Below the pieces are notes generated by a model, which saw only the letters and a list, made by a program, of their open reading frames with translations, was not told where the DNA came from and did not search any database. 64,000 bases of DNA, from NCBI RefSeq assembly GCF_002240055.1, contig NZ_CP016753.1, positions 1,302,001 through 1,366,000 of the forward strand, read 5' to 3'. The translations under genes were made by a program, and so were the position numbers. The stretch comes from Leptotrichia sp. oral taxon 498. GTDB taxonomy: Bacteria > Fusobacteriota > Fusobacteriia > Fusobacteriales > Leptotrichiaceae. Shown one piece after another: positions 1 through 64,000 of this stretch. How positions within the stretch are numbered: the first letter of the stretch is position 1; each line of letters begins with the position of its first letter.

Positions 1-120
1 GAAAATGGTTATAAAATAAAAGTTTTGGAAACAGATTCCAAAGTTATTGGAGTTGATACAAAAGAGGACTTGGAAGAAGTTATAAAGTTTATCTGCAAAA
101 ATGGAATTATTTTGGAGTAA
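1..120 (+). CDS. kdsB: KdsB C-terminus (3-deoxy-manno-octulosonate cytidylyltransferase), cut by window edge
   Basis: The window opens inside a reading frame that ends with TAA at 118-120. The 39 visible residues contain the phrase SKVIGVDTKEDLEEV, which matches the usual C-terminal signature of KdsB (GVDTPEDLE). KdsB activates Kdo with CTP for lipopolysaccharide inner-core synthesis in the cytoplasm, so the host should have an outer membrane. The 5' part lies outside the window and the catalytic region cannot be seen. The call rests on one short motif; another nucleotidyltransferase with the same tail is possible. Confidence 0.65.
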   Translation, partial: ENGYKIKVLETDSKVIGVDTKEDLEEVIKFICKNGIILE

Positions 121-219
121 AAAAATTTTTAGAAAATTGAAAATTTATTGTAAATTAAAAAATTTAAATTCTGACTGAAATGATTTTTAATAAAATTTTA
201 TGAAAAGAGGTGCTTTTTT

Positions 220-858
220 ATGAAAAAGAGGATTCTATTTTTAATTTTCTCTGTCTTATTTTTAAATTCTTGTGCAGCGACTGCGGTTGCGACTGGACTT
301 TTAATGACTTATGAACTTGGGTGTAATGAAGGGGAAATGAAAACTTGCGATTCAGATGATTCTGTTGTGAAAAGAGTGGCTAAAGGACTAACTTGGCCTG
401 TGATAGAGCCAATAAAAAGTATTTCTGATGGTATAGAAGATTATCAGCCAAAAAGAAAAAATAGATATATGGCATATTCAAATAAAAGTCATAAGGAATC
501 TGTTAGTCGTGTAACGTTACGAGTGATAGATAGAGAAATGGCGACACAAACAGTAAATATTTTGGGTAAAAATATACAAATTTCAGTTCCTAAAAATGTT
601 GAATTAAAAGTTATAGATAATGATATAGAAATGATAGATGCACAGTCTGGTTATGGACTTCCAATAAAATTTTTTACTGTTTCAAATCCTTGTAATAATC
701 AGGAAGAATGGAAAAATAAAGAGTACAAAGATAAATATTTGAAAAAAATATCTAAAGATGAATATTTTTATTTAAAATCTTATACCTATGATGGAAAAGA
801 GCTGGAAGATAAAATTGTAAAAGCAAATAACATGGAAAAGATTTGTGAAAATAATTAA
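220..858 (+). CDS. Lipoprotein of a local paralogous family
   Basis: This 212-residue protein has a lipoprotein signal peptide: a Lys-Lys-Arg start, a hydrophobic core and a lipobox ending at Cys18 (LFLNSC). It should be anchored in a membrane and face the periplasm or outside. The body is charged and has no domain I recognise. Near residues 145-155 it carries SGYGLPIKFF followed by a Cys. The same block occurs as TGYGLPVHFL in the next gene and as TGYGIPVITNF in the lipoprotein at 47112, so the three are paralogues. A weak AAAGAGGTG ribosome site lies just upstream. It is probably co-transcribed with the next two genes. Function unknown. Confidence 0.7.
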   Translation: MKKRILFLIFSVLFLNSCAATAVATGLLMTYELGCNEGEMKTCDSDDSVVKRVAKGLTWPVIEPIKSISDGIEDYQPKRKNRYMAYSNKSHKESVSRVTLRVIDREMATQTVNILGKNIQISVPKNVELKVIDNDIEMIDAQSGYGLPIKFFTVSNPCNNQEEWKNKEYKDKYLKKISKDEYFYLKSYTYDGKELEDKIVKANNMEKICENN

Positions 859-884
859 AAATTAATGATTGGAGAATTAATATT

Positions 885-1457
885 ATGAAAAAAGCATTTT
901 TATTAATTTTGAGTGCAATTTGTTTGAATTCTTGTCATGCTCTTGTTATAAGACCGCTGACAGAAGCGACAGTTGCAGTTATAGGAGCACCGTTTTATGC
1001 AGTTGGTAAGTTACTTCCTAAAAAAGATGAGCAGGATTATGGTAAATATAGAGAAGGTTATCGTGCCTATAAAGTCGAAGAATATAAAGATAGAATTGAC
1101 AAATTGATGAGTGATATTTTACAAAGGGAATGGGAAAAAACGACATTTTTTTCTGGTTTTGTGGATACGGATTACCATACAGAACAAATTTTACTTCCTA
1201 AAGGTTTAGTTGTAGAAAAAGATGTGTTGGTTGATAAAGAAACTGGTTATGGATTGCCTGTTCATTTTTTAAAAGATGAGTACCCTTGTTATTTTGACAG
1301 AAAAAAAGGGATATATGATTTGAAGTCAAAAGAAGAATATTTTATAAAAGGGAATAGAAGAGATTATTTCAGAATTGAAAGTGAAACTGAAAAAGGAAAC
1401 TTACTTGAAAAAATGATTTTGGAGAAAAATAATGTGCAAAGAGGGTGTAAGCAATGA
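885..1457 (+). CDS. Lipoprotein, paralogue of the preceding gene
   Basis: This 190-residue protein starts with a typical lipoprotein signal peptide ending in the lipobox CLNSC (Cys17). The mature part shares the motif TGYGLPVHFLKDEYPC with the upstream paralogue and the gene at 47112. A conserved Cys follows the motif, and another Cys lies close to the C-terminus in all three, so a disulfide is possible. It lies 26 bp after the first lipoprotein, and its stop overlaps the start of the next gene by 4 bp, which indicates one operon. No enzyme motif is visible. The function is not known; an envelope or host-contact role is only a guess. Confidence 0.7.
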   Translation: MKKAFLLILSAICLNSCHALVIRPLTEATVAVIGAPFYAVGKLLPKKDEQDYGKYREGYRAYKVEEYKDRIDKLMSDILQREWEKTTFFSGFVDTDYHTEQILLPKGLVVEKDVLVDKETGYGLPVHFLKDEYPCYFDRKKGIYDLKSKEEYFIKGNRRDYFRIESETEKGNLLEKMILEKNNVQRGCKQ

Positions 1458-2038
1458 AAAAATTGATACTTTTTTTGATAATATTTACCAGCTTTATCGT
1501 ATTTCCTGAGCAAAAAGATAAAAATAGTGAAATTTATGAAAAAAGAAAATATTCAACCGTTTTAAAAATTGAGAATGATGACTATGATAGAGCTGTTGGG
1601 ATAAGGACGAGCAATAGAAGAGATTTAAAAGGGGTAATGACGGTTATAATGGGAGGAAGTTTTTCTGTAGACAATGATGTGGCTAGTATATACAATCAAA
1701 TATCTAAAAATGCGAATAAAGTTACATTGATTTATTTCGATGACAAAGATACACCTACTATAAAAAGAGTAATTGATACTTTAAAAAAGAAAAAATTTAG
1801 CGGAAAAGTTGAAGTTATTTCTTTTTTGAATAAAGAAAGCAAAATTTTAAAAAATAGTTTTGCAAAAAAAGATTGGAGTTACTCAAATTATTATAATTTA
1901 GATGATATTTCAGAATTAGTTAGTTATGATGGGGAGAAAAAAACTAAAAGTGAAGTTATAAAAATATTTTTAGAAAAAATAAAAAAATCTTTAGAAAATA
2001 ACGAAGACGATATAAATAAATTTTATGAAACAAATTAG
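1454..2038 (+). CDS. Secreted protein of unknown function
   Basis: The 194-residue product begins with a hydrophobic signal sequence (residues 1-18) without a lipobox Cys, so it is probably exported or membrane-tethered. Residues 50-130 read as an alternating hydrophobic pattern (GVMTVIMGG, VTLIYFDD, GKVEVISFL) consistent with a small alpha/beta fold. Its ATG overlaps the stop of the upstream lipoprotein gene (ATGA), so translation is likely coupled. The alpha-amylase gene follows after 9 bp. I do not recognise the family. An envelope role fits the two lipoprotein neighbours, but nothing in the sequence proves it. Confidence 0.6.
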   Translation: MKKLILFLIIFTSFIVFPEQKDKNSEIYEKRKYSTVLKIENDDYDRAVGIRTSNRRDLKGVMTVIMGGSFSVDNDVASIYNQISKNANKVTLIYFDDKDTPTIKRVIDTLKKKKFSGKVEVISFLNKESKILKNSFAKKDWSYSNYYNLDDISELVSYDGEKKTKSEVIKIFLEKIKKSLENNEDDINKFYETN

Positions 2039-2047
2039 GAGAAAAAT

Positions 2048-3496
2048 ATGTTAAATGGAGTAATGATACAATATTTTGAGTGGAATTTAGCTGATGATGG
2101 AAAACATTGGGAAAGATTAAAAAATGATGCCGCTCATCTAAAAGAAATTGGAGTTTCAGCAGTTTGGATTCCTCCTGCCTATAAAGGAACTTTTTCAGGG
2201 GATGTTGGATACAGTGCTTATGATTTGTGGGATTTGGGAGAGTTTAATCAAAAAGGAACTGTGCGTACAAAATACGGAACAAAAGAAGAACTCATTGATG
2301 CGATTAATGAACTTCATAAATATGGAATAAATGTCTATTTGGACGCTGTGCTTAATCATAAGGGAGGTGCTGACGAAACAGAAAGATTTTTGGCAATAGA
2401 AGTGGATCCTGAAAACAGAAATGAAGAAATTTCAGAACCAAAAGAGATTGAAGGGTGGACAAAATTTACTTTTCCTGGAAGAAATAAGAAATATTCTGAA
2501 TTTGAATGGAACCATGCTCTTTTTAGCGGAGTTGACTATGATAATTTAACAGGAAAAACTGCAATTTATAAAATTGCTGGAGAAAATAAAGGATGGGCAG
2601 AAAATGTGGATTCTGAACTTGGAAATTATGACTATCTTATGAATGCCGATGTGGATTATTCGCATCCTGAAGTGAGAAATGAAATTATAAACTGGGGGAA
2701 ATGGGTTGTAAACGAATTAAATCTCGATGGATTCAGAATGGATGCTGTAAAACATATAAGCGAAGATTTTATCAAAGAATTTTTAATTGAAGTAAGAAAA
2801 GTTTATGGAGAAAAATTTTATTCTGTTGGAGAATATTGGAAAGGTGACTTGGATACTTTAAAAACTTATTTGGAAAATATAGGATACGAAACTGATTTAT
2901 TTGATGTGGGACTTCATTTTAATTTCCACGAAGCTTCAGTAGAAAAAGAAAACTATGATTTAACAACAATACTGGATAATTCAATAATGCTTATGGATCC
3001 AATTAAAGCGGTAACATTTGTGGATAATCACGATTCGCAAAAGGGAAGTGCACTGGAATCTGAAATAGAAAGCTGGTTTATTCCACATGCCTATGCGATA
3101 ATATTGCTTTCTGAAAAAGGTTATCCGTGCTTGTTCTATGGAGATTATTACGGTGTAGGAGATAATAAAAGTCCGCATGGATGGGTAATAGATAAACTTC
3201 TTTATGTGAGAAGAAATAACGCTTATGGAGAACAGATAAATTATTTTGATGATCCAAATATAATAGCTTTTTACAGAAAAGGTAGGGAAAATGAAATAAA
3301 TACAGGATGTGTAGCTATTTTATCCAATAATGAAGATGGAGAAAAAGCTATTGAAATTGGAAAAGATAGAATAGGACAAGTTTGGGAAGAAGTTACAGGA
3401 AGCGGATTTGAAGACGTGGCAATTGATGAAGAAGGAAATGCCGCATTTAGAGTCGAAGGTCAAAAAATTGCAGTTTGGGTACCTAAAAAACAATAG
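2048..3496 (+). CDS. amyA: Cytoplasmic alpha-amylase, GH13
   Basis: The 482-residue enzyme has the full GH13 set: region I DAVLNHK, region II GFRMDAVKH with the catalytic Asp nucleophile, region III VGEYW with the acid/base Glu, and region IV FVDNHDSQ with the third Asp. It has no signal peptide, so it should act in the cytoplasm on maltodextrins or stored glycogen, splitting alpha-1,4 bonds. The start MLNGVMIQYFEWN and the overall length match the cytoplasmic alpha-amylases close to the Bacillus liquefying enzymes (probably GH13_5). A C-terminal beta domain is present (about residues 390-482). The start is supported by AGGAGAAAA just upstream. It follows the secreted-protein gene by 9 bp. 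Confidence 0.93.
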   Translation: MLNGVMIQYFEWNLADDGKHWERLKNDAAHLKEIGVSAVWIPPAYKGTFSGDVGYSAYDLWDLGEFNQKGTVRTKYGTKEELIDAINELHKYGINVYLDAVLNHKGGADETERFLAIEVDPENRNEEISEPKEIEGWTKFTFPGRNKKYSEFEWNHALFSGVDYDNLTGKTAIYKIAGENKGWAENVDSELGNYDYLMNADVDYSHPEVRNEIINWGKWVVNELNLDGFRMDAVKHISEDFIKEFLIEVRKVYGEKFYSVGEYWKGDLDTLKTYLENIGYETDLFDVGLHFNFHEASVEKENYDLTTILDNSIMLMDPIKAVTFVDNHDSQKGSALESEIESWFIPHAYAIILLSEKGYPCLFYGDYYGVGDNKSPHGWVIDKLLYVRRNNAYGEQINYFDDPNIIAFYRKGRENEINTGCVAILSNNEDGEKAIEIGKDRIGQVWEEVTGSGFEDVAIDEEGNAAFRVEGQKIAVWVPKKQ

Positions 3497-3543
3497 TTTG
3501 AAATATGAAAAAATAAAAAAATAAAATTAAAGGAGAAAAAATT

Positions 3544-3762
3544 ATGAAAAAAATAAAATTAGCATTAATATTATCGGTCTTAGTAGGAGCGCTTAATTCA
3601 TGTACTGCAGTTGCGCTTGGAGCTGGAGCTGTTGCTGGAGGATACACTTGTACAAAAACAAATATCTGTAAAGATTTAATAAATAAAAAAAATAATACTA
3701 AAAATATTCAAAGTACACAGCCAAATACAGAACCATCAAGTATAAATGAGAGTGGATTATAA
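3544..3762 (+). CDS. Small lipoprotein
   Basis: This 72-residue protein has a lipoprotein signal ending at Cys20 (ALNSC), then a short hydrophobic Gly/Ala stretch (ALGAGAVAGG), two further Cys residues and a polar Asn/Thr/Ser tail. The mature protein would be only about 52 residues. The opening of the mature region (CTAVALGAGAVAGG) resembles that of the lipoprotein at 220 (CAATAVATG), so it may be a much shortened relative. AAAGGAGAAA precedes the start. It ends 44 bp before proB but is unlikely to be linked to proline synthesis. Function unknown. Confidence 0.6.
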   Translation: MKKIKLALILSVLVGALNSCTAVALGAGAVAGGYTCTKTNICKDLINKKNNTKNIQSTQPNTEPSSINESGL

Positions 3763-3806
3763 AATTATAGAAAGGAGAAGTTACAAAAAAACTGTAACTG
3801 CAAAGT

Positions 3807-4949
3807 ATGAAAAAACAGAATAAAAGAGAAGAAATTTTAGAAGATATACAGAGAATAGTGATAAAAGTTGGAACTTCTACGCTTACTGATGAAAATGGAC
3901 AGCTGGATTTGCAAAAAATGAAAAAAATAGTTGTGGAAATCAGCAATCTCCAAGACAAGGGATTTGATGTGATACTTGTTTCATCTGGAGCAGTTGGAGC
4001 TGGAATGGGGCTTCTTGAAATCGAAGAAAGACCGAAGTTGCTTTCAGAAAAGCAGATGTTATCAGCAGTTGGACAAGTGACACTTATGCAAGTTTATCAG
4101 ACTTTTTTTAAAAAGTATGACAAGCTTATTGGACAGCTTCTTTTGACTAAAGGAGAATTTTCAAACAGAAAAAGGTATTTGAATGTAAGAAATGTATGTA
4201 ACGCCTTTCTGGATAAAAAAATAATTCCGATTATAAATGAAAATGATGCAATTGTTTCAGATGAGCTTAAAGTAGGAGATAATGATACAATGTCAGCGCT
4301 TGTTTCAGGACTGATTGATGCAGATTTATTAATTATTCTGTCGGATATAGACGGACTTTACAACAAAAATCCTAAGAAATATGAAGATGCCAATTTGATT
4401 GAAGTTGTTGGAGATATAAATGAAGATGTAAAAAATATGGCTGGTGGAAAAGGCTCAAAATTTGGAACTGGTGGAATGATTACGAAAATAATGGCTGCAG
4501 AAATGGCAACAAAAATTGGGACAAATTTAGTTATCGTAAATGGAGATGACCCGAGAAACATCTCAAGAGTTGTGGAAAAAGAAAATATTGGAACATTGTT
4601 TGTAAGAAAAAATAAAAAAATTAGCTCTAAAAAATATTGGCTTGCTTATGGAACAAATAAAAAAGGTGAAGTCGTAGTTGATGAAGGTGCAGAAAAAGCT
4701 CTGCTTTCAGGAAAAAGTTTGCTTCCAATAGGAATTAAATCAGTTTTTGAAACATTTGACAGAGGTGGAGTCTTGGAAATAAAAAACTCTAAAAATAAAG
4801 TTATTGCCAATGGAATTTCAAACTATTCGTCAGATGAAATTGAACTAATAAAAGGGCAAAAAAGTGAAGACATCGAAAAAATATTGGGGCATAAATATGA
4901 CGATGTCGTGATTCATGCGGACAATATTGTTTTGATTGAAAATGTATAA
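3807..4949 (+). CDS. proB: Glutamate 5-kinase (ProB)
   Basis: ProB phosphorylates the gamma-carboxyl of glutamate, the first step of proline synthesis. The 380-residue protein has the amino-acid kinase fold with IVIKVGTSTLT near the N-terminus, VSSGAVGAG, PIINENDAIV and GTGGMITKI, all diagnostic for the family. The last hundred or so residues (from about 280) form the PUA domain found in long ProB forms, including LPIGIKSVF and FDRGGVLEI. It leads the proB-proA-proC set, with 146 bp before proA. Gaps of this size allow one operon or several promoters. End-product inhibition by proline is known for the family but cannot be read from sequence. Confidence 0.95.
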   Translation: MKKQNKREEILEDIQRIVIKVGTSTLTDENGQLDLQKMKKIVVEISNLQDKGFDVILVSSGAVGAGMGLLEIEERPKLLSEKQMLSAVGQVTLMQVYQTFFKKYDKLIGQLLLTKGEFSNRKRYLNVRNVCNAFLDKKIIPIINENDAIVSDELKVGDNDTMSALVSGLIDADLLIILSDIDGLYNKNPKKYEDANLIEVVGDINEDVKNMAGGKGSKFGTGGMITKIMAAEMATKIGTNLVIVNGDDPRNISRVVEKENIGTLFVRKNKKISSKKYWLAYGTNKKGEVVVDEGAEKALLSGKSLLPIGIKSVFETFDRGGVLEIKNSKNKVIANGISNYSSDEIELIKGQKSEDIEKILGHKYDDVVIHADNIVLIENV

Positions 4950-5095
4950 ATTTAATTTAAAAAAATTTTGAAAAATAATTCATTAATGCAAAGTATTTAG
5001 GATTTTTTTTTAAATAAAATAAAATAAAGTAAAGTATATTTGAATAAATTTTTATAAATTATTAATATTAATAAATTGAAATAGGAGAAAAAATT

Positions 5096-6355
5096 ATGAA
5101 TAAATATATCGAAGAAATGGGAAAAAAGGCAAAAATTGCTTCTCAAAAACTTTTGACGCTTGATACAAAAATTAAAAATAATGCACTTCGTGCCATTGCA
5201 GATGAAATAATTGAAAAAAAGGAAGAAATAAAAGCGGCAAATAAAATTGATTTGGAAAATGGGAAAAAGGCAGGGCTTAGTTTTGCGTTGCTTGACAGAA
5301 TGGAATTGACAGACGCTAGAATTGAAGGGATGGCACAAAGTTTGAGAGAAATTGCGGCATTTAATGATCCGATTGGAGAAATTTTAACTGGATGGAACCA
5401 CAAAAATGGGATGTCGATTGCGAAAAAAAGAGTCCCACTTGGCGTGATTGGAATGATTTATGAATCAAGACCAAATGTTACGATTGATGCGGCAGGGCTA
5501 TGTTTGAAATCTTCAAATGCAGTAATTTTGAGAGGTTCTGAAAATGCAATAAATTCAAATATTTATTTGAGCAGACTTTTCAGCGAAGTTGGGAAAAAAG
5601 TGGGAATTCCTGAAAATTCAGTTCAGTTGATTGAAAAGCCAGAACGGGAATTGGTAAAAGAAATGATAACTTTAAACGAATATATTGATGTTTTGATTCC
5701 AAGAGGCGGAAAAGGCTTAAAAAAATTTATGATTGAAAATGCGACAATTCCTGTAATTGAGACAGGAGCTGGAGTTTGTCATGTTTTTGTCGATGAAAGC
5801 GCAGATATTGAGATGGCTTTACCAATAATTGAAAATGCAAAAACTCAAAGACCTAGCACTTGTAATTCGATTGAAACGGTTTTAGTTCATAAAAATATTG
5901 CAAGTGAAATATTGCCAGAATTGACGGATATGATGATAAAAGATAAAGTTGAGCTTAGATACAGCAAAGAAGCGCTTGAAATTGTTGGAAACAGAAGTGA
6001 TGTGAAATTGGCTCAAGATGAAGATTTTGGAACGGAATATTTGGATATGGTGATGTCGCTAAAATTGGTGGACAATGTGGAAGAAGCAATTTGTTACATC
6101 AATGAGCACGGAACACATCACTCGGATTCGATTATTACTAAAAATATTCAAAATGCTGAAAAATTCTTGAATGAAGTGGATTCGGCAGCGGTTTATTTAA
6201 ATGCGTCAACTAGATTTTCTGACGGCGGAGAATTTGGATTTGGTGGAGAAATAGGAATTTCTACGCAAAAATTACACGCTCGTGGGCCTATGGGAGTGAG
6301 AGAGTTGACTACGACTAAATATGTAATTCGTGGAAATGGACAAATTAGAGAATAA
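5096..6355 (+). CDS. proA: Gamma-glutamyl phosphate reductase (ProA)
   Basis: ProA reduces gamma-glutamyl phosphate with NADPH to glutamate semialdehyde, the second proline step. The 419-residue sequence has the family landmarks: GMIYESRPNVTIDAAGLCLKS, ILRGSENA, VLIPRGGKGLKKF, and the catalytic Cys in QRPSTCNSIETV. The C-terminal HTRFSDGG-type block (STRFSDGGEFGFGGEIGIST) is also intact. The start is supported by ATAGGAGAAA. It sits between proB and proC in the same orientation. The length is normal for the family and no key residue is missing. Confidence 0.95.
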   Translation: MNKYIEEMGKKAKIASQKLLTLDTKIKNNALRAIADEIIEKKEEIKAANKIDLENGKKAGLSFALLDRMELTDARIEGMAQSLREIAAFNDPIGEILTGWNHKNGMSIAKKRVPLGVIGMIYESRPNVTIDAAGLCLKSSNAVILRGSENAINSNIYLSRLFSEVGKKVGIPENSVQLIEKPERELVKEMITLNEYIDVLIPRGGKGLKKFMIENATIPVIETGAGVCHVFVDESADIEMALPIIENAKTQRPSTCNSIETVLVHKNIASEILPELTDMMIKDKVELRYSKEALEIVGNRSDVKLAQDEDFGTEYLDMVMSLKLVDNVEEAICYINEHGTHHSDSIITKNIQNAEKFLNEVDSAAVYLNASTRFSDGGEFGFGGEIGISTQKLHARGPMGVRELTTTKYVIRGNGQIRE

Positions 6356-6413
6356 AATTTTTTTATAAGAAAATAAAAAAATCATATTCAAGTTATAAAA
6401 CTAAGGAGAAAAA

Positions 6414-7220
6414 ATGAAAATAGGATTTATTGGAACAGGAAATATGGGGAGTTCGATAATTAAAGGAATTTTATCTTCAAAATTTGAAAAAAGTGAAAAT
6501 ATAAATATTTTTGATTTGGATAAAGAAAAAGTAAACAATTTAGTTAAAGAATATGGAGTAAATGCCGTAAATAGTGAAAAAGAGCTGGCAGAAAATTGTG
6601 ATATTATTATTTTGTCAGTAAAACCACATATTATTCCTATAGTTTTAAAAAATTTGAGTGGAAATGTAAAAAAAGATACAATTATTTTGACAATTGCAGC
6701 TGGAATAAGTATTTCCATGATTGAAAATGCTTTGGGAGAAGATAAAAAAGTTGTTAGAACAATGCCAAATACTCCTGCTCAAGTACTTTCAGGAATGACA
6801 GCGGTTACATTTAATAAAAATATTGAAAATTCTGAAAAAGAAATAATTTTTAAACTTTTAAATAGTTTTGGAAAAAGTGTAGAAATTGAAGAAAAATTGA
6901 TGCATGCATATACGGGAATAAGCGGCTCACTTCCAGCGTATGTCTACATGTTTATGGAAGCACTAGCTGACGGTGGCGTACTTTGCGGAATGCCAAGAAA
7001 TAAAGCATACGAAATAGTTGCTCAAACTGTAGCGGGATCAGCAAAAATGCTTCTTGAAACAGGAAAGCATCCAGGACAGTTAAAAGACGAAGTTTGCTCT
7101 CCATCTGGAACGACAATCGAAGTAGTCAGAGTTTTAGAAAATGGAAATTTTCGTGGAAATGTAATTGAAGCGGTTGTAGCTTGTACAGAAAAGTCGAAAG
7201 AAATGGCAGGAGAAAAGTAA
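6414..7220 (+). CDS. proC: Pyrroline-5-carboxylate reductase (ProC)
   Basis: ProC makes proline from pyrroline-5-carboxylate using NAD(P)H, the last step of the pathway. The 268-residue protein starts with the Rossmann motif GFIGTGNMGSS. It also has VVRTMPNTPAQV, the C-terminal helical signature GSLPAYVYMFMEALADGG, and HPGQLKDEVCSPSGTT near the active site. AAGGAGAAAA precedes the ATG. It ends just before a clear hairpin terminator at 7230-7267, so the proline genes are insulated from the CRISPR island that follows. Confidence 0.95.
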   Translation: MKIGFIGTGNMGSSIIKGILSSKFEKSENINIFDLDKEKVNNLVKEYGVNAVNSEKELAENCDIIILSVKPHIIPIVLKNLSGNVKKDTIILTIAAGISISMIENALGEDKKVVRTMPNTPAQVLSGMTAVTFNKNIENSEKEIIFKLLNSFGKSVEIEEKLMHAYTGISGSLPAYVYMFMEALADGGVLCGMPRNKAYEIVAQTVAGSAKMLLETGKHPGQLKDEVCSPSGTTIEVVRVLENGNFRGNVIEAVVACTEKSKEMAGEK

Positions 7221-7228
7221 ATTTACAA

Positions 7229-7267
7229 AGAAAAACTGAATTTTTTGTTTAGTTTTTCTTTTTTTTA
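7229..7267 (+). terminator. Terminator after proC
   Basis: AGAAAAACTGAA and TTTAGTTTTTCT pair as a 12-bp stem with one wobble pair around a short TTTTTTG loop, and a T run follows. It lies 9 bp after the proC stop and marks the boundary between the core genes and the CRISPR island. Confidence 0.75.
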
Positions 7268-7277
7268 TAAAAAAATT

Positions 7278-7305
7278 TTGAAAAAAGAGAAAAATATGGT
7301 AAAAT
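7278..7305 (+). promoter_or_regulatory. Promoter in CRISPR leader 1
   Basis: TTGAAA (7278-7283) and TAAAAT (7300-7305) are spaced 16 bp apart, with TGG just before the -10 giving an extended -10 element. The same arrangement occurs in leader 2 (24622-24649). It lies about 207 bp before the first repeat, so the precursor crRNA would start with a long leader. Confidence 0.55.
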
Positions 7306-7512
7306 AAGTTTGTAGAAAAAGTTCCTACCACTACAAGAAATAAAAAAGTGTTAAGAAAATCCACTCAAAGCCAGTAAAAATGAGGATTAGGAGTTACGGA
7401 AAATGCTAAAAAAGCAACAAAAATTGAAAAAAATTAAGCAAAAAAAAGCAATTTTAATGTCTGAAAAAATCTCTATAACATTGATGAATAAAGGATTTTC
7501 TTGAAAGTACGG
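7306..7512 (+). promoter_or_regulatory. CRISPR leader 1
   Basis: The sequence immediately left of the first repeat is closely similar, by eye over about 80 percent, to the region left of the second array at 24650-24854. The most conserved pieces are TTCCTACCACTA, TTAGGAGTTACGGAAAATGC, AATGTCTGAAAAAATCTCT and, next to the repeat, AAAGGATTTTCTTGAAAGTA. Leaders hold the sequences that direct spacer integration and usually the array promoter. No gene is visible here. Confidence 0.75.
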
Positions 7513-8360
7513 GTTAAAGTAGTTTATCCATTAAAACAAGGATTGAAACCATTTCTATTTTTATTAAAAAACCATTCTTCACTAAAGTTAAAGTAGTTTA
7601 TCCATTAAAACAAGGATTGAAACAGAATTTAACAATGGGTATTCGTCTTCTCTTTTATCTGGTTAAAGTAGTTTATCCATTAAAACAAGGATTGAAACAC
7701 TTCAACGTCGTTGAAAATATCGTCTAGGCTTTCAGTTAAAGTAGTTTATCCATTAAAACAAGGATTGAAACGATCATTCCGATTTATTATGTATCGCTGA
7801 CGATCTGGTTAAAGTAGTTTATCCATTAAAACAAGGATTGAAACAGTTGTATTGTAATAACTCTAGATTGATTTGGAAGTGTTAAAGTAGTTTATCCATT
7901 AAAACAAGGATTGAAACCTAATTGATAGAATTATATATGTACTGAATGCTTTATTGTTAAAGTAGTTTATCCATTAAAACAAGGATTGAAACATTCAGCC
8001 GCCTATCAATCAGCCGCCATCTTAGTAGGTTAAAGTAGTTTATCCATTAAAACAAGGATTGAAACTCTTTACCCATCCCCAATACTGTTATTGTATTCAT
8101 TGTTAAAGTAGTTTATCCATTAAAACAAGGATTGAAACAAGGTAACGATAGATACAAAGCGATAGAAGTATATAACCAGTTAAAGTAGTTTATCCATTAA
8201 AACAAGGATTGAAACTGTATTCGATATGTATAAATCTTCTTTTTATTATAGTTAAAGTAGTTTATCCATTAAAACAAGGATTGAAACAATAAATTTTGTA
8301 TCGGGTGTCATTGTGGCACTCAAGTTGAAATAATAATTCTATTAAAATAAAGATAAAAAA
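7513..8360 (+). CRISPR. CRISPR array 1: 11 identical repeats, a degenerate final repeat, 11 spacers
   Basis: Eleven identical 37-nt repeats start at 7513, 7587, 7662, 7735, 7808, 7881, 7956, 8029, 8102, 8179 and 8251. Each begins GTTAAAGTAGTTTATCC and ends ACAAGGATTGAAAC. A decayed twelfth repeat at 8324-8360 still keeps the ATTAAAATAAAGAT core, which marks the trailer end. The spacers are 35-40 nt (mostly 36) and all differ. The ATTGAAAC 3' end is the usual 8-nt crRNA tag of Cas6-processed type I-B and III arrays and shows transcription from left to right, in agreement with the leader on the left. Spacer targets cannot be found without a search. Confidence 0.98.
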
Positions 8361-8373
8361 TTAAAAAATATTT

Positions 8374-8410
8374 AATCACAGTTAAGTTATAAAACTGTGA
8401 TTTTTTTTTG
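8374..8410 (+). terminator. Terminator after array 1
   Basis: AATCACAGTT (8374-8383) and AACTGTGATT (8393-8402) form a perfect 10-bp stem with a 9-nt loop, followed by nine T. It ends the array transcript just before the first composite promoter. Confidence 0.85.
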
Positions 8411-8412
8411 GA

Positions 8413-8459
8413 AATAAGTTAATTAGTAAAAAAAATAAGTTATAAGGATTGGATATAAT
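8413..8459 (+). promoter_or_regulatory. Composite promoter A: two AATAAGTTA boxes plus TATAAT
   Basis: Two identical AATAAGTTA boxes (8413-8421 and 8434-8442) are 21 bp apart. The second ends 11 bp before TATAAT (8454-8459). The same layout recurs at 8507, 10660, 18241, 20441, 21715 and 25027. No normal -35 box is present, so the boxes probably recruit an activator or a special sigma factor. Another copy (B) follows 94 bp downstream before the first GTPase gene. Confidence 0.65.
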
Positions 8460-8506
8460 TATTGTGTAAAGAATGAGAGAGAAAAATTTTTGAAATTTAA
8501 AAATAA

Positions 8507-8553
8507 AAAGAGTTATTTTTAGGAAAAAATAGGTTAGAGAGAAAAGGTATAAT
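8507..8553 (+). promoter_or_regulatory. Composite promoter B for the first GTPase gene
   Basis: AAAGAGTTA (8507-8515) and AATAGGTTA (8528-8536) are 21 bp apart, then 11 bp to TATAAT (8548-8553). The spacing is identical to promoter A. The GTPase start codon lies about 50 bp further on. The sequence after A and after B is also alike (TGTAAAGAATGAGAGA and TGTAAATGAGAAAGAG), which suggests an ancestral tandem duplication with loss of the gene that belonged to A. Confidence 0.65.
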
Positions 8554-8601
8554 GATTTTGTAAATGAGAAAGAGAATAAAAAATATGGAGTGTGATTGAT
8601 T

Positions 8602-9294
8602 ATGACGAGTTTTAAATATTATAGAAAAAATGATATAGAAAAGAAATTGGAAAAAGCTAGATTTAGACCTTTGGATGTGATGGTAACAGGAGTAACAGGA
8701 GCAGGTAAATCGACAACATTAAATACAATTTTTAAAAAAAATGTGGCAACGGTTGGTAACGGTGTGGATCCTGAAACAATGGATTTAGATTCTTATTCGT
8801 TAAATGATGTATTTAGATTGTGGGATACTCCTGGATTAGGAGATGGTGTTGCGAATGATGAGATTCATAAAAGAAAATTGGTAGATTTGCTGTATAAAAC
8901 TTATTCATTAGATGGAAATATTTATGGTTGGATAGATTCGGCAATTGTGGTTTTAGAAGGTTTGAATAGAGATATGGGAAGTACGTATACATTGTTAAAT
9001 GAGGTAATAGTTCCAAATATACAGGCAGATAGAATATTGGTAGTGATTAATCAAGCAGATATGGCGATGAAAGGCAGACATTGGAATAAGGAAACAAATA
9101 GACCGGATGAAGTGTTAGTAGATTTTTTAGAAAAACAAGCGTTATCTATACAAAATAGGGTAAAAGAAACAACAGGAGTAACAATAAGAAAACCAGTATA
9201 TTATTCAGCAGAATATGGTTATAATATAGAAAAATTATTAGATTTCATAATAGATAATATGATTGTAGAGAGAAGACCGTTAGTTAGAGCATAA
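8602..9294 (+). CDS. P-loop GTPase, tailless form, CRISPR-island accessory protein
   Basis: The 230-residue protein has all G motifs: GVTGAGKST (G1), WDTPGLGDG (G3), NQADMAMKG (G4) and a YYSAEYG region in the G5 position. It resembles the YeeP/Era-like predicted GTPases of unknown role. It is clearly related to the GTPases at 9619 and 20534 over the G domain but stops after it (ERRPLVRA) and lacks their hydrophobic glycine-rich tail. An ATG at 8602 fits GGAG 11 bp upstream; a TTG at 8596 is also possible. It is preceded by two composite promoters shared with the other island genes. A defence role is inferred from that position and regulation. Confidence 0.85.
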   Translation: MTSFKYYRKNDIEKKLEKARFRPLDVMVTGVTGAGKSTTLNTIFKKNVATVGNGVDPETMDLDSYSLNDVFRLWDTPGLGDGVANDEIHKRKLVDLLYKTYSLDGNIYGWIDSAIVVLEGLNRDMGSTYTLLNEVIVPNIQADRILVVINQADMAMKGRHWNKETNRPDEVLVDFLEKQALSIQNRVKETTGVTIRKPVYYSAEYGYNIEKLLDFIIDNMIVERRPLVRA

Positions 9295-9441
9295 TGTAGA
9301 TATTAAATTTTCTTTGGAGTGGTGAATGCTGAAACTTGGGTATAAAAAATTGTTTTTGTAAGTTAATTAAAAAGAAAAATGAGTTATTTAAAAATGTTAT
9401 CATAAGTTATAATAAAAATTTGATTTTTGGAGGAATGAAAT

Positions 9442-9546
9442 ATGGGAAGATTGATTAGGGAAAATGAAATGAGATATTATGGAGTTAAAATAAAAAGAGA
9501 TAAACAAATTTTAGGAAATAAATTGATGTATTCAAGCAAAAAATAG
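9442..9546 (+). CDS. Candidate 34-residue basic small protein
   Basis: A short frame starts with ATG eight bases after a strong GGAGG (9429-9433). Upstream, 9408-9413 is a TATAAT with several GTTA motifs before it, though not at the exact composite spacing. The product is rich in Lys and Arg, with MRYYGVKIKRDK in the middle, and has no recognised domain. It lies between two GTPase genes in a 320-bp gap that is otherwise empty. It could be a real small protein or the remains of a longer gene; only the good ribosome site supports translation. Confidence 0.35.
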   Translation: MGRLIRENEMRYYGVKIKRDKQILGNKLMYSSKK

Positions 9547-9588
9547 GATAAATTTTTGAAAAATAGTTTATGGTTAGAGAGTTATAAT
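9542..9588 (+). promoter_or_regulatory. Degenerate composite promoter before the second GTPase gene
   Basis: AATAGGATA and AATAGTTTA lie about 20 bp apart, and TATAAT at 9583-9588 starts about 12 bp after the second. Both the boxes and the spacing deviate by one or two positions from the other seven copies, so this is a weaker match. A GGTTA at 9572-9576 lies in the spacer. Confidence 0.35.
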
Positions 9589-9618
9589 AAAAATAAATAA
9601 AAGAAAGAGGTATTGATT

Positions 9619-10623
9619 ATGGCAAGAAATATATTTAAGGAAATTGAAAGAAGAGTAATGAATGAACAAATGGATGAAACGACGAGACAAAAATTATTGG
9701 GTAATTTATTGAGAATGAAGGAGCAAAAAATTAATTTAATGATTACGGGTGCAACAGGAGTGGGGAAAAGTAGTACTATTAATGCGTTGTTTGGAGAAGA
9801 AGTAGCAAAAGTAGGAACAAGTGTAAATCCAGAAACAATGGGAATTGACAAATATGAGTTGGATAATTTAGTAATATGGGACACTCCAGGATTAGGTGAT
9901 GGAAGAGAAGCTGATAACAGACATAGTAAAATAATAATTGATAAGCTTTATGAAAAAGATAGAAATGGGAATTTGTTAATTGATTTGGTTTTGGTAATAT
10001 TGGATGGTAGCAGTAGAGATTTAGGGACATCGTATGAATTAATAAATAGTGTGATTATACCAAATTTGGGGGAAAATAAGAAAAATAGAATATTAGTGGC
10101 GATTAATCAGGCAGATGTAGCGATGAAGGGAAAATATTGGAATGCACAAGAAAACCAACCTGAGAGAAAACTACAAGATTTTTTGGAAGATAAAGTTGCA
10201 TCAGTGAGAAGAAGAATTAAAGAAGCTACAGGAATAGATGTTGAACCGATTTACTACAGTGCTGGCGACAAAGAAGAAGGATATATGCAACAAAAACCGT
10301 ACAATTTATCAAAACTATTATACTACATATTACAACATACACCAGAAGAAAAAAGATTAGTTTATGCACAAAATATTAATAAAGAAGAAGCTATGTGGAA
10401 AGACAATGATGATTTACAAGATTACAGAGCGGGAGTTTTAGAAAAATTTGTGGAATCAGTAACAAGAGGAATGGCAATAGGTGGAACAATAGGTCAAGCA
10501 ATAGGAAGTTTAGTAGGATTAGGTTCAGTTGGAAGAGTAATAGGTACAGTAGGTGGAGCAATAGTTGGAGTAGGAGCAAATATAATTAGTGGAGTTGTTG
10601 ATTTTTTTGAAGGAATATTTTAG
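9619..10623 (+). CDS. P-loop GTPase with C-terminal glycine-zipper tail
   Basis: This 334-residue protein has G1 GATGVGKSST, G3 WDTPGLGDG and G4 NQADVAMKGKYWN. After the G domain (about residues 30-235) and a linker with MWKDNDDLQDYR comes a hydrophobic Gly/Ala-rich stretch from about residue 280 (GMAIGGTIGQAIGSLVG, then GTVGGAIVGVG) ending in VVDFFEGIF. Glycine-zipper segments of this kind often insert into membranes. It is a close paralogue of the GTPase at 20534. The ATG at 9619 is chosen because AGAGG lies 8 bases upstream; an in-frame TTG at 9613 is closer than ideal. It belongs to the YeeP-like predicted GTPases. A membrane-remodelling or pore-forming immune role, like eukaryotic interferon-induced GTPases, is an analogy only. 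Confidence 0.87.
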   Translation: MARNIFKEIERRVMNEQMDETTRQKLLGNLLRMKEQKINLMITGATGVGKSSTINALFGEEVAKVGTSVNPETMGIDKYELDNLVIWDTPGLGDGREADNRHSKIIIDKLYEKDRNGNLLIDLVLVILDGSSRDLGTSYELINSVIIPNLGENKKNRILVAINQADVAMKGKYWNAQENQPERKLQDFLEDKVASVRRRIKEATGIDVEPIYYSAGDKEEGYMQQKPYNLSKLLYYILQHTPEEKRLVYAQNINKEEAMWKDNDDLQDYRAGVLEKFVESVTRGMAIGGTIGQAIGSLVGLGSVGRVIGTVGGAIVGVGANIISGVVDFFEGIF

Positions 10624-10659
10624 AAGATAAATAGAGGGTTTGGGTGGGTGGGAATAAAA

Positions 10660-10706
10660 AGTTGGTGAAAAAATTACATAAATAAGTTATTGAATTAATA
10701 TATAAT
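10660..10706 (+). promoter_or_regulatory. Composite promoter E for the small tail protein
   Basis: AATAAGTTA (10681-10689) ends 11 bp before TATAAT (10701-10706). The upstream box is weaker (AGTTGGTGA, 10660-10668) but lies exactly 21 bp before the good one. The next gene starts 30 bp after the -10. Confidence 0.55.
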
Positions 10707-10736
10707 GAATCTAAAATAAAAAAGGAGGTGATAAAA

Positions 10737-10937
10737 ATGACAGGAATTGAAGAAACAGTAGGCACAGTATTATTAGTAACAGCAGGCGTAGTTGCAGTGG
10801 CAGAAGGTGTAAATGAAACAGCAAAATTATTGAATGAAACAGTGAATACAGCAGATGAAATGTTTACAACAATGGGAAATATGGCAGAAGATTTTTGTAA
10901 CGAAGTGTCTAATTTTTTTGATAGTTTTTGTTGGTAG
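10737..10937 (+). CDS. Small hydrophobic protein resembling the GTPase tails
   Basis: This 66-residue protein consists of a hydrophobic Val/Ala/Gly stretch (GTVLLVTAGVVAVAEGVNET), an amphipathic middle and an aromatic end SNFFDSFCW. The end resembles those of the GTPases at 9619 (DFFEGIF) and 20534 (GSFFSGWF), and the ALA/VAL-rich part resembles the start of the 20534 tail (AEGVANVVNGVANVV). It therefore looks like a free GTPase tail, able to contact membrane or to co-assemble with the GTPases. The ATG at 10737 follows a strong AGGAGGTG by seven bases; a GTG inside that site (10728) is rejected. It has its own composite promoter. Confidence 0.7.
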   Translation: MTGIEETVGTVLLVTAGVVAVAEGVNETAKLLNETVNTADEMFTTMGNMAEDFCNEVSNFFDSFCW

Positions 10938-11023
10938 GCTTTAAGAAAAGTAGTGATTCTGCTTTAAAGGAGGATTTTATCTAAATTTGGAGTGGAATTG
11001 CTACGATTTAAATTGCCAGTATA

Positions 11024-11051
11024 TTGATTTTTAAAATAAATGCGGTAAAAT
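11024..11051 (+). promoter_or_regulatory. Promoter of the CARF effector genes
   Basis: TTGATT (11024-11029) and TAAAAT (11046-11051) are spaced by 16 bp. Unlike the neighbouring genes there are no AATRRGTTA boxes, so the CARF-HEPN gene at 11107 seems to be under a standard promoter. The start codon is 56 bp downstream. Confidence 0.45.
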
Positions 11052-11106
11052 AATATTATTGAGAATAATTCAGAAAAAGAAAAATTATAATTAGAAGGAG
11101 AAAAAG

Positions 11107-13221
11107 ATGGCTAAAATATTGATAGCAGGGTTGGGGAAAGGGATGATAGATCGTAACAGTGAAGAAAGAGACTACAGAAAAGCAGATTATAAAATAAAAA
11201 TTGAGGAAACAGGAGAATATAAAATTTATAGAGATGAATATTTTGTAACATCGGTATTAGAAAAACATTATGATATAGATAAAACAATATATATTGGAAC
11301 AGCAGGGTCGATGTGGGATAAACTTTATACACATTATTGTAAGAAAAATGGATTTTCCACTGAAAGTGAAGAATATGAAAAATATAGAGATGAATTGAGA
11401 AATGTTACTAAAAATGCGAATAAGAATACAGATGTTTTAAATATAAACAGTGAAAAATTTAATTCTATATTTGAGAATACAGAAAAAAAAGTACAAATAA
11501 TAGTAACAAAATATGGAATGAATAAAAATGAAATATTTGAAAACTTTAATAAAATTATAGAAATCGTAAATTCTTTAAATAAAGAAGATGAAATTTATTT
11601 GGATATAACCCATTCTTTCAGATCAAATGCAATGTGGATATTTTTAGTGATGAACTATATTACAGAAGTTATTGATAAAAATATAAGAATAAAAATGATA
11701 ACATATGGAATGCTGGAAGAAATGGATGATGATGAAACAGAAAAAGATTTAAATGGGAATCCTTTAAAAGTAGCTCCAATAATTAATTTGAAATCATTTT
11801 TTGACTTAATGAAGTGGATAAAAGGAGCGAATGCTTTTAAGCAATATGGGAATACTTATGAATTTTTAGATATGATTGAAGATAATAAGTTGAAAAATAC
11901 ATTGGAAGAATTTTCAAATTCAATGAATATGAACTATATTGGGAATATAAAAGAAAATATCGGAAAAATTAATCAAATGGAAAAAACAATAAAAACATTA
12001 GATGGACCTGCCAAACTATTATTACCAGATATTTTAGAAAGATTTGCACAAAATTTTGGTGAGAAGCAGGAGACATTTGAGATATTATTAGGTTTAGCGG
12101 AATGGCACTATAATCAAAAAAGATATTCAATGAGTTATGTAAATATTATTGAAGCTATTTATACTTTTACAGGAAAAATTTTAGAAGTTGAAGATATAAA
12201 TAAAGGTAAAGAAGTATTGAGAGAATGGATAAATAGAATAACTGAAGAAAATAAAATAAAATATAAAGATTTGTCAGAAAAAGAAATAAATAATAGAATA
12301 AAATTAAGTGAAATTTTTGAAAGTTCTAGAGTTATTAGAAATAATATTTCGCATACATTGGAAAGTAGAGCAGAAATGCAAGAAATTATTTCAAAAATCC
12401 CAGAAAATATACAAAAATTAAGAGAAATATTTAAAACTGAATATAAAAAAGGTGAGATTCATAAGTCACAAGATTTGAAAATGCAACAGACATATACTTT
12501 TTTAGAAAAATTAGCTGAAAATGGTCAGTTTGCAGAAATTGGTAGAGTTGCATCTAATGGAATTTATGATTTTTTGTTTGAGGAACTTGGAGTACAAAAG
12601 TCAGGAGAGAATAAAAATGTTGTAAAAAATTGGCTGGATAATAAAAGAGGAAATTTTGAAAAAGAATTAGAAAAAGGGCAATTATCTGAATTAATGAAGT
12701 TGTTTTTAGAAGTTAAAAATAATAGTAGAAGTATTACAAGAAAAGAAATAATTAAGAAGATAAGACACTTACAAAATATATTAACGAAAAAGTCATTTTT
12801 GGAAGCCATTGAAAATGTAAATTTAAATGATAAAAGAAGTTCTCAAACACAACAAGTGCCTAAAATAAATGTAAATAAAGAAGACAGAAAAATTTTAGTA
12901 TTTAAAGAAATATTTGGAGAGCAAGAAAAAAAAGAAGTAATAAAAAAATATAAGATAAAAAGAATAAGCAAATTGAGTAGTGAAATTGCAAAAGAATGGC
13001 AAAATCTTGAAAATGATAGCAACAAAGAAAAAAATATAAAAAGATTTAAAGATATAATAGACAGAAATATTGATTCAGGTGATATTTTATTGATAGAAGG
13101 AGAAGTTGGGATAACTTTTGAATTGGTAAATTGGGCAAAAGAAAAAGGAATTATTGCAATTTATGGAGTTGAGAAAGTGACTGATAATTTTTTACTTAAA
13201 GTAGAATTTTATGAATATTAA
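11107..13221 (+). CDS. csx1: CARF-HEPN ribonuclease (Csx1/Csx2 family) fused to a Csx20-like domain
   Basis: This 704-residue protein has an N-terminal CARF domain with GTAGSMWDKL (about residue 63) and the DxTH signature DITHSFRSNAM (Asp166). That is typical of the TM1812/Csx1-Csx2 family, which binds cyclic oligoadenylate made by Cas10. A helical HEPN domain follows with the RX4H ribonuclease motif RNNISH (Arg411-His416). The last 110 residues (594-704) match the separate Csx20-like protein encoded next, including LSSEIAKEW, DILLIEGE and GITFELVNW, but the SHxLT motif of the free protein is lost here (FKEIFG). Csx20 proteins are reported as a ring-nuclease family. So this is a nuclease carrying a possible off-switch or a sensor for its own ligand. 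AGAAGGAG precedes the ATG. Confidence 0.85.
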   Translation: MAKILIAGLGKGMIDRNSEERDYRKADYKIKIEETGEYKIYRDEYFVTSVLEKHYDIDKTIYIGTAGSMWDKLYTHYCKKNGFSTESEEYEKYRDELRNVTKNANKNTDVLNINSEKFNSIFENTEKKVQIIVTKYGMNKNEIFENFNKIIEIVNSLNKEDEIYLDITHSFRSNAMWIFLVMNYITEVIDKNIRIKMITYGMLEEMDDDETEKDLNGNPLKVAPIINLKSFFDLMKWIKGANAFKQYGNTYEFLDMIEDNKLKNTLEEFSNSMNMNYIGNIKENIGKINQMEKTIKTLDGPAKLLLPDILERFAQNFGEKQETFEILLGLAEWHYNQKRYSMSYVNIIEAIYTFTGKILEVEDINKGKEVLREWINRITEENKIKYKDLSEKEINNRIKLSEIFESSRVIRNNISHTLESRAEMQEIISKIPENIQKLREIFKTEYKKGEIHKSQDLKMQQTYTFLEKLAENGQFAEIGRVASNGIYDFLFEELGVQKSGENKNVVKNWLDNKRGNFEKELEKGQLSELMKLFLEVKNNSRSITRKEIIKKIRHLQNILTKKSFLEAIENVNLNDKRSSQTQQVPKINVNKEDRKILVFKEIFGEQEKKEVIKKYKIKRISKLSSEIAKEWQNLENDSNKEKNIKRFKDIIDRNIDSGDILLIEGEVGITFELVNWAKEKGIIAIYGVEKVTDNFLLKVEFYEY

Positions 13222-13328
13222 ATTTCAAAATTATGTTATAGGAATTTTTGTGATTTTAAATAGTTATGTAAAATAAAGAAGTTTGAAAGTTTAGTTTGGA
13301 ATATAGAAAAATTGAGGGAGATGATATT

Positions 13329-13712
13329 ATGGAGAGAAAAGCACTTTTACTATTTTCACATCAGTTGACGGAAAACCAAGAAAAAGAATTGGTAGAAAAT
13401 TTTAAGGTAAAAAAAATAATAAGTTTGTCTAGTGAATTACAAAAAATGTGGTCAAATGTATCAATTAAGGAAAATTATAAAGAAAATCTTGAAAAAATAA
13501 AAAAATATATTGAAGAAAATTTTAATGAAAATGATGTGATGTTGGTTCAAGGCAATTGGGGATATACATATAATATCGTTAAATGGTCGATAGAAAAGAA
13601 ATTGGTTCCTGTGTATAGTTATACTGAAAGAAATGTTGAAGAAATAAAAGATGGGGAAAATGTGAAGAAGATTAGTTATTTTAAACATGTGAAGTTTATT
13701 GAGTATGAGTAG
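13329..13712 (+). CDS. csx20: Csx20-family protein, candidate ring nuclease
   Basis: The 127-residue product begins ERKALLLFSHQLTENQEKEL, the characteristic opening of Csx20 with the SHxLT motif. It continues with ISLSSELQKMW, DVMLVQGNWGYTYNIVKW and a short C-terminal beta region. Csx20 occurs in type III loci and is reported to degrade cyclic oligoadenylate, which would turn the CARF effectors off. Its near copy is fused to the upstream CARF-HEPN protein. The ATG at 13329 is eight bases after GAGGGAG; an upstream in-frame start at 13296 has no ribosome site. It lies between two CARF-HEPN genes. Confidence 0.75.
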   Translation: MERKALLLFSHQLTENQEKELVENFKVKKIISLSSELQKMWSNVSIKENYKENLEKIKKYIEENFNENDVMLVQGNWGYTYNIVKWSIEKKLVPVYSYTERNVEEIKDGENVKKISYFKHVKFIEYE

Positions 13713-13757
13713 TAATAAAAAATAAATTTTCGATAAATTTATAGAAAGAAGGAAAAA

Positions 13758-15890
13758 ATGGAAAATAATATTTTAATAATGTCTTTATCAAATAATCTTG
13801 AAAAAAATATAGAAAAAGCAAAAAAAAATAAAAAAGAATACAGATGGGAAAATAAAAAATATGATTTGGAAAAATATGAGTATTTGACAAAAGTATATTT
13901 AGAAGAATTAAAACCTAATAAAATAATAGTTTTTGGAACAGATCAAAGTAGTTGGAATTATTTATATAATTTATTAAACGAGTATTTTTATTCTGAAAAA
14001 GAAGATGTTGTTTTTCTAGAAGAACAAAAAAATGATGTTGAATATATAAGAAAAGTTTTTAAAGAAAGATTTCCAGATAAATGTAAAATATTTTTTATAG
14101 AAAGTAAAAATAAATTTGATAACGAAAATATTGTTTCAGATTTAGTTTTTCAAATAGAAGAGATAAAAAATATATTAGATGAACAAAGCAGAAGCAAAGT
14201 TTATGTTGATATAACTGGTGGTCTTAGAATAATGTATATGTCATTAGTTTCAATCATCAATATTTTAAAAATGTACTATAGTCAATTGAATTTAAAAGTA
14301 CTGTATTCCCAAAATGACATAAATACAGATTATTTCCAAATAATAGATATAACAAATGTGCTAGAAAAATTGGATTTTGTAGACGCTGTTAGTTCTTTTA
14401 CAAAATATGGAAGCATTGCTAAATTGCGAGATATCATTCAAAATGAAGCTTTATTGAATAAACTAGAAGAATTGTATATAAAGTTACAATTTAATTTAAA
14501 AAATATAGATGACACTTATAAAACTTTGACAGAAATAAAGGGAAAAAATGAAAATGAAAAAATTTTAAAAGAAAGAGTTAAAAAATTAAAAACATTAAAA
14601 AATGAGAAATACCATAATAAAGTAAAAAATTATGGTTTAGAAATAGTAAATAAGTATGAAAGTGATAATATAAAATATAAAAATTTAAAAGATAAAAGAA
14701 ATAAAATTGTTCACCCACTAAATAAATTAGGGGAATATATAACAAATATTACTAATAATAAAAATTTACACAAAAAAAGAATTTTAATTTGGAATTTAGG
14801 ATCAGGCGAATCAGGAAAAGGATACAAAGAAGTATTATATTCTTATTCAGATAACGAAAAATCAGCCGACATAATAACACGTTATACATTTGAGTCTTAT
14901 CTAGAGGATTATAATCAAATTTATATTTTTGGACTTGAAACAGGGAAATGGGATATTTTAACAGAAGATTTTAAAAATAAAGGTATAATGTTACCAAACG
15001 ATAAAATAAAATATGTTCAAATTGATAATTTCGGAGATATAGATGAATTGAATCTAAAGATAGAAAATGAAATAAAGATAAAAAAACAAGAAATAATAGA
15101 AATAGATATGGATATTACTCATTCATTTAGAAATATTCCGTTTAATTTGTTGACTTCCTTGAGATTGTTTGAATTGTTAAATGATAATATTGTACTTCGT
15201 TCGATTTATTATGGAGAAAGAATATTAAACTCTGAATATGGAAGTATTTATAAAATACCAATTTTAGAAATAATTAATTTGTATAAATCAATAGTAGAAT
15301 TTAAAGATTATACGAAGTATACAAATTTTTTAGAAAATACTAAAATGATAGATGAAAAATTATTAAAAATTATGAGAAAAATTTCAGAAGCATATACATA
15401 TAATGAATATAGAAAGATTATAGAAATATCTAAAGAATTTGAAAAAGTAAATAATAAAGAATTAGATTTAATAAATAAAAAAATATATGAAATTATAGAA
15501 GTAAAATTAATAAAAAATGAAACATATGAAGAATTAATGAAATTTGTAAAAAATCAGAAAAATTCTAAAAATTATGCATTGGCGTCATTTTTCTTAATAG
15601 ATATTTACAAATATAAAATTTTTAAAATTGATTCAAAAGAAAAAAGCGAAACTTTTTATAAAAAAATAGAAAAGTTGAAAAATAAATATGTAGATAATAA
15701 ATTAAAAAAATTAATTGATTGTTTAAATAAATTAAATAATATAAGAAATTATGCAGGACATATTAATATTAGAGAGGAAGTAAATCTAATTAATTTTTCA
15801 GATTCATTAGAAAAAGCAATTAAAATTATGAATAAATTAACTTTAAAAGATATTGAAAAATATGAGAAAGAATACGAAGCAATAGAATAA
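13758..15890 (+). CDS. One-chain tandem CARF-HEPN-CARF-HEPN effector
   Basis: The 710-residue protein contains the CARF-HEPN unit twice. Half one: ILIMSLSNNLEKN at the start, IIVFGTDQSSWNYLYNLL, the CARF motif DITGGLRIMYMSL (Asp151) and HEPN RNKIVH (Arg314-His319). Half two: RILIWNLGSGESGKGY (from about 337), IYIFGLETGKWDIL, DITHSFRNIPFNLL (Asp452) and HEPN RNYAGH (Arg663-His668). Csx1/Csm6 enzymes normally dimerise to form the ligand pocket and the paired RNase site, so this chain could form both alone. Both RX4H motifs are intact. AAAGAAGGA precedes the ATG. It should cut RNA after cyclic oligoadenylate binding; ligand size cannot be told from sequence. Confidence 0.8.
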   Translation: MENNILIMSLSNNLEKNIEKAKKNKKEYRWENKKYDLEKYEYLTKVYLEELKPNKIIVFGTDQSSWNYLYNLLNEYFYSEKEDVVFLEEQKNDVEYIRKVFKERFPDKCKIFFIESKNKFDNENIVSDLVFQIEEIKNILDEQSRSKVYVDITGGLRIMYMSLVSIINILKMYYSQLNLKVLYSQNDINTDYFQIIDITNVLEKLDFVDAVSSFTKYGSIAKLRDIIQNEALLNKLEELYIKLQFNLKNIDDTYKTLTEIKGKNENEKILKERVKKLKTLKNEKYHNKVKNYGLEIVNKYESDNIKYKNLKDKRNKIVHPLNKLGEYITNITNNKNLHKKRILIWNLGSGESGKGYKEVLYSYSDNEKSADIITRYTFESYLEDYNQIYIFGLETGKWDILTEDFKNKGIMLPNDKIKYVQIDNFGDIDELNLKIENEIKIKKQEIIEIDMDITHSFRNIPFNLLTSLRLFELLNDNIVLRSIYYGERILNSEYGSIYKIPILEIINLYKSIVEFKDYTKYTNFLENTKMIDEKLLKIMRKISEAYTYNEYRKIIEISKEFEKVNNKELDLINKKIYEIIEVKLIKNETYEELMKFVKNQKNSKNYALASFFLIDIYKYKIFKIDSKEKSETFYKKIEKLKNKYVDNKLKKLIDCLNKLNNIRNYAGHINIREEVNLINFSDSLEKAIKIMNKLTLKDIEKYEKEYEAIE

Positions 15891-15927
15891 ATAAAATAAA
15901 AAATTATTTAGTATTTTATTAAATAGT

Positions 15928-15960
15928 GCAAGAACACTCGCGACTTTAGTCGTGGGAGGT
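15928..15960. repeat. Hairpin resembling an IS200/IS605 end
   Basis: CGCGACT and AGTCGTG pair around a TT loop inside AACACTCGCGACTTTAGTCG, followed by TGGGAGGTTC. The compact GC-rich hairpin stands out from the AT-rich surroundings and resembles the subterminal hairpins of IS605-type elements, such as the one at 60998-61019. No transposase is nearby, so it would be a remnant or a solo end. Confidence 0.35.
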
Positions 15961-16001
15961 TCAGATAGTTTAGAATGATGATACATAGGAGGAATTAAAA
16001 A

Positions 16002-18134
16002 GTGGAAAAAAATAAAATCTCAAGAATAGAATTAGCACGAGAAATAAGAAAATTATTTGTAAAGAATAGAAATATTCAGGAGTATTCAAAAATAGATGAT
16101 AATTTTTTAGTAGATTATTATTTTAATAGATATGATGAAAGAAATAATAAATCAGGGATGAAAATTGATGAAAATAATTTTAATTTGAAAATTTTTGAGG
16201 AAGATTTTAAGAATCATTTATTAAATGAAAAGAAACTGCTTGAAGAAGATGGAGTAGATACAAGCGAAATAACAAAAATAGTTTCAGCTTTTAGTCATAG
16301 TTACAGTGAAAACTCTATTCTTGAAGAATTACCATTTGAAAAAGATCTAAGAATATTTCCAAATATAAAAACACTTTATTTATTGTATACTGATCAAACT
16401 GAAAGTAAATTTTTGGAGTATAAGGAAGCAAGTAAATATAGAGATAAAATAAAAATAGAAGGTATTTTAATTGAGAACAGTATAGAAATGTTATATAAAG
16501 AAATAGTGAAGTTAATACAAGATGGAAAAATTTCAAAAAATAACACAGTTTTAGATACAACACTTGGTTTTAAGGAAATAGGAATTGTATTTTATCGAAT
16601 CTCAGTTGAAAAACAAATTAAATCAATTAACTGGCGTGAAACAATGTTACCTAATTATAAGCCTGCTGCTGATAATAAAAATGAATTTGTAAAAGGAAAA
16701 GGTCAAGGACCTAGAATGAGTCTGGTTACAAAATTAAACTTGATGAAAGAGCCATTAGAAGAATCGAATAGAATATATAGAAAAATAAATGAAAATATTT
16801 TAAAAGTAAATTGTAAAGCTGTTTCAGATTTATATGAAGTAGTAGGAATTGATGACTTAAGATTTTTCTATGAAGAAATTGGAAAACTATTTAATTTTTT
16901 TAAAATGTTAGAGTATAGCGAAGATATTGAAAATTTTTATAGTGATTTAAATGAAGCATTGAAAAAAATATTTAAATATAAATTTTTATCAGAAAATATT
17001 TCAAGATTGCGAGAATATGTAAAGTATCTGGCGAGAGTAATTTATAGAGTTGAAAGCGATTATATAGATATCAAGTGGTTAAAATTTAGTAACAATATTT
17101 TTGGGATAACAGAAAATGAGATAAAAAAAGAAAAAGATGAAAAAATAGAAAGAAATGTGGAGGATAAAGAATTAGATGATGATGAAATAAAAAGAATAAA
17201 AGAAAAAAAAACCGAATGGGAAAATATAGATTTTTATTCAGATGAAGATGATGAAGGTAAAGATGCTCTAGAATTGGAGAAAAGTATCGAAATGGTTGAC
17301 TATTTTTTGTATCTTTTATTAAAACAAGCTATTTTTGAAAAAATTTCGAATTATCATTTAAAAAGTATTTTAGAAGAGTATTATAAAGAAGAAATGATTC
17401 AAGAGATTATTGGAGTAAGAGATTCGGTTGATATAAGTGAAGATGAAAAAATTAAACTTATAAAAAATATCTTATTTGAAGAACTTACAGAAGAGTATGA
17501 ATTAGAGGAGTTTGAAATACCTGATTTAGCAGATAAAAATGTAGGATTGCTTAAATATAAAGGCGGAATACTAGATATACCGTTTGAAGATGAAGGGAAA
17601 TTGGAAATATTAAAAATTAATTTTAAAGAAGAATATTTTATAAGAAAAAGAGATAAAAGACAAGAATTTGATATTTCAAAAGTGGAAAATAGGATTAAAC
17701 TAAATAAAAAAATAGAAATAAAAATGAAATTAGAAGAAATACTTGATAAAAATAATAAAGATGAGATAAACTTTCCTTTTAAAATTTCAGAAAAATCGGA
17801 TATAGTTGAAATACAAAATGGTAAAATAGTTACGAAAAGTGATAGAAAGACTAAAGTAAAAAATATCTTTTTTAATAATTCTGATAGTATAATTAATGTT
17901 CCGATAGTAGAGTTATTTAAGAATATTGAAAAAAATAAATTTGAGATTTCTAAAAAAGATTTAGAATATAAATTTGGAATAAAAGATCAAAAAGTTACTA
18001 AATTAAAAGATATTATTTTTGGGATAAACCAAATAATCAGGAGAAAAATTGAAGAAAAATATCCTAAAAAAGACGATGTTGAAGATTTTATTATTTATGA
18101 AAATGGATTAAAGATAAATTTAAAATATAGATAG
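16002..18134 (+). CDS. Divergent CARF-domain protein with unknown C-terminal half
   Basis: The 710-residue protein has a CARF-like region around residues 110-220: NIKTLYLLYTDQTESKF followed by TVLDTTLGFKEIGIVFYRIS, where DTTLGFKE (Asp185) sits in the place of the CARF DxTGG motif. The region after it is mostly charged and helical, with an acidic segment (YSDEDDEGKDALELEKS, around residue 410). I see no RX4-6H HEPN pair, PD-(D/E)XK set, HD or TIR motif in the last 450 residues. It starts with GTG, supported by AGGAGG 9-10 bases upstream. A terminator follows the stop closely. A cyclic-oligonucleotide-controlled effector is the best inference; the effector activity is unknown. Confidence 0.6.
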   Translation: MEKNKISRIELAREIRKLFVKNRNIQEYSKIDDNFLVDYYFNRYDERNNKSGMKIDENNFNLKIFEEDFKNHLLNEKKLLEEDGVDTSEITKIVSAFSHSYSENSILEELPFEKDLRIFPNIKTLYLLYTDQTESKFLEYKEASKYRDKIKIEGILIENSIEMLYKEIVKLIQDGKISKNNTVLDTTLGFKEIGIVFYRISVEKQIKSINWRETMLPNYKPAADNKNEFVKGKGQGPRMSLVTKLNLMKEPLEESNRIYRKINENILKVNCKAVSDLYEVVGIDDLRFFYEEIGKLFNFFKMLEYSEDIENFYSDLNEALKKIFKYKFLSENISRLREYVKYLARVIYRVESDYIDIKWLKFSNNIFGITENEIKKEKDEKIERNVEDKELDDDEIKRIKEKKTEWENIDFYSDEDDEGKDALELEKSIEMVDYFLYLLLKQAIFEKISNYHLKSILEEYYKEEMIQEIIGVRDSVDISEDEKIKLIKNILFEELTEEYELEEFEIPDLADKNVGLLKYKGGILDIPFEDEGKLEILKINFKEEYFIRKRDKRQEFDISKVENRIKLNKKIEIKMKLEEILDKNNKDEINFPFKISEKSDIVEIQNGKIVTKSDRKTKVKNIFFNNSDSIINVPIVELFKNIEKNKFEISKKDLEYKFGIKDQKVTKLKDIIFGINQIIRRKIEEKYPKKDDVEDFIIYENGLKINLKYR

Positions 18135-18147
18135 ATTATACAGAAAG

Positions 18148-18178
18148 AACCATCTTGAAAAATTTAAGATGGTTTTTA
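18148..18178 (+). terminator. Terminator after the CARF gene
   Basis: AACCATCTT (18148-18156) and AAGATGGTT (18166-18174) form a perfect 9-bp stem and are followed by TTT. It closes the CARF effector unit before the nrdG promoter. Confidence 0.75.
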
Positions 18179-18240
18179 CCAATTATATAATTAAAAAATG
18201 ATATTATTAGATTTTATAATAAGTAAATACTAAAGAGAAA

Positions 18241-18286
18241 AATGAGTTATTTTAGAGAAAAATAGGGGAAAAATATTTGTTAAAAT
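18241..18286 (+). promoter_or_regulatory. Composite promoter H for nrdG-nrdD
   Basis: AATGAGTTA (18241-18249) and the weaker AATAGGGGA (18261-18269) lie 20 bp apart, with 11 bp to TAAAAT (18281-18286). The arrangement is the same as before the GTPase genes. The nrdG start is 36 bp downstream. Confidence 0.55.
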
Positions 18287-18321
18287 TATTGATGTAATAG
18301 AGATGTAAGTGGAGGTATATA

Positions 18322-18783
18322 ATGAAAGTAAAAATTGCATCAATTAAGAAAAACAGATATGAAGATGGGCCTGGAATTAGAACAACAATATTTTTTCAAG
18401 GTTGTAATGTAAAATGTAGAGGTTGTCACAATGAAAGAATACAAGATATACGATATGGAAAAGAGTATGAAGTGAGAGATTTATGTGAAGAAATATTATC
18501 GTATAACTTGCCAGTAAAAAAAATTACTATTTCAGGTGGAGAACCTATGATGCAAAAAGAAGCCTTAGAAGAATTTATTGATGAAATGCACAAGAAAAAT
18601 TTTGAAATTGCACTTTATACTTCATATGACTTAGAGGAAGTTCCAAAAAACATTTTAGAAAAATTAAAGTATTTAAAAGTTGGAAAATATATAGATACAT
18701 TGAGAATACAAGAAAAGTTTTATGGATCAAGTAACCAAAAATTTTATTCATTGGAAAAAGGAGAGATTGTAAATGAGAGTTAA
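18322..18783 (+). CDS. nrdG: Anaerobic ribonucleotide reductase activase (NrdG-like radical SAM)
   Basis: The 153-residue protein has the radical-SAM cluster motif CNVKCRGC (CxxxCxxC) right after a GPGIRTTIFFQG block, and the SAM-binding ISGGEPM motif. This is the compact architecture of NrdG, which uses SAM and a 4Fe-4S cluster to put the glycyl radical on NrdD. GGAGG precedes the ATG. Its 3' end overlaps nrdD by 11 bp, so the two are translated together. The pair sits inside the CRISPR accessory block under the shared composite promoter, not in a housekeeping context. The family call is firm; a role in phage defence is inferred from position. Confidence 0.88.
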   Translation: MKVKIASIKKNRYEDGPGIRTTIFFQGCNVKCRGCHNERIQDIRYGKEYEVRDLCEEILSYNLPVKKITISGGEPMMQKEALEEFIDEMHKKNFEIALYTSYDLEEVPKNILEKLKYLKVGKYIDTLRIQEKFYGSSNQKFYSLEKGEIVNES

Positions 18784-20371
18784 TCAAGCAAATGCAAATA
18801 CAAATGCAGCATATAGAATTTTGAAAAATGAAGAATTTAAAAATCAATTGCACGAAGAAAGATGGATTCATATTCATGATAAAGAGTATACAGGGGTTTC
18901 ATATAATTGCATTGGGATTGAATTAAGAGAAAAATTAAACCAACTGAAAGAAAATTTAGAAGAAATGGAAATTGATGATGCATTAGATTGTATTTTTCAA
19001 GTAATTGTAAATTTAACAAATGACCAATCAGGTGGAATAGGGTTTATTAATATTGACAGTGATTTGGCGGAATTTGTACAAGAAGTTTCAGAAGAAAAAT
19101 TAATAACAAAAATTAGAAGATTATACCAAAAGTTGAATTTACCATTGAGAAATGGGTATGAAAAGGCGTATGTCTCATTTAATTTAGGATTAGATACTAG
19201 TGAAAATGGGAGAAAAGTAACTAGATGTTTTTTAAAGGCTTTTGAATATGGTGAAATATTAAATGGATTACCTTTTGTTTTTCCAAATATAATTTTCAAA
19301 TTAAAAAAAGGTATTAATTTTGATTCGGATGACAAAAACTATGATTTATTTTCATTAGCAACTAAAGTGACAGGAAAAAGAATGAATCCAACATATTTTA
19401 ATTGTGATAGCGTTTTAGTAAAAGATATTAATGAGAAAAAAGTTGGAATAATGGGGTGCAGAACATTAGTTGCAAAAAATGTAAATGGAGAAGAAGGAGC
19501 ATTAAAAAGAGGGAACATTGCATCAATTTCAATAAATTTACCAAAAATAGCAAGAGAAAGTACAAATTTAAATAATTTTTATAAAAAATTGAGTGAAATC
19601 TGTGAAGAATCAAAAGATATCTTAATTCAAAAATATAAGGCATTGTGCAAATTAGAAATTGATAATTTTAGATATATTTTAGAAAATAATTTTTATGAAA
19701 ATTCTGAAGAGGCAATAAACAATAATGATATGGAAAAAAGTTTTAAAAATGGTACACTTTCAATTGGATTTATTGGATTGGCTGAATGCGTAAGTTATTT
19801 AGTAAAAAAAGAAATATCTTTAGATATGATAGAAAATAATTTAGAATTGTCGAGAGAAATATTAAGATTTATGAGAAAAATGACGGATAAATGGACTAAA
19901 AAGTATAATTTGAATTTTTCAGTTTTGGCAACTCCTGGCGAAGGAATTAGTGGGAGATTTTGTGAAGATGAAGAAACTAAGGAATTTTATACAAATTCGT
20001 TTCATATACCAGTTTATCTTGAATTAGATGCATTTAAAAAATTAGAATTAGAATCAAATTTTGTTGAATATTGTAATGGAGGTTCAATTTCTTACATCGA
20101 ATTTTCAACGCCTGTGTTAAATAATAGTGAAGCGATTATGGATGTTGTTAAATTTGGAATTTCAAAAGGTATAAATTATTTAGGAATAAATTTCCCGTTA
20201 GATTATTGTGAAAGTTGTAAAACTACTGGAATATTTGAAGAAAAATGCAGTTGTTGCGGAAGTATTGAAATAAAAAAATTAAGAAGAGTTTCTGGCTATT
20301 TATCATATAAAGAAACATTAAAAGGTGGAAAAAAAGCAGAGGAAAAAGTTAGAAAATCTCATTTGAAATAG
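18773..20371 (+). CDS. nrdD: Compact class III ribonucleotide reductase (NrdD-like) without ATP cone
   Basis: At 532 residues it is shorter than usual NrdD (about 600-700). The N-terminal ATP-cone that senses dATP is missing, and the protein starts close to the catalytic barrel: HIHDKEYTGVSYNC puts the first active-site Cys at residue 46. The second Cys is probably in GIMGCRTL. The zinc site CESCKTT/KCSCCGS and the glycyl-radical loop RRVSGYLS are intact, so it should be active once charged by NrdG. It makes deoxyribonucleotides from ribonucleotides under anoxia. Loss of the cone predicts weaker feedback control. It is placed with the CRISPR island by the upstream composite promoter and by a terminator that ends the pair. 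Confidence 0.88.
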   Translation: MRVNQANANTNAAYRILKNEEFKNQLHEERWIHIHDKEYTGVSYNCIGIELREKLNQLKENLEEMEIDDALDCIFQVIVNLTNDQSGGIGFINIDSDLAEFVQEVSEEKLITKIRRLYQKLNLPLRNGYEKAYVSFNLGLDTSENGRKVTRCFLKAFEYGEILNGLPFVFPNIIFKLKKGINFDSDDKNYDLFSLATKVTGKRMNPTYFNCDSVLVKDINEKKVGIMGCRTLVAKNVNGEEGALKRGNIASISINLPKIARESTNLNNFYKKLSEICEESKDILIQKYKALCKLEIDNFRYILENNFYENSEEAINNNDMEKSFKNGTLSIGFIGLAECVSYLVKKEISLDMIENNLELSREILRFMRKMTDKWTKKYNLNFSVLATPGEGISGRFCEDEETKEFYTNSFHIPVYLELDAFKKLELESNFVEYCNGGSISYIEFSTPVLNNSEAIMDVVKFGISKGINYLGINFPLDYCESCKTTGIFEEKCSCCGSIEIKKLRRVSGYLSYKETLKGGKKAEEKVRKSHLK

Positions 20372-20394
20372 TGTGAATAAAATACAAACTAATA

Positions 20395-20437
20395 AAAGAA
20401 ATTGTTTCAAATTATTGGAGCAGTTTCTTTTTGTTTT
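20395..20437 (+). terminator. Terminator after nrdD
   Basis: AAAGAAATTGTTT pairs with GAGCAGTTTCTTT (wobble pairs included) around an AT-rich loop, followed by TTGTTTT. It lies between the nrdD stop and the next composite promoter. Confidence 0.65.
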
Positions 20438-20440
20438 AGA

Positions 20441-20487
20441 AATAAGTTAATTACTAAAAAAAATAAGTTAAAGAAATAGATTATAAT
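20441..20487 (+). promoter_or_regulatory. Composite promoter I for the third GTPase gene
   Basis: Two perfect AATAAGTTA boxes (20441-20449, 20462-20470) lie 21 bp apart, with 11 bp to TATAAT (20482-20487). It is nearly identical to promoter A at 8413, including the sequence TTAATTACTAAAAAA between the boxes, so the two regions were probably duplicated together. Confidence 0.7.
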
Positions 20488-20533
20488 TACAATGTAAAAA
20501 GAAAAAGAAAAAAGTAGAAAGAAGGTATTGATT

Positions 20534-21646
20534 ATGAAACGTGACTTATTGAAAGAATTTGAAAGTATTATTATGAAACAAAAGTTGAATGAAAATGTGA
20601 AACAAAAATTGTTAGGTAATTTATTGAGATTGAAAAAACAGAAAGTTAATTTGATGGTTACAGGTGCAACAGGTTGTGGGAAAAGTAGTACGATAAATGC
20701 GTTATTTGGTGTAGAAGTGGCTAAAGTTGGAACAAGTGTGGATCCTGAAACAATGGATATTGAAAGATATGAGTTAGACAATTTAGTAGTATGGGATACT
20801 CCAGGATTAGGTGATGGAAAAGAAGCGGATAACAGACACAGTAAAAGAATGATTGATAAACTTTATGAAAAAGATGAAAATGGGAATTTGCTAATAGATT
20901 TAGTTTTGGTGATTTTAGATGGTGGTAGTAGAGATTTAGGAACATCGTATGAGTTAATAAATAATGTGATTATACCGAATTTAGGAAAAAATAAAGAAAA
21001 TAGAATATTAGTGGCAATTAATCAAGCGGATGTAGCGATGAAGGGGAAATATTGGAACGAAGAAGAAAATAGGCCTGAGGATGAGCTAGAAGAATTTTTA
21101 GATAGAAAAGTAGAATCTGTAAAGAAAAGAATTAAAGAAGCGACAAGAATAGAAGTAGAACCAATATATTACAGTGCAGGATACAAAGAAGAAGGATATT
21201 TACAACAAAAACCGTACAACTTATCAAAATTATTATATTACATATTACAAAATACACCAGAAGAAAAAAGAGTAGTTTATGTGCAAAATTTGAATCAAGA
21301 AGAAGTAATGTGGAAAGATAATGATGATTTGAAAGATTATAGAAAAGGTATTTTGGAAAGTATTTTAGGAGCAGCAGTTGGAGTGTTAGCAGAAGGTGTG
21401 GCAAATGTGGTAAATGGAGTTGCAAATGTAGTTGAAGGTGCATCAGATGGGATTTCAGAAGGTAGTGATACAGGATCAGATGTTGGTGGAGCAATAGGTA
21501 GTATATTTGGAGAAGTTGGAGAAACAATAGGTTCAGCAGTGGGTTCAGTAGTTGGAGGAGTTGTTGGTGGAGTAGTAGGAGCAGTTAGTTCGGCAGTAAG
21601 TAGTGTGTGTGATACGATTGGAAGTTTCTTTAGTGGATGGTTTTAA
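20534..21646 (+). CDS. P-loop GTPase with long glycine-zipper tail
   Basis: The 370-residue protein is a close paralogue of the GTPase at 9619. G1 is GATGCGKSST, G3 WDTPGLGDG and G4 NQADVAMKGKYWN, and the linker again reads MWKDNDDLKDYRKG. From about residue 280 the tail runs through AEGVANVVNGVANVVEGASDG, a serine/glycine section and a GxxxG-rich part (GSAVGSVVGGVVGGVVGAV), ending IGSFFSGWF. The tail could insert into or wrap on a membrane. The ATG at 20534 follows GAAGG by nine bases, as in the 9619 gene; the TTG at 20528 is rejected. It has its own composite promoter and is followed by a stable hairpin. Confidence 0.87.
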   Translation: MKRDLLKEFESIIMKQKLNENVKQKLLGNLLRLKKQKVNLMVTGATGCGKSSTINALFGVEVAKVGTSVDPETMDIERYELDNLVVWDTPGLGDGKEADNRHSKRMIDKLYEKDENGNLLIDLVLVILDGGSRDLGTSYELINNVIIPNLGKNKENRILVAINQADVAMKGKYWNEEENRPEDELEEFLDRKVESVKKRIKEATRIEVEPIYYSAGYKEEGYLQQKPYNLSKLLYYILQNTPEEKRVVYVQNLNQEEVMWKDNDDLKDYRKGILESILGAAVGVLAEGVANVVNGVANVVEGASDGISEGSDTGSDVGGAIGSIFGEVGETIGSAVGSVVGGVVGGVVGAVSSAVSSVCDTIGSFFSGWF

Positions 21647-21671
21647 ATGAATTAAATAAAAAGTTGTTCTG

Positions 21672-21702
21672 CTTGAATCCCTTCAAACTGAGGGGATTTG
21701 AG
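21672..21702 (+). other. Stable RNA hairpin between GTPase and ecsC genes
   Basis: CTTGAATCCCTT (21672-21683) and AGGGGATTTGAG (21691-21702) can pair over 12 positions, three of them G-U, around a 7-nt loop. There is no T run after it on this strand, so it is not a standard terminator. It may end or stabilise the GTPase transcript. Confidence 0.45.
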
Positions 21703-21714
21703 TGGAAAAAAAAA

Positions 21715-21760
21715 AGTATGTTATTTTAGAAAAAGATGAGTTAAAAAAAAGTGATATCAT
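21715..21760 (+). promoter_or_regulatory. Composite promoter J for ecsC
   Basis: Boxes AGTATGTTA (21715-21723) and GATGAGTTA (21735-21743) are 20 bp apart; TATCAT (21755-21760) begins 11 bp after the second. The boxes and -10 are weaker than in other copies, but the spacing holds. The gene starts 32 bp after the -10. Confidence 0.45.
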
Positions 21761-21792
21761 AATCTTGTAAAAAATATTAGGAGGTATTAGCT

Positions 21793-22407
21793 ATGTTAGA
21801 AAGAGAAATGATGAATTTGTTGGATGTGTGTTATGATAAGGCTTTACAAGGTGTATTGCCAGTAGAAAAATCAATTGAAGAATTAGCAGAAGATTATTTA
21901 GCAAAAACTAACAGTAGAGAAAAAGCAATAGACAAGTTAATAGGATATCAAACAGTATTGTGTGGAACAAATGGATTTATAACAGGATTAGGTGGATTAT
22001 TAGTATTACCAGTAGCAATATCAGCAAATGTAGCAGGTGTGATTTATGTACAATTAAGAATGATAGCAGCAATAGCACACATAAATGGGTATGATATTTA
22101 CAGCGATCAAGTAAGAACAATAGCTTATGCATGTTTAACAGGAAGTTCAGCAGCAAATATATTAAAAAATGTGGGAATAAAAATTAGTGAAAAAATGGCA
22201 GTTAATGCGTTAAAAAAAGTTCCAGGAGCAATATTGATAAAAATAAATCAACAAGTTGGATTCAGATTAGTTACAAAATTTGGACAAAAAGGTTTGGTGA
22301 ATGTCATAAAAATGATGCCATTAGTAGGCGGAGTAGTAGGTGGAGTATTTGACACAGGGATGACATTAACAATAGGGAATATAGCAAAAAAAGTATTTTC
22401 GGAATAG
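21793..22407 (+). CDS. EcsC-family protein
   Basis: The 204-residue protein fits the EcsC family along nearly its whole length: GFITGLGGLLVLPVAISANV, YVQLRMIAAIAHINGYD, AYACLTGSSAANILKNVG, GFRLVTKFGQKGLVNV and PLVGGVVGGVFDTGMTL. The family is named for a protein near the Ecs ABC transporter in Bacillus; its biochemical role is not known, but the two hydrophobic Gly-rich stretches suggest membrane association. Here it has a composite promoter like the GTPases and lies just before cas1. TAGGAGGTAT gives a good ribosome site. It may partner the GTPases at the membrane; that is inference. Confidence 0.8.
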   Translation: MLEREMMNLLDVCYDKALQGVLPVEKSIEELAEDYLAKTNSREKAIDKLIGYQTVLCGTNGFITGLGGLLVLPVAISANVAGVIYVQLRMIAAIAHINGYDIYSDQVRTIAYACLTGSSAANILKNVGIKISEKMAVNALKKVPGAILIKINQQVGFRLVTKFGQKGLVNVIKMMPLVGGVVGGVFDTGMTLTIGNIAKKVFSE

Positions 22408-22439
22408 TAAAGTAATTGTAAAAATTAATGCCAAATGTA

Positions 22440-22491
22440 ACTTGGACTCTTGAAAAAAGATTTTTAAGGGGGAAGAATCAAGAGTTTGAGT
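22440..22491 (+). other. Stable RNA hairpin upstream of cas1
   Basis: ACTTGGACTCTTGA (22440-22453) and TCAAGAGTTTGAGT (22478-22491) pair over all 14 positions, three of them G-U, around a 24-nt loop with AAAAAGATTTTT. A related sequence (TCAAGAGTTTAATTT) occurs after the last cas gene near 35451. No T run follows, so it could be a processing or attenuation element in the ecsC-cas1 transcript. Confidence 0.45.
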
Positions 22492-22546
22492 CAAATTTGG
22501 AACTGGATTTAAAATTAAAAATTTATTTACGAAAGGATAAAAAACT

Positions 22547-23518
22547 ATGGAACTATATATAACAGATTTAGGGACAGTGGTAAAAAAGAGAGATGATTTG
22601 TTTGAGATAACTACGAGTGAGAAGAAAGTGGCAGTGGCTCCACAAAAGATAAAATCATTAGTGCTATCTAAAGGGATATTTTTGACAACAGATGTAATAA
22701 AATTAGCAGTGGATAATAATATTGATATAGTGATTGTTGATGATTTTGGAAATCCTTATGGAAGATTTTGGCAAAGTAAATTTGGTTCAACAGCTAATAT
22801 TAGAAGAAAACAGTTGGAAATATTTGGGACTCAAAAGGGAATTGAATTGGCAAAACAAATATTGATACAAAAAATTAAAAATTGTACAGAACATTTGGAA
22901 GATTTGAAGATAAAAAGAGAAGCGAAAAAAGCATTTTTGGATAAACAAATAAAAGAAATGAAAAGATATATTTATCAAATAAAATTAGTAGAAGGAAATG
23001 TTAGTGAAAAAAGAGGAACTTTGATGGGGTACGAAGGGAATGCAGCAAAAATATATTATCAAACATTGTCGGAATTGATACCAGAAGGATTTAAATTTGA
23101 AAAAAGAAGTATGCACCCTGCGGAAGATGAATTTAATGCAATGTTAAACTATGCTTTTGGAATACTGTACAGTAAAGTTGAAAAAGCTTGTATAATTGCG
23201 GGACTGGATCCTTATGTTGGAATAATTCATACAGATAATTATGGGAAAAAATCGCTTGTTTTTGATTTAATAGAAAGTTACAGACATTTGGCTAGTAGAA
23301 CAGTATTTTCACTTTTTACACAAAAAAGAGTTCAAAAATATTTTTTCAAAAGAGAAGGAAATAGCGTTATGCTAGTAGGCGATGGAAAAAAAGTTTTGGT
23401 TGAGAGTTTTTATAACAGATTGGAAAAAAAGGTGCGTTACAATAACAGAAATATTTCGAGTTTAGATAAGTTACAGTTTGAATGTCATGAATTAGCAAAT
23501 TTTTTGATATCAAAGTAA
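22547..23518 (+). CDS. cas1: CRISPR integrase Cas1
   Basis: The 323-residue protein is a standard Cas1. The metal-binding catalytic residues are visible: Glu163 in GYEGNAAKIYY, His228 in GIIHTDNYG and Asp240 in SLVFDLIE. The N-terminal beta domain begins ELYITDLGTVVKKRDDLFEI with VLSKGIFLTTDVIKLAVDNN. With Cas2 it inserts new spacers at the leader-repeat boundary. It heads cas1-cas2-cas4; no reverse transcriptase is fused. ACGAAAGGA precedes the ATG. Arrays on both sides, each with a leader, are its likely substrates. Confidence 0.96.
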   Translation: MELYITDLGTVVKKRDDLFEITTSEKKVAVAPQKIKSLVLSKGIFLTTDVIKLAVDNNIDIVIVDDFGNPYGRFWQSKFGSTANIRRKQLEIFGTQKGIELAKQILIQKIKNCTEHLEDLKIKREAKKAFLDKQIKEMKRYIYQIKLVEGNVSEKRGTLMGYEGNAAKIYYQTLSELIPEGFKFEKRSMHPAEDEFNAMLNYAFGILYSKVEKACIIAGLDPYVGIIHTDNYGKKSLVFDLIESYRHLASRTVFSLFTQKRVQKYFFKREGNSVMLVGDGKKVLVESFYNRLEKKVRYNNRNISSLDKLQFECHELANFLISK

Positions 23519-23577
23519 AATTAAAATTTTGGGGACTTGAGGACTAATTTTGAATTATTTATAGAAGGTGATTGAAA

Positions 23578-23868
23578 ATGATGACTTGGTTGATATACGA
23601 TATAACAGATGATAGAAATAGAAGAGAAATTATTAGAATAGCACAAAAGCATGGATTATACAGGGTTCAGAAGTCGGTATTTCTAGGAAATATAGAAAAA
23701 GATGAAGTTGATGAAATTATAGTGGAAACAAAAAAAGCAATTGATTTACGAGAAGATTCAGTATATATTTTCCCAGTTTGTGAAGCAGATTATAAAAAGG
23801 CAACATTACTGGGATTATCTTTTGAACAAGATATCGTTAAAGATGAGAAGCCAGTACTATTTTTTTAA
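23578..23868 (+). CDS. cas2: CRISPR adaptation protein Cas2
   Basis: The 96-residue protein has the ferredoxin-like Cas2 fold signature: MMTWLIYDITDDRNRREI at the first strand with the conserved Asp, YRVQKSVFLGNI and a C-terminal SVYIFPVCEADYKK. It forms the central dimer of the Cas1-Cas2 integrase. GAAGGTG lies seven bases before the ATG at 23578; a TTG at 23572 is rejected. Cas4 follows after 15 bp. Confidence 0.95.
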   Translation: MMTWLIYDITDDRNRREIIRIAQKHGLYRVQKSVFLGNIEKDEVDEIIVETKKAIDLREDSVYIFPVCEADYKKATLLGLSFEQDIVKDEKPVLFF

Positions 23869-23883
23869 AAGAGGTGAATAAAA

Positions 23884-24531
23884 ATGGAAGTTATTAAATC
23901 TCAAAAAATATCAATATTTGAAGTTTTGGACTATATTTTTTGTCCTAGAATAATATATTATGAAAATGTGCTAAAAATGTTTGGAGAAAAAAAGGAAGAT
24001 TCTAACAAGGAAGAAGAAGAAAGAGTGAAAGGAAAAAATCGTATAAATAGGAAATGGATATGGGATAGACTAAAATTAAAAAAACAAAGTATAGAAAAAA
24101 TGATGAATTCAAATCAAGAAAACATATTATACTGGTATAATAGAGAATTTAACAAAGAATTGTCTTCAGAAAGATATCATTTTTATGGAAAATTAGACGA
24201 CATACTTCTTTTAGAAGACGAAACAATAGTTCCAGTTTATTACTACAATGCTAAATATACAGCAAGAGAAGAAAATAGATACAAATATATAGTAGCCATG
24301 TTTTTAATATTAATTGAAGAAGAGTATAAAATTAAATCTCAAAAAGGGTATATTTTGTTTTTGGATGGTTTATCATTAAAGAAAATAGAATGTACAAATA
24401 AAGATTTGGAAAAAGTAAAAGAAAGTGCTGCTGAAGTATTAAAAATAATTGAAACTGAGCGATACCCGATAGAAGCAGAAGGCGGTACAAAATGCCGAGA
24501 TTGTTATTACAAAAAAATTTGTGGAAGATAG
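23884..24531 (+). CDS. cas4: Cas4-family protein with altered nuclease site
   Basis: The 215-residue protein has the four Cys residues expected for the Cas4 iron-sulfur cluster: one in FCPRIIYY near the N-terminus and three in CRDCYYKKIC at the C-terminus. The RecB-like core shows YGKLDDILLL and the helix ENRYKYIVAMF. The usual E-x-K catalytic pair (PVEYKxGK in typical Cas4) is replaced by PVYYYNAK (Tyr119-Tyr121), so the Glu and the Lys are both missing. It may recognise PAMs or bind DNA ends without cutting them. A charged insertion (EDSNKEEEERVKGKN) follows the first Cys. It completes the adaptation set. Confidence 0.85.
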   Translation: MEVIKSQKISIFEVLDYIFCPRIIYYENVLKMFGEKKEDSNKEEEERVKGKNRINRKWIWDRLKLKKQSIEKMMNSNQENILYWYNREFNKELSSERYHFYGKLDDILLLEDETIVPVYYYNAKYTAREENRYKYIVAMFLILIEEEYKIKSQKGYILFLDGLSLKKIECTNKDLEKVKESAAEVLKIIETERYPIEAEGGTKCRDCYYKKICGR

Positions 24532-24548
24532 TATTAAAAAATAAAAAT

Positions 24549-24601
24549 AGAGGAAATCATTTTTTAGTAAACTTATCATAAATAGATTTTCTCTTTTTTT
24601 G
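24549..24601 (+). terminator. Terminator after cas4
   Basis: AGAGGAAATC (24549-24558) and GATTTTCTCT (24585-24594) pair with one wobble around a 26-nt loop, followed by TTTTTTT. It separates cas4 from leader 2. Confidence 0.6.
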
Positions 24602-24621
24602 TAAAAAAATCAAAAAAAATT

Positions 24622-24649
24622 TTGAAAAAATAAAAAAGTATGGTAAAAT
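24622..24649 (+). promoter_or_regulatory. Promoter in CRISPR leader 2
   Basis: TTGAAA (24622-24627) and an extended -10 TGGTAAAAT ending at 24649 have a 16-bp spacer. Sequence and spacing are the same as in leader 1. Confidence 0.55.
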
Positions 24650-24854
24650 AAGTTCGTGGTAAAAATTCCTACCACTATGAAAAATAAAAAAAGAGAAAGA
24701 AAATCTACTCAAAGTCAATAAAAATGAGGGTTAGGAGTTACGGAAAATGCTAAAAAAACAGCAAAAAACGATAAAAATTAATCAAAAAAATACGATTTTA
24801 ATGTCTGAAAAAATCTCTGTAACACCTATAAATAAAGGATTTTCTTGAAAGTAC
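24650..24854 (+). promoter_or_regulatory. CRISPR leader 2
   Basis: This is a diverged copy of leader 1. Shared pieces include TTCCTACCACTA, TTAGGAGTTACGGAAAATGC, AATGTCTGAAAAAATCTCT and AAAGGATTTTCTTGAAAGTA just before the repeat. The copies differ in roughly one base in six. Both stand immediately left of an array in the same orientation. Confidence 0.75.
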
Positions 24855-24966
24855 GGTTAAAGAAGTGAATCCATTAAAACAAGGATTGAAACTTGATTGT
24901 CCGTTAAACGAATCTGGATTTTCCCATATGTTAAAGTAGTGAATCCATTAAAACAAGGATTGAAAT
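24855..24966 (+). CRISPR. CRISPR array 2: two variant repeats, one spacer
   Basis: Two 37-nt repeats (24855-24891 and 24930-24966) flank one 38-nt spacer. They differ from array 1 near the 5' part (GTTAAAGAAGTGAATCC and GTTAAAGTAGTGAATCC against GTTAAAGTAGTTTATCC) and share the ATTAAAACAAGGATTGAAA end. The last repeat ends in T instead of C, a common sign of the trailer-end copy. So the array is short but has a full leader. Confidence 0.92.
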
Positions 24967-24985
24967 AGAGTCAGAATATAAATTA

Positions 24986-25020
24986 AAATAACAACTTTTA
25001 TAAGGTTGTTATTTTTTTTT
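24986..25020 (+). terminator. Terminator after array 2
   Basis: AATAACAACTT and AGGTTGTTATT pair in a hairpin and a run of nine T follows. It lies about 20 bp after the last repeat, like the terminator after array 1. Confidence 0.8.
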
Positions 25021-25026
25021 AGAAAA

Positions 25027-25073
25027 AATAGGTGAATTATTAATAAAAATAGGTTAGAACAATGGTATATAAT
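25027..25073 (+). promoter_or_regulatory. Composite promoter K upstream of the cas6-cas10 operon
   Basis: AATAGGTGA (25027-25035) and AATAGGTTA (25048-25056) are 21 bp apart, with 11 bp to TATAAT (25068-25073). This ties the interference operon to the same control as the GTPase, nrdDG and ecsC genes. It is 228 bp before the cas6 start. Confidence 0.65.
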
Positions 25074-25301
25074 AAGACTATAAAAGAAAAGGGAGTGAGA
25101 AAAGTGGTTGAATAATGAATTAGAGAAATTGTCAAGTATATTTATAAAGAATTATGATAATTTTTATTAATTTAATTAGATTTTTGTTAAAAAAGTTTAG
25201 TGAAAAATTGTTATTTCTTAAAAAATGTGGTATAAAATATATTATAGATTGATTTATAAAAATACTGGATAGATGAAAGAGCATTAAGGGAGAGGAAATA
25301 G
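25074..25301 (+). promoter_or_regulatory. Long leader between promoter K and cas6, with a second promoter
   Basis: No convincing gene lies here; the longest frames are about 20 codons. A standard promoter is visible at 25208-25236: TTGTTA, 17 bp, then TATAAA with an upstream TGTGG. So cas6 could have a basal promoter plus the composite one. GGGAGAGGAAAT before 25302 is the cas6 ribosome site. Confidence 0.45.
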
Positions 25302-26054
25302 ATGAATGGTGTAATTTTAGAACTTTCTGCGGTAGAAGATAAAATTATAGATAATAAAAAAATGTATAGTTTTGAGATTCATAAAAGAATGTCAGAAATA
25401 CTGAAAATAGATAAGCGAGAGGAATTGAGAGTTTCAAATATTTTTGGTGAATTTTTTAATGAAAGCATAAAATTGGAAAAAGGAGAAAAATATAAGATTA
25501 GGGTAATTACTAAAACGCAAGAAATTTTTTTAAAATTACAAGATCAATTGTTTCAATTAGCTATAAATAAAGAAAATCTTGTAATAGGAGATGGAATTTT
25601 TCAGTTAGTTGGAATTATAACCAAAAATGATACTTGGTGTGGTGAATATGATTTTGATAAAGAGATGAAAGCGTTAGATGTAGGAATATTGAGCTTTTAT
25701 GAAAAAGTAAATTTAAAAATTGTTAATCCTATTTTGGTGAAAGGAAAGTCAATTTTTGGATTTGAAAAAATATTAAAAATTATTTTGCAGAATGTGGAAG
25801 AAGATACAGGTTTTGAAACACAGGAAATGGAAGAAAGTATCTTAAATTCAATTACAATAAAAAAAGAATTGTATAGAGAAAAAAGGGTAAATTTACTGAA
25901 TGATGAGATAAAAAAAGTTTATTTAGGAGATGTAGAGCTTGTGCTACAAGGATATTATGGGAAGATGCTTTTAATTTTTCTTCAGTATGTGAAATATGTT
26001 GGTGTTGGAGAATTTAGAGAGTATGGATTTGGAGAAATTATAAGTAGAAGTTAA
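25302..26054 (+). CDS. cas6: CRISPR RNA endonuclease Cas6
   Basis: The 250-residue protein has the double ferredoxin-like Cas6 layout and the glycine-rich C-terminal loop GVGEFREYGFGEI that binds the repeat. Cas6 cuts the precursor crRNA inside each repeat, leaving the 8-nt ATTGAAAC tag seen in both arrays. A candidate catalytic His is His27 in SFEIHKRMSEIL. It is the first gene of the interference operon, 78 bp before cas10. A second Cas6-like protein ends the operon at 34773. Confidence 0.85.
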   Translation: MNGVILELSAVEDKIIDNKKMYSFEIHKRMSEILKIDKREELRVSNIFGEFFNESIKLEKGEKYKIRVITKTQEIFLKLQDQLFQLAINKENLVIGDGIFQLVGIITKNDTWCGEYDFDKEMKALDVGILSFYEKVNLKIVNPILVKGKSIFGFEKILKIILQNVEEDTGFETQEMEESILNSITIKKELYREKRVNLLNDEIKKVYLGDVELVLQGYYGKMLLIFLQYVKYVGVGEFREYGFGEIISRS

Positions 26055-26131
26055 AAACCTATTTGAAGTATAATTAATAAAGATTAAATTAAAACATAAA
26101 AATTATTTAAAATAAATTTCAAGGAGGCAAA

Positions 26132-28099
26132 ATGAGCGAAAAAGATCAAACATTTAAAAATCAAACATTTGAAGATGTATTAAAAGAAAATAGAGTTTTA
26201 GTAAGTATTGAAACTGTAAAAATAAAAGATTTTATTTTTTCAACAAATAAATTGAAATTAATTAGAGGAGCAAGTTATCTTTTGGATTATATGAATCAAG
26301 TCGAAGTGCCAAGAATATTGAAGAAATATGGATTAGAATATAATTCAAAAGAGCTTGTAGATGAGATTTATAATATTAATGCCGACAAGGAATTTTTAGA
26401 AAAAGTAGATGAAGAAATAGACAAGGCTATTGATAAAAGAATATTGTATATTGGAGCTGGAAATGCTAAATTTTTAGTTGATAGTGAAAAAACGGCTGAA
26501 AAGATATGTAAAGAGATAAAAGAAATATACAAAAATTTAGCTCCAAGTGCAAAAGTAGTTGCAGAGTGTTATCCAATGAAAGAAAATGAAAAAATATGGA
26601 CTGCAATTGATGAATTAGCACAGAAAACTGCTGAGAAAAAAAGTGAAGGATTTCCTATGTTGAATATTGATTTGCCATTTGCTATGAAGTGTGACTTGTC
26701 AGGGACTGAACCAGCGGTTGTAAGTTTGAAGAATCTAGAAAAAGATTTAAAAAAAATAGAAATTCATAGAAGTGGGGAAGGTTCTGATGATGATAAACAG
26801 GTGGAAGATACTATAACTGCTATAAGAAATGTTATAAAAAAAGATAACATGAAAATTAGTGAAGAAAGTGCTGTAAAAATTAAGTATTCTAATAAAATGA
26901 TAAAAGATGATGTGAATGAGATTGGATTTTATTCGATTATAAAAAAAGCTCTTAATTATGATATTCATTTAAATACAGAGATTGATGATTATTCAGTAGG
27001 AGATAGTTTTATTGGATTTGTGTATAGTGATGGAGATGGACTTGGAGATTTTTTGAAAAATGTAAAAAAAGTTTATACAACTGAAGAAGAATATTTAAAA
27101 TTTATGAGAAAATTCAGTGTTATTTTGGATAGAAATACAAAATATGTATTAAAAGAAGTTATCAAAAAGATGTATGATGCTGAAAAATTTGTTAAGAAAA
27201 AAACAATTCTGAAAGATGGAAAACCGAAATATAAAATAATTAATGGAGAGAAAAAAATAGTTGAAAAATCTATAATTGGAGAATTTCTTATTGTTGGTGG
27301 AGATGATGTTTGTGCAGTATTTCCAGCAGATTTAGCAATAGAAATTTCATATGAATTTCAAAAAGAATTTGAAAAAAAGATGAACGAATTTACTAAAATT
27401 GAAAATGAAAAAAATGAAAAGAAAAATCCAGAAAATATAACTTCTTCTTGTGGAGTTGTAATTGCGAAAAATAAAACACCGATGTTTCAATTATTTGAAC
27501 AAGGTCTTAAATTACAAAAATCTGCTAAAGCAAAAAGATATCAAGAAAATAAAAATAGAGAAGGGAAAGTGCGAACAGGATATATTGATTTTCAAGTGAT
27601 TGGTAATGAAGGAAATGTAAATATAAAAGAATATAGAAAAAAATGGTATGATAAATTTGATAAAGAAGATGAAAATAAAGGGAAATTACATGTTTCTAGA
27701 AGACCTTATAGTATTAGAGGATTGGAAAAGGAAGAATATAAAGATGTGTCTGAAAGTATTGATAAACTTATTGACCAAGTAAAAAAATTGAAAACAAAGA
27801 ATTTTCCAAACACAAAAATCAGATATATTTATGATTTGAAAAAGGATGATACTAAAACTGATAATGAAAAAATTATGGAATCAATAAATATTTTATCTAA
27901 AATGAGTACAGAGGAAATTCAAGTTTTAAATAAATTGTGGGGAATAAAAGATAAAATGAACTTAAGTTTTGAAAATGAAAATAAAAATGAAAAATTTAAA
28001 GAATTTTTTGATAATATTTTTGATGTATTGGAAATTTATGATTTTATTCAAAAGGATAAAAGCTCTTCAGAAAAGGAGGATAATAATAGTGGGAATTAA
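26132..28099 (+). CDS. cas10: Cas10, type III large subunit without HD domain
   Basis: The 655-residue protein has two palm domains. Palm 1 starts at VSIETVKIKDFIFSTNKLK and includes LIRGASYLLDYM and RILYIGAGNAKFLV. Palm 2 contains SDGDGLGDFL (about residue 299) and the cyclase motif GGDD (389-392) in EFLIVGGDDVCAVFPADLA. The usual N-terminal HD nuclease is absent. A zinc-ribbon-like place reads MKCDLSGTEPA with only one Cys left. It should therefore make cyclic oligoadenylates when target RNA is bound, but not cut DNA. AAGGAGG precedes the ATG. Its 3' end overlaps the next gene by 11 bp. Confidence 0.9.
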   Translation: MSEKDQTFKNQTFEDVLKENRVLVSIETVKIKDFIFSTNKLKLIRGASYLLDYMNQVEVPRILKKYGLEYNSKELVDEIYNINADKEFLEKVDEEIDKAIDKRILYIGAGNAKFLVDSEKTAEKICKEIKEIYKNLAPSAKVVAECYPMKENEKIWTAIDELAQKTAEKKSEGFPMLNIDLPFAMKCDLSGTEPAVVSLKNLEKDLKKIEIHRSGEGSDDDKQVEDTITAIRNVIKKDNMKISEESAVKIKYSNKMIKDDVNEIGFYSIIKKALNYDIHLNTEIDDYSVGDSFIGFVYSDGDGLGDFLKNVKKVYTTEEEYLKFMRKFSVILDRNTKYVLKEVIKKMYDAEKFVKKKTILKDGKPKYKIINGEKKIVEKSIIGEFLIVGGDDVCAVFPADLAIEISYEFQKEFEKKMNEFTKIENEKNEKKNPENITSSCGVVIAKNKTPMFQLFEQGLKLQKSAKAKRYQENKNREGKVRTGYIDFQVIGNEGNVNIKEYRKKWYDKFDKEDENKGKLHVSRRPYSIRGLEKEEYKDVSESIDKLIDQVKKLKTKNFPNTKIRYIYDLKKDDTKTDNEKIMESINILSKMSTEEIQVLNKLWGIKDKMNLSFENENKNEKFKEFFDNIFDVLEIYDFIQKDKSSSEKEDNNSGN

Positions 28100-29912
28100 A
28101 ATAGGATATGAAGTAGAGTTATTAACTCCAGCAATTACAGCAGAGACTGGAACAATTGGTAAAGAGATAGATGTAGAAGTCAAAAGAGATAAAAATGGGA
28201 CACCTTATTTTTCAGCAAAGCATATAAAAGGAGTTTTTAGAGCAAAAGTTTTAGAATTTAAAAATGCTTTAAGTGGAGATGGTAAAGAATTTACTGAAAA
28301 ATATTTTGGAAGTGGAGGAAATAATCCAAGTAAAATTAGATTTTCAGATTTGAAATTAAAGATTGAAAAGAATATTGGAGATGAAGGATATCAAAGAAGA
28401 TTAGAAAATAAAATTGGAAATAGATATGGTGTAAAAATTAATAGAAAAACAAGGGTAGCAGAGGAAAATTCATTATTCAATTATGAATTTGTAAAACCAA
28501 AAAATATTTATGCTGGAAGTTTTGAACTAAGTAATGATTTTTTTGAAAAAAGTGAAGAAGATATAAAATTTCTATTATCAAGTTTTTTGCATATTGATAA
28601 AATTGGTGGATTGAAGTCGAGAGGATTAGGAAAAGTATTAGTTCAATTTGTATCGATTGAAAATGATAAAAGAAATAATTTTAAAGAAGAAAATGATAGA
28701 TTTAAAATTGTAGAGAAAATATTGAAAGAAGTAAAATCAAAAAATAATTATAAAAATCAAGGAATAAAAAAATTAAATGAATTGGAAAAATATAAATATA
28801 CTTTGAATTTTGTAGAACCTGCTGTACTTCAAGGGAAAGTCAATAAAAATGAAGTTGAGTTAAGAAAATCATTACAAGGATCATCAATAAGAGGTGCGAT
28901 TATTCAGTATGGTCTTGATAATGGATTTGAAAGTGAAATTGAAAAATTATTGAAAATAAAAATTTCTGAAGTTAGAAAGTTTGTAAGAGAAGATAAAAAT
29001 GAAATAAAAGAAGAGTTTAAATTAGCTAGTGGATTCAAAACGAAATATCCTATTGAAGCAGACAAGTATAAAAAAATAGATAAAGCAGTTAGTGTAATGA
29101 AAGAATATAAAGTGAACGAAAAAGATGAAAATGGGATAAAATTAGAAAGGGATTCGTTAGCATTATTGAATGCGACAGGAACAGAATTAAGCATAAAGAT
29201 TGATGAAAAAACACGAACTACAGAAGAAAGTTTGTTGTTTAGTACAGAATATACGGATTTAACTAATGTAGCAAATAAGGAAGAAGTCTTTTTTAAAGGG
29301 AATGTGGAAATTCCAAAAGGATTATTTGAAATTGGGAAAAAATATGAGCTAAAAATAGGAAAATATAAAACAAAAGGATTTGGGAAAGTAGAAATTGAGT
29401 TTAAGAAATTTACTGATGAAAATGATAAAAATATTGGAGAGAGAATTAAAGAATTGAATGATGAGATTAAAAAAGATTTTAAAGAATTCGATAAAAGAAA
29501 TGATAAAGAGAAAGTTTATTTTGGAGATGAATTATTAAAAGAAGAAAAACAAAAATTGATAACATTTGATTTTCTTTCAGATATGATTTTGCCTTTTAAC
29601 GAAATTAGCAATGTTGGAAAACAAATTTTGGAATTATTTGATGAAAATTTTGGAGAAAAATTAACTTTGAATAATAGAAGAACTTTTGTGAATGTAGAGA
29701 AACTAAGAGGATATAATATCATAAACAATTCAAGAAAAATGGATGAAATAGTTATAACTCAAGGAAGTGTAATTTCTTATTGCATTAACAATGAAGATTT
29801 AGAAGACATTTTAGAAAAATTAGAGAAAATAGAAGAAAATGGAATTGGACTTAGAAGAAATGAAGGCTTTGGAAGAGTTAGAATTTGTAGTGAGAGAAAA
29901 TATGAAAAATAG
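28089..29912 (+). CDS. csx10: Multi-RAMP protein, Csx10-like
   Basis: The 607-residue protein carries repeated RAMP features. The first unit has PYFSAKHIKGVFRAKV and the glycine-rich loop LKSRGLGKVLV; the second has VELRKSLQGSSIRGAI and KTKGFGKVEI; the C-terminus ends with NGIGLRRNEGFGRVRI, which is like the end of Csx10. Csx10 is a marker of subtype III-D. The first unit looks Csm3-like, so this may be a fusion of backbone subunits. The start is a GTG at 28089, with GGAGGA nine bases upstream inside cas10; longer upstream frames overlap cas10 and are rejected. Confidence 0.75.
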   Translation: MGIKIGYEVELLTPAITAETGTIGKEIDVEVKRDKNGTPYFSAKHIKGVFRAKVLEFKNALSGDGKEFTEKYFGSGGNNPSKIRFSDLKLKIEKNIGDEGYQRRLENKIGNRYGVKINRKTRVAEENSLFNYEFVKPKNIYAGSFELSNDFFEKSEEDIKFLLSSFLHIDKIGGLKSRGLGKVLVQFVSIENDKRNNFKEENDRFKIVEKILKEVKSKNNYKNQGIKKLNELEKYKYTLNFVEPAVLQGKVNKNEVELRKSLQGSSIRGAIIQYGLDNGFESEIEKLLKIKISEVRKFVREDKNEIKEEFKLASGFKTKYPIEADKYKKIDKAVSVMKEYKVNEKDENGIKLERDSLALLNATGTELSIKIDEKTRTTEESLLFSTEYTDLTNVANKEEVFFKGNVEIPKGLFEIGKKYELKIGKYKTKGFGKVEIEFKKFTDENDKNIGERIKELNDEIKKDFKEFDKRNDKEKVYFGDELLKEEKQKLITFDFLSDMILPFNEISNVGKQILELFDENFGEKLTLNNRRTFVNVEKLRGYNIINNSRKMDEIVITQGSVISYCINNEDLEDILEKLEKIEENGIGLRRNEGFGRVRICSERKYEK

Positions 29913-29935
29913 GAAATTTAATGTAGGAGAAAATT

Positions 29936-30229
29936 ATGTATACCTTTATACCTGAAAGAAAGAATAAAATAGCAAAAAAGGAAAGTTTAGAGAAGAATTT
30001 AAGTGTAGAAGAATTATTTTTAAAAGATATTAATGAAGAATTTGTGGATAATTTAGAAAAAGAAAAAATTTTGAAAAAATTTTTAGAAAACGATAAATTT
30101 AAAGAAATAATTTCTGATATAGAAAAGAAAGAAGAAAAAAAAGAAGTATTGAATCTGTCACAGTTTAAAAGATTTTATGATTTTATAAAAGAAAGAAAAT
30201 TTGATTTTTTTGATGAGGAAAAAAAATAA
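29936..30229 (+). CDS. 5' part of a helical small-subunit-like gene, split at an A8 tract
   Basis: The 97 residues read as charged helices (ILKKFLENDKFKEIISDIEKK) and end at TAA right after eight A (30219-30226). The next frame continues at once for another 84 codons, so a shift to the -1 frame, or one more A, would give one protein of about 181 residues. Size, helix content and place between RAMP genes suggest the Cas11-type small subunit. Either the gene is broken, or slippage on the A tract makes the long form. GTAGGAGAAA precedes the start. Confidence 0.55.
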   Translation: MYTFIPERKNKIAKKESLEKNLSVEELFLKDINEEFVDNLEKEKILKKFLENDKFKEIISDIEKKEEKKEVLNLSQFKRFYDFIKERKFDFFDEEKK

Positions 30230-30480
30230 TAGATTTTATTGATAAACAAAAAGAAAGAAAAATCGCAACAAAATTTTATGAGTTTGTAATAGAAGAATTT
30301 ATTGAAGAACCTTTAAAGATAAAAGAAAAAGATAAAAAATTAGATGAAGAATTTAGAAAATTAGAATCTAAAAAAAATAAAAAAAGTTTTCAAGCATTAG
30401 AAAAATATCTGTTATATATTTTTGGAAAGAAAAGAATGAAAGAAAAATTAGATAAAATAGAAAAAATGGAGGTAGAATAA
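30226..30480 (+). pseudogene. 3' part of the split small-subunit-like gene
   Basis: This open frame (IIDFIDKQKERKIATKFYEF and onward) lies in the -1 frame of the preceding gene and has no start codon or ribosome site of its own. Its TAA overlaps the ATG of the next RAMP gene (TAATG), the tight coupling typical of a translated upstream gene. That suggests the frame is normally read. It is helical and Lys/Glu-rich like the 5' part. It is marked here as the second half of one frameshifted gene. Confidence 0.5.
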
Positions 30481-31310
30481 TGGATTTTTCAACATTTAAA
30501 AATAAATATATCTTAACAGGGAAAATAGTTGTTTTGAATGCTCTACATATAGGAAGTGGAAGAGAAAAAGATGATAGAGATGCACCTTTTATATCATTAG
30601 ATGATGATAAAAATTTTTATATTCCAGGATCAACTTTCAGAGGATATTTAAGTACAAAATTAGAAAGATTTTTAGATAGTGGAAATGGATTTAAAATAAA
30701 AAATAATGGTGAAGAATTAAATGAAGCTGATGTAAAATTGATATTTGGATATACTAATTTGGATAAATTAGAAACTAAAATTAATGATAAGGATAATGAA
30801 GAAGATAGAAAATTAAAAGAAAATAATAGAAAAATTCAAGATAGAATAATAAGAAAATTAAATGCAAAAAATTTAGATGAAGTAAAATCTTTGGCTGGAA
30901 GAATACATGTATCAGACATGCCTGTATTAAAAGATGTCAAATATGTAACAAGAGATGGAATAAAAATTGATAGAAATACAGGAGCTACTGAAAAAAGAGC
31001 AAAATTTGATTATGATGTAGTTCCCGCAGGAACAGAATTTGACTTAAATATTGAATTGGAAAATATAGAAAATTACCAATTGGATTTAATAGGATTAGCG
31101 TTAAATGATATTTTAAAAGACAATGGTGATTTATTTGGAGGTAAAACTTCAAGAGGAATTGGAAAATGTAGATTGAAAGATTTAAAAATGAAGTATGTGA
31201 CATCAGAAGATAAAGAAAAATTAAAAAAATATATTTTTGAAGGTAAATTTCCTTATGAAATTAAAGAGCAGGAAAAAATATTTAAAACAGAGAATCTTAG
31301 CTTAGATTAG
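30480..31310 (+). CDS. Csm3-like RAMP backbone protein 1
   Basis: The 276-residue RAMP protein has NALHIGSGREKDDRDAPF, where the Asp residues lie in the place of the Csm3 target-RNA cutting loop. It also has FYIPGSTFRGYLSTKLERFL and the glycine-rich loop LFGGKTSRGIGKCRL. Csm3-type subunits form the crRNA-binding filament of the type III complex and cut target RNA every six bases. The start overlaps the stop of the preceding frame. The next RAMP begins 10 bp after its stop. Confidence 0.82.
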   Translation: MDFSTFKNKYILTGKIVVLNALHIGSGREKDDRDAPFISLDDDKNFYIPGSTFRGYLSTKLERFLDSGNGFKIKNNGEELNEADVKLIFGYTNLDKLETKINDKDNEEDRKLKENNRKIQDRIIRKLNAKNLDEVKSLAGRIHVSDMPVLKDVKYVTRDGIKIDRNTGATEKRAKFDYDVVPAGTEFDLNIELENIENYQLDLIGLALNDILKDNGDLFGGKTSRGIGKCRLKDLKMKYVTSEDKEKLKKYIFEGKFPYEIKEQEKIFKTENLSLD

Positions 31311-31320
31311 GAGAAGAAAA

Positions 31321-32226
31321 ATGACAAAAGAATTTTTAAAATTGGAAAATAAATTGGTTTTAGAATTAGAAATTGAACCTATTTCTCCTTTAATCATAAA
31401 ATTGGGAGATGGTTCTGAAGAAGAAAATAGCAATAAAGAAAAAAGTGAAAGTGTAATATCATTCGTGACTTCAGATTCTCCAAGAGGGAATTTAGTAAAA
31501 TATGATAAAAATAATAAAAGCAAAGATTGTAGAAAAGGAGAAATATTCATTCCTGGTTCTGCATTAAGAGGGTTATTTAGAGAAAAATTTAATAAAATTT
31601 ATGATATAACAAAAGATGATGAATCAAATTTTAAAGAAAAAAATAAAAATCATAGAGAAGTTGATAATTTATTTGGTTGGATAGAAGGAGAAGAAGCTCA
31701 AAAAGGTAGAATTTTTATAGAAGATGCTTATCTTGAAAAAGAGGAATTGAGAAAAAATTTTTATTTAAAAAATATTGACGAAGCATTAAGTGAAGTAATA
31801 ATGAAAAGAGACATAACTCCAATAGATCAATTTACTGGAAAAGCGGTTGTGCCATTGAATTATGAATGTACAATGGAAAAATTTGAAACAGAATTGATTA
31901 TAAATAATATTAGTTTGGAAGAAATGAAAAACATTTATTTTATTTTAAGAGATAGTTATTTAGGAGAAATTAGATTAGGAAATTCTAAAACAAGAGGATT
32001 TGGGCAAGTAAAATTTAATATTAAAAGTATGGTTATTGAAAATTATAGAGATAAAACAAAATTTGTAGTTAATTTAAAGAATTATTTTGAGATTGATTTT
32101 TTAAATTCAATAAAATTAGGAAATGAATTTTTAAGAGAAAATTTGAGGTTAAAAAAAGAATTTAAAGAAATAAATGTAAAAAATCCAAATGAGTTTATAA
32201 AGGCACTTTTTAGAGAGGTGGAATAA
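31321..32226 (+). CDS. Csm3-like RAMP backbone protein 2
   Basis: The 301-residue protein has the RAMP pattern ISPLIIKLGDGSEE, IFIPGSALRGLFREKF, VDNLFGWIEG and the glycine-rich loop LGNSKTRGFGQVKF. A long polar insertion (EENSNKEKSESVISF) follows the first strand. It is a second filament subunit; subtype III-D complexes use several different Csm3-like proteins. AGGAGAAGAAA precedes the ATG. Its stop overlaps the next start (TAATGG), so translation is coupled. Confidence 0.8.
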   Translation: MTKEFLKLENKLVLELEIEPISPLIIKLGDGSEEENSNKEKSESVISFVTSDSPRGNLVKYDKNNKSKDCRKGEIFIPGSALRGLFREKFNKIYDITKDDESNFKEKNKNHREVDNLFGWIEGEEAQKGRIFIEDAYLEKEELRKNFYLKNIDEALSEVIMKRDITPIDQFTGKAVVPLNYECTMEKFETELIINNISLEEMKNIYFILRDSYLGEIRLGNSKTRGFGQVKFNIKSMVIENYRDKTKFVVNLKNYFEIDFLNSIKLGNEFLRENLRLKKEFKEINVKNPNEFIKALFREVE

Positions 32227-32657
32227 TGGAATTTAAAAAATTTGATAAAGAGAAAATGAAACAAGAATTACAAAATGATATTTGTAATTTAGTTTATATA
32301 AATTATGAAAAAGAAAATGGAATAAAAATATTCAAAAATGAAGGAAATGCTTTGAATTTGCTACCTGAAAGTGATTTTGAAAATTTTTATAAGATTTATA
32401 TTTTTAATAATAATTTTATGAAAACAATTTATAAATTTGGAGAAGATGATTGTAGATATTCAGAAGTAAATTCAGAAGAATTTGTTGAAAATACTAAAAA
32501 GTTTAGAGAAATATTGATAGAATTTAAAGCTGATCAAGATAAAAAAGAATATAATCGTTTGAAAATATTAATTGGTGAAAATAAGGTTAGTGGGAAAGAA
32601 ATGATACAATTTTTGGGATTTTCGGGAGGTGCAAAAAATGAAAGGGAAAGTAATTAA
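32226..32657 (+). CDS. Small CRISPR operon protein of unknown family
   Basis: The 143-residue protein lies between two RAMP genes and overlaps both. It has an N-terminal helical part, a beta-like middle (FYKIYIFNNNFMKTIYKFG) and a charged end. Size and place would fit a III-D accessory subunit such as Csx19, but I cannot see a motif that proves it. It has GAGAGGTGG before the start inside the previous gene. Most likely it is a structural part of the effector complex. Confidence 0.6.
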   Translation: MEFKKFDKEKMKQELQNDICNLVYINYEKENGIKIFKNEGNALNLLPESDFENFYKIYIFNNNFMKTIYKFGEDDCRYSEVNSEEFVENTKKFREILIEFKADQDKKEYNRLKILIGENKVSGKEMIQFLGFSGGAKNERESN

Positions 32658-34752
32658 GATGGATAACTCTACGAAAGAAGTAGAGATAGAAGTTAAAAGA
32701 AAAAGAGAAAAATATACAGTAGGAAAAGCTATCTTTAATCAAAAAAAATTTCAAGAAGGAGATAATATAGAGTATAATCTTAAAGGTAAAAATTTTGAGT
32801 TTGTAAAAAAAATTAGTAGTGAAGAAATGAGAGATACAAGAAATAATTTTTCAAATAATACGAAATTTGGCGGAAATAAACATAAATCAAAAGAACCAGT
32901 AAAAGTGAAACAGTATCCTTATAATTTTGTTTCTCTTAAAGATAAAAAGGATGTGGTATATAAAGGAGAAAGAAAATTAGGAACAAATACTGGAAAATTA
33001 GTTTGTAAACTAGTAAATAAAACACCTTTATTCATAATGGGAGAAAGCGAACAAGATAATAAAGGACATACTAAAGAATGGTTTTGTAGAGAAAAAGGGA
33101 TACCTATAATTCCCGGAAGTTCTTTAAAAGGTGTAATAAGAAACATAATAGATGTTTTAACAAATAGTGTTATTAGAAATGTGGAAGATGAAAAATTAGA
33201 ACAAAGAATGGGTGCAGGGAAATTTGAATCTGTATTTGGAATAATAGAATCCCTTCCAGAAAATGGTAAAAAAGGAATAATTGTTGAAGCAGAAAAAATA
33301 AAAGTTAAGACGAAAGAAAAAATAGAAAGTGGGTATAAAAAATTTGAGTTTAAAGATAATGGTAAGGAATTTTCAAAAAAATATAATGCAAAAGATGGAT
33401 TAATAGAGAGAGTAAAATTAAAAGATTCAATTTATAATTTAAAAGAAACTGAAATTAAAATAAAACCTGGTGTAACAACAGTAGAAAAATTGATTAACAA
33501 TTCTAAAGAATATAAAAATTATTTAACAGATAATGAAAATGGTGTTCAGGGAGTATTGTGGTTTTCATCGCCAATTTATGGAAAGATACATGAAAAGTTA
33601 TTAATACCCAAAAAAAATGGTAGAAAATTTGAATTTTCAAAAGAAGAATATGAAGATTTTAAATATATAATAAAACAAAGAGCTGAAAGAATAAAAAATG
33701 GAAAAGATATAAATTCAAACACATTTTATTATGATAAAGATTTAGAGATAGGTGATCCTTTATTATTTGAAGTGAAAGATAGAAAAATGGCAGAACATTT
33801 AGCTTTTTCTGAAATTCCACGATTGAGATATAAATTTTCACCATTGGATTTGGTTTCAGAAGAATTTCGTCCAGGTGATTCATTAAAAAAATTATCTTTT
33901 TCAGAAAGATTATTTGGTACAACAGGAGACAATACAAAAAAAGATGAAGAGAAAAAAGATGAGTTAGTTGCACTTTCTGGAAGAGTATTTTTTGAAGATG
34001 CTAAAAATTATAAACCTGAAATGATAGATAATGGAAATCTAGTTACTTTGAAAGCATTTGGGGAGCCACATCCTACTTTAACAACTTTTTATTTAGATAA
34101 TATTGAAAAAAATTATAATGAAAATAAAGGTGTCAGTATTCGAGGTAGAAAATTTTATTGGCATCATAAGGAAAAAATTGGAAAATCTTTTTCAGAATAC
34201 AGAAAATCAGTAGAAATGCCAAAAATTAAAAATAAAAATGGTAAATATGAAAAAGAATTGGCATATAATTCAAGTTTAGAGTTAATGGATATAAATAATG
34301 AATTTGAATTCAGTGTTAATTTTGAAAATTTAACAGATGAAGAGTTGGGAGTATTGATTTATGCTATAGAGCTTGAAGATGGATTATTACATAAAGTAGG
34401 TAAAGGGAAAGCTTTTGGGTTTGGAAGTTGTAAAATTGAAATAGAAGGATTTTTATTGGAAAACAAAAATAAATATAAAGATTTTTTTATTGAACCTTTT
34501 GAAAAAGAAAATAAAAAAGAAGACTATATAAATAAAGCAAAAGAAAAAAGATATTTTGATGAAAAAAGAAAAAATATTAAAGAATTAAAAGCAATACTTT
34601 CTGAAACAAATGATTTAGACTTTAGTGAAAGCCCATTTCCTGAAGCTACTAATAAAAAGGGAGAAACTAATAGTTTGAATTGGTTTGTTAATAACAAAAA
34701 AGGGGATAGAAAGATAGTTTTATTATCTATATTGGATAAAAATCCAAAATAA
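32638..34752 (+). CDS. Large RAMP protein, TIGR03986-like
   Basis: The 704-residue protein starts with a small basic beta domain (GKVIKMDNSTKEVEIEVKRK), followed by QYPYNFVSLKD, a signature I associate with the TIGR03986 RAMP family of type III-D loci. Further on are IPIIPGSSLKGVIRNIIDV and, near the C-terminus, LLHKVGKGKAFGFGSCKIEI, the glycine-rich loop. It probably binds one end of the crRNA or target in the effector complex. ATG at 32638 follows GGGAGG by eight bases and overlaps the preceding gene by 20 bp. Confidence 0.75.
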   Translation: MKGKVIKMDNSTKEVEIEVKRKREKYTVGKAIFNQKKFQEGDNIEYNLKGKNFEFVKKISSEEMRDTRNNFSNNTKFGGNKHKSKEPVKVKQYPYNFVSLKDKKDVVYKGERKLGTNTGKLVCKLVNKTPLFIMGESEQDNKGHTKEWFCREKGIPIIPGSSLKGVIRNIIDVLTNSVIRNVEDEKLEQRMGAGKFESVFGIIESLPENGKKGIIVEAEKIKVKTKEKIESGYKKFEFKDNGKEFSKKYNAKDGLIERVKLKDSIYNLKETEIKIKPGVTTVEKLINNSKEYKNYLTDNENGVQGVLWFSSPIYGKIHEKLLIPKKNGRKFEFSKEEYEDFKYIIKQRAERIKNGKDINSNTFYYDKDLEIGDPLLFEVKDRKMAEHLAFSEIPRLRYKFSPLDLVSEEFRPGDSLKKLSFSERLFGTTGDNTKKDEEKKDELVALSGRVFFEDAKNYKPEMIDNGNLVTLKAFGEPHPTLTTFYLDNIEKNYNENKGVSIRGRKFYWHHKEKIGKSFSEYRKSVEMPKIKNKNGKYEKELAYNSSLELMDINNEFEFSVNFENLTDEELGVLIYAIELEDGLLHKVGKGKAFGFGSCKIEIEGFLLENKNKYKDFFIEPFEKENKKEDYINKAKEKRYFDEKRKNIKELKAILSETNDLDFSESPFPEATNKKGETNSLNWFVNNKKGDRKIVLLSILDKNPK

Positions 34753-34772
34753 GAATTTAAGGAGTTCTACTA

Positions 34773-35423
34773 ATGAAATACTCAATATTAAAATTCAAAA
34801 GAAACGAAAAACACTCAATGAGAGATCTAGAAAAATTAAGAGGCTTTTTGGCAGATAAATATAAAGAAAATGTGTTATTCCATAATCATTTATCAGACGG
34901 ATATAATTATTCGTATCCTAAGTTGCAGTATAAATTGATAAAAAATACACTTTCTGTGATGGGAATTGGTGAAGAGGTTATTGAAATAAATAAAAAACTT
35001 TTTGAGGAAGTTGATTATTTAAATATTGATGGAAATTTTATTTTTGATATTCAGAAAGAGCTGGAAATATACGATGAAGAGATAAAATATACAGGCGATA
35101 AAATGTATGAATATAGATTCGTGACACCTTATTTGCCATTAAATGAAAAAAATTATGCAAAATACTTGAAAAGAGAATACACATTGGAACAAGCTATTAC
35201 GAATAATATATTAGAAGTTTTAAAAGGATTGGGAATTTGGCTTGATAGAGAAAATAAAATTTATGTATCTCAAAATTTAGAAATAACATCAAGAGATTTA
35301 AAAAATGTAAATATGATAGCGTTTATTGGGAGTTTTTCTGTGAATATGAAATTTCCAGATTATTTTTCGATTGGAAAAAGAAAAAGTATTGGATTTGGAA
35401 CTTTTATAAAAAATAATTTTTAA
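34773..35423 (+). CDS. Second Cas6-like protein, last gene of the operon
   Basis: The 216-residue protein has FHNHLSDGYNYSYPKLQYKL and SVMGIGEEVIEI, close to the opening of Cas6b-type proteins, and the C-terminal loop DYFSIGKRKSIGFGTFI, which is glycine-rich as in Cas6. The His pair in FHNH could be catalytic. Having two Cas6-like proteins in one operon (see 25302) is unusual; one may process the variant repeats of the second array, or may only bind crRNA. AAGGAG precedes the ATG. Confidence 0.7.
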   Translation: MKYSILKFKRNEKHSMRDLEKLRGFLADKYKENVLFHNHLSDGYNYSYPKLQYKLIKNTLSVMGIGEEVIEINKKLFEEVDYLNIDGNFIFDIQKELEIYDEEIKYTGDKMYEYRFVTPYLPLNEKNYAKYLKREYTLEQAITNNILEVLKGLGIWLDRENKIYVSQNLEITSRDLKNVNMIAFIGSFSVNMKFPDYFSIGKRKSIGFGTFIKNNF

Positions 35424-35493
35424 TTTTTATTTTTTGGAGGAGAAATATCAAGAGTTTAATTTCGTAACATTTGGGTGTATAAAAATTTTTGTG

Positions 35494-35546
35494 AAAACCT
35501 CTAAATAATATATGGTAAAATAACTATATAATATTTGGAGGTTTTT
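35494..35546. terminator. Long inverted repeat at the end of the cas operon
   Basis: AAAACCTCTAAATAATATAT (35494-35513) pairs with 35526-35545 over 19 of 20 positions around a 12-nt loop, followed by T. It stands between the rightward cas operon and the leftward genes, so it can end transcription from one or both sides. The arms could also be relics of an insertion sequence end. Confidence 0.6.
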
Positions 35547-35549
35547 GTT

Positions 35550-35683
35550 GTGGTAAAAAGAAAATTAGCATTGAAGGTCAAATTCTTTTTCTCTGCTCTA
35601 AAGGGGTGAGCAGCAGAGATATTGAATATCATTTTAACAATCAGAAAAACAGTTTGCTATTTAATAATCAAAGTTTAGGATAA
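35550..35683 (+). pseudogene. Short degenerate coding remnant, possibly transposase
   Basis: Two overlapping frames give VVKRKLALKVKFFFSALKG and then GVSSRDIEYHFNNQKN before stops. The phrase SSRDIE is like the SSR.IE block in some IS transposases (IS1182 type). A frameshift joins the pieces. It is too short for a firm family; it may mark an old insertion at the end of the CRISPR island. Confidence 0.25.
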
Positions 35684-35695
35684 ACTATATAAAGT

Positions 35696-36085
35696 TTAAA
35701 ATTTAATTTTAGATAATATATCACTAAAAGTTACCTCTTTATTATAATAATCTAATTTTTCTAACCATATTTCTAATTCATTCTTTCTTTTTCTAAAAAT
35801 TTCCAAATCCTTTTTATTTCTCGATATAATTCCTTCAAAATGCTCGGGTAAGTTGCATAATTCATAATAACCACACAAAAAATCATATTTTGAATTATTC
35901 CCTAATGAAATAGACCAGTTAAATGGCATTTTAGATTTTTCTATATCAATACAAATTTCTGAAACCCATTTTATTTCATTTTCTTCTTCTATTAAATAAT
36001 ATGGTTTTTTATTATTTTTAAAATAGCATATTCCCATTACCAGATAATCTATAATATTTTTACTATTTTTATATCTTATTTTCAT
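35696..36085 (-). CDS. Orphan protein, pair member 1
   Basis: The 129-residue acidic/basic mixed protein begins with a beta-rich part (DYLVMGICYFKNNKKPYYLIE, where the first four strands seem to lie) and ends in a helical tail (FRKRKNELEIWLEKLDYYNK). Its layout resembles the next gene upstream (35 percent-like by eye at the ends only): both have FNW in the centre and a closing helix with W and LEYYD/LDYYN. No motif gives a function. Pairs of small orphan genes like this are often immunity proteins of polymorphic toxins; that is a guess. Confidence 0.5.
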   Translation of the reverse strand: MKIRYKNSKNIIDYLVMGICYFKNNKKPYYLIEEENEIKWVSEICIDIEKSKMPFNWSISLGNNSKYDFLCGYYELCNLPEHFEGIISRNKKDLEIFRKRKNELEIWLEKLDYYNKEVTFSDILSKIKF

Positions 36086-36098
36086 ACAAACTCCCTAT

Positions 36099-36482
36099 TT
36101 ATTTTTCAAATTCGTATAGCATATTATCAAAAATTTTACTATAGTCTAAAATTTCATCATAATATTCTAAATTTTTTTGCCAATTCTTTTTCATTTCATT
36201 AGATTGTAATTTCAAATATTCTATTGCTTCTTTTCCTTCCCAGTGATAAGCGGCGTAAATAAGATTTTTTGTTAATTTTTTTGGACCTATGACTACTTTG
36301 CACCATTTTTCATTTATTGCTTTCCAGTGCCAATTAAAAGATATTCTTCCATCAATAATTTCTAACTCTGTACCAAGAACTTCAAAATTGCTATACAACA
36401 AAAATAATTTTTCCTGATTATCTAAAATAACAATTCCAAAAACTTCATAAATCGTTTCGTCTTCTTTTAATTTTACTTTCAT
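36099..36482 (-). CDS. Orphan protein, pair member 2
   Basis: The 127-residue protein is similar in plan to its neighbour: an N-terminal beta part (VFGIVILDNQEKLFLLYSNF), a central FNWHWKAINEKWCKVVIGP and a C-terminal helix (MKKNWQKNLEYYDEILDY). It lies 13 bp upstream of the other gene on the minus strand, so they form one unit. No known family is recognised and no signal peptide or membrane segment is present. Confidence 0.5.
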   Translation of the reverse strand: MKVKLKEDETIYEVFGIVILDNQEKLFLLYSNFEVLGTELEIIDGRISFNWHWKAINEKWCKVVIGPKKLTKNLIYAAYHWEGKEAIEYLKLQSNEMKKNWQKNLEYYDEILDYSKIFDNMLYEFEK

Positions 36483-36563
36483 TAAATATTTTCACATCCT
36501 AATTTTTCTATCTTTAATTAATAAGATTTAATCTACTGTTATTTTTGTATAGTTTTTTATTTA

Positions 36564-38737
36564 TTACATCATATTAACAGGATCAACATCAACCGTAATT
36601 CTCACATTACTGCCGTTAAATTTAGCCAAATATTTTTTTATAATTTTTTTTATTTTTAATATATTTTCTTTATTAAATTTAAAATAAATTTGGTAGCGAA
36701 ATCTTGAGTTTATTTTAAAAATTGGAGCGCAAAAAGGTTCTGAAATAAATTCATTTTCAGATATTTCCATATTTTCGTCAACAATTTTGGAAATAGTTTT
36801 GTAAAAATCATTCGCTTTTTTTTGTGCTAAATCTTCTTTTTTTGAAGAAACTACAACTGCGATAAGTCGGCCAAAAGGTGGATAATTAAAAGATTTTCGC
36901 AAAAATAGCTCATTTTTGTAATAACCTTCGTAATCATTTTCAATTGTTTTTGTAATAACATCGTTATTTTCGTTAAATGTCTGAATTATGACTTTTCCAT
37001 CTTTTGAACCTCTTCCAGCTCGTCCAGAAGCCTGTGTCAACAGCTGAAAAGTTTTTTCTCCGGCACGAAAATCTGGAAAATTTAAAATTATGTCAGCGTT
37101 GATAATTCCAACTAATGTGACATTTGGAAAGTGGAGTCCTTTTGCGATAACTTGGGTTCCCAGCATTATATCGTATTTTTGATTTTTGAAGTCATTGTAA
37201 ATTTTTCATAGTCGCTTTTAGTTTTCATCGTTTCAGAATCCACTCTTATCATTTTTGCAGTTGGAAAAAATTCTTTTAATTCTTCTTCAACTTTTTCAGT
37301 CCCCGCTCCCATTTGCTGCATTTTTTCGCTGCCACATTCCTTGCAAAATCCACTAAAATGTTCTTCATATCCGCAGTAATGGCATTTCAGCTGATTAGTT
37401 TTTTTGTAGTAAGTTAGTGAAATGCTGCAATTTGGACAAGTTGGGATATTTTGACAATTTTTGCATTTTAAAAAGTTTGAAAACGCTTTTCTATTTAAAA
37501 TCAGTATAATTTGCTCTTTTTTTTGCAAAGTTTGAGAGATTTCTTTTAACAGTTTTTCTGAAAAATTTTCTGTTGTTTCATTTAAATTTACAATTTCATA
37601 TTCTGGAATTTTAGAATTTTGAAATCTATTTTTTAACTCAATTAACTGTATATCGCCTTGTTTTGCTTGGTAAAAACTTTCAAATGATGGAGTTGCTGAA
37701 CCTAAGATAACTTTGACTTTTGTATTTTCGTTTAGAAGCGCTCTTTTTATTGCGACATTTTTTGTGTGATAACGGGGATTATTTTCCTGCTTGTAAGTAT
37801 TTTCATGTTCCTCGTCAACAATTATGTATTTTAAGTTTTGAACAGGCGCAAAGATGGCAGATCTTGCTCCGATTACGATTTTTTTCCCCCCATTTCTAAT
37901 AAAAGTCCATTCTTCTCGCTTTTCTTTATCGCTAAGTTTACTGTGCAAAATAGCAACTTCATCTAAAAATTCTTCTTCCAGTCGCTCTATCATCTGTGTC
38001 GTCAAAGAAATTTCTGGGACTAAAAATATGCTTCCATATCCATTTTTTAGTGCTTCCTTTATAAGATTGATATAAATCTCAGTCTTTCCAGAACCGGTAA
38101 TTCCTTTTAGCAAGAAAATTTGTTTTTTACTATTTTTTATAGCATTTACAGCATTTTGCTGTTCTTCGTTCAAAGTTATCTTTTTCTCAATAATTTTTCC
38201 TGTATTCTTTCTCTTATTTGAAATTTTAGAATTTAAAATAACTTTTTTTTCAACTGAAATAATTTTTTGTTTTATAGCTTTTTCAATAATTTCTTCTGAA
38301 AAATTTTTTTGCAAAGTATTTAAAGTGACTTCTGGCCTTTTTTTCATATATTCATTAAATTTTGGAGCTTCTAAATTTTTAAAATCTTCGTCAAAGTCTT
38401 TCAAATAAATGGCTCTTTTAGAATAATTCAATTTTAATGTTCCAGGATAAATAGTTTTAAAAACACTAAAAAAATCGCTTAAGTAATAGTTTTTTATCCA
38501 TTTTGCAAGTTTCATTATTTCAAGTGGAATCGAAAGAACAGGAGCTGTGCAAATGATAGACTTTAATTTTTTTTTGTCAAAGTCAATTTTTTCTTCCTTT
38601 ACAATATTTACTATAATTCCCATTTTATCACGATTTACGAAATTGACGATGCACCACTGACCAATTTCGTACTTTTCTTCAGATTTGTAGGTAAAAAGTC
38701 TTATATTGTTTTCTACATAAATTTCATAATAATACAT
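36564..38737 (-). pseudogene. priA: Primosomal helicase PriA, split by a frameshift
   Basis: Two frames together give a full-length PriA of about 725 residues. The N-terminal part (38737 down to 37166) has the Walker A motif LLKGITGSGKTEIY, DEEH box IIVDEEHENTYKQ, LGSATPSFES and the zinc cysteines CKNCQNIPTCPNC and CGYEEH/CKECGSEKM. The C-terminal part (37166 to 36564) continues MLGTQVIAKGLHFPNVTLVG and TQASGRAGRGS. The break lies near 37206: a TTT ACA reading where one more T would give FYNDF and restore the frame. PriA restarts stalled replication forks and its loss is costly, so a sequencing error is plausible. AGGGGG before the ATG at 38737 supports the start. Confidence 0.88.
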
Positions 38738-38917
38738 TTTATAAGTTCCCCCTGTTCTATGAAGTATATTTATTTTACATTTTATTAAAAAAAAAATCAA
38801 GCAAGATAGATAAAGATAGATTATAATAAAATATTTTCAAAGTAAAAACAAGCTAAAATGAAAGTAAAAATGTTGTATAATTTATTAAGCATATAAAACT
38901 TTCAAGGAGGAAGAGAT

Positions 38918-39565
38918 ATGAAAAAAATATTAGCAATCGTTATGTTATTGGTGTTAGTAGCTATTTCTTGTACAACGGCAGCGAACGGAACTCGAAAAAT
39001 TAGCAAAACTGGAATTGGAACAGGAATTGGCGCGGCAGCTGGGGCGGTAATAGGACAAGCTATTGGAAAAGATACGAAAGGGACGCTTATTGGTACAGCT
39101 GGAGGTGCAGCAGTTGGTGCATTAATTGGAAACATTTTTGACAGACAGGAAAAAGAGTTGAAAGAAAAATTGAGTGGAACTGGAGTGAAGGTTGAAAGAA
39201 CTGGAGAAGGTGAAATTAAATTGGTTGCACCTGAAAATATCACGTTTGATACAAACAGTTACATTGTAAAATCGCAATTTAAAGGAACAATCGAATCAAT
39301 TGCGGCTACTTTAAAGGCTTATCCTGATTCAAAAATAATAGTTTCAGGACATACTGATAACACAGGAAATGATGCAATAAATAATCCATTGTCAGTAAAT
39401 AGAGCAAATGCAGTTGCAAATTTATTACAAGCAGATGGAGTTGCCGGTTCAAGAATTACTTCCACAGGTTATGGAAGCAGAAATCCTATCGCAAGTAATT
39501 CGACAGTACAAGGAAGACAGCAAAACAGAAGAGTTGAAATAAATATAGTTGCGAATCAAAAATAG
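38918..39565 (+). CDS. OmpA-family lipoprotein with glycine zipper
   Basis: The 215-residue protein has a lipobox ending at Cys18 (LVAISC). A glycine-zipper segment follows (GIGTGIGAAAGAVIGQAIG, then AGGAAVGALIGNIF). The C-terminal OmpA domain starts near residue 110 with ITFDTNSYIVK and has SGHTDNTGN, LSVNRANAVANLL and GRQQNRRVEI, the residues that hold peptidoglycan diaminopimelate or ornithine. It should tie the outer membrane to the cell wall, like YiaD. AAGGAGG precedes the ATG. It is transcribed away from priA, and a terminator follows. Confidence 0.9.
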   Translation: MKKILAIVMLLVLVAISCTTAANGTRKISKTGIGTGIGAAAGAVIGQAIGKDTKGTLIGTAGGAAVGALIGNIFDRQEKELKEKLSGTGVKVERTGEGEIKLVAPENITFDTNSYIVKSQFKGTIESIAATLKAYPDSKIIVSGHTDNTGNDAINNPLSVNRANAVANLLQADGVAGSRITSTGYGSRNPIASNSTVQGRQQNRRVEINIVANQK

Positions 39566-39578
39566 TAAATTTTTTTGG

Positions 39579-39604
39579 CTACCATTAACTTGGTAGTTTT
39601 TTAT
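39579..39604 (+). terminator. Terminator after the OmpA-like gene
   Basis: CTACCA (39579-39584) and TGGTAG (39591-39596) form a short stem with a 6-nt loop, extended by T on the 3' side (TTTTTT). Confidence 0.65.
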
Positions 39605-39754
39605 TTTTAAGAAAAAATTGTATATTTAGATATATATTATACTAATAGTTAAATATATATAATATATTTTACAAAATATAGGAAGTTTGCTATAATAAAT
39701 GCGTGAAATAAAAAAATAGTTTCTTTTAAAATTTTAATAAATTGGAGGAAAATT

Positions 39755-39904
39755 ATGTTATTATTGATTTTAGTCTTATCATTATTACTGGTTTTAGAAA
39801 TTTTAGAAATTAAAGTTGTACAAAATTTAAAATATTGTGCCTTAAGAGTTTCTTGGAATAATTTTCATAAAAGCACTGTAATGGATATTAAGATTAAGCG
39901 ATAA
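39755..39904 (+). CDS. Candidate small membrane protein (49 aa)
   Basis: A 50-codon frame starts with ATG six bases after GGAGG. Residues 1-18 are almost all Leu, Ile and Val (LLLILVLSLLLVLEILEI), a single membrane segment, followed by a basic tail ending DIKIKR. It sits alone between two terminators and so has its own transcription. No homologue is recognised. The strong ribosome site and the membrane segment favour a real small protein. Confidence 0.5.
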   Translation: MLLLILVLSLLLVLEILEIKVVQNLKYCALRVSWNNFHKSTVMDIKIKR

Positions 39905-39979
39905 TAATTTAATGTAATCCGTAAATGAAATTATTTAGATTTGAAATTTTGTGAATGTTTGTGAATACTAGACTTTTAA

Positions 39980-40007
39980 GGCAGTTCTCTTTAGAGCTGT
40001 CTTTTTA
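39980..40007 (+). terminator. Terminator before ilvD
   Basis: GGCAGTTCT and AGAGCTGTC pair over nine positions (two G-U), followed by TTTTT. It closes the small membrane-protein gene unit. Confidence 0.7.
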
Positions 40008-40057
40008 ATTTGAAAAAATAAATAAATATAAAAAAAATATAAAAATTATAAAAAATG

Positions 40058-40066
40058 TGGTAAAAT
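40058..40066 (+). promoter_or_regulatory. Extended -10 promoter before ilvD
   Basis: TGGTAAAAT forms an extended -10 like those in the CRISPR leaders; no clear -35 is present. It lies about 60 bp before ilvD. No T-box or leader peptide rich in branched-chain residues is visible in the 110 bp upstream. Confidence 0.4.
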
Positions 40067-40124
40067 AAACAAAGTGGAAAATCTAAAATTTTAAGGAAAT
40101 AAAAAATTAGGAGAGTGAAAATCA

Positions 40125-41798
40125 ATGCAAGGGAAAAAAAGAAGTAACAATTTAACAGAAGGTGCAGCAAGAGCGCCACATAGATCGTTGTTAAAAGGAT
40201 TAGGCTTCATAAGTGAAGAAATGGAAAAACCAATAATTGGGATTGCAAACTCGTTTAATGAAATTATACCAGGACACGTTCATTTGAAAAACTTGGTGCA
40301 ATCAGTAAAAGATGGAATTAGAATGGCTGGAGGAGTTCCAATGGAATTTAATACTATTGGGATTTGTGATGGACTTGCGATGAACCACATTGGGATGAAA
40401 TATTCGTTGGTAACAAGAAATATAATTGCAGATTCGATTGAGGCAGTTGCTATGGCTACTCCGTTTGATGCAATTGTGTTTATGCCAAGCTGTGATAAAG
40501 TAGTGCCTGGAATGTTGATTGCGGCGGCAAGATTAAATATTCCTTCAATATTTGTAAGTGGAGGAGCAATGCTTGCGGGAGTTTATAAAGGTAAAAAAAT
40601 TGGACTTAGTAATGTGTTTGAAGCGGTTGGAGCTTACAATACTGGACAAATTACTAAAAGAGAATTAAATTCAGTTGAAGAAATGGCTTGTCCTACTTGC
40701 GGATCATGTTCTGGAATGTATACGGCAAATACGATGAATTGCTTGACAGAAGCACTTGGAATGGGACTTCCTGGAAACGGAACTGTTCCAGCGGTATTTT
40801 CAGAAAGAGCAAGACTTGCTAAAAAAGCAGGAATGCAAATTATGGAAGTTTTAAAATCAGATTTAAGACCAAGCGATATTTTGACAAGAGAAGCGTTTGA
40901 AAATGCAGTTGCAGTGGATATGGCACTTGGAGGATCTTCTAATACAGCTCTGCATTTACCTGCGATTGCTCATGAAGCTGGAATTGACTTGACTTTAAGT
41001 GATTTTAATGAAATTGCACAAAAAACTCGTCAAATCTGTAAATTATCGCCATCTGGAGAATACTTCATTGAAGACTTGTATAGAGCGGGTGGAGTTACTG
41101 GAGTTATGAAGAGATTACTTGAAAATGAAAGATTACATGGAGATGCAAAAACTGTAGCATTGCAAACACAAGGAGAATTGGCAAAAGATGCATTCATTAA
41201 TGATGACGATGTAATCAAACCTTGGGATAAACCAGCTTACAAAACTGGAGGAATTGCTGTATTAAAAGGTAACTTGGCACCAAATGGGTGTGTTGTTAAA
41301 GAAGGTGCGGTAGATCCAGAAATGTTACAACATACAGGACCTGCGAAAGTATTTAATAGTGAAGAAGAAGCTGTCGAAGCTATTACAGGTGGAAAAATTG
41401 TAGCAGGAGATGTTGTGGTTATCAGATATGAAGGACCAAAAGGTGGACCAGGAATGAGAGAAATGCTATCGCCAACAGCTATGATTGCAGGAATGGGATT
41501 AGATAAAGATGTTGCTTTAATCACTGATGGAAGATTTTCAGGAGCGACAAGAGGTGCATCAATTGGGCATGTTTCGCCAGAAGCTGCTTCAGGTGGAAAT
41601 ATTGCGATTGTTCAAAATGGAGATATTGTGGAAATTGATATTCCAAACAGAACAATAAATATTAAAATTTCAGATGAAGAAATTGAAGCTAGAAAAGCTA
41701 AATTGGAACCATTTAAACTTCAAGTTAAAGGATATTTAAAAAAATATGCTATGCACGTGTCTTCTGCGGATAGAGGAGCTATTGAAATATTGGATTAA
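40125..41798 (+). CDS. ilvD: Dihydroxy-acid dehydratase (IlvD)
   Basis: IlvD removes water from dihydroxy acids in valine and isoleucine synthesis. The 557-residue enzyme has the cluster cysteines in [11 protein letters not shown] and [33 protein letters not shown], and the C-terminal [18 protein letters not shown]. These are all diagnostic. AGGAGAG precedes the ATG. It leads the ilv/leu backbone; ilvC is not present in this window. Confidence 0.96.
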
Positions 41799-41827
41799 TG
41801 TGTGTTTCACGAAGGAGAAATGTTAAA

Positions 41828-42707
41828 ATGGAAAATGATTGTGAAAGTAAAGTTTTAAATATTGAGCTGACACAGGAAAAAATAAAGTCGATAGTGAATA
41901 TTACTTATTCACAGCCAGTCAGCTATTTTAGAAAAAAAATTAAATTGGAAATGGATATTTTGAAACCATATAAGGCTGAGAAATATCCAGCAGTGTTATT
42001 TGTTCCAGGTGGTTCATTTGCACATAGCCACAAGGAAAACTATTTGCAGCAAAGATTGGAAATTGCAAAGGCTGGTTATGTGGTTGCAAGCATGGAATAT
42101 AGAACTATTCCTGATGGAGTGTTTCCACAAAGCGTGGAAGATGTAAAAGCAGCAATCAGATTTTTGAAGGCAAATGCTGATGAGTATGGCATAGATAAGG
42201 AAAGAATAGCTATAATGGGCGAATCGGCTGGAGGTTATCTAGTGGCAATGGCTGGAGCGACAAATGGAACTAGAGATTTTGACAAAGGGGAAAATTTATC
42301 TGAAAATAGCGATATAAAGGCGGTTATTGATATTTATGGCGTAACAGAATTTGGAGAAGAAGCGGATTTTGAAATTCCTGATGATGTTGAGGAAGGTTAT
42401 AGAGCAACATTTTTATCAGTAAAATTTTGGTTAGATGACGTAAGAAACAATATAGAAGTAACAAATCCTATACCACATATTTCATCCAAAAACTCCACCA
42501 TTTCTATTAATGCATGGAGACAAAGACACGTTAGTTCCTCCAGTTCAAACAGAAAAACTTCATAAGGCATTGATTGAAAGAGGGATAGAGTCAACGAGAT
42601 ACGTGATAAAGGGCGCAGGTCATTCCGATGAATATTGGTTTCAGCCTGAAATTATAAAGATAATAATAGAATTTTTAGATAAAAAATTAAAAAATAAAAA
42701 TTTTTAA
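41828..42707 (+). pseudogene. Alpha/beta-hydrolase esterase with frameshift
   Basis: Two frames form one carbohydrate-esterase-like hydrolase of about 290 residues. The first has AVLFVPGGSFAHSHKENY (oxyanion region), the nucleophile motif GESAGG, and breaks after PHISSK. The second continues LLMHGDKDTLVPPVQTEKL with the acid Asp and AGHSDEYWF with the His. The break is at a run of five A near 42489; four A would restore SKTPPFLLMHGD. It lies between ilvD and ilvA, 30 bp after the former. AAGGAG is nine bases before the ATG at 41828. It could be a pseudogene or a base error. Confidence 0.8.
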
Positions 42708-42720
42708 GAAGGTGAAAAAA

Positions 42721-43944
42721 TTGCATAAACTATATGATTTTATGGAAGCAAGGGAAAGGTTAAATACTGTGATTACTAAAACTAAATTGATTCACAGCAA
42801 TATTTTTTCCAATGAAACTGGAAATGAAGTTTATATCAAACCAGAAAACTTGCAAAGAACAGGAGCATTCAAAATAAGAGGTGCTTATAATAAAATTGCA
42901 AAATTGACGGAAGAGGAGAAAAAAAGAGGAGTAATTGCAGCATCGGCGGGAAATCATGCGCAAGGAGTGGCATTAGCTGCTCAAAAATTGGGAATAAAGG
43001 CTGTAATTGTTATGCCTAAGCATACGCCACTTATTAAGGTTGAAGCGACTAAAAGATACGGTGCGGATGTGATTTTGACTGGGGAAGTTTATGACGAGGC
43101 TTACGAGTATGCTAAAAAATTGCAGGAAAAAGAAGGATATACTTTTGTACATCCATTTGATGACGAAGATGTTATTGAAGGGCAAGGGACAATTGCTCTG
43201 GAAGTTTTGGATGAGTTGCCTGATGCGGATATAATTTTGGTGCCAATTGGTGGTGGAGGACTGATTTCAGGGATTGCTTCGGCTGCAAAGTTGAAAAATC
43301 CACTAATAAAAATAATTGGTGTTGAGCCAGAAGGTGCGGCAAGTGCACTAGAAGCTAGGAAAAATAAACATGTAGTTGAATTAGCTGAAGCGAATACAAT
43401 TGCAGATGGAACAGCTGTGAAAAAAATTGGTGAAATTACATTTGATTACATCGAAAAATATGTAGACGATATAGTTACTGTATCTGATTATGAGTTGATG
43501 GCGGCGTTTTTAATTTTGGTTGAAAAACATAAAATTGTTGCAGAAAATTCAGGAATTTTGTCGGTGGCAGGATTAAAAAAATTAAATGTCAAAGGCAAAA
43601 AAATAATTTCAATAATAAGTGGTGGTAATATAGATGTATTAACTATTTCATCTATGATTAATAAAGGACTGATAGCCAGAGGAAGAATTTTTACATTTGC
43701 GGTAGATTTGCCTGATAAACCAGGGCAATTGGTGGCTGTGTCGCAAATTCTGTCAAAGCAAAATGCAAATGTAATAAGACTGGAACATAATCAGTTCAAA
43801 AATCTGGACAGATTTCACGAGGTTGAATTACAAGTTACAGTTGAAACTAATGGAGAAGAACATATAAATAAAATAACAGAAGAGTTTAAGAAAAGAGGAT
43901 ATAGAATAAAAAGATTGAATTCTCAAGCGATAATAGATGATTAA
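42721..43944 (+). CDS. ilvA: Threonine ammonia-lyase (IlvA)
   Basis: IlvA turns threonine to 2-oxobutanoate, the entry to isoleucine. The enzyme has the PLP lysine in RTGAFKIRGAYNKI, ASAGNHAQGVALAA, the glycine loop VPIGGGGLISGIAS, and a C-terminal ACT-like domain (from about residue 325, FAVDLPDKPGQLVAVSQIL). A single ACT domain fits the short (about 400 aa) form. TTG at 42721 is the likely start because GAAGGTG lies six bases before it; an in-frame GTG at 42712 lies inside that site. It continues directly into ilvB. Confidence 0.93.
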   Translation: MHKLYDFMEARERLNTVITKTKLIHSNIFSNETGNEVYIKPENLQRTGAFKIRGAYNKIAKLTEEEKKRGVIAASAGNHAQGVALAAQKLGIKAVIVMPKHTPLIKVEATKRYGADVILTGEVYDEAYEYAKKLQEKEGYTFVHPFDDEDVIEGQGTIALEVLDELPDADIILVPIGGGGLISGIASAAKLKNPLIKIIGVEPEGAASALEARKNKHVVELAEANTIADGTAVKKIGEITFDYIEKYVDDIVTVSDYELMAAFLILVEKHKIVAENSGILSVAGLKKLNVKGKKIISIISGGNIDVLTISSMINKGLIARGRIFTFAVDLPDKPGQLVAVSQILSKQNANVIRLEHNQFKNLDRFHEVELQVTVETNGEEHINKITEEFKKRGYRIKRLNSQAIIDD

Positions 43945-43976
43945 AAGAAAAAAATTAAGAAAAGGTGGTTTAAAAA

Positions 43977-45698
43977 ATGAGTGAAACTAAAATGATTAAC
44001 GGTGGAAGAATGTTATTGGAATCGTTACACAGATTAGGAATAACGGATATTTTCGGGTATCCTGGAGGAGCGATAATTCCTATATTTGATGAAATATATA
44101 GTTATGATAAAATAAATTACTATTTTGCTAGACATGAACAAGGGTTATCTCATGCGGCAGATGGTTATGCGAGAGTTTCTGGAAAAGTGGGAGTTTGCCT
44201 TGCAACTTCAGGGCCTGGTGCAACGAACTTAGTAACTGGGATAATGACAGCACATATGGATTCTGTGCCAATGATAGCGATAACCGGACAAGTTAGATCA
44301 AATTTATTGGGAAGAGATGCTTTTCAGGAAACTGATACCGTAGGGATTACAATGCCGATTACGAAGAGTAATTATCTTATTCAGAATGTAAAAGAAATAC
44401 CAAGAATTGTAAAAGAAGCTTATTATATCGCAACAACAGGAAGACCGGGACCAGTTCTTATTGATATTCCAAATGACATTCAAGTTCACAAAATTCCATA
44501 TGCTGAATTTGAAAGATTATTTGAGGAAAAAATTGAGCTGGAAGGATATTCACCAACTTATGAGGGACATCCAGTTCAAATAAAAAGGGCTATAAAATTG
44601 ATAAAAGAAGCAAAAAAACCATTAATAATTGCAGGAGCAGGAGTTTTAAAATCGAAAGCGTCGAAAGAACTGTTTGAATATGCCGAAAAGACACAGACAC
44701 CTGTGGCTATGACATTGCTCGGATTGGGAGCGTTTCCTGGTTCACATGAGTTGTCGCTTGGAATGCTTGGAATGCATGGAACTGTGCCTGCAAATTATGC
44801 GACTGATGAAGCGGATTTAGTAATTGCTGCCGGAGTTAGATTTGACGACAGAATTGCTGGAAATCCTAGTAAATTTATTGAAAATGCGAAAGTAATTCAC
44901 ATTGATATTGATCCAGCGGAAATTGATAAAAATAAAAGAGCTGATGTGCCAATCGTTGGGGACTTAAAACACGTGTTGTCTGAAATTAATCAGGCAGTTG
45001 AGCCACAAACTCATAGAGAATGGGTTGAAAAAGTTATTGAGTGGAAAAAAGAATATCCATTAGGGCACAGAAAAGTTGGAGAGGATAAATTGCTTCCACA
45101 AGAAGTTTTACAAGCGATTAACGATATTTTAAAAGGGGACGCAATTATAGTAACCGATGTTGGTCAGCATCAAATGTGGGCTGCTCAATATTTTACCTAT
45201 CAAAATCCTGATTCAATCGTAACTTCAGGAGGAGCTGGTACAATGGGATTCGGACTTCCTGCAGCAATTGGAGCACAAATTGGAGCACCTGATAAAAAAG
45301 TTGTGTTAATCGTTGGCGATGGTGGTTTTCAGATGACAGTGCAGGAATTAATGATGATTAAACAGTACAACTTGCCAGTAAAAGTTGTTATTTTAAACAA
45401 TTCTTATTTGGGAATGGTTAGACAATGGCAAGAATTATTTAAGGATAGAAGATACTCGTTTGTTAATTTAGAAGTAAATCCAGATTTTATAAAAATTGCG
45501 GATGCTTATGGAATTAAAAATGCGAAATTGACAAATAAAGAAGATTTGAGAACAAAATTAAAAGATTTGATATTATCTGATGAAGGTGTGTTAATCGAAT
45601 GTGTTGTTGAAAAAGAAGAAAACGTATTTCCAATGATTCCAGCTGGAAAAACTGTAAGTCAAATGATCGGAAAGAAAGGTGAGTTAGAAAATGAATAG
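43977..45698 (+). CDS. ilvB: Acetolactate synthase large subunit (IlvB)
   Basis: The 573-residue thiamin-diphosphate enzyme joins two pyruvates, or pyruvate and 2-oxobutanoate. It has the catalytic Glu in FARHEQGLSHAADGYAR, GRPGPVLIDIPNDIQ, the ThDP motif GDGGFQMTVQEL ending in ILNN, and LGMVRQWQELF. AAAGGTGG precedes the ATG. Its last 8 bp overlap the small-subunit gene, so the two subunits are made together. Confidence 0.96.
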   Translation: MSETKMINGGRMLLESLHRLGITDIFGYPGGAIIPIFDEIYSYDKINYYFARHEQGLSHAADGYARVSGKVGVCLATSGPGATNLVTGIMTAHMDSVPMIAITGQVRSNLLGRDAFQETDTVGITMPITKSNYLIQNVKEIPRIVKEAYYIATTGRPGPVLIDIPNDIQVHKIPYAEFERLFEEKIELEGYSPTYEGHPVQIKRAIKLIKEAKKPLIIAGAGVLKSKASKELFEYAEKTQTPVAMTLLGLGAFPGSHELSLGMLGMHGTVPANYATDEADLVIAAGVRFDDRIAGNPSKFIENAKVIHIDIDPAEIDKNKRADVPIVGDLKHVLSEINQAVEPQTHREWVEKVIEWKKEYPLGHRKVGEDKLLPQEVLQAINDILKGDAIIVTDVGQHQMWAAQYFTYQNPDSIVTSGGAGTMGFGLPAAIGAQIGAPDKKVVLIVGDGGFQMTVQELMMIKQYNLPVKVVILNNSYLGMVRQWQELFKDRRYSFVNLEVNPDFIKIADAYGIKNAKLTNKEDLRTKLKDLILSDEGVLIECVVEKEENVFPMIPAGKTVSQMIGKKGELENE

Positions 45699-46179
45699 AG
45701 AGCATGAAATTTTAATAATTGCGAAAAATACCGATGGAATTGTGTCAAGAATAATGTCTTTATTCAACAGAAGGGGATATTCGGTTTTAAAAATGACAGC
45801 AGGAGTTACAAATAAGCCTGGTTATGCCAGATTGACTTTGACAGTTGACGGAGATGACAAGACATTAAATCAGATTCAAAAGCAAGTTTATAAAATTGTG
45901 GATGTTGTAAAAGTAAAAGTATTCCCGGTTGAAAATGTCATAAGAAGAGAATTGATGTTGATAAAAGTGAAATCTGCTCCAGAAACTAGGGCACAAATTG
46001 TTCAAGTTGCTGATATTTACAGAGGAAAAGTGCTAGATGTGTCGCCAACTTCGTTAGTTATCGAACTTACAGGGGATGTGAAAAAATTGCGTGGATTTGT
46101 GGAAATAATGCACAATTACGGAATTTTGGAAATCGCAAAAACTGGAGTTGTAGCAATGAGCCGTGGAGAAAAATTATAA
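45691..46179 (+). CDS. ilvN: Acetolactate synthase small subunit (IlvN/IlvH)
   Basis: The 162-residue regulatory subunit has the N-terminal ACT domain (HEILIIAKNTDGIVSRIMSL, FNRRGYSVLKM) and the C-terminal ALS_ss domain with RELMLIKVKS, IYRGKVLDVSPTSLVIELTG and GILEIAKTGVVAMSRG. It passes valine feedback to IlvB. It overlaps ilvB by 8 bp. Length and motifs match the family fully. Confidence 0.94.
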   Translation: MNREHEILIIAKNTDGIVSRIMSLFNRRGYSVLKMTAGVTNKPGYARLTLTVDGDDKTLNQIQKQVYKIVDVVKVKVFPVENVIRRELMLIKVKSAPETRAQIVQVADIYRGKVLDVSPTSLVIELTGDVKKLRGFVEIMHNYGILEIAKTGVVAMSRGEKL

Positions 46180-46299
46180 AATTTTAGAAATTTTGAAATA
46201 AGTTTTGAGCTTAAATATTAGGAAAATAGAGATTTTTTGCTAAAGTAAAAATTCTTGTTGAAAATAAAATAGGAATAGTACAGAAAGAAGGTACAAAAA

Positions 46300-47050
46300 A
46301 TGAGTGTGAGTCAGCATTGGGAAAAGGAAAAGTATGAGAAGAATGCACGATTTGTTTCTGATTACGGAGAAGAACTGATAGAATGGCTGAGTCCCCAAAA
46401 AGATGAATATATTTTGGATTTGGGCTGTGGAGACGGGGTATTGACCAAAAAAATTTCAGAATATGGGTGCAAAGTTTTGGGACTGGATGGAAGCCAGAAA
46501 TTTGTTGAAGCAACTAGAAAATTAGGAGTTCATGCAATACAAGGCGATGCACAGAATATGAAATTTGAAAATGAGTTTGATGCGATTTTTTCCAATGCGG
46601 CGCTACATTGGATGACTAATCCAGAGAAAGTAATGGAAGGAGTATCTCGAGCCTTGAAAAAAAGGCGGACGTTTTGTAGCCGAAACGGGCTGTAAAGGAA
46701 ATGTGGGAAAAATAGAAAATGCAATGTTTGAAGTTGCAGAAAAACATAATTTTAAAACTGTAAAATGCTGGTTTTTTCCGACAGAAAAAGAAAAAACAGA
46801 ATTACTTAATAAATATGGCTTGAAAGTGAAAAGAATGATAAGTTTTTCTCGTCCAACTTTACTTCCTACTGGAATAAAAGGATGGCTACAAACCTTTTCT
46901 GCACCTGCTTTTGTGAATATTCCAAAAGAGATGCACGAAAAATTGATTGATGAAATAGCTGAAAAAGTAGAAAAAGAACTTGAAAAAAATGAAAATGGAC
47001 AAATTATAGCTGATTATGTGAGATTGAGATTTGAGGCTGTGAAGGAATAG
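46300..47050 (+). pseudogene. SAM-dependent methyltransferase with frameshift
   Basis: Two frames form one class I methyltransferase of about 250 residues. The first has SVSQHWEKEKYEKNARFV, the SAM motif ILDLGCGDGVLTK, IQGDAQNMKFENEFDAIFSN and WMTNPEKVMEGVSRALKK, then fails. The second continues after KGG with VAETGCKGNVGKIENAMFEV and the C-terminal PTLLPTGIKGWLQTF. The break is a run of seven A near 46658; six would restore KKGGRFVAETG. It resembles the trans-aconitate/malonyl-ACP methyltransferase group. A copy of its last 104 bp recurs at 47680. Confidence 0.8.
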
Positions 47051-47111
47051 TATAAATTTTATTTTTTAAGGAAAGATGAAATAAACAGAATATTGAAAGG
47101 AATGTAATATT

Positions 47112-47678
47112 ATGAAAAAATTAATCTTGATTTCTTTGTTGTCACTATTGATTAATTCATGCGTTCCACTTGTTGGAGGATTTCTTGCTTGGAAAACAAC
47201 GTACCCTGTTTTTGGTGAAAAAATAATAAATGGGATAGAAAGAAAAAAAATGTATAAAAAAAGTGGAATTTATGCTATTACTAAAGAAGAGTATAAAAGA
47301 GGTGTTTTGTTAGCAATGGATGATATAAAAAATAGAAAAATAGTGGATCAAGGCGCTCGGGATGTTTTTCCTGAGAATACTGAACTAATGTTTAATGATG
47401 TGCCGAACAAACAATACTGGTATATAAAAGATTTGAAAACAGGTTATGGAATTCCTGTTATAACGAATTTTAGATGTACAGATGAATATGGGAATACAAC
47501 TATGTTTAGTGTAGAGGTTCTTGATAAAAATGAACTTTCAGAAAACGGAGTAGATGATGAAACTATAAAAAAGGTTTATGAATTAGGAGAAAATATTGCG
47601 GATAAAATCAGAAAAACAAGTCCAAAAAGATTTTCACAAACGAGTTGTAAAAAAAGTGATTTTGAATCAGTTAAATAA
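47112..47678 (+). CDS. Lipoprotein, third member of the local family
   Basis: The 188-residue protein has a lipoprotein signal ending at Cys17 (SLLINSC). It shares KTGYGIPVITNFRC with the motif of the lipoproteins at 220 and 885 and has the same order: a basic middle, this motif, then a polar end with a late Cys. The gene stands between the methyltransferase and a copy of that gene's tail, so it was inserted there together with or after a duplication. TGAAAGGAATG precedes the start. Function unknown. Confidence 0.7.
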   Translation: MKKLILISLLSLLINSCVPLVGGFLAWKTTYPVFGEKIINGIERKKMYKKSGIYAITKEEYKRGVLLAMDDIKNRKIVDQGARDVFPENTELMFNDVPNKQYWYIKDLKTGYGIPVITNFRCTDEYGNTTMFSVEVLDKNELSENGVDDETIKKVYELGENIADKIRKTSPKRFSQTSCKKSDFESVK

Positions 47679-47679
47679 A

Positions 47680-47783
47680 TTGATGAAATAACAGAAAAAG
47701 TTGAAAAGGAACTTGAAAGAAATGAAAATGGACAAATTATAGCTGATTATGTGAGATTGAGATTTGAGGCTGTGAAGGAATAG
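47680..47783 (+). pseudogene. Duplicate of the methyltransferase 3' end
   Basis: This 104-bp stretch is nearly identical to 46947-47050 and reads IDEITEKVEKELERNENGQ, then IIADYVRLRFEAVKE and a stop. There is no start codon or 5' part. It shows that a second methyltransferase copy, or a recombination event, once stood here and was replaced by the lipoprotein gene. Confidence 0.75.
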
Positions 47784-47811
47784 TTATTTTTATTTTGAGA
47801 GGATGATAAAA

Positions 47812-48502
47812 TTGAAAACAATAGGACTAATAGGAGGAATGAGCTGGGAAAGTACAGTAACTTATTATAAAATAATAAATGAAACTGTGAAAGAAAAATT
47901 AGGTGGACTTCATTCGGCTAAATGTATATTATACAGTGTGGATTTTCAGGAAATAGAAGAATGTCAGGCAAACGGCAACTGGGAAAAAAGTGGAGAAATT
48001 TTAGGAGAGGCTGCTAATAATCTTGAAAAAGCGGGAGCAGACTTTATAGTTATTTGCACAAATACAATGCACAAGGTTATTAACCAGATTAAAGAAAAAA
48101 TCTCCATTCCAATATTGCATATCGCCGAAATGACAGCAGAAAAAGATATTAGAAAAAGGATTAAAAAATATAGCATTGCTTGGAACAAAATATACGATGG
48201 AACAGGATTTTTATAAATCGAAACTTATTGAAAAAGGGATAAATGTTATAATTCCTGATAAAAATGATGTAGAAATTATAAATAAAGTAATATATGATGA
48301 ACTTTGTCTTGGAACTATCAATTCTAATTCAAAAAAGAAATTTTTAGAAATTGTTGATAAACTTAGAAGTAAAGGGGCAGAGGGTATAATACTAGGATGT
48401 ACTGAAATAGGGCTTCTTATAAAAAATGAGGATACCGATGTTCCATTGTTTGATACAGCGGTTATTCATGCAGAAGAGGCGGCGGTTTATTCTATATTGT
48501 AA
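47812..48502 (+). pseudogene. Aspartate/glutamate racemase family protein with frameshift
   Basis: Two frames together give a racemase of about 230 residues. The first has TIGLIGGMSWESTVTYYKII and FIVICTNTMHKV with one catalytic Cys; the second has IALLGTKYTMEQDFYKSKL after the break and IILGCTEIGLLI with the second Cys. The break lies in a run of six A near 48160; five would restore KNIALLGTKYT. The likely start is TTG at 47812, nine bases after GAGAGG; ATG 47803 is too close to it. It is probably a cytoplasmic amino-acid racemase, silent if the frameshift is real. Confidence 0.78.
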
Positions 48503-48553
48503 GAATAGCTTTTAAATTAAGTTGAAAAAATTAATTAGAGAAAAGGAGGGGAT

Positions 48554-49204
48554 ATGAATATAAATTTAATGAAGGAAGCAGTGGAATTTTCAGAATTGCA
48601 AAGTAAAATTTCTCATAATAATTTATATGGAGTTACTGATGGTAAAAAAGTTGGAACTTATATTGAAAAATTATTTCAAAAGTTTTTAGAAGATAAATAC
48701 GGAGATTTAGGAACAGGAAATTCTGCAAAAGGAATTGATTTGCCTGGGTTAAATACAGATATAAAAGCAACTTCCATAGTACAGCCACAATCATCTTGTC
48801 CTTATAGAAATGCTAGACAAAAGATATTTGGATTGGGGTATAATTTAATTGTATTTGTTTATGAAAAAAAGGATTACATTGACAATGATCAAAGATTATG
48901 TAAAATAAATTTTAAATATATCACTTTTATAGAAAAACATAGAACGGCAGATTACACAACTACACAAATGCTAATAAATATGAAAAATGCAGGTGCTAAT
49001 AAAGAGGATATAGTGTCTTATTTAAACGATAGAAGAATTCCAGGAGACGAGATAGAGCATAATATGATAGCTGAAGAGATTTTGAAAAAACCATTTGAAC
49101 AAGGATATTTAACTGTTTCAAATGCTTTACAGTGGAGATTGCAGTATAAAAGAGTAATTGAGTTAAATAATCAAATAGAAGGTGTTTACAATTATGTTAG
49201 ATAA
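48554..49204 (+). CDS. Type II restriction endonuclease
   Basis: The 216-residue protein comes just before a DNA methyltransferase gene and overlaps it. It contains GNSAKGIDLPGLNTDIKATS, where the acidic residues followed by DIK fit a PD-(D/E)XK nuclease core, then QPQSSCPYRNARQKIFGLGY. I know this kind of sequence from type II endonucleases but cannot name the specificity. AAAGGAGGGG precedes the ATG. A cluster of polar residues at the C-terminus may contact DNA. The pair was probably acquired as a unit inside the ilv/leu region. Confidence 0.72.
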   Translation: MNINLMKEAVEFSELQSKISHNNLYGVTDGKKVGTYIEKLFQKFLEDKYGDLGTGNSAKGIDLPGLNTDIKATSIVQPQSSCPYRNARQKIFGLGYNLIVFVYEKKDYIDNDQRLCKINFKYITFIEKHRTADYTTTQMLINMKNAGANKEDIVSYLNDRRIPGDEIEHNMIAEEILKKPFEQGYLTVSNALQWRLQYKRVIELNNQIEGVYNYVR

Positions 49205-50651
49205 CAAAAAAGAATACGGTGATTATCAAACTCCTTTAGATTTTGCAATTACAGTAGTAAAATATATAAAAAATAATTATGATTTTACACCAGATTTTAT
49301 AATAGAGCCTAGTTGTGGAATAGGAAATTTCTTTGAAGCTTCAAAAAAATATTATAAATCAGAAATGTTTGGAATAGAAATAAATAAAAATTATTCAGAT
49401 ACTGCAAAAAAGAACAATCCAAAAGCAATAATTTATAATGAATCCATATTTAGTTACAAGTGGGACAAAGATATGGAAAAATTTGGCAAGACATTAATAC
49501 TTGGAAATCCACCTTGGGTGTCTAATACAGAATTAGGAAAATTTGGTTCTAAAAATTTACCTCAAAAAACAAATTTAAAAAAATACAAAGGATTAGAAGC
49601 ATTATCAGGAATGTCTAATTTCGATATTTCAGAATCAATTATTTTAAATTTATTAAATAAATTCTCAAAAAGAAAATTCATATTAGCTATGTTATGCAAA
49701 AAAAGTGTTGCGATTAATATCTTTAAGGAATTATACAGAACTAGCTATAAAAGTGGAAATATAAAAATAATTAATTTTGATTCAAAAAAAATATTTAATA
49801 TCAGTGTACCTGCCTGCCTTTTGATTATTGATTGTTCGAGTGATACCAAAGTTCAAAATGAAGTGAATATTTATAATTTTAACAATAGTTATGTAGATAC
49901 AATAGGATATGCTGATAATAAATTTTTTCTAAATACTAATTACAGTTCTGATTTAGATGGAAAGTGTGAATTTGAATGGAGGCAGGGAATAAAGCATGAC
50001 TGCTCTAAAATTTGTGAATTAGAATTAAATAAAAAAAATTATATGAATGGATTAAAAGAAAAAGTAGAAATAGAAGAAGATTTAGTATATCCATTAATAA
50101 AAAGTAGTCATATTAAAAATTTTAAAGAAAATGTTTTTAAAAAATATGTTTTAGTAACTCAAAAAAAAATGAAAGAAGATACTTTATGGATAAAGGAGAA
50201 ATATCCTAAAACTTGGAATTATCTTGAAAAACATAAAGATAATTTTATGAAACGAAAAAGTTCAATTTATAAAAAAATGCCACAGTACAGTATGTTTGGA
50301 ATAGGTGATTATAGTTATATGAAATATAAGGTTGCAATATCAGGATTTTATAAAGATCCAATATTTAAAGTAATTTTTTCTGAAAAACCTGTCATGGTTG
50401 ATGACACTTGCTATTTTTTAGCTTTTGAAAATAAAAAAGATGCAGAGATTGTTTGTGATGTGTTAAATTCAACGGAAATAATTAGATTTTTAAAATCCAT
50501 ATCAGATATGACAGCAAAAAGACCATTTACAAAAAAGGTTTTATCAAGAATAGAATTTAAAAAATTTAATTATGAGATTTTAAATTACACAGAAAAAGAA
50601 ATTTTGGATTTTAAAATTAGAAATGGATTGTATATAAATAAATTATTTTAA
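49194..50651 (+). CDS. Type II DNA methyltransferase (N6-adenine)
   Basis: The 485-residue protein has SAM motif I in IIEPSCGIGNFFEASKKYY and the catalytic motif IV LGNPPWV, which indicates N6-adenine methylation, in the order of gamma-type enzymes. It begins EYGDYQTPLDFAITVVKYI, common to TaqI-like methylases. The long C-terminal part would recognise the target. The ATG at 49194 follows AGAAGGTG by nine bases and overlaps the endonuclease gene by 11 bp, so coupling keeps both in balance. A GTG at 49182 is a second possibility. Confidence 0.85.
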   Translation: MLDNKKEYGDYQTPLDFAITVVKYIKNNYDFTPDFIIEPSCGIGNFFEASKKYYKSEMFGIEINKNYSDTAKKNNPKAIIYNESIFSYKWDKDMEKFGKTLILGNPPWVSNTELGKFGSKNLPQKTNLKKYKGLEALSGMSNFDISESIILNLLNKFSKRKFILAMLCKKSVAINIFKELYRTSYKSGNIKIINFDSKKIFNISVPACLLIIDCSSDTKVQNEVNIYNFNNSYVDTIGYADNKFFLNTNYSSDLDGKCEFEWRQGIKHDCSKICELELNKKNYMNGLKEKVEIEEDLVYPLIKSSHIKNFKENVFKKYVLVTQKKMKEDTLWIKEKYPKTWNYLEKHKDNFMKRKSSIYKKMPQYSMFGIGDYSYMKYKVAISGFYKDPIFKVIFSEKPVMVDDTCYFLAFENKKDAEIVCDVLNSTEIIRFLKSISDMTAKRPFTKKVLSRIEFKKFNYEILNYTEKEILDFKIRNGLYINKLF

Positions 50652-50681
50652 AAAATTAAGTTTATAGAGAGGGAGATAAAT

Positions 50682-52190
50682 ATGAAACATATTAAAATAT
50701 TTGATACAACACTAAGAGATGGAGAACAGACACCAAGAGTTAATCTTAACGCACAGGAGAAATTGAGAATTGCAAAACAGCTTGAAAGTCTTGGAGTGGA
50801 TATAATTGAAGCTGGGTTTGCTGTGGCATCGCCTGGGGATTTTGAAGCGGTTAAGATGATTTCGGAAAATGTAAAGAATTCGACAGTTTGTAGTTTATCA
50901 AGAGCTGTGAGAAAGGATATTGAGGCAGCGGGAAAAGCTTTAGAAGGTGCGGCAAAACCTAGAATTCATACATTTATTGCGACTTCGCCTATTCACAGGG
51001 AATTTAAGTTGAAAATGACAAAAGAGCAAATTCTTGAAAGAGTAAAAGAAATGGTGGAACTTGCAAAATCATTTGTTGATGATGTTGAATTTTCTTCGGA
51101 AGATGCGACTAGAACTGAAAAGGAATTTTTAGTGAAAGTGTATGAAACAGCTATAAAAGCTGGAGCGACTACACTTAATGTGCCTGATACTGTGGGTTAC
51201 AGAACTCCGAATGAAATGTTTGAACTTATAACTTATTTGAGAAAAAATGTAAAAGGAATTGAAAATGTGGATATTTCGGTGCATTGCCATGATGATCTGG
51301 GACTTTCGGTTGCAAATTCGGTTGCGGCGATTCAAGCTGGAGCAACTCAGATTGAATGTACAATTAATGGACTTGGGGAAAGAGCTGGAAATACTTCACT
51401 TGAAGAAATTGCGATGATTTTGAAAACAAGAAAAGATTTATTTGAAGAATATTACACAAACATTGACTCAAAACAAATTTATCCAACAAGTAAATTAGTA
51501 AGCCTTTTGACAGGAGTTTCAACACAGCCAAATAAAGCAATCGTTGGAGCGAATGCCTTTGCACACGAATCAGGAATTCATCAGCACGGAGTTTTAGCAA
51601 ATCCTGAAACTTACGAAATTATGAGTCCAGAATCTGTTGGAAGAAATCCAGACAGCTTAGTACTTGGAAAACATTCAGGAAAACACGCTTTTGTACAAAA
51701 ATTAGAATCGCTAGGATTTAATCATGTCGGAAGTGACAGAGTGGAAGAATTATTTGCACAGTTTAAAAAATTGGCAGACAAGAAAAAATATGTTTTAGAT
51801 GAAGATATTATCGCATTAGTTGCTGGAGATGCGGCAAAAATCGAAGGAAGAATAAAACTTACTCACTTTGAAATTTCAAGACAGGAAGGGAAAAAACCAA
51901 AAGCTACAGTTACAATCGACTTGGATGGAGAAAAATTGGTTAAAGAAGCTCTTGGAGATGGACCAGTTGATGCAGCTTACAATGCAGTAAACTTAGCAGT
52001 GAGCGACACTTTTGTCTTGGAAGAATATAAATTGGAAGCAATTACAGGAGATACGGATGCACAGGCACAGGTTGTTGTTATAATTGAGAAAAATGGAAAC
52101 AGATTTATTGGTAGAGGACAAAGTACGGATGTAGTTGAGGCTAGTATTAAGGCTTATATTAATGGGATAAATAGACTTTATAATAAGTAA
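50682..52190 (+). CDS. leuA: 2-Isopropylmalate synthase (LeuA)
   Basis: LeuA joins acetyl-CoA and 2-oxoisovalerate in the first leucine step. The 502-residue enzyme has DTTLRDGEQTPRVNL with the metal ligand, VDISVHCHDDLGLSVANS, ECTINGLGERAGNTSLEE, ESGIHQHGV and the C-terminal regulatory LeuA dimer domain (from about 380) that senses leucine. GAGAGGGAG precedes the ATG. It follows the R-M genes by 30 bp, in the same direction. Confidence 0.95.
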   Translation: MKHIKIFDTTLRDGEQTPRVNLNAQEKLRIAKQLESLGVDIIEAGFAVASPGDFEAVKMISENVKNSTVCSLSRAVRKDIEAAGKALEGAAKPRIHTFIATSPIHREFKLKMTKEQILERVKEMVELAKSFVDDVEFSSEDATRTEKEFLVKVYETAIKAGATTLNVPDTVGYRTPNEMFELITYLRKNVKGIENVDISVHCHDDLGLSVANSVAAIQAGATQIECTINGLGERAGNTSLEEIAMILKTRKDLFEEYYTNIDSKQIYPTSKLVSLLTGVSTQPNKAIVGANAFAHESGIHQHGVLANPETYEIMSPESVGRNPDSLVLGKHSGKHAFVQKLESLGFNHVGSDRVEELFAQFKKLADKKKYVLDEDIIALVAGDAAKIEGRIKLTHFEISRQEGKKPKATVTIDLDGEKLVKEALGDGPVDAAYNAVNLAVSDTFVLEEYKLEAITGDTDAQAQVVVIIEKNGNRFIGRGQSTDVVEASIKAYINGINRLYNK

Positions 52191-52212
52191 TTTTAAAAGG
52201 GAGGGGATTTTG

Positions 52213-53238
52213 ATGGAAATATCAAATAATTACATTAATGAAATAAAGACAATACTTAAAAATGCTAGACAAAAAGCATATACCGCTGTAAATTCGGCTA
52301 TGGTGGAAGCATATTGGAAAATCGGTAGACGAATTGTAGAAGAAGAACAGAGTGGAAGAGAAAGAGCAGAATACGGGAAAGAAATTATCAAAAATTTATC
52401 AAAAGAATTGACAGAAGAATTTGGAAAAGGTTTTGGTGAAAGAAATATTCGGAATATTAGACAGTTTTATGTGCTATTTTCAGATTATGAAAAATGGAAA
52501 TCACTGATTTCCAAATTAACTTGGACACACATTCAAAAAGTTTTAAGAGTTTCCAATGAGAAGGCCAGAATATTTTATCTGACAGAAGCAGCCGAAAATA
52601 TGTGGTCTGTAAGAACATTAGATCGAAATATATCTACACTTTATTATAATCGTATTGTTGCAAGTATCGATAAAAAGACGGTTGAAAATGAAATGAAAGA
52701 GAAGACAAAAAAACTACAAGCAAAAGAATTTATAAAAAATCCAGTAGTGTTGGAGTTTCTAGATTTACCAACAAATATGTCTTATACAGAAAATGAATTA
52801 GAAAAAGCACTAACAGATGATATTCAAAAGTTTATGATGGAACTTGGAAAAGGTTTTGCATTTGTGGAAAGGCAGCAGCATATTCGTACAGAAAATTCAG
52901 ATTTTTATATAGATTTGGTATTTTATAACTATATTTTGAAATGTTTTGTTATAGTAGAGTTAAAAACAGGAAAATTAACACATCAGGATATAGGACAGCT
53001 TGATATGTATGTCAGAATGTACGATGATTTGAAAAAACAGGAAAATGATAATTCGACAATAGGGCTTCTTCTTTGTACAGATACAGATAGTACCGTTATA
53101 AAATATTCAGTCTTGAATGATAATAAAAATCTTTTTGCAAGTAAATATGTAAATTATCTTCCTAGTGAAGAAGAATTGATAAATGAAATTGAAAGGCAAA
53201 AAATATTGTTTGAAATAAATAATGAAGTGGATTTGTAG
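52213..53238 (+). CDS. DUF1016/YhcG-type PD-(D/E)XK nuclease
   Basis: The 341-residue protein matches the DUF1016 family: an N-terminal DNA-binding part (NSAMVEAYWKIGRRIVEEEQ, LSKELTEEFGKGFGERNI, LTWTHIQKVLRVSN) and a C-terminal nuclease core with FAFVERQQHIRTENSDFYID, then CFVIVELKTGKL and IGQLDMYVRMYDD. The core residues D, E-x-K are intact. Such proteins often occur with restriction-modification and other defence genes. ATG at 52213 follows GAGGGG; the TTG at 52210 is an alternative. Confidence 0.88.
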   Translation: MEISNNYINEIKTILKNARQKAYTAVNSAMVEAYWKIGRRIVEEEQSGRERAEYGKEIIKNLSKELTEEFGKGFGERNIRNIRQFYVLFSDYEKWKSLISKLTWTHIQKVLRVSNEKARIFYLTEAAENMWSVRTLDRNISTLYYNRIVASIDKKTVENEMKEKTKKLQAKEFIKNPVVLEFLDLPTNMSYTENELEKALTDDIQKFMMELGKGFAFVERQQHIRTENSDFYIDLVFYNYILKCFVIVELKTGKLTHQDIGQLDMYVRMYDDLKKQENDNSTIGLLLCTDTDSTVIKYSVLNDNKNLFASKYVNYLPSEEELINEIERQKILFEINNEVDL

Positions 53239-53249
53239 AAATTAAAAAG

Positions 53250-53419
53250 ATAAAGATATTGATTTTAATGATGGGAATTTTTTTTGTTAATTCCTATTTT
53301 AGCATTAATTTATGCACATTATGAGTTTTATTTCTGGAGTAGGAGGAGCTGTGAAAGGAGTGTTTATCAGATTTTTTGCAAAGCCTGAAATTGCGGTGTT
53401 TACTTTGAGAAGAAGTTGA
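53250..53419 (+). pseudogene. Remnant of a metallophosphoesterase with internal deletion
   Basis: The 3' part reads ISGVGGAVKGVFIRFFAKP followed by EIAVFTLRRS and a stop, which matches the end of the intact enzyme at 55178 (TSGLGGAFLEMFIRFFAQPE). The 5' part, in another frame, gives LLIPILALIYAHYEFYF, similar to that protein's membrane segment. The catalytic middle is gone. So a second copy stood here and was lost by deletion. Confidence 0.65.
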
Positions 53420-53535
53420 GATAGAAATTAAATAATATTTTGATTAAAAGAAAAAAATTGTAATTTTCAGATGACTCTAAATAAATATATTTTTAGATTT
53501 TATAGAGATTATTTACAGAAAGAAGGAATTTTAAA

Positions 53536-54102
53536 ATGAAAACAATAGTTTTTGCACATCCATGGAATGGAAGTTTCAATAAAGCAATTTTAGATAAAGT
53601 AGTGGAAAAACTTGATGAAACAAAAGAAAAATATACAATTATAGATTTGAATAAAGATGGATTTAATCCTGTGATGACAGAAGAAGAATTGTCTTTGTAT
53701 TCACAAGGGAAAAGTATTGATCCTTTAGTGGAAAAATATCAGGAAATATTGAAAAATACTGATGAATTGATACTTGTATTTCCAATTTGGTGGATGTCAA
53801 TGCCTGCAATATTAAAAGGATTTTTTGACAAAGTTATGGTTAAAGGCTTTGCATACGAAAATACACAGAATGGAATAAAAGGTTTTTTAACTAATATAAA
53901 AACAGCAAAAATGATAACAACTGCTACAGCACCAAAATTTTTGTTAAATATAACAGGTTTTGGGATTACGATGAAAAAGGCTAATCTTGGTGGAGTTGGG
54001 ATTAAGAAAACGAAATGGATTCATTATAGTTTGAGAATGCAAGGAGAAGACGAAGATAGAAAGAAATTTCTTGAGAAGGTTGGGAAATTTATGAGTGAAT
54101 GA
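53536..54102 (+). CDS. Flavodoxin-fold NAD(P)H oxidoreductase
   Basis: The 188-residue protein belongs to the NAD(P)H dehydrogenase (quinone)/YwrO-MdaB group: KTIVFAHPWNGSFNKAI at the first strand for FMN phosphate binding, LILVFPIWWMSMPAILKGFF, DKVMVKGFAYE and a C-terminal helix. It should reduce quinones or similar acceptors with FMN. AGAAAGAAGG lies before the start. Its stop is 14 bp before the next gene. Confidence 0.85.
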   Translation: MKTIVFAHPWNGSFNKAILDKVVEKLDETKEKYTIIDLNKDGFNPVMTEEELSLYSQGKSIDPLVEKYQEILKNTDELILVFPIWWMSMPAILKGFFDKVMVKGFAYENTQNGIKGFLTNIKTAKMITTATAPKFLLNITGFGITMKKANLGGVGIKKTKWIHYSLRMQGEDEDRKKFLEKVGKFMSE

Positions 54103-54116
54103 GAAAAGGGGGAGAA

Positions 54117-54476
54117 ATGTTTATATTTAAAATTATAATTGTGATTTTCGGTTTAATAGAAATTATGACAAATGGTTATTACCTTTTTGGGAAAGATAAA
54201 ATAATAAAGGCTAAATTGCAGCATAGAGAATTACCTGAAGAAATCACAGTTTTTCAACTTAAAGTAAAAGTAATATTGATGTTTTTAAGCGGCTCTCTGT
54301 TTTTTATAACAGGAATAGCATCTTTCTTTAAAGAAAAAGAATATTTATTATTTTTATCATTAATTTTCTTTAATTTGTACGCTTTGTGTGAAGCTTTATA
54401 TTATAGATATTGGAAAGTATTTGGCTTTTTTATAGTTTCAGTTTTTATGACATTGATTTATATTTTTTTAAGGTAA
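54117..54476 (+). CDS. Small integral membrane protein
   Basis: The 119-residue protein has four hydrophobic segments (FIFKIIIVIFGLIEIM, VILMFLSGSLFFITGI, YLLFLSLIFFNLYAL and VFGFFIVSVFMTLIYIF). No charged motif inside the membrane suggests a transporter or enzyme. It follows the oxidoreductase closely, with GGGGGAG before the ATG at 54117. The 170 bp after it contain only a 13-codon broken frame (ATG 54507) and stops, possibly a lost gene. Confidence 0.6.
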   Translation: MFIFKIIIVIFGLIEIMTNGYYLFGKDKIIKAKLQHRELPEEITVFQLKVKVILMFLSGSLFFITGIASFFKEKEYLLFLSLIFFNLYALCEALYYRYWKVFGFFIVSVFMTLIYIFLR

Positions 54477-54650
54477 TAATTACATAAAATAAGGAGTTTT
54501 ATATTATGAAAAAGGAATTGTCTTGCTGGATTATATTATTTGTGCGATAGTTCTTGATGATAATCCTAATGAGTAAAATATTTTTGAAAAAAAGAATTTG
54601 ATTTTTGAAATTCTTAAATAGTTAAATAAAAAATTAGGTGGAGAATAAAA

Positions 54651-55142
54651 ATGAAAAAAGTATTTTTTTGGATATTCTATGTATTGTTTTTATCATTTTT
54701 TGATATTGGTTTAACGATTGCGAGGACATCTTGGATAATGGTTGATAGCAGATTTTATGACTTTTTGTCAAATTTTAATATAAAAAATGAGTGGATTTTG
54801 GAAAAGTTATTGCTGCTACCGGAGTTATTATTCATTATTATTAGTTTGATTTTCGCTTACTTAGTTTCAAAAATAAAAGTCAGTAAAAAAAGTCTTTTAA
54901 TTCCACCATTAATTATAGTAACAATAAAAGCAGCAATATTTTTAATATGGGCTAGTTCTATTATGTCAAGTCCTGAAATGGATGAAATGGGACAGGGAGG
55001 AGTCTTTGTATTTATTATAATATATGGCTTTGGAAGTTATGCTGGAATGATGGATTTTATATTTTATCTGGGACTGCTATTTAATCTATTTAAGCGAAAA
55101 AAAAGTAAAAACAAAAATGATAAAAATAAATCTGTTTCTTAA
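54651..55142 (+). CDS. Integral membrane protein of unknown function
   Basis: The 163-residue protein has four predicted membrane segments: VFFWIFYVLFLSFFDIGL, LLLLPELLFIIISLIFAYLV, LLIPPLIIVTIKAAIFLIW and VFVFIIIYGFGSYAGMM, and it ends with a very basic tail (KRKKSKNKNDKNK) that should face the cytoplasm. TAGGTGGAG precedes the ATG. It is 36 bp before the phosphoesterase gene. I do not recognise the family. Confidence 0.6.
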   Translation: MKKVFFWIFYVLFLSFFDIGLTIARTSWIMVDSRFYDFLSNFNIKNEWILEKLLLLPELLFIIISLIFAYLVSKIKVSKKSLLIPPLIIVTIKAAIFLIWASSIMSSPEMDEMGQGGVFVFIIIYGFGSYAGMMDFIFYLGLLFNLFKRKKSKNKNDKNKSVS

Positions 55143-55177
55143 AATATTTTTTTATTTAACAGTAGCGAGGAGAAAAA

Positions 55178-56032
55178 ATGAAGACAAAAAGTTGGATTCT
55201 TAATGTTTTGTATGTTTTTTTAACAATAATTATTGTGCTTTTGATTGTGTTTTTGATTGATTCACATTATGAATATAAACAAATAAAAATTAAAATGATT
55301 GAGATAAAATCGAAAGATATTCCAAAGGAGTTTGATGGCAAGAGAGTGCTGTTTGTAGCAGATTTTCAGTATGATACGATGACACGGTATAATAGAAAAC
55401 AGCAGAAAAAGGCGATTGAGCTGATTAATGCACAAAAAAAGGATATGATACTGCTGGGGGGAGATTATACGACTTGGGAGAAAAATATTCCTAAGTTTTA
55501 TGAGGATGCGAAGGATATAAAGATTCCAGAACTTGGAGTGTATGCGATTTATGGGAATCATGAATATCCAGGTGAAAAGGAAACTGCTGAAAATATGAAA
55601 AAACTTGGATTTAATCTGCTCGTAAATGAAAATAGGAAAATAACAATTAACAATGAAAATATATATATTGCAGGAGTAACAGACTTGTGGCATGGAAAGC
55701 CTGATGCGAAAAAGGCTCTTGAAGGTACAAAAAAAGAAGATTTTGTATTGTTTTTGACTCACAATCCTGAATATTTTGAACAGATGTCAGAAGATGAAAA
55801 GGAAAAAACTGATGTGATTTTAGCGGGACACAGTCATGCTGGACAAGTTACTTTTTTTGGAAAAATCATTATGTCGGCAGTAAAAGATAAAAAGAAATAT
55901 GGCTATGGAATGAAAGAGTACGGAGGACATAAAATTTATATTACCTCAGGGCTAGGAGGAGCATTTCTTGAGATGTTTATTCGATTTTTTGCACAGCCTG
56001 AGATTGTGATTTTTGAACTTAAAAGAGGATAA
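55178..56032 (+). CDS. Membrane-anchored metallophosphoesterase (YkuE-like)
   Basis: The 284-residue protein starts with one membrane segment (VLYVFLTIIIVLLIVFLI). The calcineurin-type metal motifs follow: VLFVADFQYD, MILLGGDYTTW, IYGNHEYPG, FLTHNPEYF and VILAGHSHAGQV. The first motif has FQ where DxH is common, so one metal ligand may differ. The family splits phosphate esters, including UDP-diacylglucosamine or phosphodiesters; the substrate here is open. AGGAGAAAA lies before the ATG. A deleted copy lies at 53250. Confidence 0.88.
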   Translation: MKTKSWILNVLYVFLTIIIVLLIVFLIDSHYEYKQIKIKMIEIKSKDIPKEFDGKRVLFVADFQYDTMTRYNRKQQKKAIELINAQKKDMILLGGDYTTWEKNIPKFYEDAKDIKIPELGVYAIYGNHEYPGEKETAENMKKLGFNLLVNENRKITINNENIYIAGVTDLWHGKPDAKKALEGTKKEDFVLFLTHNPEYFEQMSEDEKEKTDVILAGHSHAGQVTFFGKIIMSAVKDKKKYGYGMKEYGGHKIYITSGLGGAFLEMFIRFFAQPEIVIFELKRG

Positions 56033-56133
56033 AAAATAATAAAATTTTGTTATAATCTTTTTGACAAACCAGAATATGAATGTTATTATTGAAAAAATAA
56101 GAGAAGTATGAGAATTTGAAAGGAATTAAATTA

Positions 56134-56514
56134 ATGAGAAAAAATATAGGTGGAAATTCTCCTTGGTAGGACATTGTAGGATATTCGAGAGCAGTAAGGA
56201 TAGGAAATATTTTTGAAATAGCAGGAACAACAGCTGTCAAGGATGGAAAGCCTTATGCGGCAGGAAATGCTTATGAACAGACAAAATATATTCTTGAAAA
56301 TATAAAAAAAGTTCTTGAAAAGGAAGAATTAGGGTTAAAAAATGTTATTAGAACAAGAATGTTTGTTACAGATATTTCAAAATGGGAAGAATATGTAAGA
56401 GCATATGGAGAATTTTTTAGGGACATTAAACCAGTTGCAACAATGGTAGAGGTGTCTTTATTAATTGATAAGGAATTGATGATAGAAATAGAAGTAAGTG
56501 CAGTTGTTGATTAA
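56134..56514 (+). pseudogene. RidA-family gene with an internal stop
   Basis: The frame opens MRKNIGGNSPW and meets TAG at 56167, then continues without breaks: DIVGYSRAVRIGNIFEIAGT, TRMFVTDISKWEEYVRAYGE and TMVEVSLLIDKELMIEIEVS to TAA. This is the YjgF/YER057c/RidA deaminase family, in which a Glu normally stands at the stop (PWEDIVGYSR). A single base change (GAG to TAG) explains it. AAGGAA precedes the ATG. It probably gives no active product. Confidence 0.8.
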
Positions 56515-56630
56515 GAAATAAATAGAAAAGTTATAAATCTCAAAATTAGAGAGAAAATAAAATAAAACAATTTGAAAAAAAATCGAAATATAAATATAAA
56601 TATAAATGTTTTTATTGTGAAAAGGTAATC

Positions 56631-57116
56631 TTGGAAGATGAAATAAAAATTCAATATAAAAAATTTAAAGAAAGGAGCTTGTATAATGTAACTATATTAT
56701 ACAAGGAAAAGCCGATGCCTAAAATAATTATAGAATCAAAAATATCTTCTAATGGTGGAGGAGATAAGTTTAAATTAAAAATAAATGATGAAAAAATTGT
56801 AGAAGTAAAATTTAATGAAAAAACAGAAATTGATGTAGACTATGGAGAACAAACGCTTCAAGTATGCAATAATTTTTTAATAAAAACTCCTAAAAAAGTT
56901 ATAAATGTGGAATCAGATAATCAAAACTACAGAATAACACTTCATTTTAAAGCATGGGGAATTATTTTTATCTTTCAGATTCTAATGGCAGTGTTAATTA
57001 TGAATATACATCAAGCAGCCGTTTTTATTGCAATTCCAATATTTATTTTAGAAATTTTGATTCTAATTTTTATGGGAATGTTTGAAATAAAAGAAGTTAA
57101 AAGAAAGGAAGATTAG
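56631..57116 (+). CDS. Two-segment membrane protein of unknown function
   Basis: The 161-residue protein has a soluble beta-rich N-terminal part (residues 1-105, with KPMPKIIIESKISSNGGGDK and DVDYGEQTLQVCNNF) and two membrane segments near the C-terminus (GIIFIFQILMAVLIMNI and AVFIAIPIFILEILILIFM). It seems to start at a TTG (56631) after AAAAGG; there is no good ATG before residue 28. The family is not recognised. Its stop lies one base before a pyrF fragment. Confidence 0.5.
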   Translation: MEDEIKIQYKKFKERSLYNVTILYKEKPMPKIIIESKISSNGGGDKFKLKINDEKIVEVKFNEKTEIDVDYGEQTLQVCNNFLIKTPKKVINVESDNQNYRITLHFKAWGIIFIFQILMAVLIMNIHQAAVFIAIPIFILEILILIFMGMFEIKEVKRKED

Positions 57117-57117
57117 A

Positions 57118-57243
57118 ATGACTAGAATTGATGAGAGAGTAAAAGATAGAATATTTGTTGCACTAGATTATGATAATATGGAAGATGCAAAAAGACTTGT
57201 AGAGAAACTTGGAGAAAATGAATATAAAAAATATAAATTATGA
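57118..57243 (+). pseudogene. pyrF: 5' fragment of pyrF (orotidine 5'-phosphate decarboxylase)
   Basis: The 41-codon frame reads MTRIDERVKDRIFVALDYDN and MEDAKRLVEKLGEN, the usual N-terminus of PyrF including the first-strand Asp, then runs into the Fic gene and stops. The rest of the barrel and the catalytic Lys/Asp pair are absent. A recombination event thus joined the start of pyrF to the fic gene. Confidence 0.75.
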
Positions 57244-57892
57244 ATATTTTTTAGATTTATCAGTAAGAATAACATATCACTCAAATGCGATTGAAGGAAA
57301 TACATTGACACTAAATGAAACTGCTACGATTATTTTAGGTAGTACGATATCTGGAGGTAAGAGTATTCGTGAGGTTTTTGAAGTTTTGAATCACAAAAAG
57401 GCAATTGACTATATGTTGACTGAACTTGCGAATGACCAAAAATTGGATATTTATGTGATTAAAAATATAAATAAGGAAATTTTAGACAGGTTGAATGATA
57501 ATGCTGGAAATTTTAAAAATAGCAGTAATGCAATAATTGGTGCAGATTTTCAAACTTCTACACCAAGTCAAGCACCAGTTCTTACAAAAAATTGGATTGA
57601 AAACTTGAATTATCGGTTGGAATTGTGTAAAACTGATGATGAAAAGTTGCTGGAAATTTTAAGTTCACATATAGAATTTGAAAGAATTCATCCTTTTAGC
57701 GATGGAAATGGGCGAACAGGAAGGCTGATTATGCTGTATTTGTGTTTTCAGGAAAATATAAGTCCATTTGTGATTGAGAAAAATGACAGAGCTTTGTATA
57801 TGAACTATTTGAGGGAACAAAATGTGAATATTATTTTTGATAAAGTGAAGGAATTACAACAATTTGAAAAGAAACGAATGGAACAATTTTAA
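57218..57892 (+). CDS. Fic-domain protein (AMP transferase)
   Basis: The 224-residue protein has the core Fic motif HPFSDGNGRTGR, with the catalytic His and the Mg and ATP-phosphate residues, and the inhibitory motif near the N-terminus (SNAIEGNTLTL, SxxxEGN). It should transfer AMP to a protein Thr/Tyr, held in check by its own helix. It is shorter than usual class II Fic proteins (about 300-370 aa); the missing C-terminal helical domain may be a natural short form or truncation. It overlaps the pyrF fragment by 26 bp at its start (ATG 57218, after CTTGGAG). Confidence 0.8.
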   Translation: MNIKNINYEYFLDLSVRITYHSNAIEGNTLTLNETATIILGSTISGGKSIREVFEVLNHKKAIDYMLTELANDQKLDIYVIKNINKEILDRLNDNAGNFKNSSNAIIGADFQTSTPSQAPVLTKNWIENLNYRLELCKTDDEKLLEILSSHIEFERIHPFSDGNGRTGRLIMLYLCFQENISPFVIEKNDRALYMNYLREQNVNIIFDKVKELQQFEKKRMEQF

Positions 57893-57953
57893 ATAGGTTA
57901 ATAAATTAAAAAATATAAATAAGAAATTTGGAGAGAAAATCGGAGGAGAAAAA

Positions 57954-59372
57954 ATGTCAGAAATTAAAAATAAAGAGAAAAAACCAAAAACTTTGTTTGA
58001 TAAAGTTTGGGAAAAACATGTGATTACGGGAGAACCTGGGGAAGCACAACTTTTGTATATTGATTTGCACTTGATTCATGAAGTTACTTCGCCACAGGCG
58101 TTTTCAGGATTGAGAATTGCAGGGAGAAAGGTTAGAAGACCTGACTTGACATTTGGGACAATGGACCATAATACGCCGACAATTATGGCTGACAGAATGA
58201 ATATTAAAGATAAAGTTTCAAAGGCACAGCTAGATGCGTTGGCAGCTAATTGCAAAGAATTTGGGATTGAACTTGTGGATATGTTTAATGAAAATAACGG
58301 AATTGTGCATATGGTGGGGCCTGAACAAGGACTTACGCAACCTGGAAAAACTGTAGTTTGTGGAGATAGCCACACTGCGACTCACGGAGCTTTTGGAGCT
58401 TTGGCGTTTGGAATTGGTACGAGTGAAGTGGAACATGTTTTGGCTACACAGACAATTTGGCAAAAGAAACCAAAAACAATGGGAATTGAGATTACTGGAA
58501 AATTGCAAAAAGGTGTTTATGCGAAAGATATTATTTTACATATAATTAAGACTTATGGAATTGGACTTGGAAATGGATATGCCTTTGAGTTTTTTGGAGA
58601 TACGATAAGAGGGCTTTCGATGGAAGAAAGAATGACAATTTGTAATATGGCAATTGAAGGAGGAGGAAAATCAGGAATTATCGCACCTGATGAAACTACT
58701 TTTGAATATGTAAAAGGAAGAAGATTTGCACCAAAAGGCGAAGAATTTGATAAAAAAGTGGCTGAATGGAAAGAATTGTACACAGATTCTGTAGATGCGT
58801 TTGACAAATACATAAAAGTTGATGTTTCAAACCTTGAGCCACAAGTTACTTGGGGAACAAACCCTGAAATGGGAATTAATATTACTGAAAAATTTCCAGA
58901 AATCAGAGATCATAATGATGAAAAAGCATACGAATATATGGGCTTAAAACCAGGACAAACTCCATTTGACATACCTTTAAAGCACGTATTTATCGGTTCT
59001 TGTACAAATGGAAGGCTGAGCGATCTGGAAATTGTCGCAAAAATTGTAAAAGGAAAGAAAGTTGCACCAAATATTACAGCAGTTGTAGTTCCTGGCTCAC
59101 AAGTTGTAAAAAAAGCGGCTGAAGAAAACGGAATTGCACAAATCTTGAAAGATGCGGGATTTGAATGGAGAGAAGCTGGATGTTCCACTTGTCTTGGAAT
59201 GAACCCTGACTTGATACCAGCTGGAGAGCATTGTGCTTCAACTTCCAACAGAAACTTTGAAGGACGGCAAGGAAAAGGAGCAAGAACTCATCTGGTAAGT
59301 CCTGCAATGGCTGCTGCTGCTGCAATTTATGGGAAATTTGTGGATGTAAGAGAATTGGATGAAGTGAAATAA
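57954..59372 (+). CDS. leuC: 3-Isopropylmalate dehydratase large subunit (LeuC)
   Basis: The 472-residue subunit carries the iron-sulfur cysteines in [13 protein letters not shown] and [12 protein letters not shown], and [20 protein letters not shown] with a third Cys. [11 protein letters not shown]-type region ([11 protein letters not shown]) and [20 protein letters not shown] are also present. With LeuD it isomerises 2- to 3-isopropylmalate. GGAGGAG precedes the ATG. leuD is 1.75 kb further on, separated by a small gene and a TnpB element. Confidence 0.95.
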
Positions 59373-59426
59373 TTTGATGTTAAAGAATTTTAAATAATTT
59401 ATACAAAATAGAAAGAGATAAATAAA

Positions 59427-59690
59427 ATGAATAAAAATGAAATGATTAAGGAAGTGCAACAACAATTTGGATATGATGAAAATTTTTCTCAGAAGGTTAT
59501 AAATATTTTTGAAAGTTGCTCAGAAATAGGGCAAAAAGGGAAAGATCAAGTTGTAAGTCGTTATGTAAAAGAGTTAAATATTGGTGAAACCGAAGCAAAC
59601 AATATTTTTGATTGTGTCCTTAATTTAACAAAAAGACAGCAAGAAGTCGTAGGCTTTCTACAAGTGGGAGATGAATTGCTTTTTTTGTAA
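59427..59690 (+). CDS. Small helical protein of unknown function
   Basis: The 87-residue protein begins NEMIKEVQQQFGYDENFSQK and has helices separated by short turns, ending LNLTKRQQEVVGFLQVGDEL. No domain is recognised, though size and helix content would suit a regulator or antitoxin. It lies between leuC and the TnpB element. AGAAAGAGA precedes the ATG, a fair ribosome site. Confidence 0.5.
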   Translation: MNKNEMIKEVQQQFGYDENFSQKVINIFESCSEIGQKGKDQVVSRYVKELNIGETEANNIFDCVLNLTKRQQEVVGFLQVGDELLFL

Positions 59691-59818
59691 AAAAATTGAA
59701 AAAAGGATACATCCATGATACAATTTTTGTATAAAATATCGAAGAGACGTTATAAATAATAAAATTTCTAAAGAAATAATTAGAAATAATATTCAAAATC
59801 AAAAGGAGGTGTAATTTT

Positions 59819-60916
59819 ATGAAATATAATTTAGCATTCAAATACAGAATTTATCCAAATAAGGAACAGAAATTATTGATAAACAAGACTTTTGGATGTG
59901 TTCGTTTTGTTTACAATACGATTTTGTACACTGCGAATAAATTTTATGAAGAAACCGGAAAAAATAAAATAATTACACCTGCCAGTTTGAAGAGTGAAAA
60001 TCAATTTTTGAAAGAAGTGGACAGTCTGGCACTTTCAAATGCTCAATTGAATGTGAGACGATCGTTTACGAATTTTTTTCAGAAGAGAGCGAAATTTCCA
60101 AGGTTCAAATCTAAAAAGAATAATGTTAAAAGTTATACAACAAATTGTGTGAATAATTCGATACGAATTGAGGAGAATAAATATTTGGTCTTGCCAAAAT
60201 TGAAAAGAATAAAATTAAAATATCATAGAGAAATACCAAAGAATTATAGAATAAAGTCGGTAACATTGACAAACAGTAATGGAAATTACTATGTTTCTAT
60301 TTTGACAGAATTTGAAAAAGAAATACAAAAAATGCCAAGTAATGATAAAGTGATTGGACTTGATTTTTCAATGTCTGAATTATTTGTCAGCTCTGAAAAC
60401 CAAAGGGCTGATTATCCAAGATATTTTAGGATGTTGGAGAAAAAATTGAAAAAATTACAGAAATCATTGTCAAGAAAAGTAAAATTTTCTAAAAATTGGT
60501 ATAAGCAAAAAGCGAAAATATCAAAGTTACATGAGTATATTAAAAATTGTCGAAAAGATTTTCTGCATAAATTATCAAAAAAATTGTCTGAAGCGTATAA
60601 TGCTGTAGTTGTTGAGGATTTGAATATGAAAGGGATGAGTCAGTCATTAAATTTTGGTAAAAGTATAGGAGATAATGGATGGGGAATGTTTTTGAAAATG
60701 CTTGAGTACAAGTTGATGTTTTTAGGGAAACAATTTTTGAAGATAGATAAGTGGTTTCCATCGTCGAAAACTTGCAGTAAATGTGGAAATATTAAAGAGG
60801 AACTGAAATTATCAGAAAGAAGTTATAAATGTGAGTGCTGTGGAATTGAAATTGACAGAGATTACAATGCGGCATTGAATATAAAAAATATTGGAAAAGA
60901 AATGTTGAAATATTAG
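59819..60916 (+). CDS. tnpB: RNA-guided nuclease TnpB
   Basis: The 365-residue protein has NLAFKYRIYPNKEQKLLINK at the start. The RuvC active-site residues are visible: Asp in IGLDFSMSELF, Glu in VVVEDLNMKGM and Asp in EIDRDYNAALNI. The zinc ribbon reads CSKCGNIKEELKL and CECCG. All catalytic positions are kept, so it should be an active DNA nuclease guided by an RNA from the element's right end. AAGGAGGTG precedes the ATG. Length is slightly below the common 380-410. Confidence 0.92.
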   Translation: MKYNLAFKYRIYPNKEQKLLINKTFGCVRFVYNTILYTANKFYEETGKNKIITPASLKSENQFLKEVDSLALSNAQLNVRRSFTNFFQKRAKFPRFKSKKNNVKSYTTNCVNNSIRIEENKYLVLPKLKRIKLKYHREIPKNYRIKSVTLTNSNGNYYVSILTEFEKEIQKMPSNDKVIGLDFSMSELFVSSENQRADYPRYFRMLEKKLKKLQKSLSRKVKFSKNWYKQKAKISKLHEYIKNCRKDFLHKLSKKLSEAYNAVVVEDLNMKGMSQSLNFGKSIGDNGWGMFLKMLEYKLMFLGKQFLKIDKWFPSSKTCSKCGNIKEELKLSERSYKCECCGIEIDRDYNAALNIKNIGKEMLKY

Positions 60917-61040
60917 GAAATAAAAAAACAGGGCAGGGACTGTCCGAAGAGCTTGGTAAATATATTTGGCTAGCAAAAGCAGATACTTCCCAAGAAGCTC
61001 CCGCTTCTAAAAGCGGGAGTAGTTCACTCAAAAAAGGGAT
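60917..61040 (+). ncRNA. Candidate guide (omega) RNA region of the TnpB element
   Basis: The 3' end of the tnpB gene and the next 100 bp hold GGGCAGGGACTGTCCG and the 9-bp hairpin 60998-61019. In this group the guide RNA overlaps the 3' end of tnpB and ends at the element border, where the guide sequence begins. The exact end cannot be set by eye; about 61025-61040 is likely. Confidence 0.45.
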
Positions 61041-61121
61041 AAAAGACAAGTTGAAAAATCCTTTTAAAAAATAGCTAAAAATGGGATTTTTATACATAGA
61101 AAAAATGAAGGAGAATAAAAT

Positions 61122-61697
61122 ATGAAACCATTTACAAAATATGAAGGAACAATCGTTCCAATAATGAATGACAATATTGATACGGATCAATTAATTCCAA
61201 AACAATATTTAAAAAGTATCGAAAAAACAGGATTTGGAATACATGTTTTCGATGAGTGGAGATACAACGAAGATGGGTCTGACAATATGGATTTTAACTT
61301 AAATAAGCCAGAATACAAAAATGGGACAATTTTGATTACAGGAGATAACTTTGGCTGTGGTTCAAGTAGGGAGCATGCGGCTTGGGCATTGCAGGATTAT
61401 GGTTTTCACGTTATTGTGGCTGGAGGATATTCAGGAATTTTCTACATGAACTGGTTAAACAATGGGCATCTGCCAATAACTTTGCCAGAAGCAGACAGAG
61501 TCGAATTATCAAAATTGCCTGGAGATGTGAAGGTTACAGTTGATTTGGAAAATAACAAATTGATTGCGAATGGGAAAGAATATGTTTTTGAGCTGGAAGA
61601 AAGCTGGAAACAAAGACTACTTAAGGGACTGGATTCAATTGGATTGACTTTACAGCATGAAGATGAAATTAGAAAATACGAAGAAAGTCATAAGTAG
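61122..61697 (+). CDS. leuD: 3-Isopropylmalate dehydratase small subunit (LeuD)
   Basis: The 191-residue subunit has [30 protein letters not shown], the substrate-binding [18 protein letters not shown] and [19 protein letters not shown]. It completes the isomerase with LeuC. AAGGAG precedes the ATG. The distance from leuC suggests that it now depends on read-through from the TnpB element or on its own promoter. Confidence 0.95.
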
Positions 61698-61714
61698 TTA
61701 AAAAAGGAGTAAAA

Positions 61715-62254
61715 ATGAAAAATTGGGAAATCATAGATGGAGAGCATACTCGTAAAGTGATGTGGATAAATCATGAAATAGAAATGAAATTGTACTGTAA
61801 TGGTGAAGATGACATTGATGAAGAGAAAATTGATGAAATAAAAGTCGAAGAAATGGTTGAAAAAATTTTAGAAAAGAAAGAATACTGGGATACAAAGTGT
61901 AAAAATTTGTTTGTTGATGAATTTGTTGACTGGTTTAATGAGGAAAAATGGGTAAAGCCTGAATATGCCGAAATTTACTATGAAACAAATAGTATTGATG
62001 AAGTGGAGAAAAAATTGCTTAAAATTATTGGAAAAGAAGATACAGAAGAAATTATGAAGAATAATTTTTTAACAAAAGAAGCATTTAAAAAGTTGCTTGA
62101 TAATGAAGATATGGAAATAGTAATTGATTATAGTGAGGTAGAAGAAAATTCTAATTTTACAATAGCTATGCATGAAAAATTATTTTTTGTTGATAAAATG
62201 TTTTATGCTTGTTGTAATTTTAATGGTGAAATAGACGAGTATTATATGGACTAA
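61715..62254 (+). CDS. Orphan acidic protein, pair member 1
   Basis: The 179-residue acidic protein begins with WEIIDGEHTRKVMWINHEIE, has a long helical middle with Asp/Glu-rich stretches (NGEDDIDEEKIDEIKVEEMV) and a beta-like end (FTIAMHEKLFFVDKMFY). Its plan matches that of the next gene (short start, W-x-x-x-I/V, helices, beta end); a DUF2262-like fold is possible. It follows leuD by 17 bp with AAAGGAG before the ATG. Such proteins are often toxin-immunity genes; no direct evidence here. Confidence 0.55.
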   Translation: MKNWEIIDGEHTRKVMWINHEIEMKLYCNGEDDIDEEKIDEIKVEEMVEKILEKKEYWDTKCKNLFVDEFVDWFNEEKWVKPEYAEIYYETNSIDEVEKKLLKIIGKEDTEEIMKNNFLTKEAFKKLLDNEDMEIVIDYSEVEENSNFTIAMHEKLFFVDKMFYACCNFNGEIDEYYMD

Positions 62255-62288
62255 CTTTCTTAAATTTTTTTAGAAAGGAAAATCAGAT

Positions 62289-63089
62289 ATGGAAATTCAG
62301 GATTTTCGAGAAAGTTCACATAGCAGTTATTTTAAAGAATGGTATGGGAAAGTTATTTGGAAAGGTGAAGAAATACGAGTAAGTCTAACAATTTCAAAAA
62401 AATGTGATAATGTTGAACTTGAAAAAGAAAAAATGCTTAAAATTTTGGAAGAATTGTATCTTAATCAGGATGAATGGAATAAAAAAGTGAAAAATACGAT
62501 GGTTAAGTATTTTTATGATGTGCTGAATGATGATTTTTTTGATGATGGAGCATTTCCAGAGTATCCAACTTGCTATGATATGTTATTTGAAATTTTAAAA
62601 AACGATTTTACAAAAGAAGAAGCTGAAAAGGCATATAAAAATAATATATTTCCAATAGACAAGTTTAAAAAATATATTTTTGTTGAAAGTATTGAAATAA
62701 CAAGTGAAGGAAATTTTTATTTTGAAGTAGTTGATGATTATATAGTTGTAGGGGATAATTGGATTTGGTTAAAAGGGAACATTGATAAGGGATTTTTGGC
62801 TGCAAGTTTTAATGCTCTTTTTGAGTTTGTTGATGATTTGGAATTAAACGATAAATTTTCTACGATATTTAGAGAGAAGACAAAAATACATTCAATGTGG
62901 TTAAGCAAGTGGGGAGAGCCAAGAGAAGGATTGGCAAAATTTTATTATAGTAATCATAATTTAGCAATAACTGGAAATTATAAAGCTGGGAAAAAAGAGG
63001 GAATTTGGAAATTCTATGATGAGGATGGGAAATTGACTAAAAAGGTTAATTATGTTAATGATATTGCTGAGGAAGAAGTTGTTTATTGA
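62289..63089 (+). CDS. Orphan protein with C-terminal MORN-like repeat, pair member 2
   Basis: The 266-residue protein starts YFKEWYGKVIWKGEEIRVSL, as in its neighbour, and continues through a helical middle (ELYLNQDEWNKKVKNTMVKY, FTKEEAEKAYKNNIFP). At the C-terminus GNYKAGKKEGIWKFYDEDGK followed by LTKKVNYVND forms an antitoxin-type MORN repeat. The fusion suggests a toxin-immunity or sensor role. AGAAAGG precedes the ATG. No signal peptide is present. Confidence 0.6.
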   Translation: MEIQDFRESSHSSYFKEWYGKVIWKGEEIRVSLTISKKCDNVELEKEKMLKILEELYLNQDEWNKKVKNTMVKYFYDVLNDDFFDDGAFPEYPTCYDMLFEILKNDFTKEEAEKAYKNNIFPIDKFKKYIFVESIEITSEGNFYFEVVDDYIVVGDNWIWLKGNIDKGFLAASFNALFEFVDDLELNDKFSTIFREKTKIHSMWLSKWGEPREGLAKFYYSNHNLAITGNYKAGKKEGIWKFYDEDGKLTKKVNYVNDIAEEEVVY

Positions 63090-63126
63090 AATAATAGAAT
63101 AAAAATTAGAAAGAAAAATTTAAAAG

Positions 63127-63222
63127 ATGGTAGAAAAATCAAAAGAACAATTAAAAATGGAAGAATATTTTAAACAAAATGGGATAGAGTATGATAAAAA
63201 TTTTGTTTATGGTATTAATTAA
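63127..63222 (+). CDS. Possible 31-residue small protein
   Basis: A short frame reads VEKSKEQLKMEEYFKQNGIE and YDKNFVYGIN. The ribosome site is weak (GAAAGAAA). It could be the end of a lost gene. It lies between two good genes in a 200-bp gap. Confidence 0.25.
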   Translation: MVEKSKEQLKMEEYFKQNGIEYDKNFVYGIN

Positions 63223-63288
63223 AAAAGAAAGAAATTTTGAATTTGTAACTGAAATTTTTTGTATTTTGCGAAGGGAGAATATTGATTT

Positions 63289-63663
63289 ATGTTTTCAATA
63301 TTAGGTGCAGTATTATTTGGAGTTATAGCAATTATGACAGTTCTTGTTGCCTGCGGTTTGCCTCTGGGCGAATTTACAATGGGTGGACAACATAAGATCT
63401 TACCTAAGAAATTTAGAGTTATGGCAGTCATTTCAGTGGCTATTCAAATTTTTGCAATGATAATTATTTTGCAAGCCGGAGGTTTTATTTCCTTGTGGCT
63501 GTCTTTTAAGGTTACTAAATATATTTGTTTCTTCTTTGCTGCCTACCTATCTCTGAATACTATTATGAACATGATTTCAAAAAGCAGGAAAGAAAAATAT
63601 GTTATGACTCCGCTTTCACTTATAACCGGAATATGTTTTTGGATAACGGCATTTCAGATGTAG
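63289..63663 (+). CDS. Small integral membrane protein
   Basis: The 124-residue protein has four hydrophobic stretches: LGAVLFGVIAIMTVLVACGL, VMAVISVAIQIFAMIIIL, VTKYICFFFAAYLSL and TPLSLITGICFWITAF. The loop PLGEFTMGGQHKILPKKFR resembles a group of small conserved membrane proteins of Gram-positive and fusobacterial genomes with no known function. AAGGGAG precedes the ATG. Confidence 0.65.
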   Translation: MFSILGAVLFGVIAIMTVLVACGLPLGEFTMGGQHKILPKKFRVMAVISVAIQIFAMIIILQAGGFISLWLSFKVTKYICFFFAAYLSLNTIMNMISKSRKEKYVMTPLSLITGICFWITAFQM

Positions 63664-64000
63664 TATGTAAAATGAGGATAATCTACAGTGCGTCAAATTT
63701 GGAATTTAAAGTAAAAAATACGTATAAAAAAAATTTATTTTTAGTATTGATTATTTATAAGCTCATGTATTTTTAAATATATATACAAATAAAACATTAC
63801 ATTTTTTGGATTGGTACTATTTAATAACTATTTTATTTATATTTTTAGCATTATGCAGTAGATAAAAAATCTAAAAAGAATATATTAATCCTATATGGGA
63901 TTTCAACTTAATTCACAAAATTTAAAAAATATAATAGAAACTATTTATTGCATATGTCTTTTTGAAAAACTTATATTATGATGAATTTTATGATGAGGAT
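63664..64000. other. No gene seen at the window end
   Basis: This AT-rich stretch holds only short frames without ribosome sites. No hairpin terminator, repeat or promoter with good spacing was found. A longer gene could start beyond the right edge. Confidence 0.5.

What the first reader, a model, noticed from the sequence alone, without database searches (positions are those of the whole stretch)
10737..10937. A tail-only protein resembles the C-terminus of the GTPases
The 66-residue product has the same make-up as the GTPase tails and ends FFDSFCW, compared with FFEGIF and FFSGWF. The first GTPase lacks a tail, so this small protein might supply it in trans. It has its own composite promoter and a very strong ribosome site, which suggests high expression.
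Basis: partly seen in the sequence, partly recalled or inferred. Interest (0 to 1): 0.65.

Follow-up and report, generated by a model that had tools for sequence, protein, structure and literature searches.

The report
Small helical companion of CRISPR-linked GTPases
The 66-residue gene is real and shares a dedicated on-switch with a set of immunity-type GTPases inside a type III CRISPR island, so it is probably a small membrane-associated accessory of that system, but it is not a detached copy of the GTPase tail.

Summary
The gene at 10737-10937 is real: purifying selection (dN/dS 0.17), the longest ribosome-site match in the window (11 nt) and orthologues in four relatives. Its 'composite promoter' is the strongest result. 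The box ATRRGTTA-N11-TATMAT occurs 7 times in the whole 2.15-Mb genome. All 7 sites lie in this 17-kb island, before GTPase A (twice), a 34-aa ORF, this gene, GTPase C, an EcsC-family gene and the cas6 operon.

The 'GTPase tail' reading fails. Similarity to the tails is not above shuffled sequence, the protein is acidic with 8% Gly (tails 22-24%), and it is predicted as one helix. Only an aromatic-capped C-terminus is shared. A trans-tail is also unnecessary. GTPase A is tail-less in all 47 related loci with a recognisable A gene, and in 46 a larger, nearly always glycine-tailed GTPase lies next door; none of the 78 loci searched has this protein.

The GTPases resemble IRG/Toc34/GIMAP immunity GTPases and recur in type III CRISPR loci of other phyla (Butyribacter, Sulfurovum, Lentisphaerae, Psychromonas).

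Best explanation: a lineage-specific, membrane-associated helical accessory or regulator of this GTPase module. The regulon link is shown; the membrane role is inferred.

The parts
10737..10937 (+). 66-aa acidic helical protein (ATG start; in-frame GTG at 10728): hydrophobic residues 8-22, amphipathic helix about 25-64, aromatic C-terminus FFDSFCW
   Evidence: ORF; dN/dS 0.17; AF2 single helix 3-64, mean pLDDT 84.5; family alignment A1
10682..10706 (+). regulon promoter box ATAAGTTA-N11-TATAAT of the small gene
   Evidence: conserved in G005 with a diverged spacer, and in G014 with one mismatch
10722..10732 (+). very strong ribosome-binding site AAGGAGGTGAT
   Evidence: longest anti-SD match in the window
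8602..9294 (+). GTPase A, tail-less member of the two-GTPase module
8435..8459 (+). regulon box, distal, upstream of GTPase A
   Evidence: direct repeat 21 bp upstream at 8414
8529..8553 (+). regulon box, proximal, upstream of GTPase A
9379..9403 (+). regulon box upstream of the 34-aa ORF
9442..9546 (+). 34-aa basic ORF MGRLIRENEMRYYGVKIKRDKQILGNKLMYSSKK
   Evidence: conserved in G014, dN/dS 0.17
9619..10623 (+). GTPase B, tailed (glycine-zipper-like tail from about residue 270, coordinates 10429-10620)
   Evidence: AF2 pLDDT 84.9; Foldseek: Toc34, Irga6, GIMAP7, LeoA
20463..20487 (+). regulon box upstream of GTPase C
   Evidence: direct repeat at 20442
20534..21646 (+). GTPase C, tailed, ends FFSGWF
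21736..21760 (+). regulon box upstream of the EcsC-family gene
21793..22407 (+). EcsC-family protein (PADLOC phage-defence candidate PDC-S29)
   Evidence: PF12787 E 8e-13; PDC-S29 E 4e-81
25049..25073 (+). regulon box upstream of the cas6-cas10 operon
11107..13221 (+). CARF-HEPN-Csx20 fusion, next gene downstream; no perfect regulon box

Best explanation
The protein is a small, highly expressed, lineage-specific accessory of a GTPase module embedded in a type III CRISPR-Cas island of a Leptotrichia-group bacterium. The module consists of a tail-less GTPase (A) and two glycine-tailed GTPases (B, C), with an IRG/Toc34/GIMAP-like G domain. An activator that recognises ATRRGTTA, often as a direct repeat 21 bp apart with the downstream copy where a -35 element would be, probably switches on A, the 34-aa ORF, the small protein, C, the EcsC-family protein and the cas6-cas10 operon together (shared box shown; activator inferred). 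The tails anchor B and C to the membrane, and tail-less A is brought there by G-domain pairing with them, as proposed for GIMAP7 with GIMAP2 (inferred). The small protein most likely lies on the same membrane as one helix, with residues 8-22 buried and the aromatic-capped amphipathic part on the surface, and modulates or scaffolds the GTPases there (inferred). It is not a homologue of the GTPase tail and is not needed to give A a tail.
For: Shared box: 7 genome-wide hits, all in the island; 0.02 expected per shuffled window. Six of six hits in G013 and seven of seven in G002 are also in the island; genus-mates lacking the island have 0-1. The G002 paralogue of the small gene carries the same box with one change. 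Purifying selection. Family found in 5 of 98 Fusobacteriota genomes, all carrying the A/B GTPases or their remnants. Fold: single helix, KD-19 maximum 1.87 at residue 7, hydrophobic moment up to 0.55 in the C-terminal half. GTPase fold resembles Toc34, Irga6 and GIMAP7. A is next to a larger, usually tailed GTPase in 46 of 47 loci. Type III genes are linked to this GTPase module in Butyribacter and in Sulfurovum, a Lentisphaeria MAG and Psychromonas. GIMAP precedent: PMC8201404.
Against: No direct evidence of membrane location or of binding to a GTPase. The hydrophobic segment is short (about 15 residues), is interrupted by Gly/Thr, and is absent from the G002 paralogue, whose N-terminus is charged; membrane insertion is therefore uncertain and surface association more likely. 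The family is missing from all other GTPase loci, so any role is dispensable to the module in general. The box pattern was derived from these sites, so the shuffle figure overstates its significance; the whole-genome exclusivity and conservation in G005 are the firmer tests. GTPase B and nrdG carry only degenerate boxes. No activator was identified.
Confidence: 0.5

Rival explanations
1. Tail in trans: the small protein is a detached GTPase tail that docks on GTPase A and gives it a membrane anchor.
For: Shared aromatic-capped C-terminus, weak 15-column profile match to the end of C's tail, neighbouring genes and shared promoter box. In G005 A and the small gene are intact while B and C are broken.
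Against: Full-length similarity at chance; Gly 8% against 22-24% and strongly acidic; one long helix, whereas B's tail is Gly-rich with its middle at pLDDT below 50. A is tail-less in all 47 loci with a recognisable A gene, and 46 have a larger partner GTPase next door. No relative in 78 loci.
Confidence: 0.1
2. Independent membrane-active effector: on induction the small amphipathic helix itself disturbs the membrane, as one abortive arm of the CRISPR island, without binding the GTPases.
For: Small size, amphipathic helix with an aromatic end, hydrophobic segment, very strong ribosome site.
Against: Strongly acidic, unlike most membrane-lytic peptides (general knowledge); no cOA-sensing domain; the promoter box is shared with GTPases and cas genes rather than being toxin-specific; no partner antitoxin seen except possibly the 34-aa ORF.
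Confidence: 0.2
3. Inhibitor or chaperone: the small helix binds G domains or tails in the cytosol and keeps the GTPases inactive or soluble until the island is triggered.
For: Co-regulation and a strong ribosome site would give an excess of an acidic helix; acidic helical partners often mask hydrophobic tails (general knowledge). The paralogue without a hydrophobic stretch fits a soluble role.
Against: No structural or interaction evidence; the other GTPase loci do without it.
Confidence: 0.18
4. Remnant: the ORF is a decayed end of a former GTPase gene with no function.
For: The island decays in relatives: tail-only ORFs in G014 and G005 and a 4-base deletion in the G014 small gene.
Against: dN/dS 0.17, very strong ribosome site, conserved promoter box, a diverged paralogue with the same conserved residues.
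Confidence: 0.02

Closest known systems
GIMAP / Toc34 / IRG (p47) immunity-type GTPases
   Same: G-domain fold of GTPase B (Foldseek: Toc34 E 3.5e-8, Irga6 7e-8, GIMAP7 9e-7; Pfam IIGP and AIG1 hits); tail-less and hydrophobic-tailed members encoded together, as with GIMAP7 and GIMAP2.
   Different: Bacterial, about 20% identity, glycine-zipper-like tail, encoded in a CRISPR island; the small protein has no counterpart there.
Type III CRISPR ancillary genes (Csx1/Csm6, Csx20, CARF proteins)
   Same: Same island and, for the cas6-cas10 operon, the same promoter box; the GTPase module recurs in type III loci of several phyla.
   Different: Neither the small protein nor the GTPases carry a CARF domain. 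The 34-aa ORF, small gene, GTPase A, GTPase C and EcsC-family gene have the box; the CARF genes do not have a perfect one.
LeoA/LeoBC bacterial dynamin-like proteins
   Same: Best PADLOC match of GTPases A and B (E 1e-12, P-loop region only); LeoA structure 4aur among fold hits.
   Different: LeoA and LeoBC models are about 560-600 residues; the match covers only about 70-90 residues.
Leptotrichia type III-D CRISPR loci
   Different: That paper does not mention GTPases or promoters; small genes were not described in the passages read.

Membership tests
Glycine-zipper tail of the CRISPR-linked GTPases | sequence homology to the tails beyond composition | tested here: not met
   SW z 0.7 (B) and 1.3 (C), against 11.3 for B versus C; hhalign probability 1.7% and 0.2%
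Glycine-zipper tail of the CRISPR-linked GTPases | Gly-rich composition with repeated GxxxG | tested here: not met
   Gly 8% against 22-24%; no GxxxG in the sequence (sequence)
Glycine-zipper tail of the CRISPR-linked GTPases | aromatic-rich extreme C-terminus | tested here: met
   4 F/W in the last 9 residues; 51% of tails and 1.4% of other proteins have at least 3
Glycine-zipper tail of the CRISPR-linked GTPases | acts as membrane anchor of a G domain | not testable with these tools
   needs localisation and interaction experiments
Ancillary gene of type III CRISPR-Cas | conserved location inside a type III locus | tested here: met
   all five genomes with the family carry it beside the GTPases of the CARF/Csx20/CRISPR island
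Ancillary gene of type III CRISPR-Cas | co-regulated with cas genes | tested here: inconclusive
   same box before the cas6-cas10 operon and the small gene, at the level of sequence only; no expression data
Ancillary gene of type III CRISPR-Cas | association kept across distant lineages | tested here: not met
   small protein found only in five Leptotrichia-group genomes
IRG/GIMAP/Toc34-like GTPases (for A, B, C) | G1 and G3 motifs with the family fold | tested here: met
   motifs in A, B and C; fold modelled for B only
IRG/GIMAP/Toc34-like GTPases (for A, B, C) | GTP-dependent dimerisation | not testable with these tools
   no complex modelling available

The most novel reading that the evidence does not exclude
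A type III CRISPR island carries a bacterial counterpart of the GIMAP/IRG immunity GTPases: a tail-less and a tailed GTPase that act at the membrane, put under one dedicated activator box together with small helper proteins, one of which is this 66-residue helix that gates or recruits the GTPases. The module would be a new, recurrent, membrane-acting arm of type III CRISPR immunity.
Probability: 0.3. Interest if true: 0.8.

Novelty: new variant of a known kind. Interest (0 to 1): 0.5.

Why it matters
If right, a whole GTPase module related to vertebrate and plant membrane GTPases is tied to type III CRISPR immunity in several phyla, and in this lineage it has a dedicated promoter code and small helper proteins that annotation pipelines may overlook. 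The promoter box gives a direct, cheap test of which genes act together and of when the island is switched on.

Tried and rejected
- Homology of the small protein to the GTPase tails: rejected.
- Relatives in phages and plasmids, in GTDB contigs and IMG/VR, in Pfam and NCBIfam, in the PDB by sequence (best E 0.17) and in PHROGs (best E 0.03): none. The PADLOC ZorA hit (E 0.008) and the weak Fusobacteriota hits inside large ORFs are read as coiled-coil-like chance matches.
- A lucky-looking match to the end of a 495-aa protein in L051 (SFCSGVASFFGW): that locus was fetched by the same profile and the protein matches no Pfam family; read as convergence.
- Sigma-70 scan: no excess of ordinary promoters, while inspection of the upstream regions showed a non-standard box.
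- A repeat search around GTPases A and B of L084 found no clear box of this kind.
- One first count of A-partner pairs used too narrow a motif and was redone.

Full report
WHAT WAS CHECKED. The ORF at 10737-10937 encodes MTGIEETVGTVLLVTAGVVAVAEGVNETAKLLNETVNTADEMFTTMGNMAEDFCNEVSNFFDSFCW. It lies in a single-contig 2.15-Mb genome. CRISPR systems of this kind are described in Leptotrichia (PMC6914741); the genus assignment is my inference from that and from the gene content, since genomes here are unnamed. The surroundings are a type III CRISPR island: a CRISPR array (7.5-8.3 kb), GTPase A (8602), a 34-aa ORF (9442), GTPase B (9619), the small gene, CARF-HEPN-Csx20 (11107), Csx20 (13329), CARF-HEPN-CARF (13758), a CARF protein (16002), nrdG and nrdD (18322, 18773), GTPase C (20534), an EcsC-family protein (21793), cas1, cas2 and cas4 (assigned by reading, 22.5-24.5 kb), a second short array, cas6 and cas10.

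THE GENE IS REAL. Orthologues occur in G013 (100%), G002 (98%), G005 (82%, with seven extra residues in frame) and G014 (frameshifted by a 4-base deletion). G002 has a second, diverged copy (45% identity) upstream of GTPase A. Against G005, dN/dS is 0.17 over 66 codons. The ribosome site AAGGAGGTGAT is the longest anti-Shine-Dalgarno match in the window. The family is confined to five of 98 Fusobacteriota genomes, all of them carrying the A/B GTPases or their remnants. Three of the five are near-identical here, so there are effectively three lineages plus the paralogue.

IT IS NOT A GTPASE TAIL. Smith-Waterman scores against the tails of B and C are at the level of shuffled tails (z 0.7 and 1.3), while the two tails align to each other at z 11.3. 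Profile comparison finds only a 15-column match to the end of C (P 0.03, probability 1.7%) and nothing for B. Composition differs too: Gly 8% against 24% and 22%, net charge -10 in 66 residues. AlphaFold2 gives one continuous helix, residues 3-64, mean pLDDT 84.5 from four sequences. What is shared is the extreme C-terminus. Among 69 tailed GTPases, 63 have F or W in the last three residues and 35 have at least three F/W in the last nine, against 12% and 1.4% of 636 other proteins; the small protein has four. Real tail ends also score better against it than shuffled ones, which fits a common amphipathic, aromatic-ended design rather than shared ancestry.

A DOES NOT NEED A DONATED TAIL. A scan of GTDB genomes with the GTPase alignment gave 78 loci in Clostridia, Negativicutes, Synergistetes, Proteobacteria, Spirochaetes and Lentisphaerae. 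In 47 of them an A-type GTPase of 223-254 residues was recognised. In 46 a larger GTPase (at least 265 residues) lies within 1.5 kb, usually directly adjacent (median gap 5 bp); inspection shows nearly all are Gly-tailed, some with a further C-terminal extension. No locus encodes a relative of the small protein. Window B and C are the tailed type. Stand-alone tails of B exist in G014 (85 aa) and G005 (82 aa), but there GTPase B itself is deleted or broken, so they are probably debris.

THE STRONGEST RESULT: A DEDICATED PROMOTER BOX. The general form ATRRGTTA-N11-TATMAT occurs seven times in the 2.15-Mb genome, all on the + strand and all in the island: 8435 and 8529 (GTPase A), 9379 (34-aa ORF), 10682 (small gene), 20463 (GTPase C), 21736 (EcsC-family gene) and 25049 (cas6-cas10 operon). 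The reversed control pattern has two hits, and shuffled windows give 0.02 on average. G002 has seven hits and G013 six, all in the island; other members of the genus that lack the island have none or one. In G005 the box of the small gene is kept while its spacer has changed; the G014 gene and the G002 paralogue carry it with one substitution. Five sites have a second copy 21 bp upstream as a direct repeat; the small gene has only a weak upstream half. This looks like an activator site overlapping the -35 region. The pattern was read off these sites, so the shuffle figure is optimistic; exclusivity in the remaining 2.1 Mb and conservation in G005 are the independent parts. The activator was not identified.

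WHAT THE GTPASES ARE. GTPase B hits Pfam MMR_HSR1, IIGP and AIG1. Its AF2 model (53 sequences, pLDDT 84.9) matches Toc34, Irga6, GIMAP7 and LeoA in the PDB. In GIMAPs, anchor-less GIMAP7 promotes GTP hydrolysis by membrane-anchored GIMAP2 (PMC8201404), a ready model for A with B or C. The module recurs in type III CRISPR loci elsewhere. L084 (Butyribacter) has Cas7 III-D, two CARF-HEPN proteins, Csx20, nrdG, nrdD, GTPases A and B-type and two arrays. L086 (Sulfurovum), L096 (Lentisphaeria) and L100 (Psychromonas) have Csm or Cas10 genes and CARF proteins; L102 (a second Psychromonas) has the same gene order with an array and a viperin-like gene. Many other loci showed no array in the DNA held, so the link is recurrent but not obligatory; no enrichment statistic was computed.

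MECHANISM COMMITTED TO. Shown: real gene, helical prediction, C-terminal aromatic cap, shared box, exclusive co-occurrence with the GTPase island. Inferred: membrane association, contact with the GTPases, joint induction. On activation, B and C would insert their tails in the membrane, A would join through its G domain, and the small helix would sit alongside and modulate them. Rivals are a direct membrane-active peptide, a soluble inhibitor, and the trans-tail idea; of the functional rivals, the last is the least consistent with the comparative data.

NOVELTY. Type III-D islands with unnamed accessory genes are known in Leptotrichia (PMC6914741); that paper does not mention GTPases. No held paper was found that describes this GTPase module in type III loci, but the literature search was limited to open-licence text and the 2019 survey of type III accessory genes was not held.

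Noticed in passing
window 8435, 8529, 9379, 10682, 20463, 21736, 25049: Regulon box ATRRGTTA-N11-TATMAT, seven genome-wide hits, all inside the island; points to an unidentified dedicated activator.
   Followed up: yes
L084, L086, L096, L100, L102: The same two-GTPase module lies in CRISPR loci of four other phylum-level groups; type III genes were confirmed by profile in L084, L086, L096 and L100. L100 and L102 also carry viperin-like genes, L084 nrdG/nrdD as in the window.
   Followed up: partly
window 18322-20371; L084:7656-9943: nrdG and nrdD (anaerobic ribonucleotide reductase) are embedded between CRISPR ancillary genes and GTPases in both Leptotrichia and Butyribacter: possible nucleotide-pool or radical function in defence.
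   Followed up: no
window 9442-9546: 34-aa basic ORF between GTPases A and B with its own regulon box, conserved in G014 (dN/dS 0.17).
   Followed up: partly
L064:8652-9998, L078:8634-9998, L108:5402-6781: Some tailed GTPases have a further conserved roughly 110-residue C-terminal extension starting (G)CYITTA after the Gly tail.
   Followed up: no
L105:8866-9102 and L105:10752-10985: Two unrelated small proteins (78 and 77 aa) that share a C-terminal segment (ATSI.GI.KHVY) flank GTPases in a Lachnospiraceae locus; small companions may recur with different sequences.
   Followed up: no
L046:9580-9828 versus window 10375-10620: The tail of GTPase B is nearly identical in DNA between G005 and the window (dS 0.06) while its G domain is diverged (dS 0.95): recombination at the tail.
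   Followed up: partly
window 9619-10623: GTPase B matches phage protein family phrog_16468 (E 2e-76, nearly full length), so phages carry relatives of this GTPase.
   Followed up: no

Follow-up and report, generated by a model that had tools for sequence, protein, structure and literature searches.

A compact phage-type NrdG-NrdD pair beside type III CRISPR genes in Leptotrichia and in defence-like loci of other bacteria

Class III ribonucleotide reductases of the formate type (NrdD1) and their activase NrdG are the closest described systems to the gene pair analysed here, and the enzymes of Prevotella copri, E. coli and phage T4 share with it the fold, the glycyl-radical loop, the zinc site, the Met-x-Cys motif, the second cysteine and the asparagines found here at positions 45 and 248. 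Compared with the NrdD of E. coli, however, the compact NrdD is about 22 residues shorter between QSGG and the N137 strand, and the pair departs from NrdD1 systems in lacking an ATP cone, in having nrdG before nrdD, and in carrying the residues Y44, S86, C211, I226, C292 and S507. Among ordinary NrdDs, the closest full-length core (36-39% identity) is that of the enzymes of about 675 aa encoded by nrdR-nrdD-nrdG operons in Clostridia, which, unlike the compact pair, have an N-terminal ATP cone, housekeeping neighbours, and the order nrdD then nrdG. The same gene order, a compact size (564 aa) and membership of the same clade are found in phage NatCom_17901 (Ca. Heliusvirales) and in IMG/VR contig 3300028844, at 36-41% identity to the compact pair; just downstream, one of them has a thymidylate kinase gene and the other a phosphoesterase gene, neither of which is a defence gene. 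Type III accessory effectors that act on nucleotides, such as the CARF-HAD phosphatase and the CARF adenosine deaminase, likewise bring nucleotide metabolism into a type III island, although the reaction expected of the compact pair would be synthesis and not depletion. Because the pair has no CARF domain, there is no sign that it is activated by cyclic oligoadenylate. A search for NrdD or NrdG with type III CRISPR systems in a limited library of papers found nothing relevant, so that an earlier mention elsewhere is possible. The compact pair adds a member to a known enzyme class, and its novelty lies in its lineage and its repeated placement in defence islands.

The window, by which we mean the whole stretch of 64 kb that was analysed, covers positions 1302001-1366000 of the 2.15-Mb single-contig genome of Leptotrichia sp. 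oral taxon 498 (G000). Upstream of the pair lie signalling genes for CARF-HEPN-Csx20, Csx20, CARF-HEPN-CARF and CARF proteins (11107..18134; PADLOC and NCBIfam matches), and downstream of nrdD come dynamin/IRG-like GTPase and EcsC-like (PDC-S29) genes (20528..22407), the adaptation genes cas1, cas2 and cas4 (22547..24531; cas1 and cas4 assigned by NCBIfam, cas2 by position and length) and the Cas10 of a III-D-like effector complex (26132..28099; PADLOC Cas10 matches, with Csx10 and TIGR03986 as neighbours), all of them on the plus strand. Three related dynamin/IRG-like GTPase genes (8596-10623 and 20528-21646), each with its own operator copy, flank the signalling and nrdG-nrdD genes. The leaders of two CRISPR arrays (7269-7517 and 24613-24861) show 86% identity across 249 nt, and a spacer-like stretch, AAAGGATTTTCTTGAAAGTACGG, is found beside the first repeat in both arrays. 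Elsewhere in the window, a PriA-like helicase gene (36564-38800) is apparently split in two overlapping reading frames, perhaps by a frameshift.

The pair itself consists of nrdG (18322..18783, plus strand), encoding a radical-SAM activase of 153 aa, and nrdD (18773..20371, plus strand), encoding a class III ribonucleotide reductase of 532 aa, the start of which overlaps the end of nrdG by 11 nt. The sequence-only reading from which we started had described such a pair, with an intact active-site cysteine, zinc site and glycyl-radical loop and without an ATP cone, and the family matches and the mapping on T4 NrdD confirmed each of these points. The compact NrdD scores 380.9 bits with Pfam NRDD (PF13597; cut-off 26.2) and 356.9 bits with TIGR02487 (cut-off 326.35). 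NrdG matches Pfam Fer4_12 and Radical_SAM above their cut-offs and its CX3CX2C motif is intact (C28-x3-C32-x2-C35), but it is divergent, as it scores 86.5 bits against the NrdG equivalog TIGR02491, below the trusted cut-off of 126.1. On T4 NrdD, C46 corresponds to C79, C229 to C290, N45 to N78, N248 to N311, and G508 to G580; C229 is the thiyl-radical cysteine of the finger loop and C46 the second active-site cysteine, and both are intact. The zinc site CxxC...CxxC is complete (C479/C482/C492/C495), and so is the glycyl-radical loop, which reads RRVSGY at 504-509 and includes G508. No residues precede the core, compared to 111-118 in cone-bearing relatives, and an N-terminal ATP cone is thus absent. 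Position 248 is Asn, as expected of the formate type, and not Cys, while the clade carries additional invariant cysteines at 211 and 292. The enzyme also has a finger-loop methionine (M227) and N45, and a methionine in this loop and an asparagine preceding the second cysteine are features of formate-type NrdD1 (PMC4493059). An AlphaFold2 model (pLDDT 88.6) superposes on Prevotella copri NrdD with a TM score of 0.89, compared to about 0.5 for CutC and other glycyl-radical enzymes, as expected of a NrdD fold. Catalytic residues and fold alike are as in ordinary NrdDs of the formate type, and the reaction that the enzyme most likely carries out is therefore the usual reduction of NTPs with formate; the proposals that the pair acts on an unusual substrate or is linked to SAM-AMP found no support. 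A viperin-like interpretation of NrdG was also considered and rejected, with 37.4 bits against a cut-off of 180 for NF038283 and a PADLOC pVip match of 36 bits. The PADLOC 2.0.0 library contains no family for this NrdD.

A second, full-length NrdD with an ATP cone had been expected elsewhere in the host genome. A separate and longer enzyme does exist, with its own NrdG at 367-370 kb, but this NrdD of 727 aa has no cone, and the same is true of the NrdE of the host's class Ib NrdI-NrdE at 1.94 Mb; the sole ATP cone in the host is that of NrdR. Absence of dATP feedback, which had been put forward as a special trait of the CRISPR-linked enzyme, therefore does not set it apart. Having a complete separate NrdD and a class Ib NrdE, the host would not need the compact pair for basic growth. 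Directly after the host nrdI-nrdE genes comes a gene for a protein of 835 aa that has a cytosine-C5 methylase domain (L043:1532-4039).

With regard to transcription, nrdG-nrdD is predicted to be a unit of its own under a variant of an operator shared by the island. As had been claimed, the pair sits between two intrinsic terminators on the plus strand, one after the CARF gene and upstream of nrdG (18145..18177; 15-bp stem with a T run, -15.6 kcal/mol, z -6.3) and the other after nrdD (20394..20431; -16.9 kcal/mol, z -4.6). A promoter shared with the defence genes had been proposed as well, and this proposal holds in part, as the element before nrdG is real but altered. The island element is a direct repeat with the consensus TARGTDAAT-N9-AAATRRGTTA, copies of which are found on the plus strand before the GTPase genes at 8596-9294 (8415..8442), 9613-10623 (9359..9386) and 20528-21646 (20443..20470), and before cas6 at 25302 (25029..25056). 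Before nrdG, the operator-like repeat TAAGTAAAT-N11-AAATGAGTTA (18220..18249, plus strand) has a spacer 2 nt longer (N11 vs N9) and no TATAAT-like hexamer at the place where, by reading of the sequence, the four other copies have one, 11 nt past the repeat; for these two reasons the site is a variant of the island element. When a leave-one-out matrix built from the four non-nrdG sites was scanned over the 64 kb, the nrdG site scored 22.0, the fifth best value, and was followed by sites at 10662 (16.4) and 21717 (13.3), both before island genes, with 12.6 as the best score outside the island. A pattern allowing N9-N11 gave six matches in the 2.15-Mb genome, five of them in the island, while its reversed control gave no match. 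Since the nrdG site had been used in drawing this pattern, the leave-one-out score provides the fairer test; the sixth match, before a hisZ-like gene, is probably due to chance. The nrdG site is unchanged in G009 and G078, and has decayed to a score of 12.8 in G001.

The compact form is rare. It was found in 5 of 98 Fusobacteriota genomes and in 2 of 391 sampled Clostridia genomes (Fervidicella and G434, the copy of the latter carrying an in-frame stop), and denser sampling of the order to which these two belong (226 genomes) returned the same two and no further member. A search of genome contigs yielded one locus, that of Fervidicella, and a search of plasmids found no compact relative. With the single compact NrdD protein as query, viral contigs gave no match, whereas a search with an alignment recovered 63 loci, one of which has the nrdG-first order; a phage collection contributed one nrdG-first relative, NatCom_17901. 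In a tree of 41 NrdDs, the seven bacterial compact forms and the two phage NrdDs make up one clade with support of 100/99, in line with the expectation that compact forms would group together. The placement of this clade relative to the others is unsure, as the program warns of long branches. Recent descent of the compact NrdD from the housekeeping NrdD of Leptotrichia is ruled out by the tree, in which the two fall in separate clades. Only in the compact clade does nrdG directly precede nrdD, as all other loci in which we found nrdG have it after; the residues listed above as distinguishing the pair are signatures of the whole clade, phages included, and some of them adjoin catalytic ones. 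The compact core is shortened much like that of the cone-bearing clostridial enzymes of about 675 aa, and fusobacterial members have lost about 14 further residues before the HIHD motif. By its sequence, the pair belongs to a rare lineage, shared with gut phages and separate from the housekeeping NrdD of the host.

The expected linkage of compact forms to CRISPR loci is true of the nearest relatives: the three nearest carriers have the pair beside type III genes, while the distant bacterial members have it in other defence-like loci. CRISPR genes adjoin all four intact Leptotrichiaceae copies and none of the three more distant ones (G042, Fervidicella and G434). In G000, G001, G009 and G078, the pair lies within the same cassette of CARF, Csx20, GTPase and cas1-2-4 genes. 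The effector joined to this cassette is a III-D-like Cas10 in G000 (11107-28099) and a type III-A Csm1 in G009 and G078 (L033 and L040). Among G000, G009 and G078, the effector module has been exchanged, with accessory and adaptation genes retained. G042 (60% identity), a Fusobacteriales genome, carries a one-strand series of nrdG, nrdD, a HEPN gene and a WYL regulator gene, which are separated by about 0, 82 and 12 nt and bordered by ordinary genes. This nrdG-nrdD-HEPN-WYL set (L041:5610-9129) is a candidate small defence unit. In Fervidicella (about 48% identity), the pair ends a run of genes for a WYL regulator, a UPF1-like helicase, a PIN protein, a ClpB-like ATPase and another radical-SAM protein. 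The cluster (L093:3217-16686), whose helicase is MkoA-like and which has a serine recombinase nearby, looks like an undescribed defence cluster. The G434 pair has an HTH-dynamin gene on one side and a JukA gene (E 7e-78) on the other, and a GmrSD/SspE-like gene lies farther out. All four bacterial contexts of the compact clade look defence-like from their gene content, and these are the only four independent ones known. As a control, ordinary clostridial NrdDs stand in nrdR-nrdD-nrdG operons among housekeeping neighbours, and a PADLOC scan of 55 such neighbours (E <= 1e-15) gave 10 matches, most of which, judged by their family names (dGTPase, DnaG-like and the like), are homologues with housekeeping roles. 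Since control neighbours also score, a PADLOC match alone is weak evidence, and the specific families seen in the compact contexts are better evidence.

The history of the pair shows both maintenance and loss. The compact NrdD of G078, which belongs to another genus, is 97% identical to the copy in the window while the housekeeping NrdDs are 72% identical, and the island has therefore moved between genera; G007, the nearest genome by housekeeping NrdD (98%), lacks the pair. The dN/dS values of 0.09-0.16 for compact nrdD and 0.19-0.25 for nrdG indicate purifying selection. G001 has two copies of nrdG (L034:9682-10144 and 17692-18150): the one beside nrdD is frame-broken, and the other, which is 80% identical and located 8 kb upstream, is intact. 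In G010, nrdG is broken and nrdD is reduced to two fragments. Decay of both partners in G010 and retention of an intact spare nrdG in G001 are as expected of a functional pair; at the same time, because the pair was lost in G010 while the island persists, it is dispensable to the type III island, though maintained where present.

The explanation we favour, with a probability of about one half, is that a phage-type, formate-dependent ribonucleotide reductase has become part of defence islands, where it supplies dNTPs anaerobically and on induction. NrdG would use S-adenosylmethionine to put a radical on Gly508 of NrdD. By means of Cys229, Cys46, Met227, Asn45 and Asn248, NrdD would convert NTPs to dNTPs with formate as the reductant and, without an ATP cone, should escape activity control by dATP. 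We infer that the shared operator switches the unit on along with the accessory genes of the type III CRISPR system. dNTPs would then be made in the course of a defence response or following it, at a time when RNA and DNA suffer damage from nuclease effectors and the housekeeping pathway may be constrained; they might serve repair, recovery or spacer acquisition. Against this explanation, no adjacent gene has an obvious need for dNTPs, the promoter of nrdG deviates from the consensus of the island, the independent bacterial contexts number only four, and the pair was lost in G010. Could the pair instead be phage-derived metabolic cargo on mobile islands, perhaps of slight help to anaerobic DNA synthesis and with no immune role? 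On this view, such islands would gather mobile genes whatever their function. In its favour, the phage relatives have the reversed gene order and the signature residues too, the distribution is rare and patchy, serine recombinases occur near the pair in Fervidicella and, by reading, in phage contig L122, and the copy in G010 has decayed. A mere passenger, however, would hardly be expected to keep a shared operator and terminators of its own, to show the low dN/dS of nrdD, to retain an activase copy in G001, or to recur in defence-like contexts in four lineages, and we hold this account to be rather unlikely.

Two further accounts give the pair a more specific task. An uncontrolled enzyme could drain NTPs, unbalance dNTPs or make an altered nucleotide and so be antiviral in itself, in the manner of dCTP deaminases, dGTPases, CARF-HAD phosphatases and viperins. 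Nucleotide pools are in fact a known target of type III effectors, by ATP deamination or through the CARF-HAD phosphatase (PMC12715507), and of the Clover dGTPase (PMC12265719), and the invariant clade-specific residues, some beside catalytic ones, as well as the weak resemblance of NrdG to pVip, could be read in the same sense. Such an active role is possible, yet no feature of the sequence requires it. All catalytic residues are as in ordinary NrdD; the signature residues are also present in the phage members, which would naturally use the enzyme to produce dNTPs; the resemblance to viperin (37 vs 180 bits) is far under the family cut-off; and a DNA phage would be expected to benefit from extra dNTPs. 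We accordingly consider it quite improbable. Slightly more doubtful still is a role confined to CRISPR adaptation, with dNTPs used to fill gaps as cas1-cas2-cas4 integrate spacers; the Leptotrichiaceae pair does stay with this module in spite of the change in effector type, but no cas genes lie near the relatives in G042, Fervidicella and G434, and G010 keeps cas1 without nrdG-nrdD. More speculatively, and in our opinion unlikely, the nrdG-first compact lineage as a whole might be a dedicated immune module taken from phages and switched on by several unrelated defence systems, with the changed NTP/dNTP balance being either antiviral in itself or a step in recovery.

The placement of the compact pair among defence genes suggests that supplying nucleotides belongs to the immune response. 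Of the known immune enzymes acting on nucleotides, most break them down, whereas a ribonucleotide reductase kept in defence islands would work in the opposite direction and make DNA precursors while immunity is active. If recruitment as a dNTP source is true, a phage metabolic gene has been recruited by the immune system of the host, and the question of whether a type III response in an anaerobe needs or changes the dNTP supply becomes one that can be tested.
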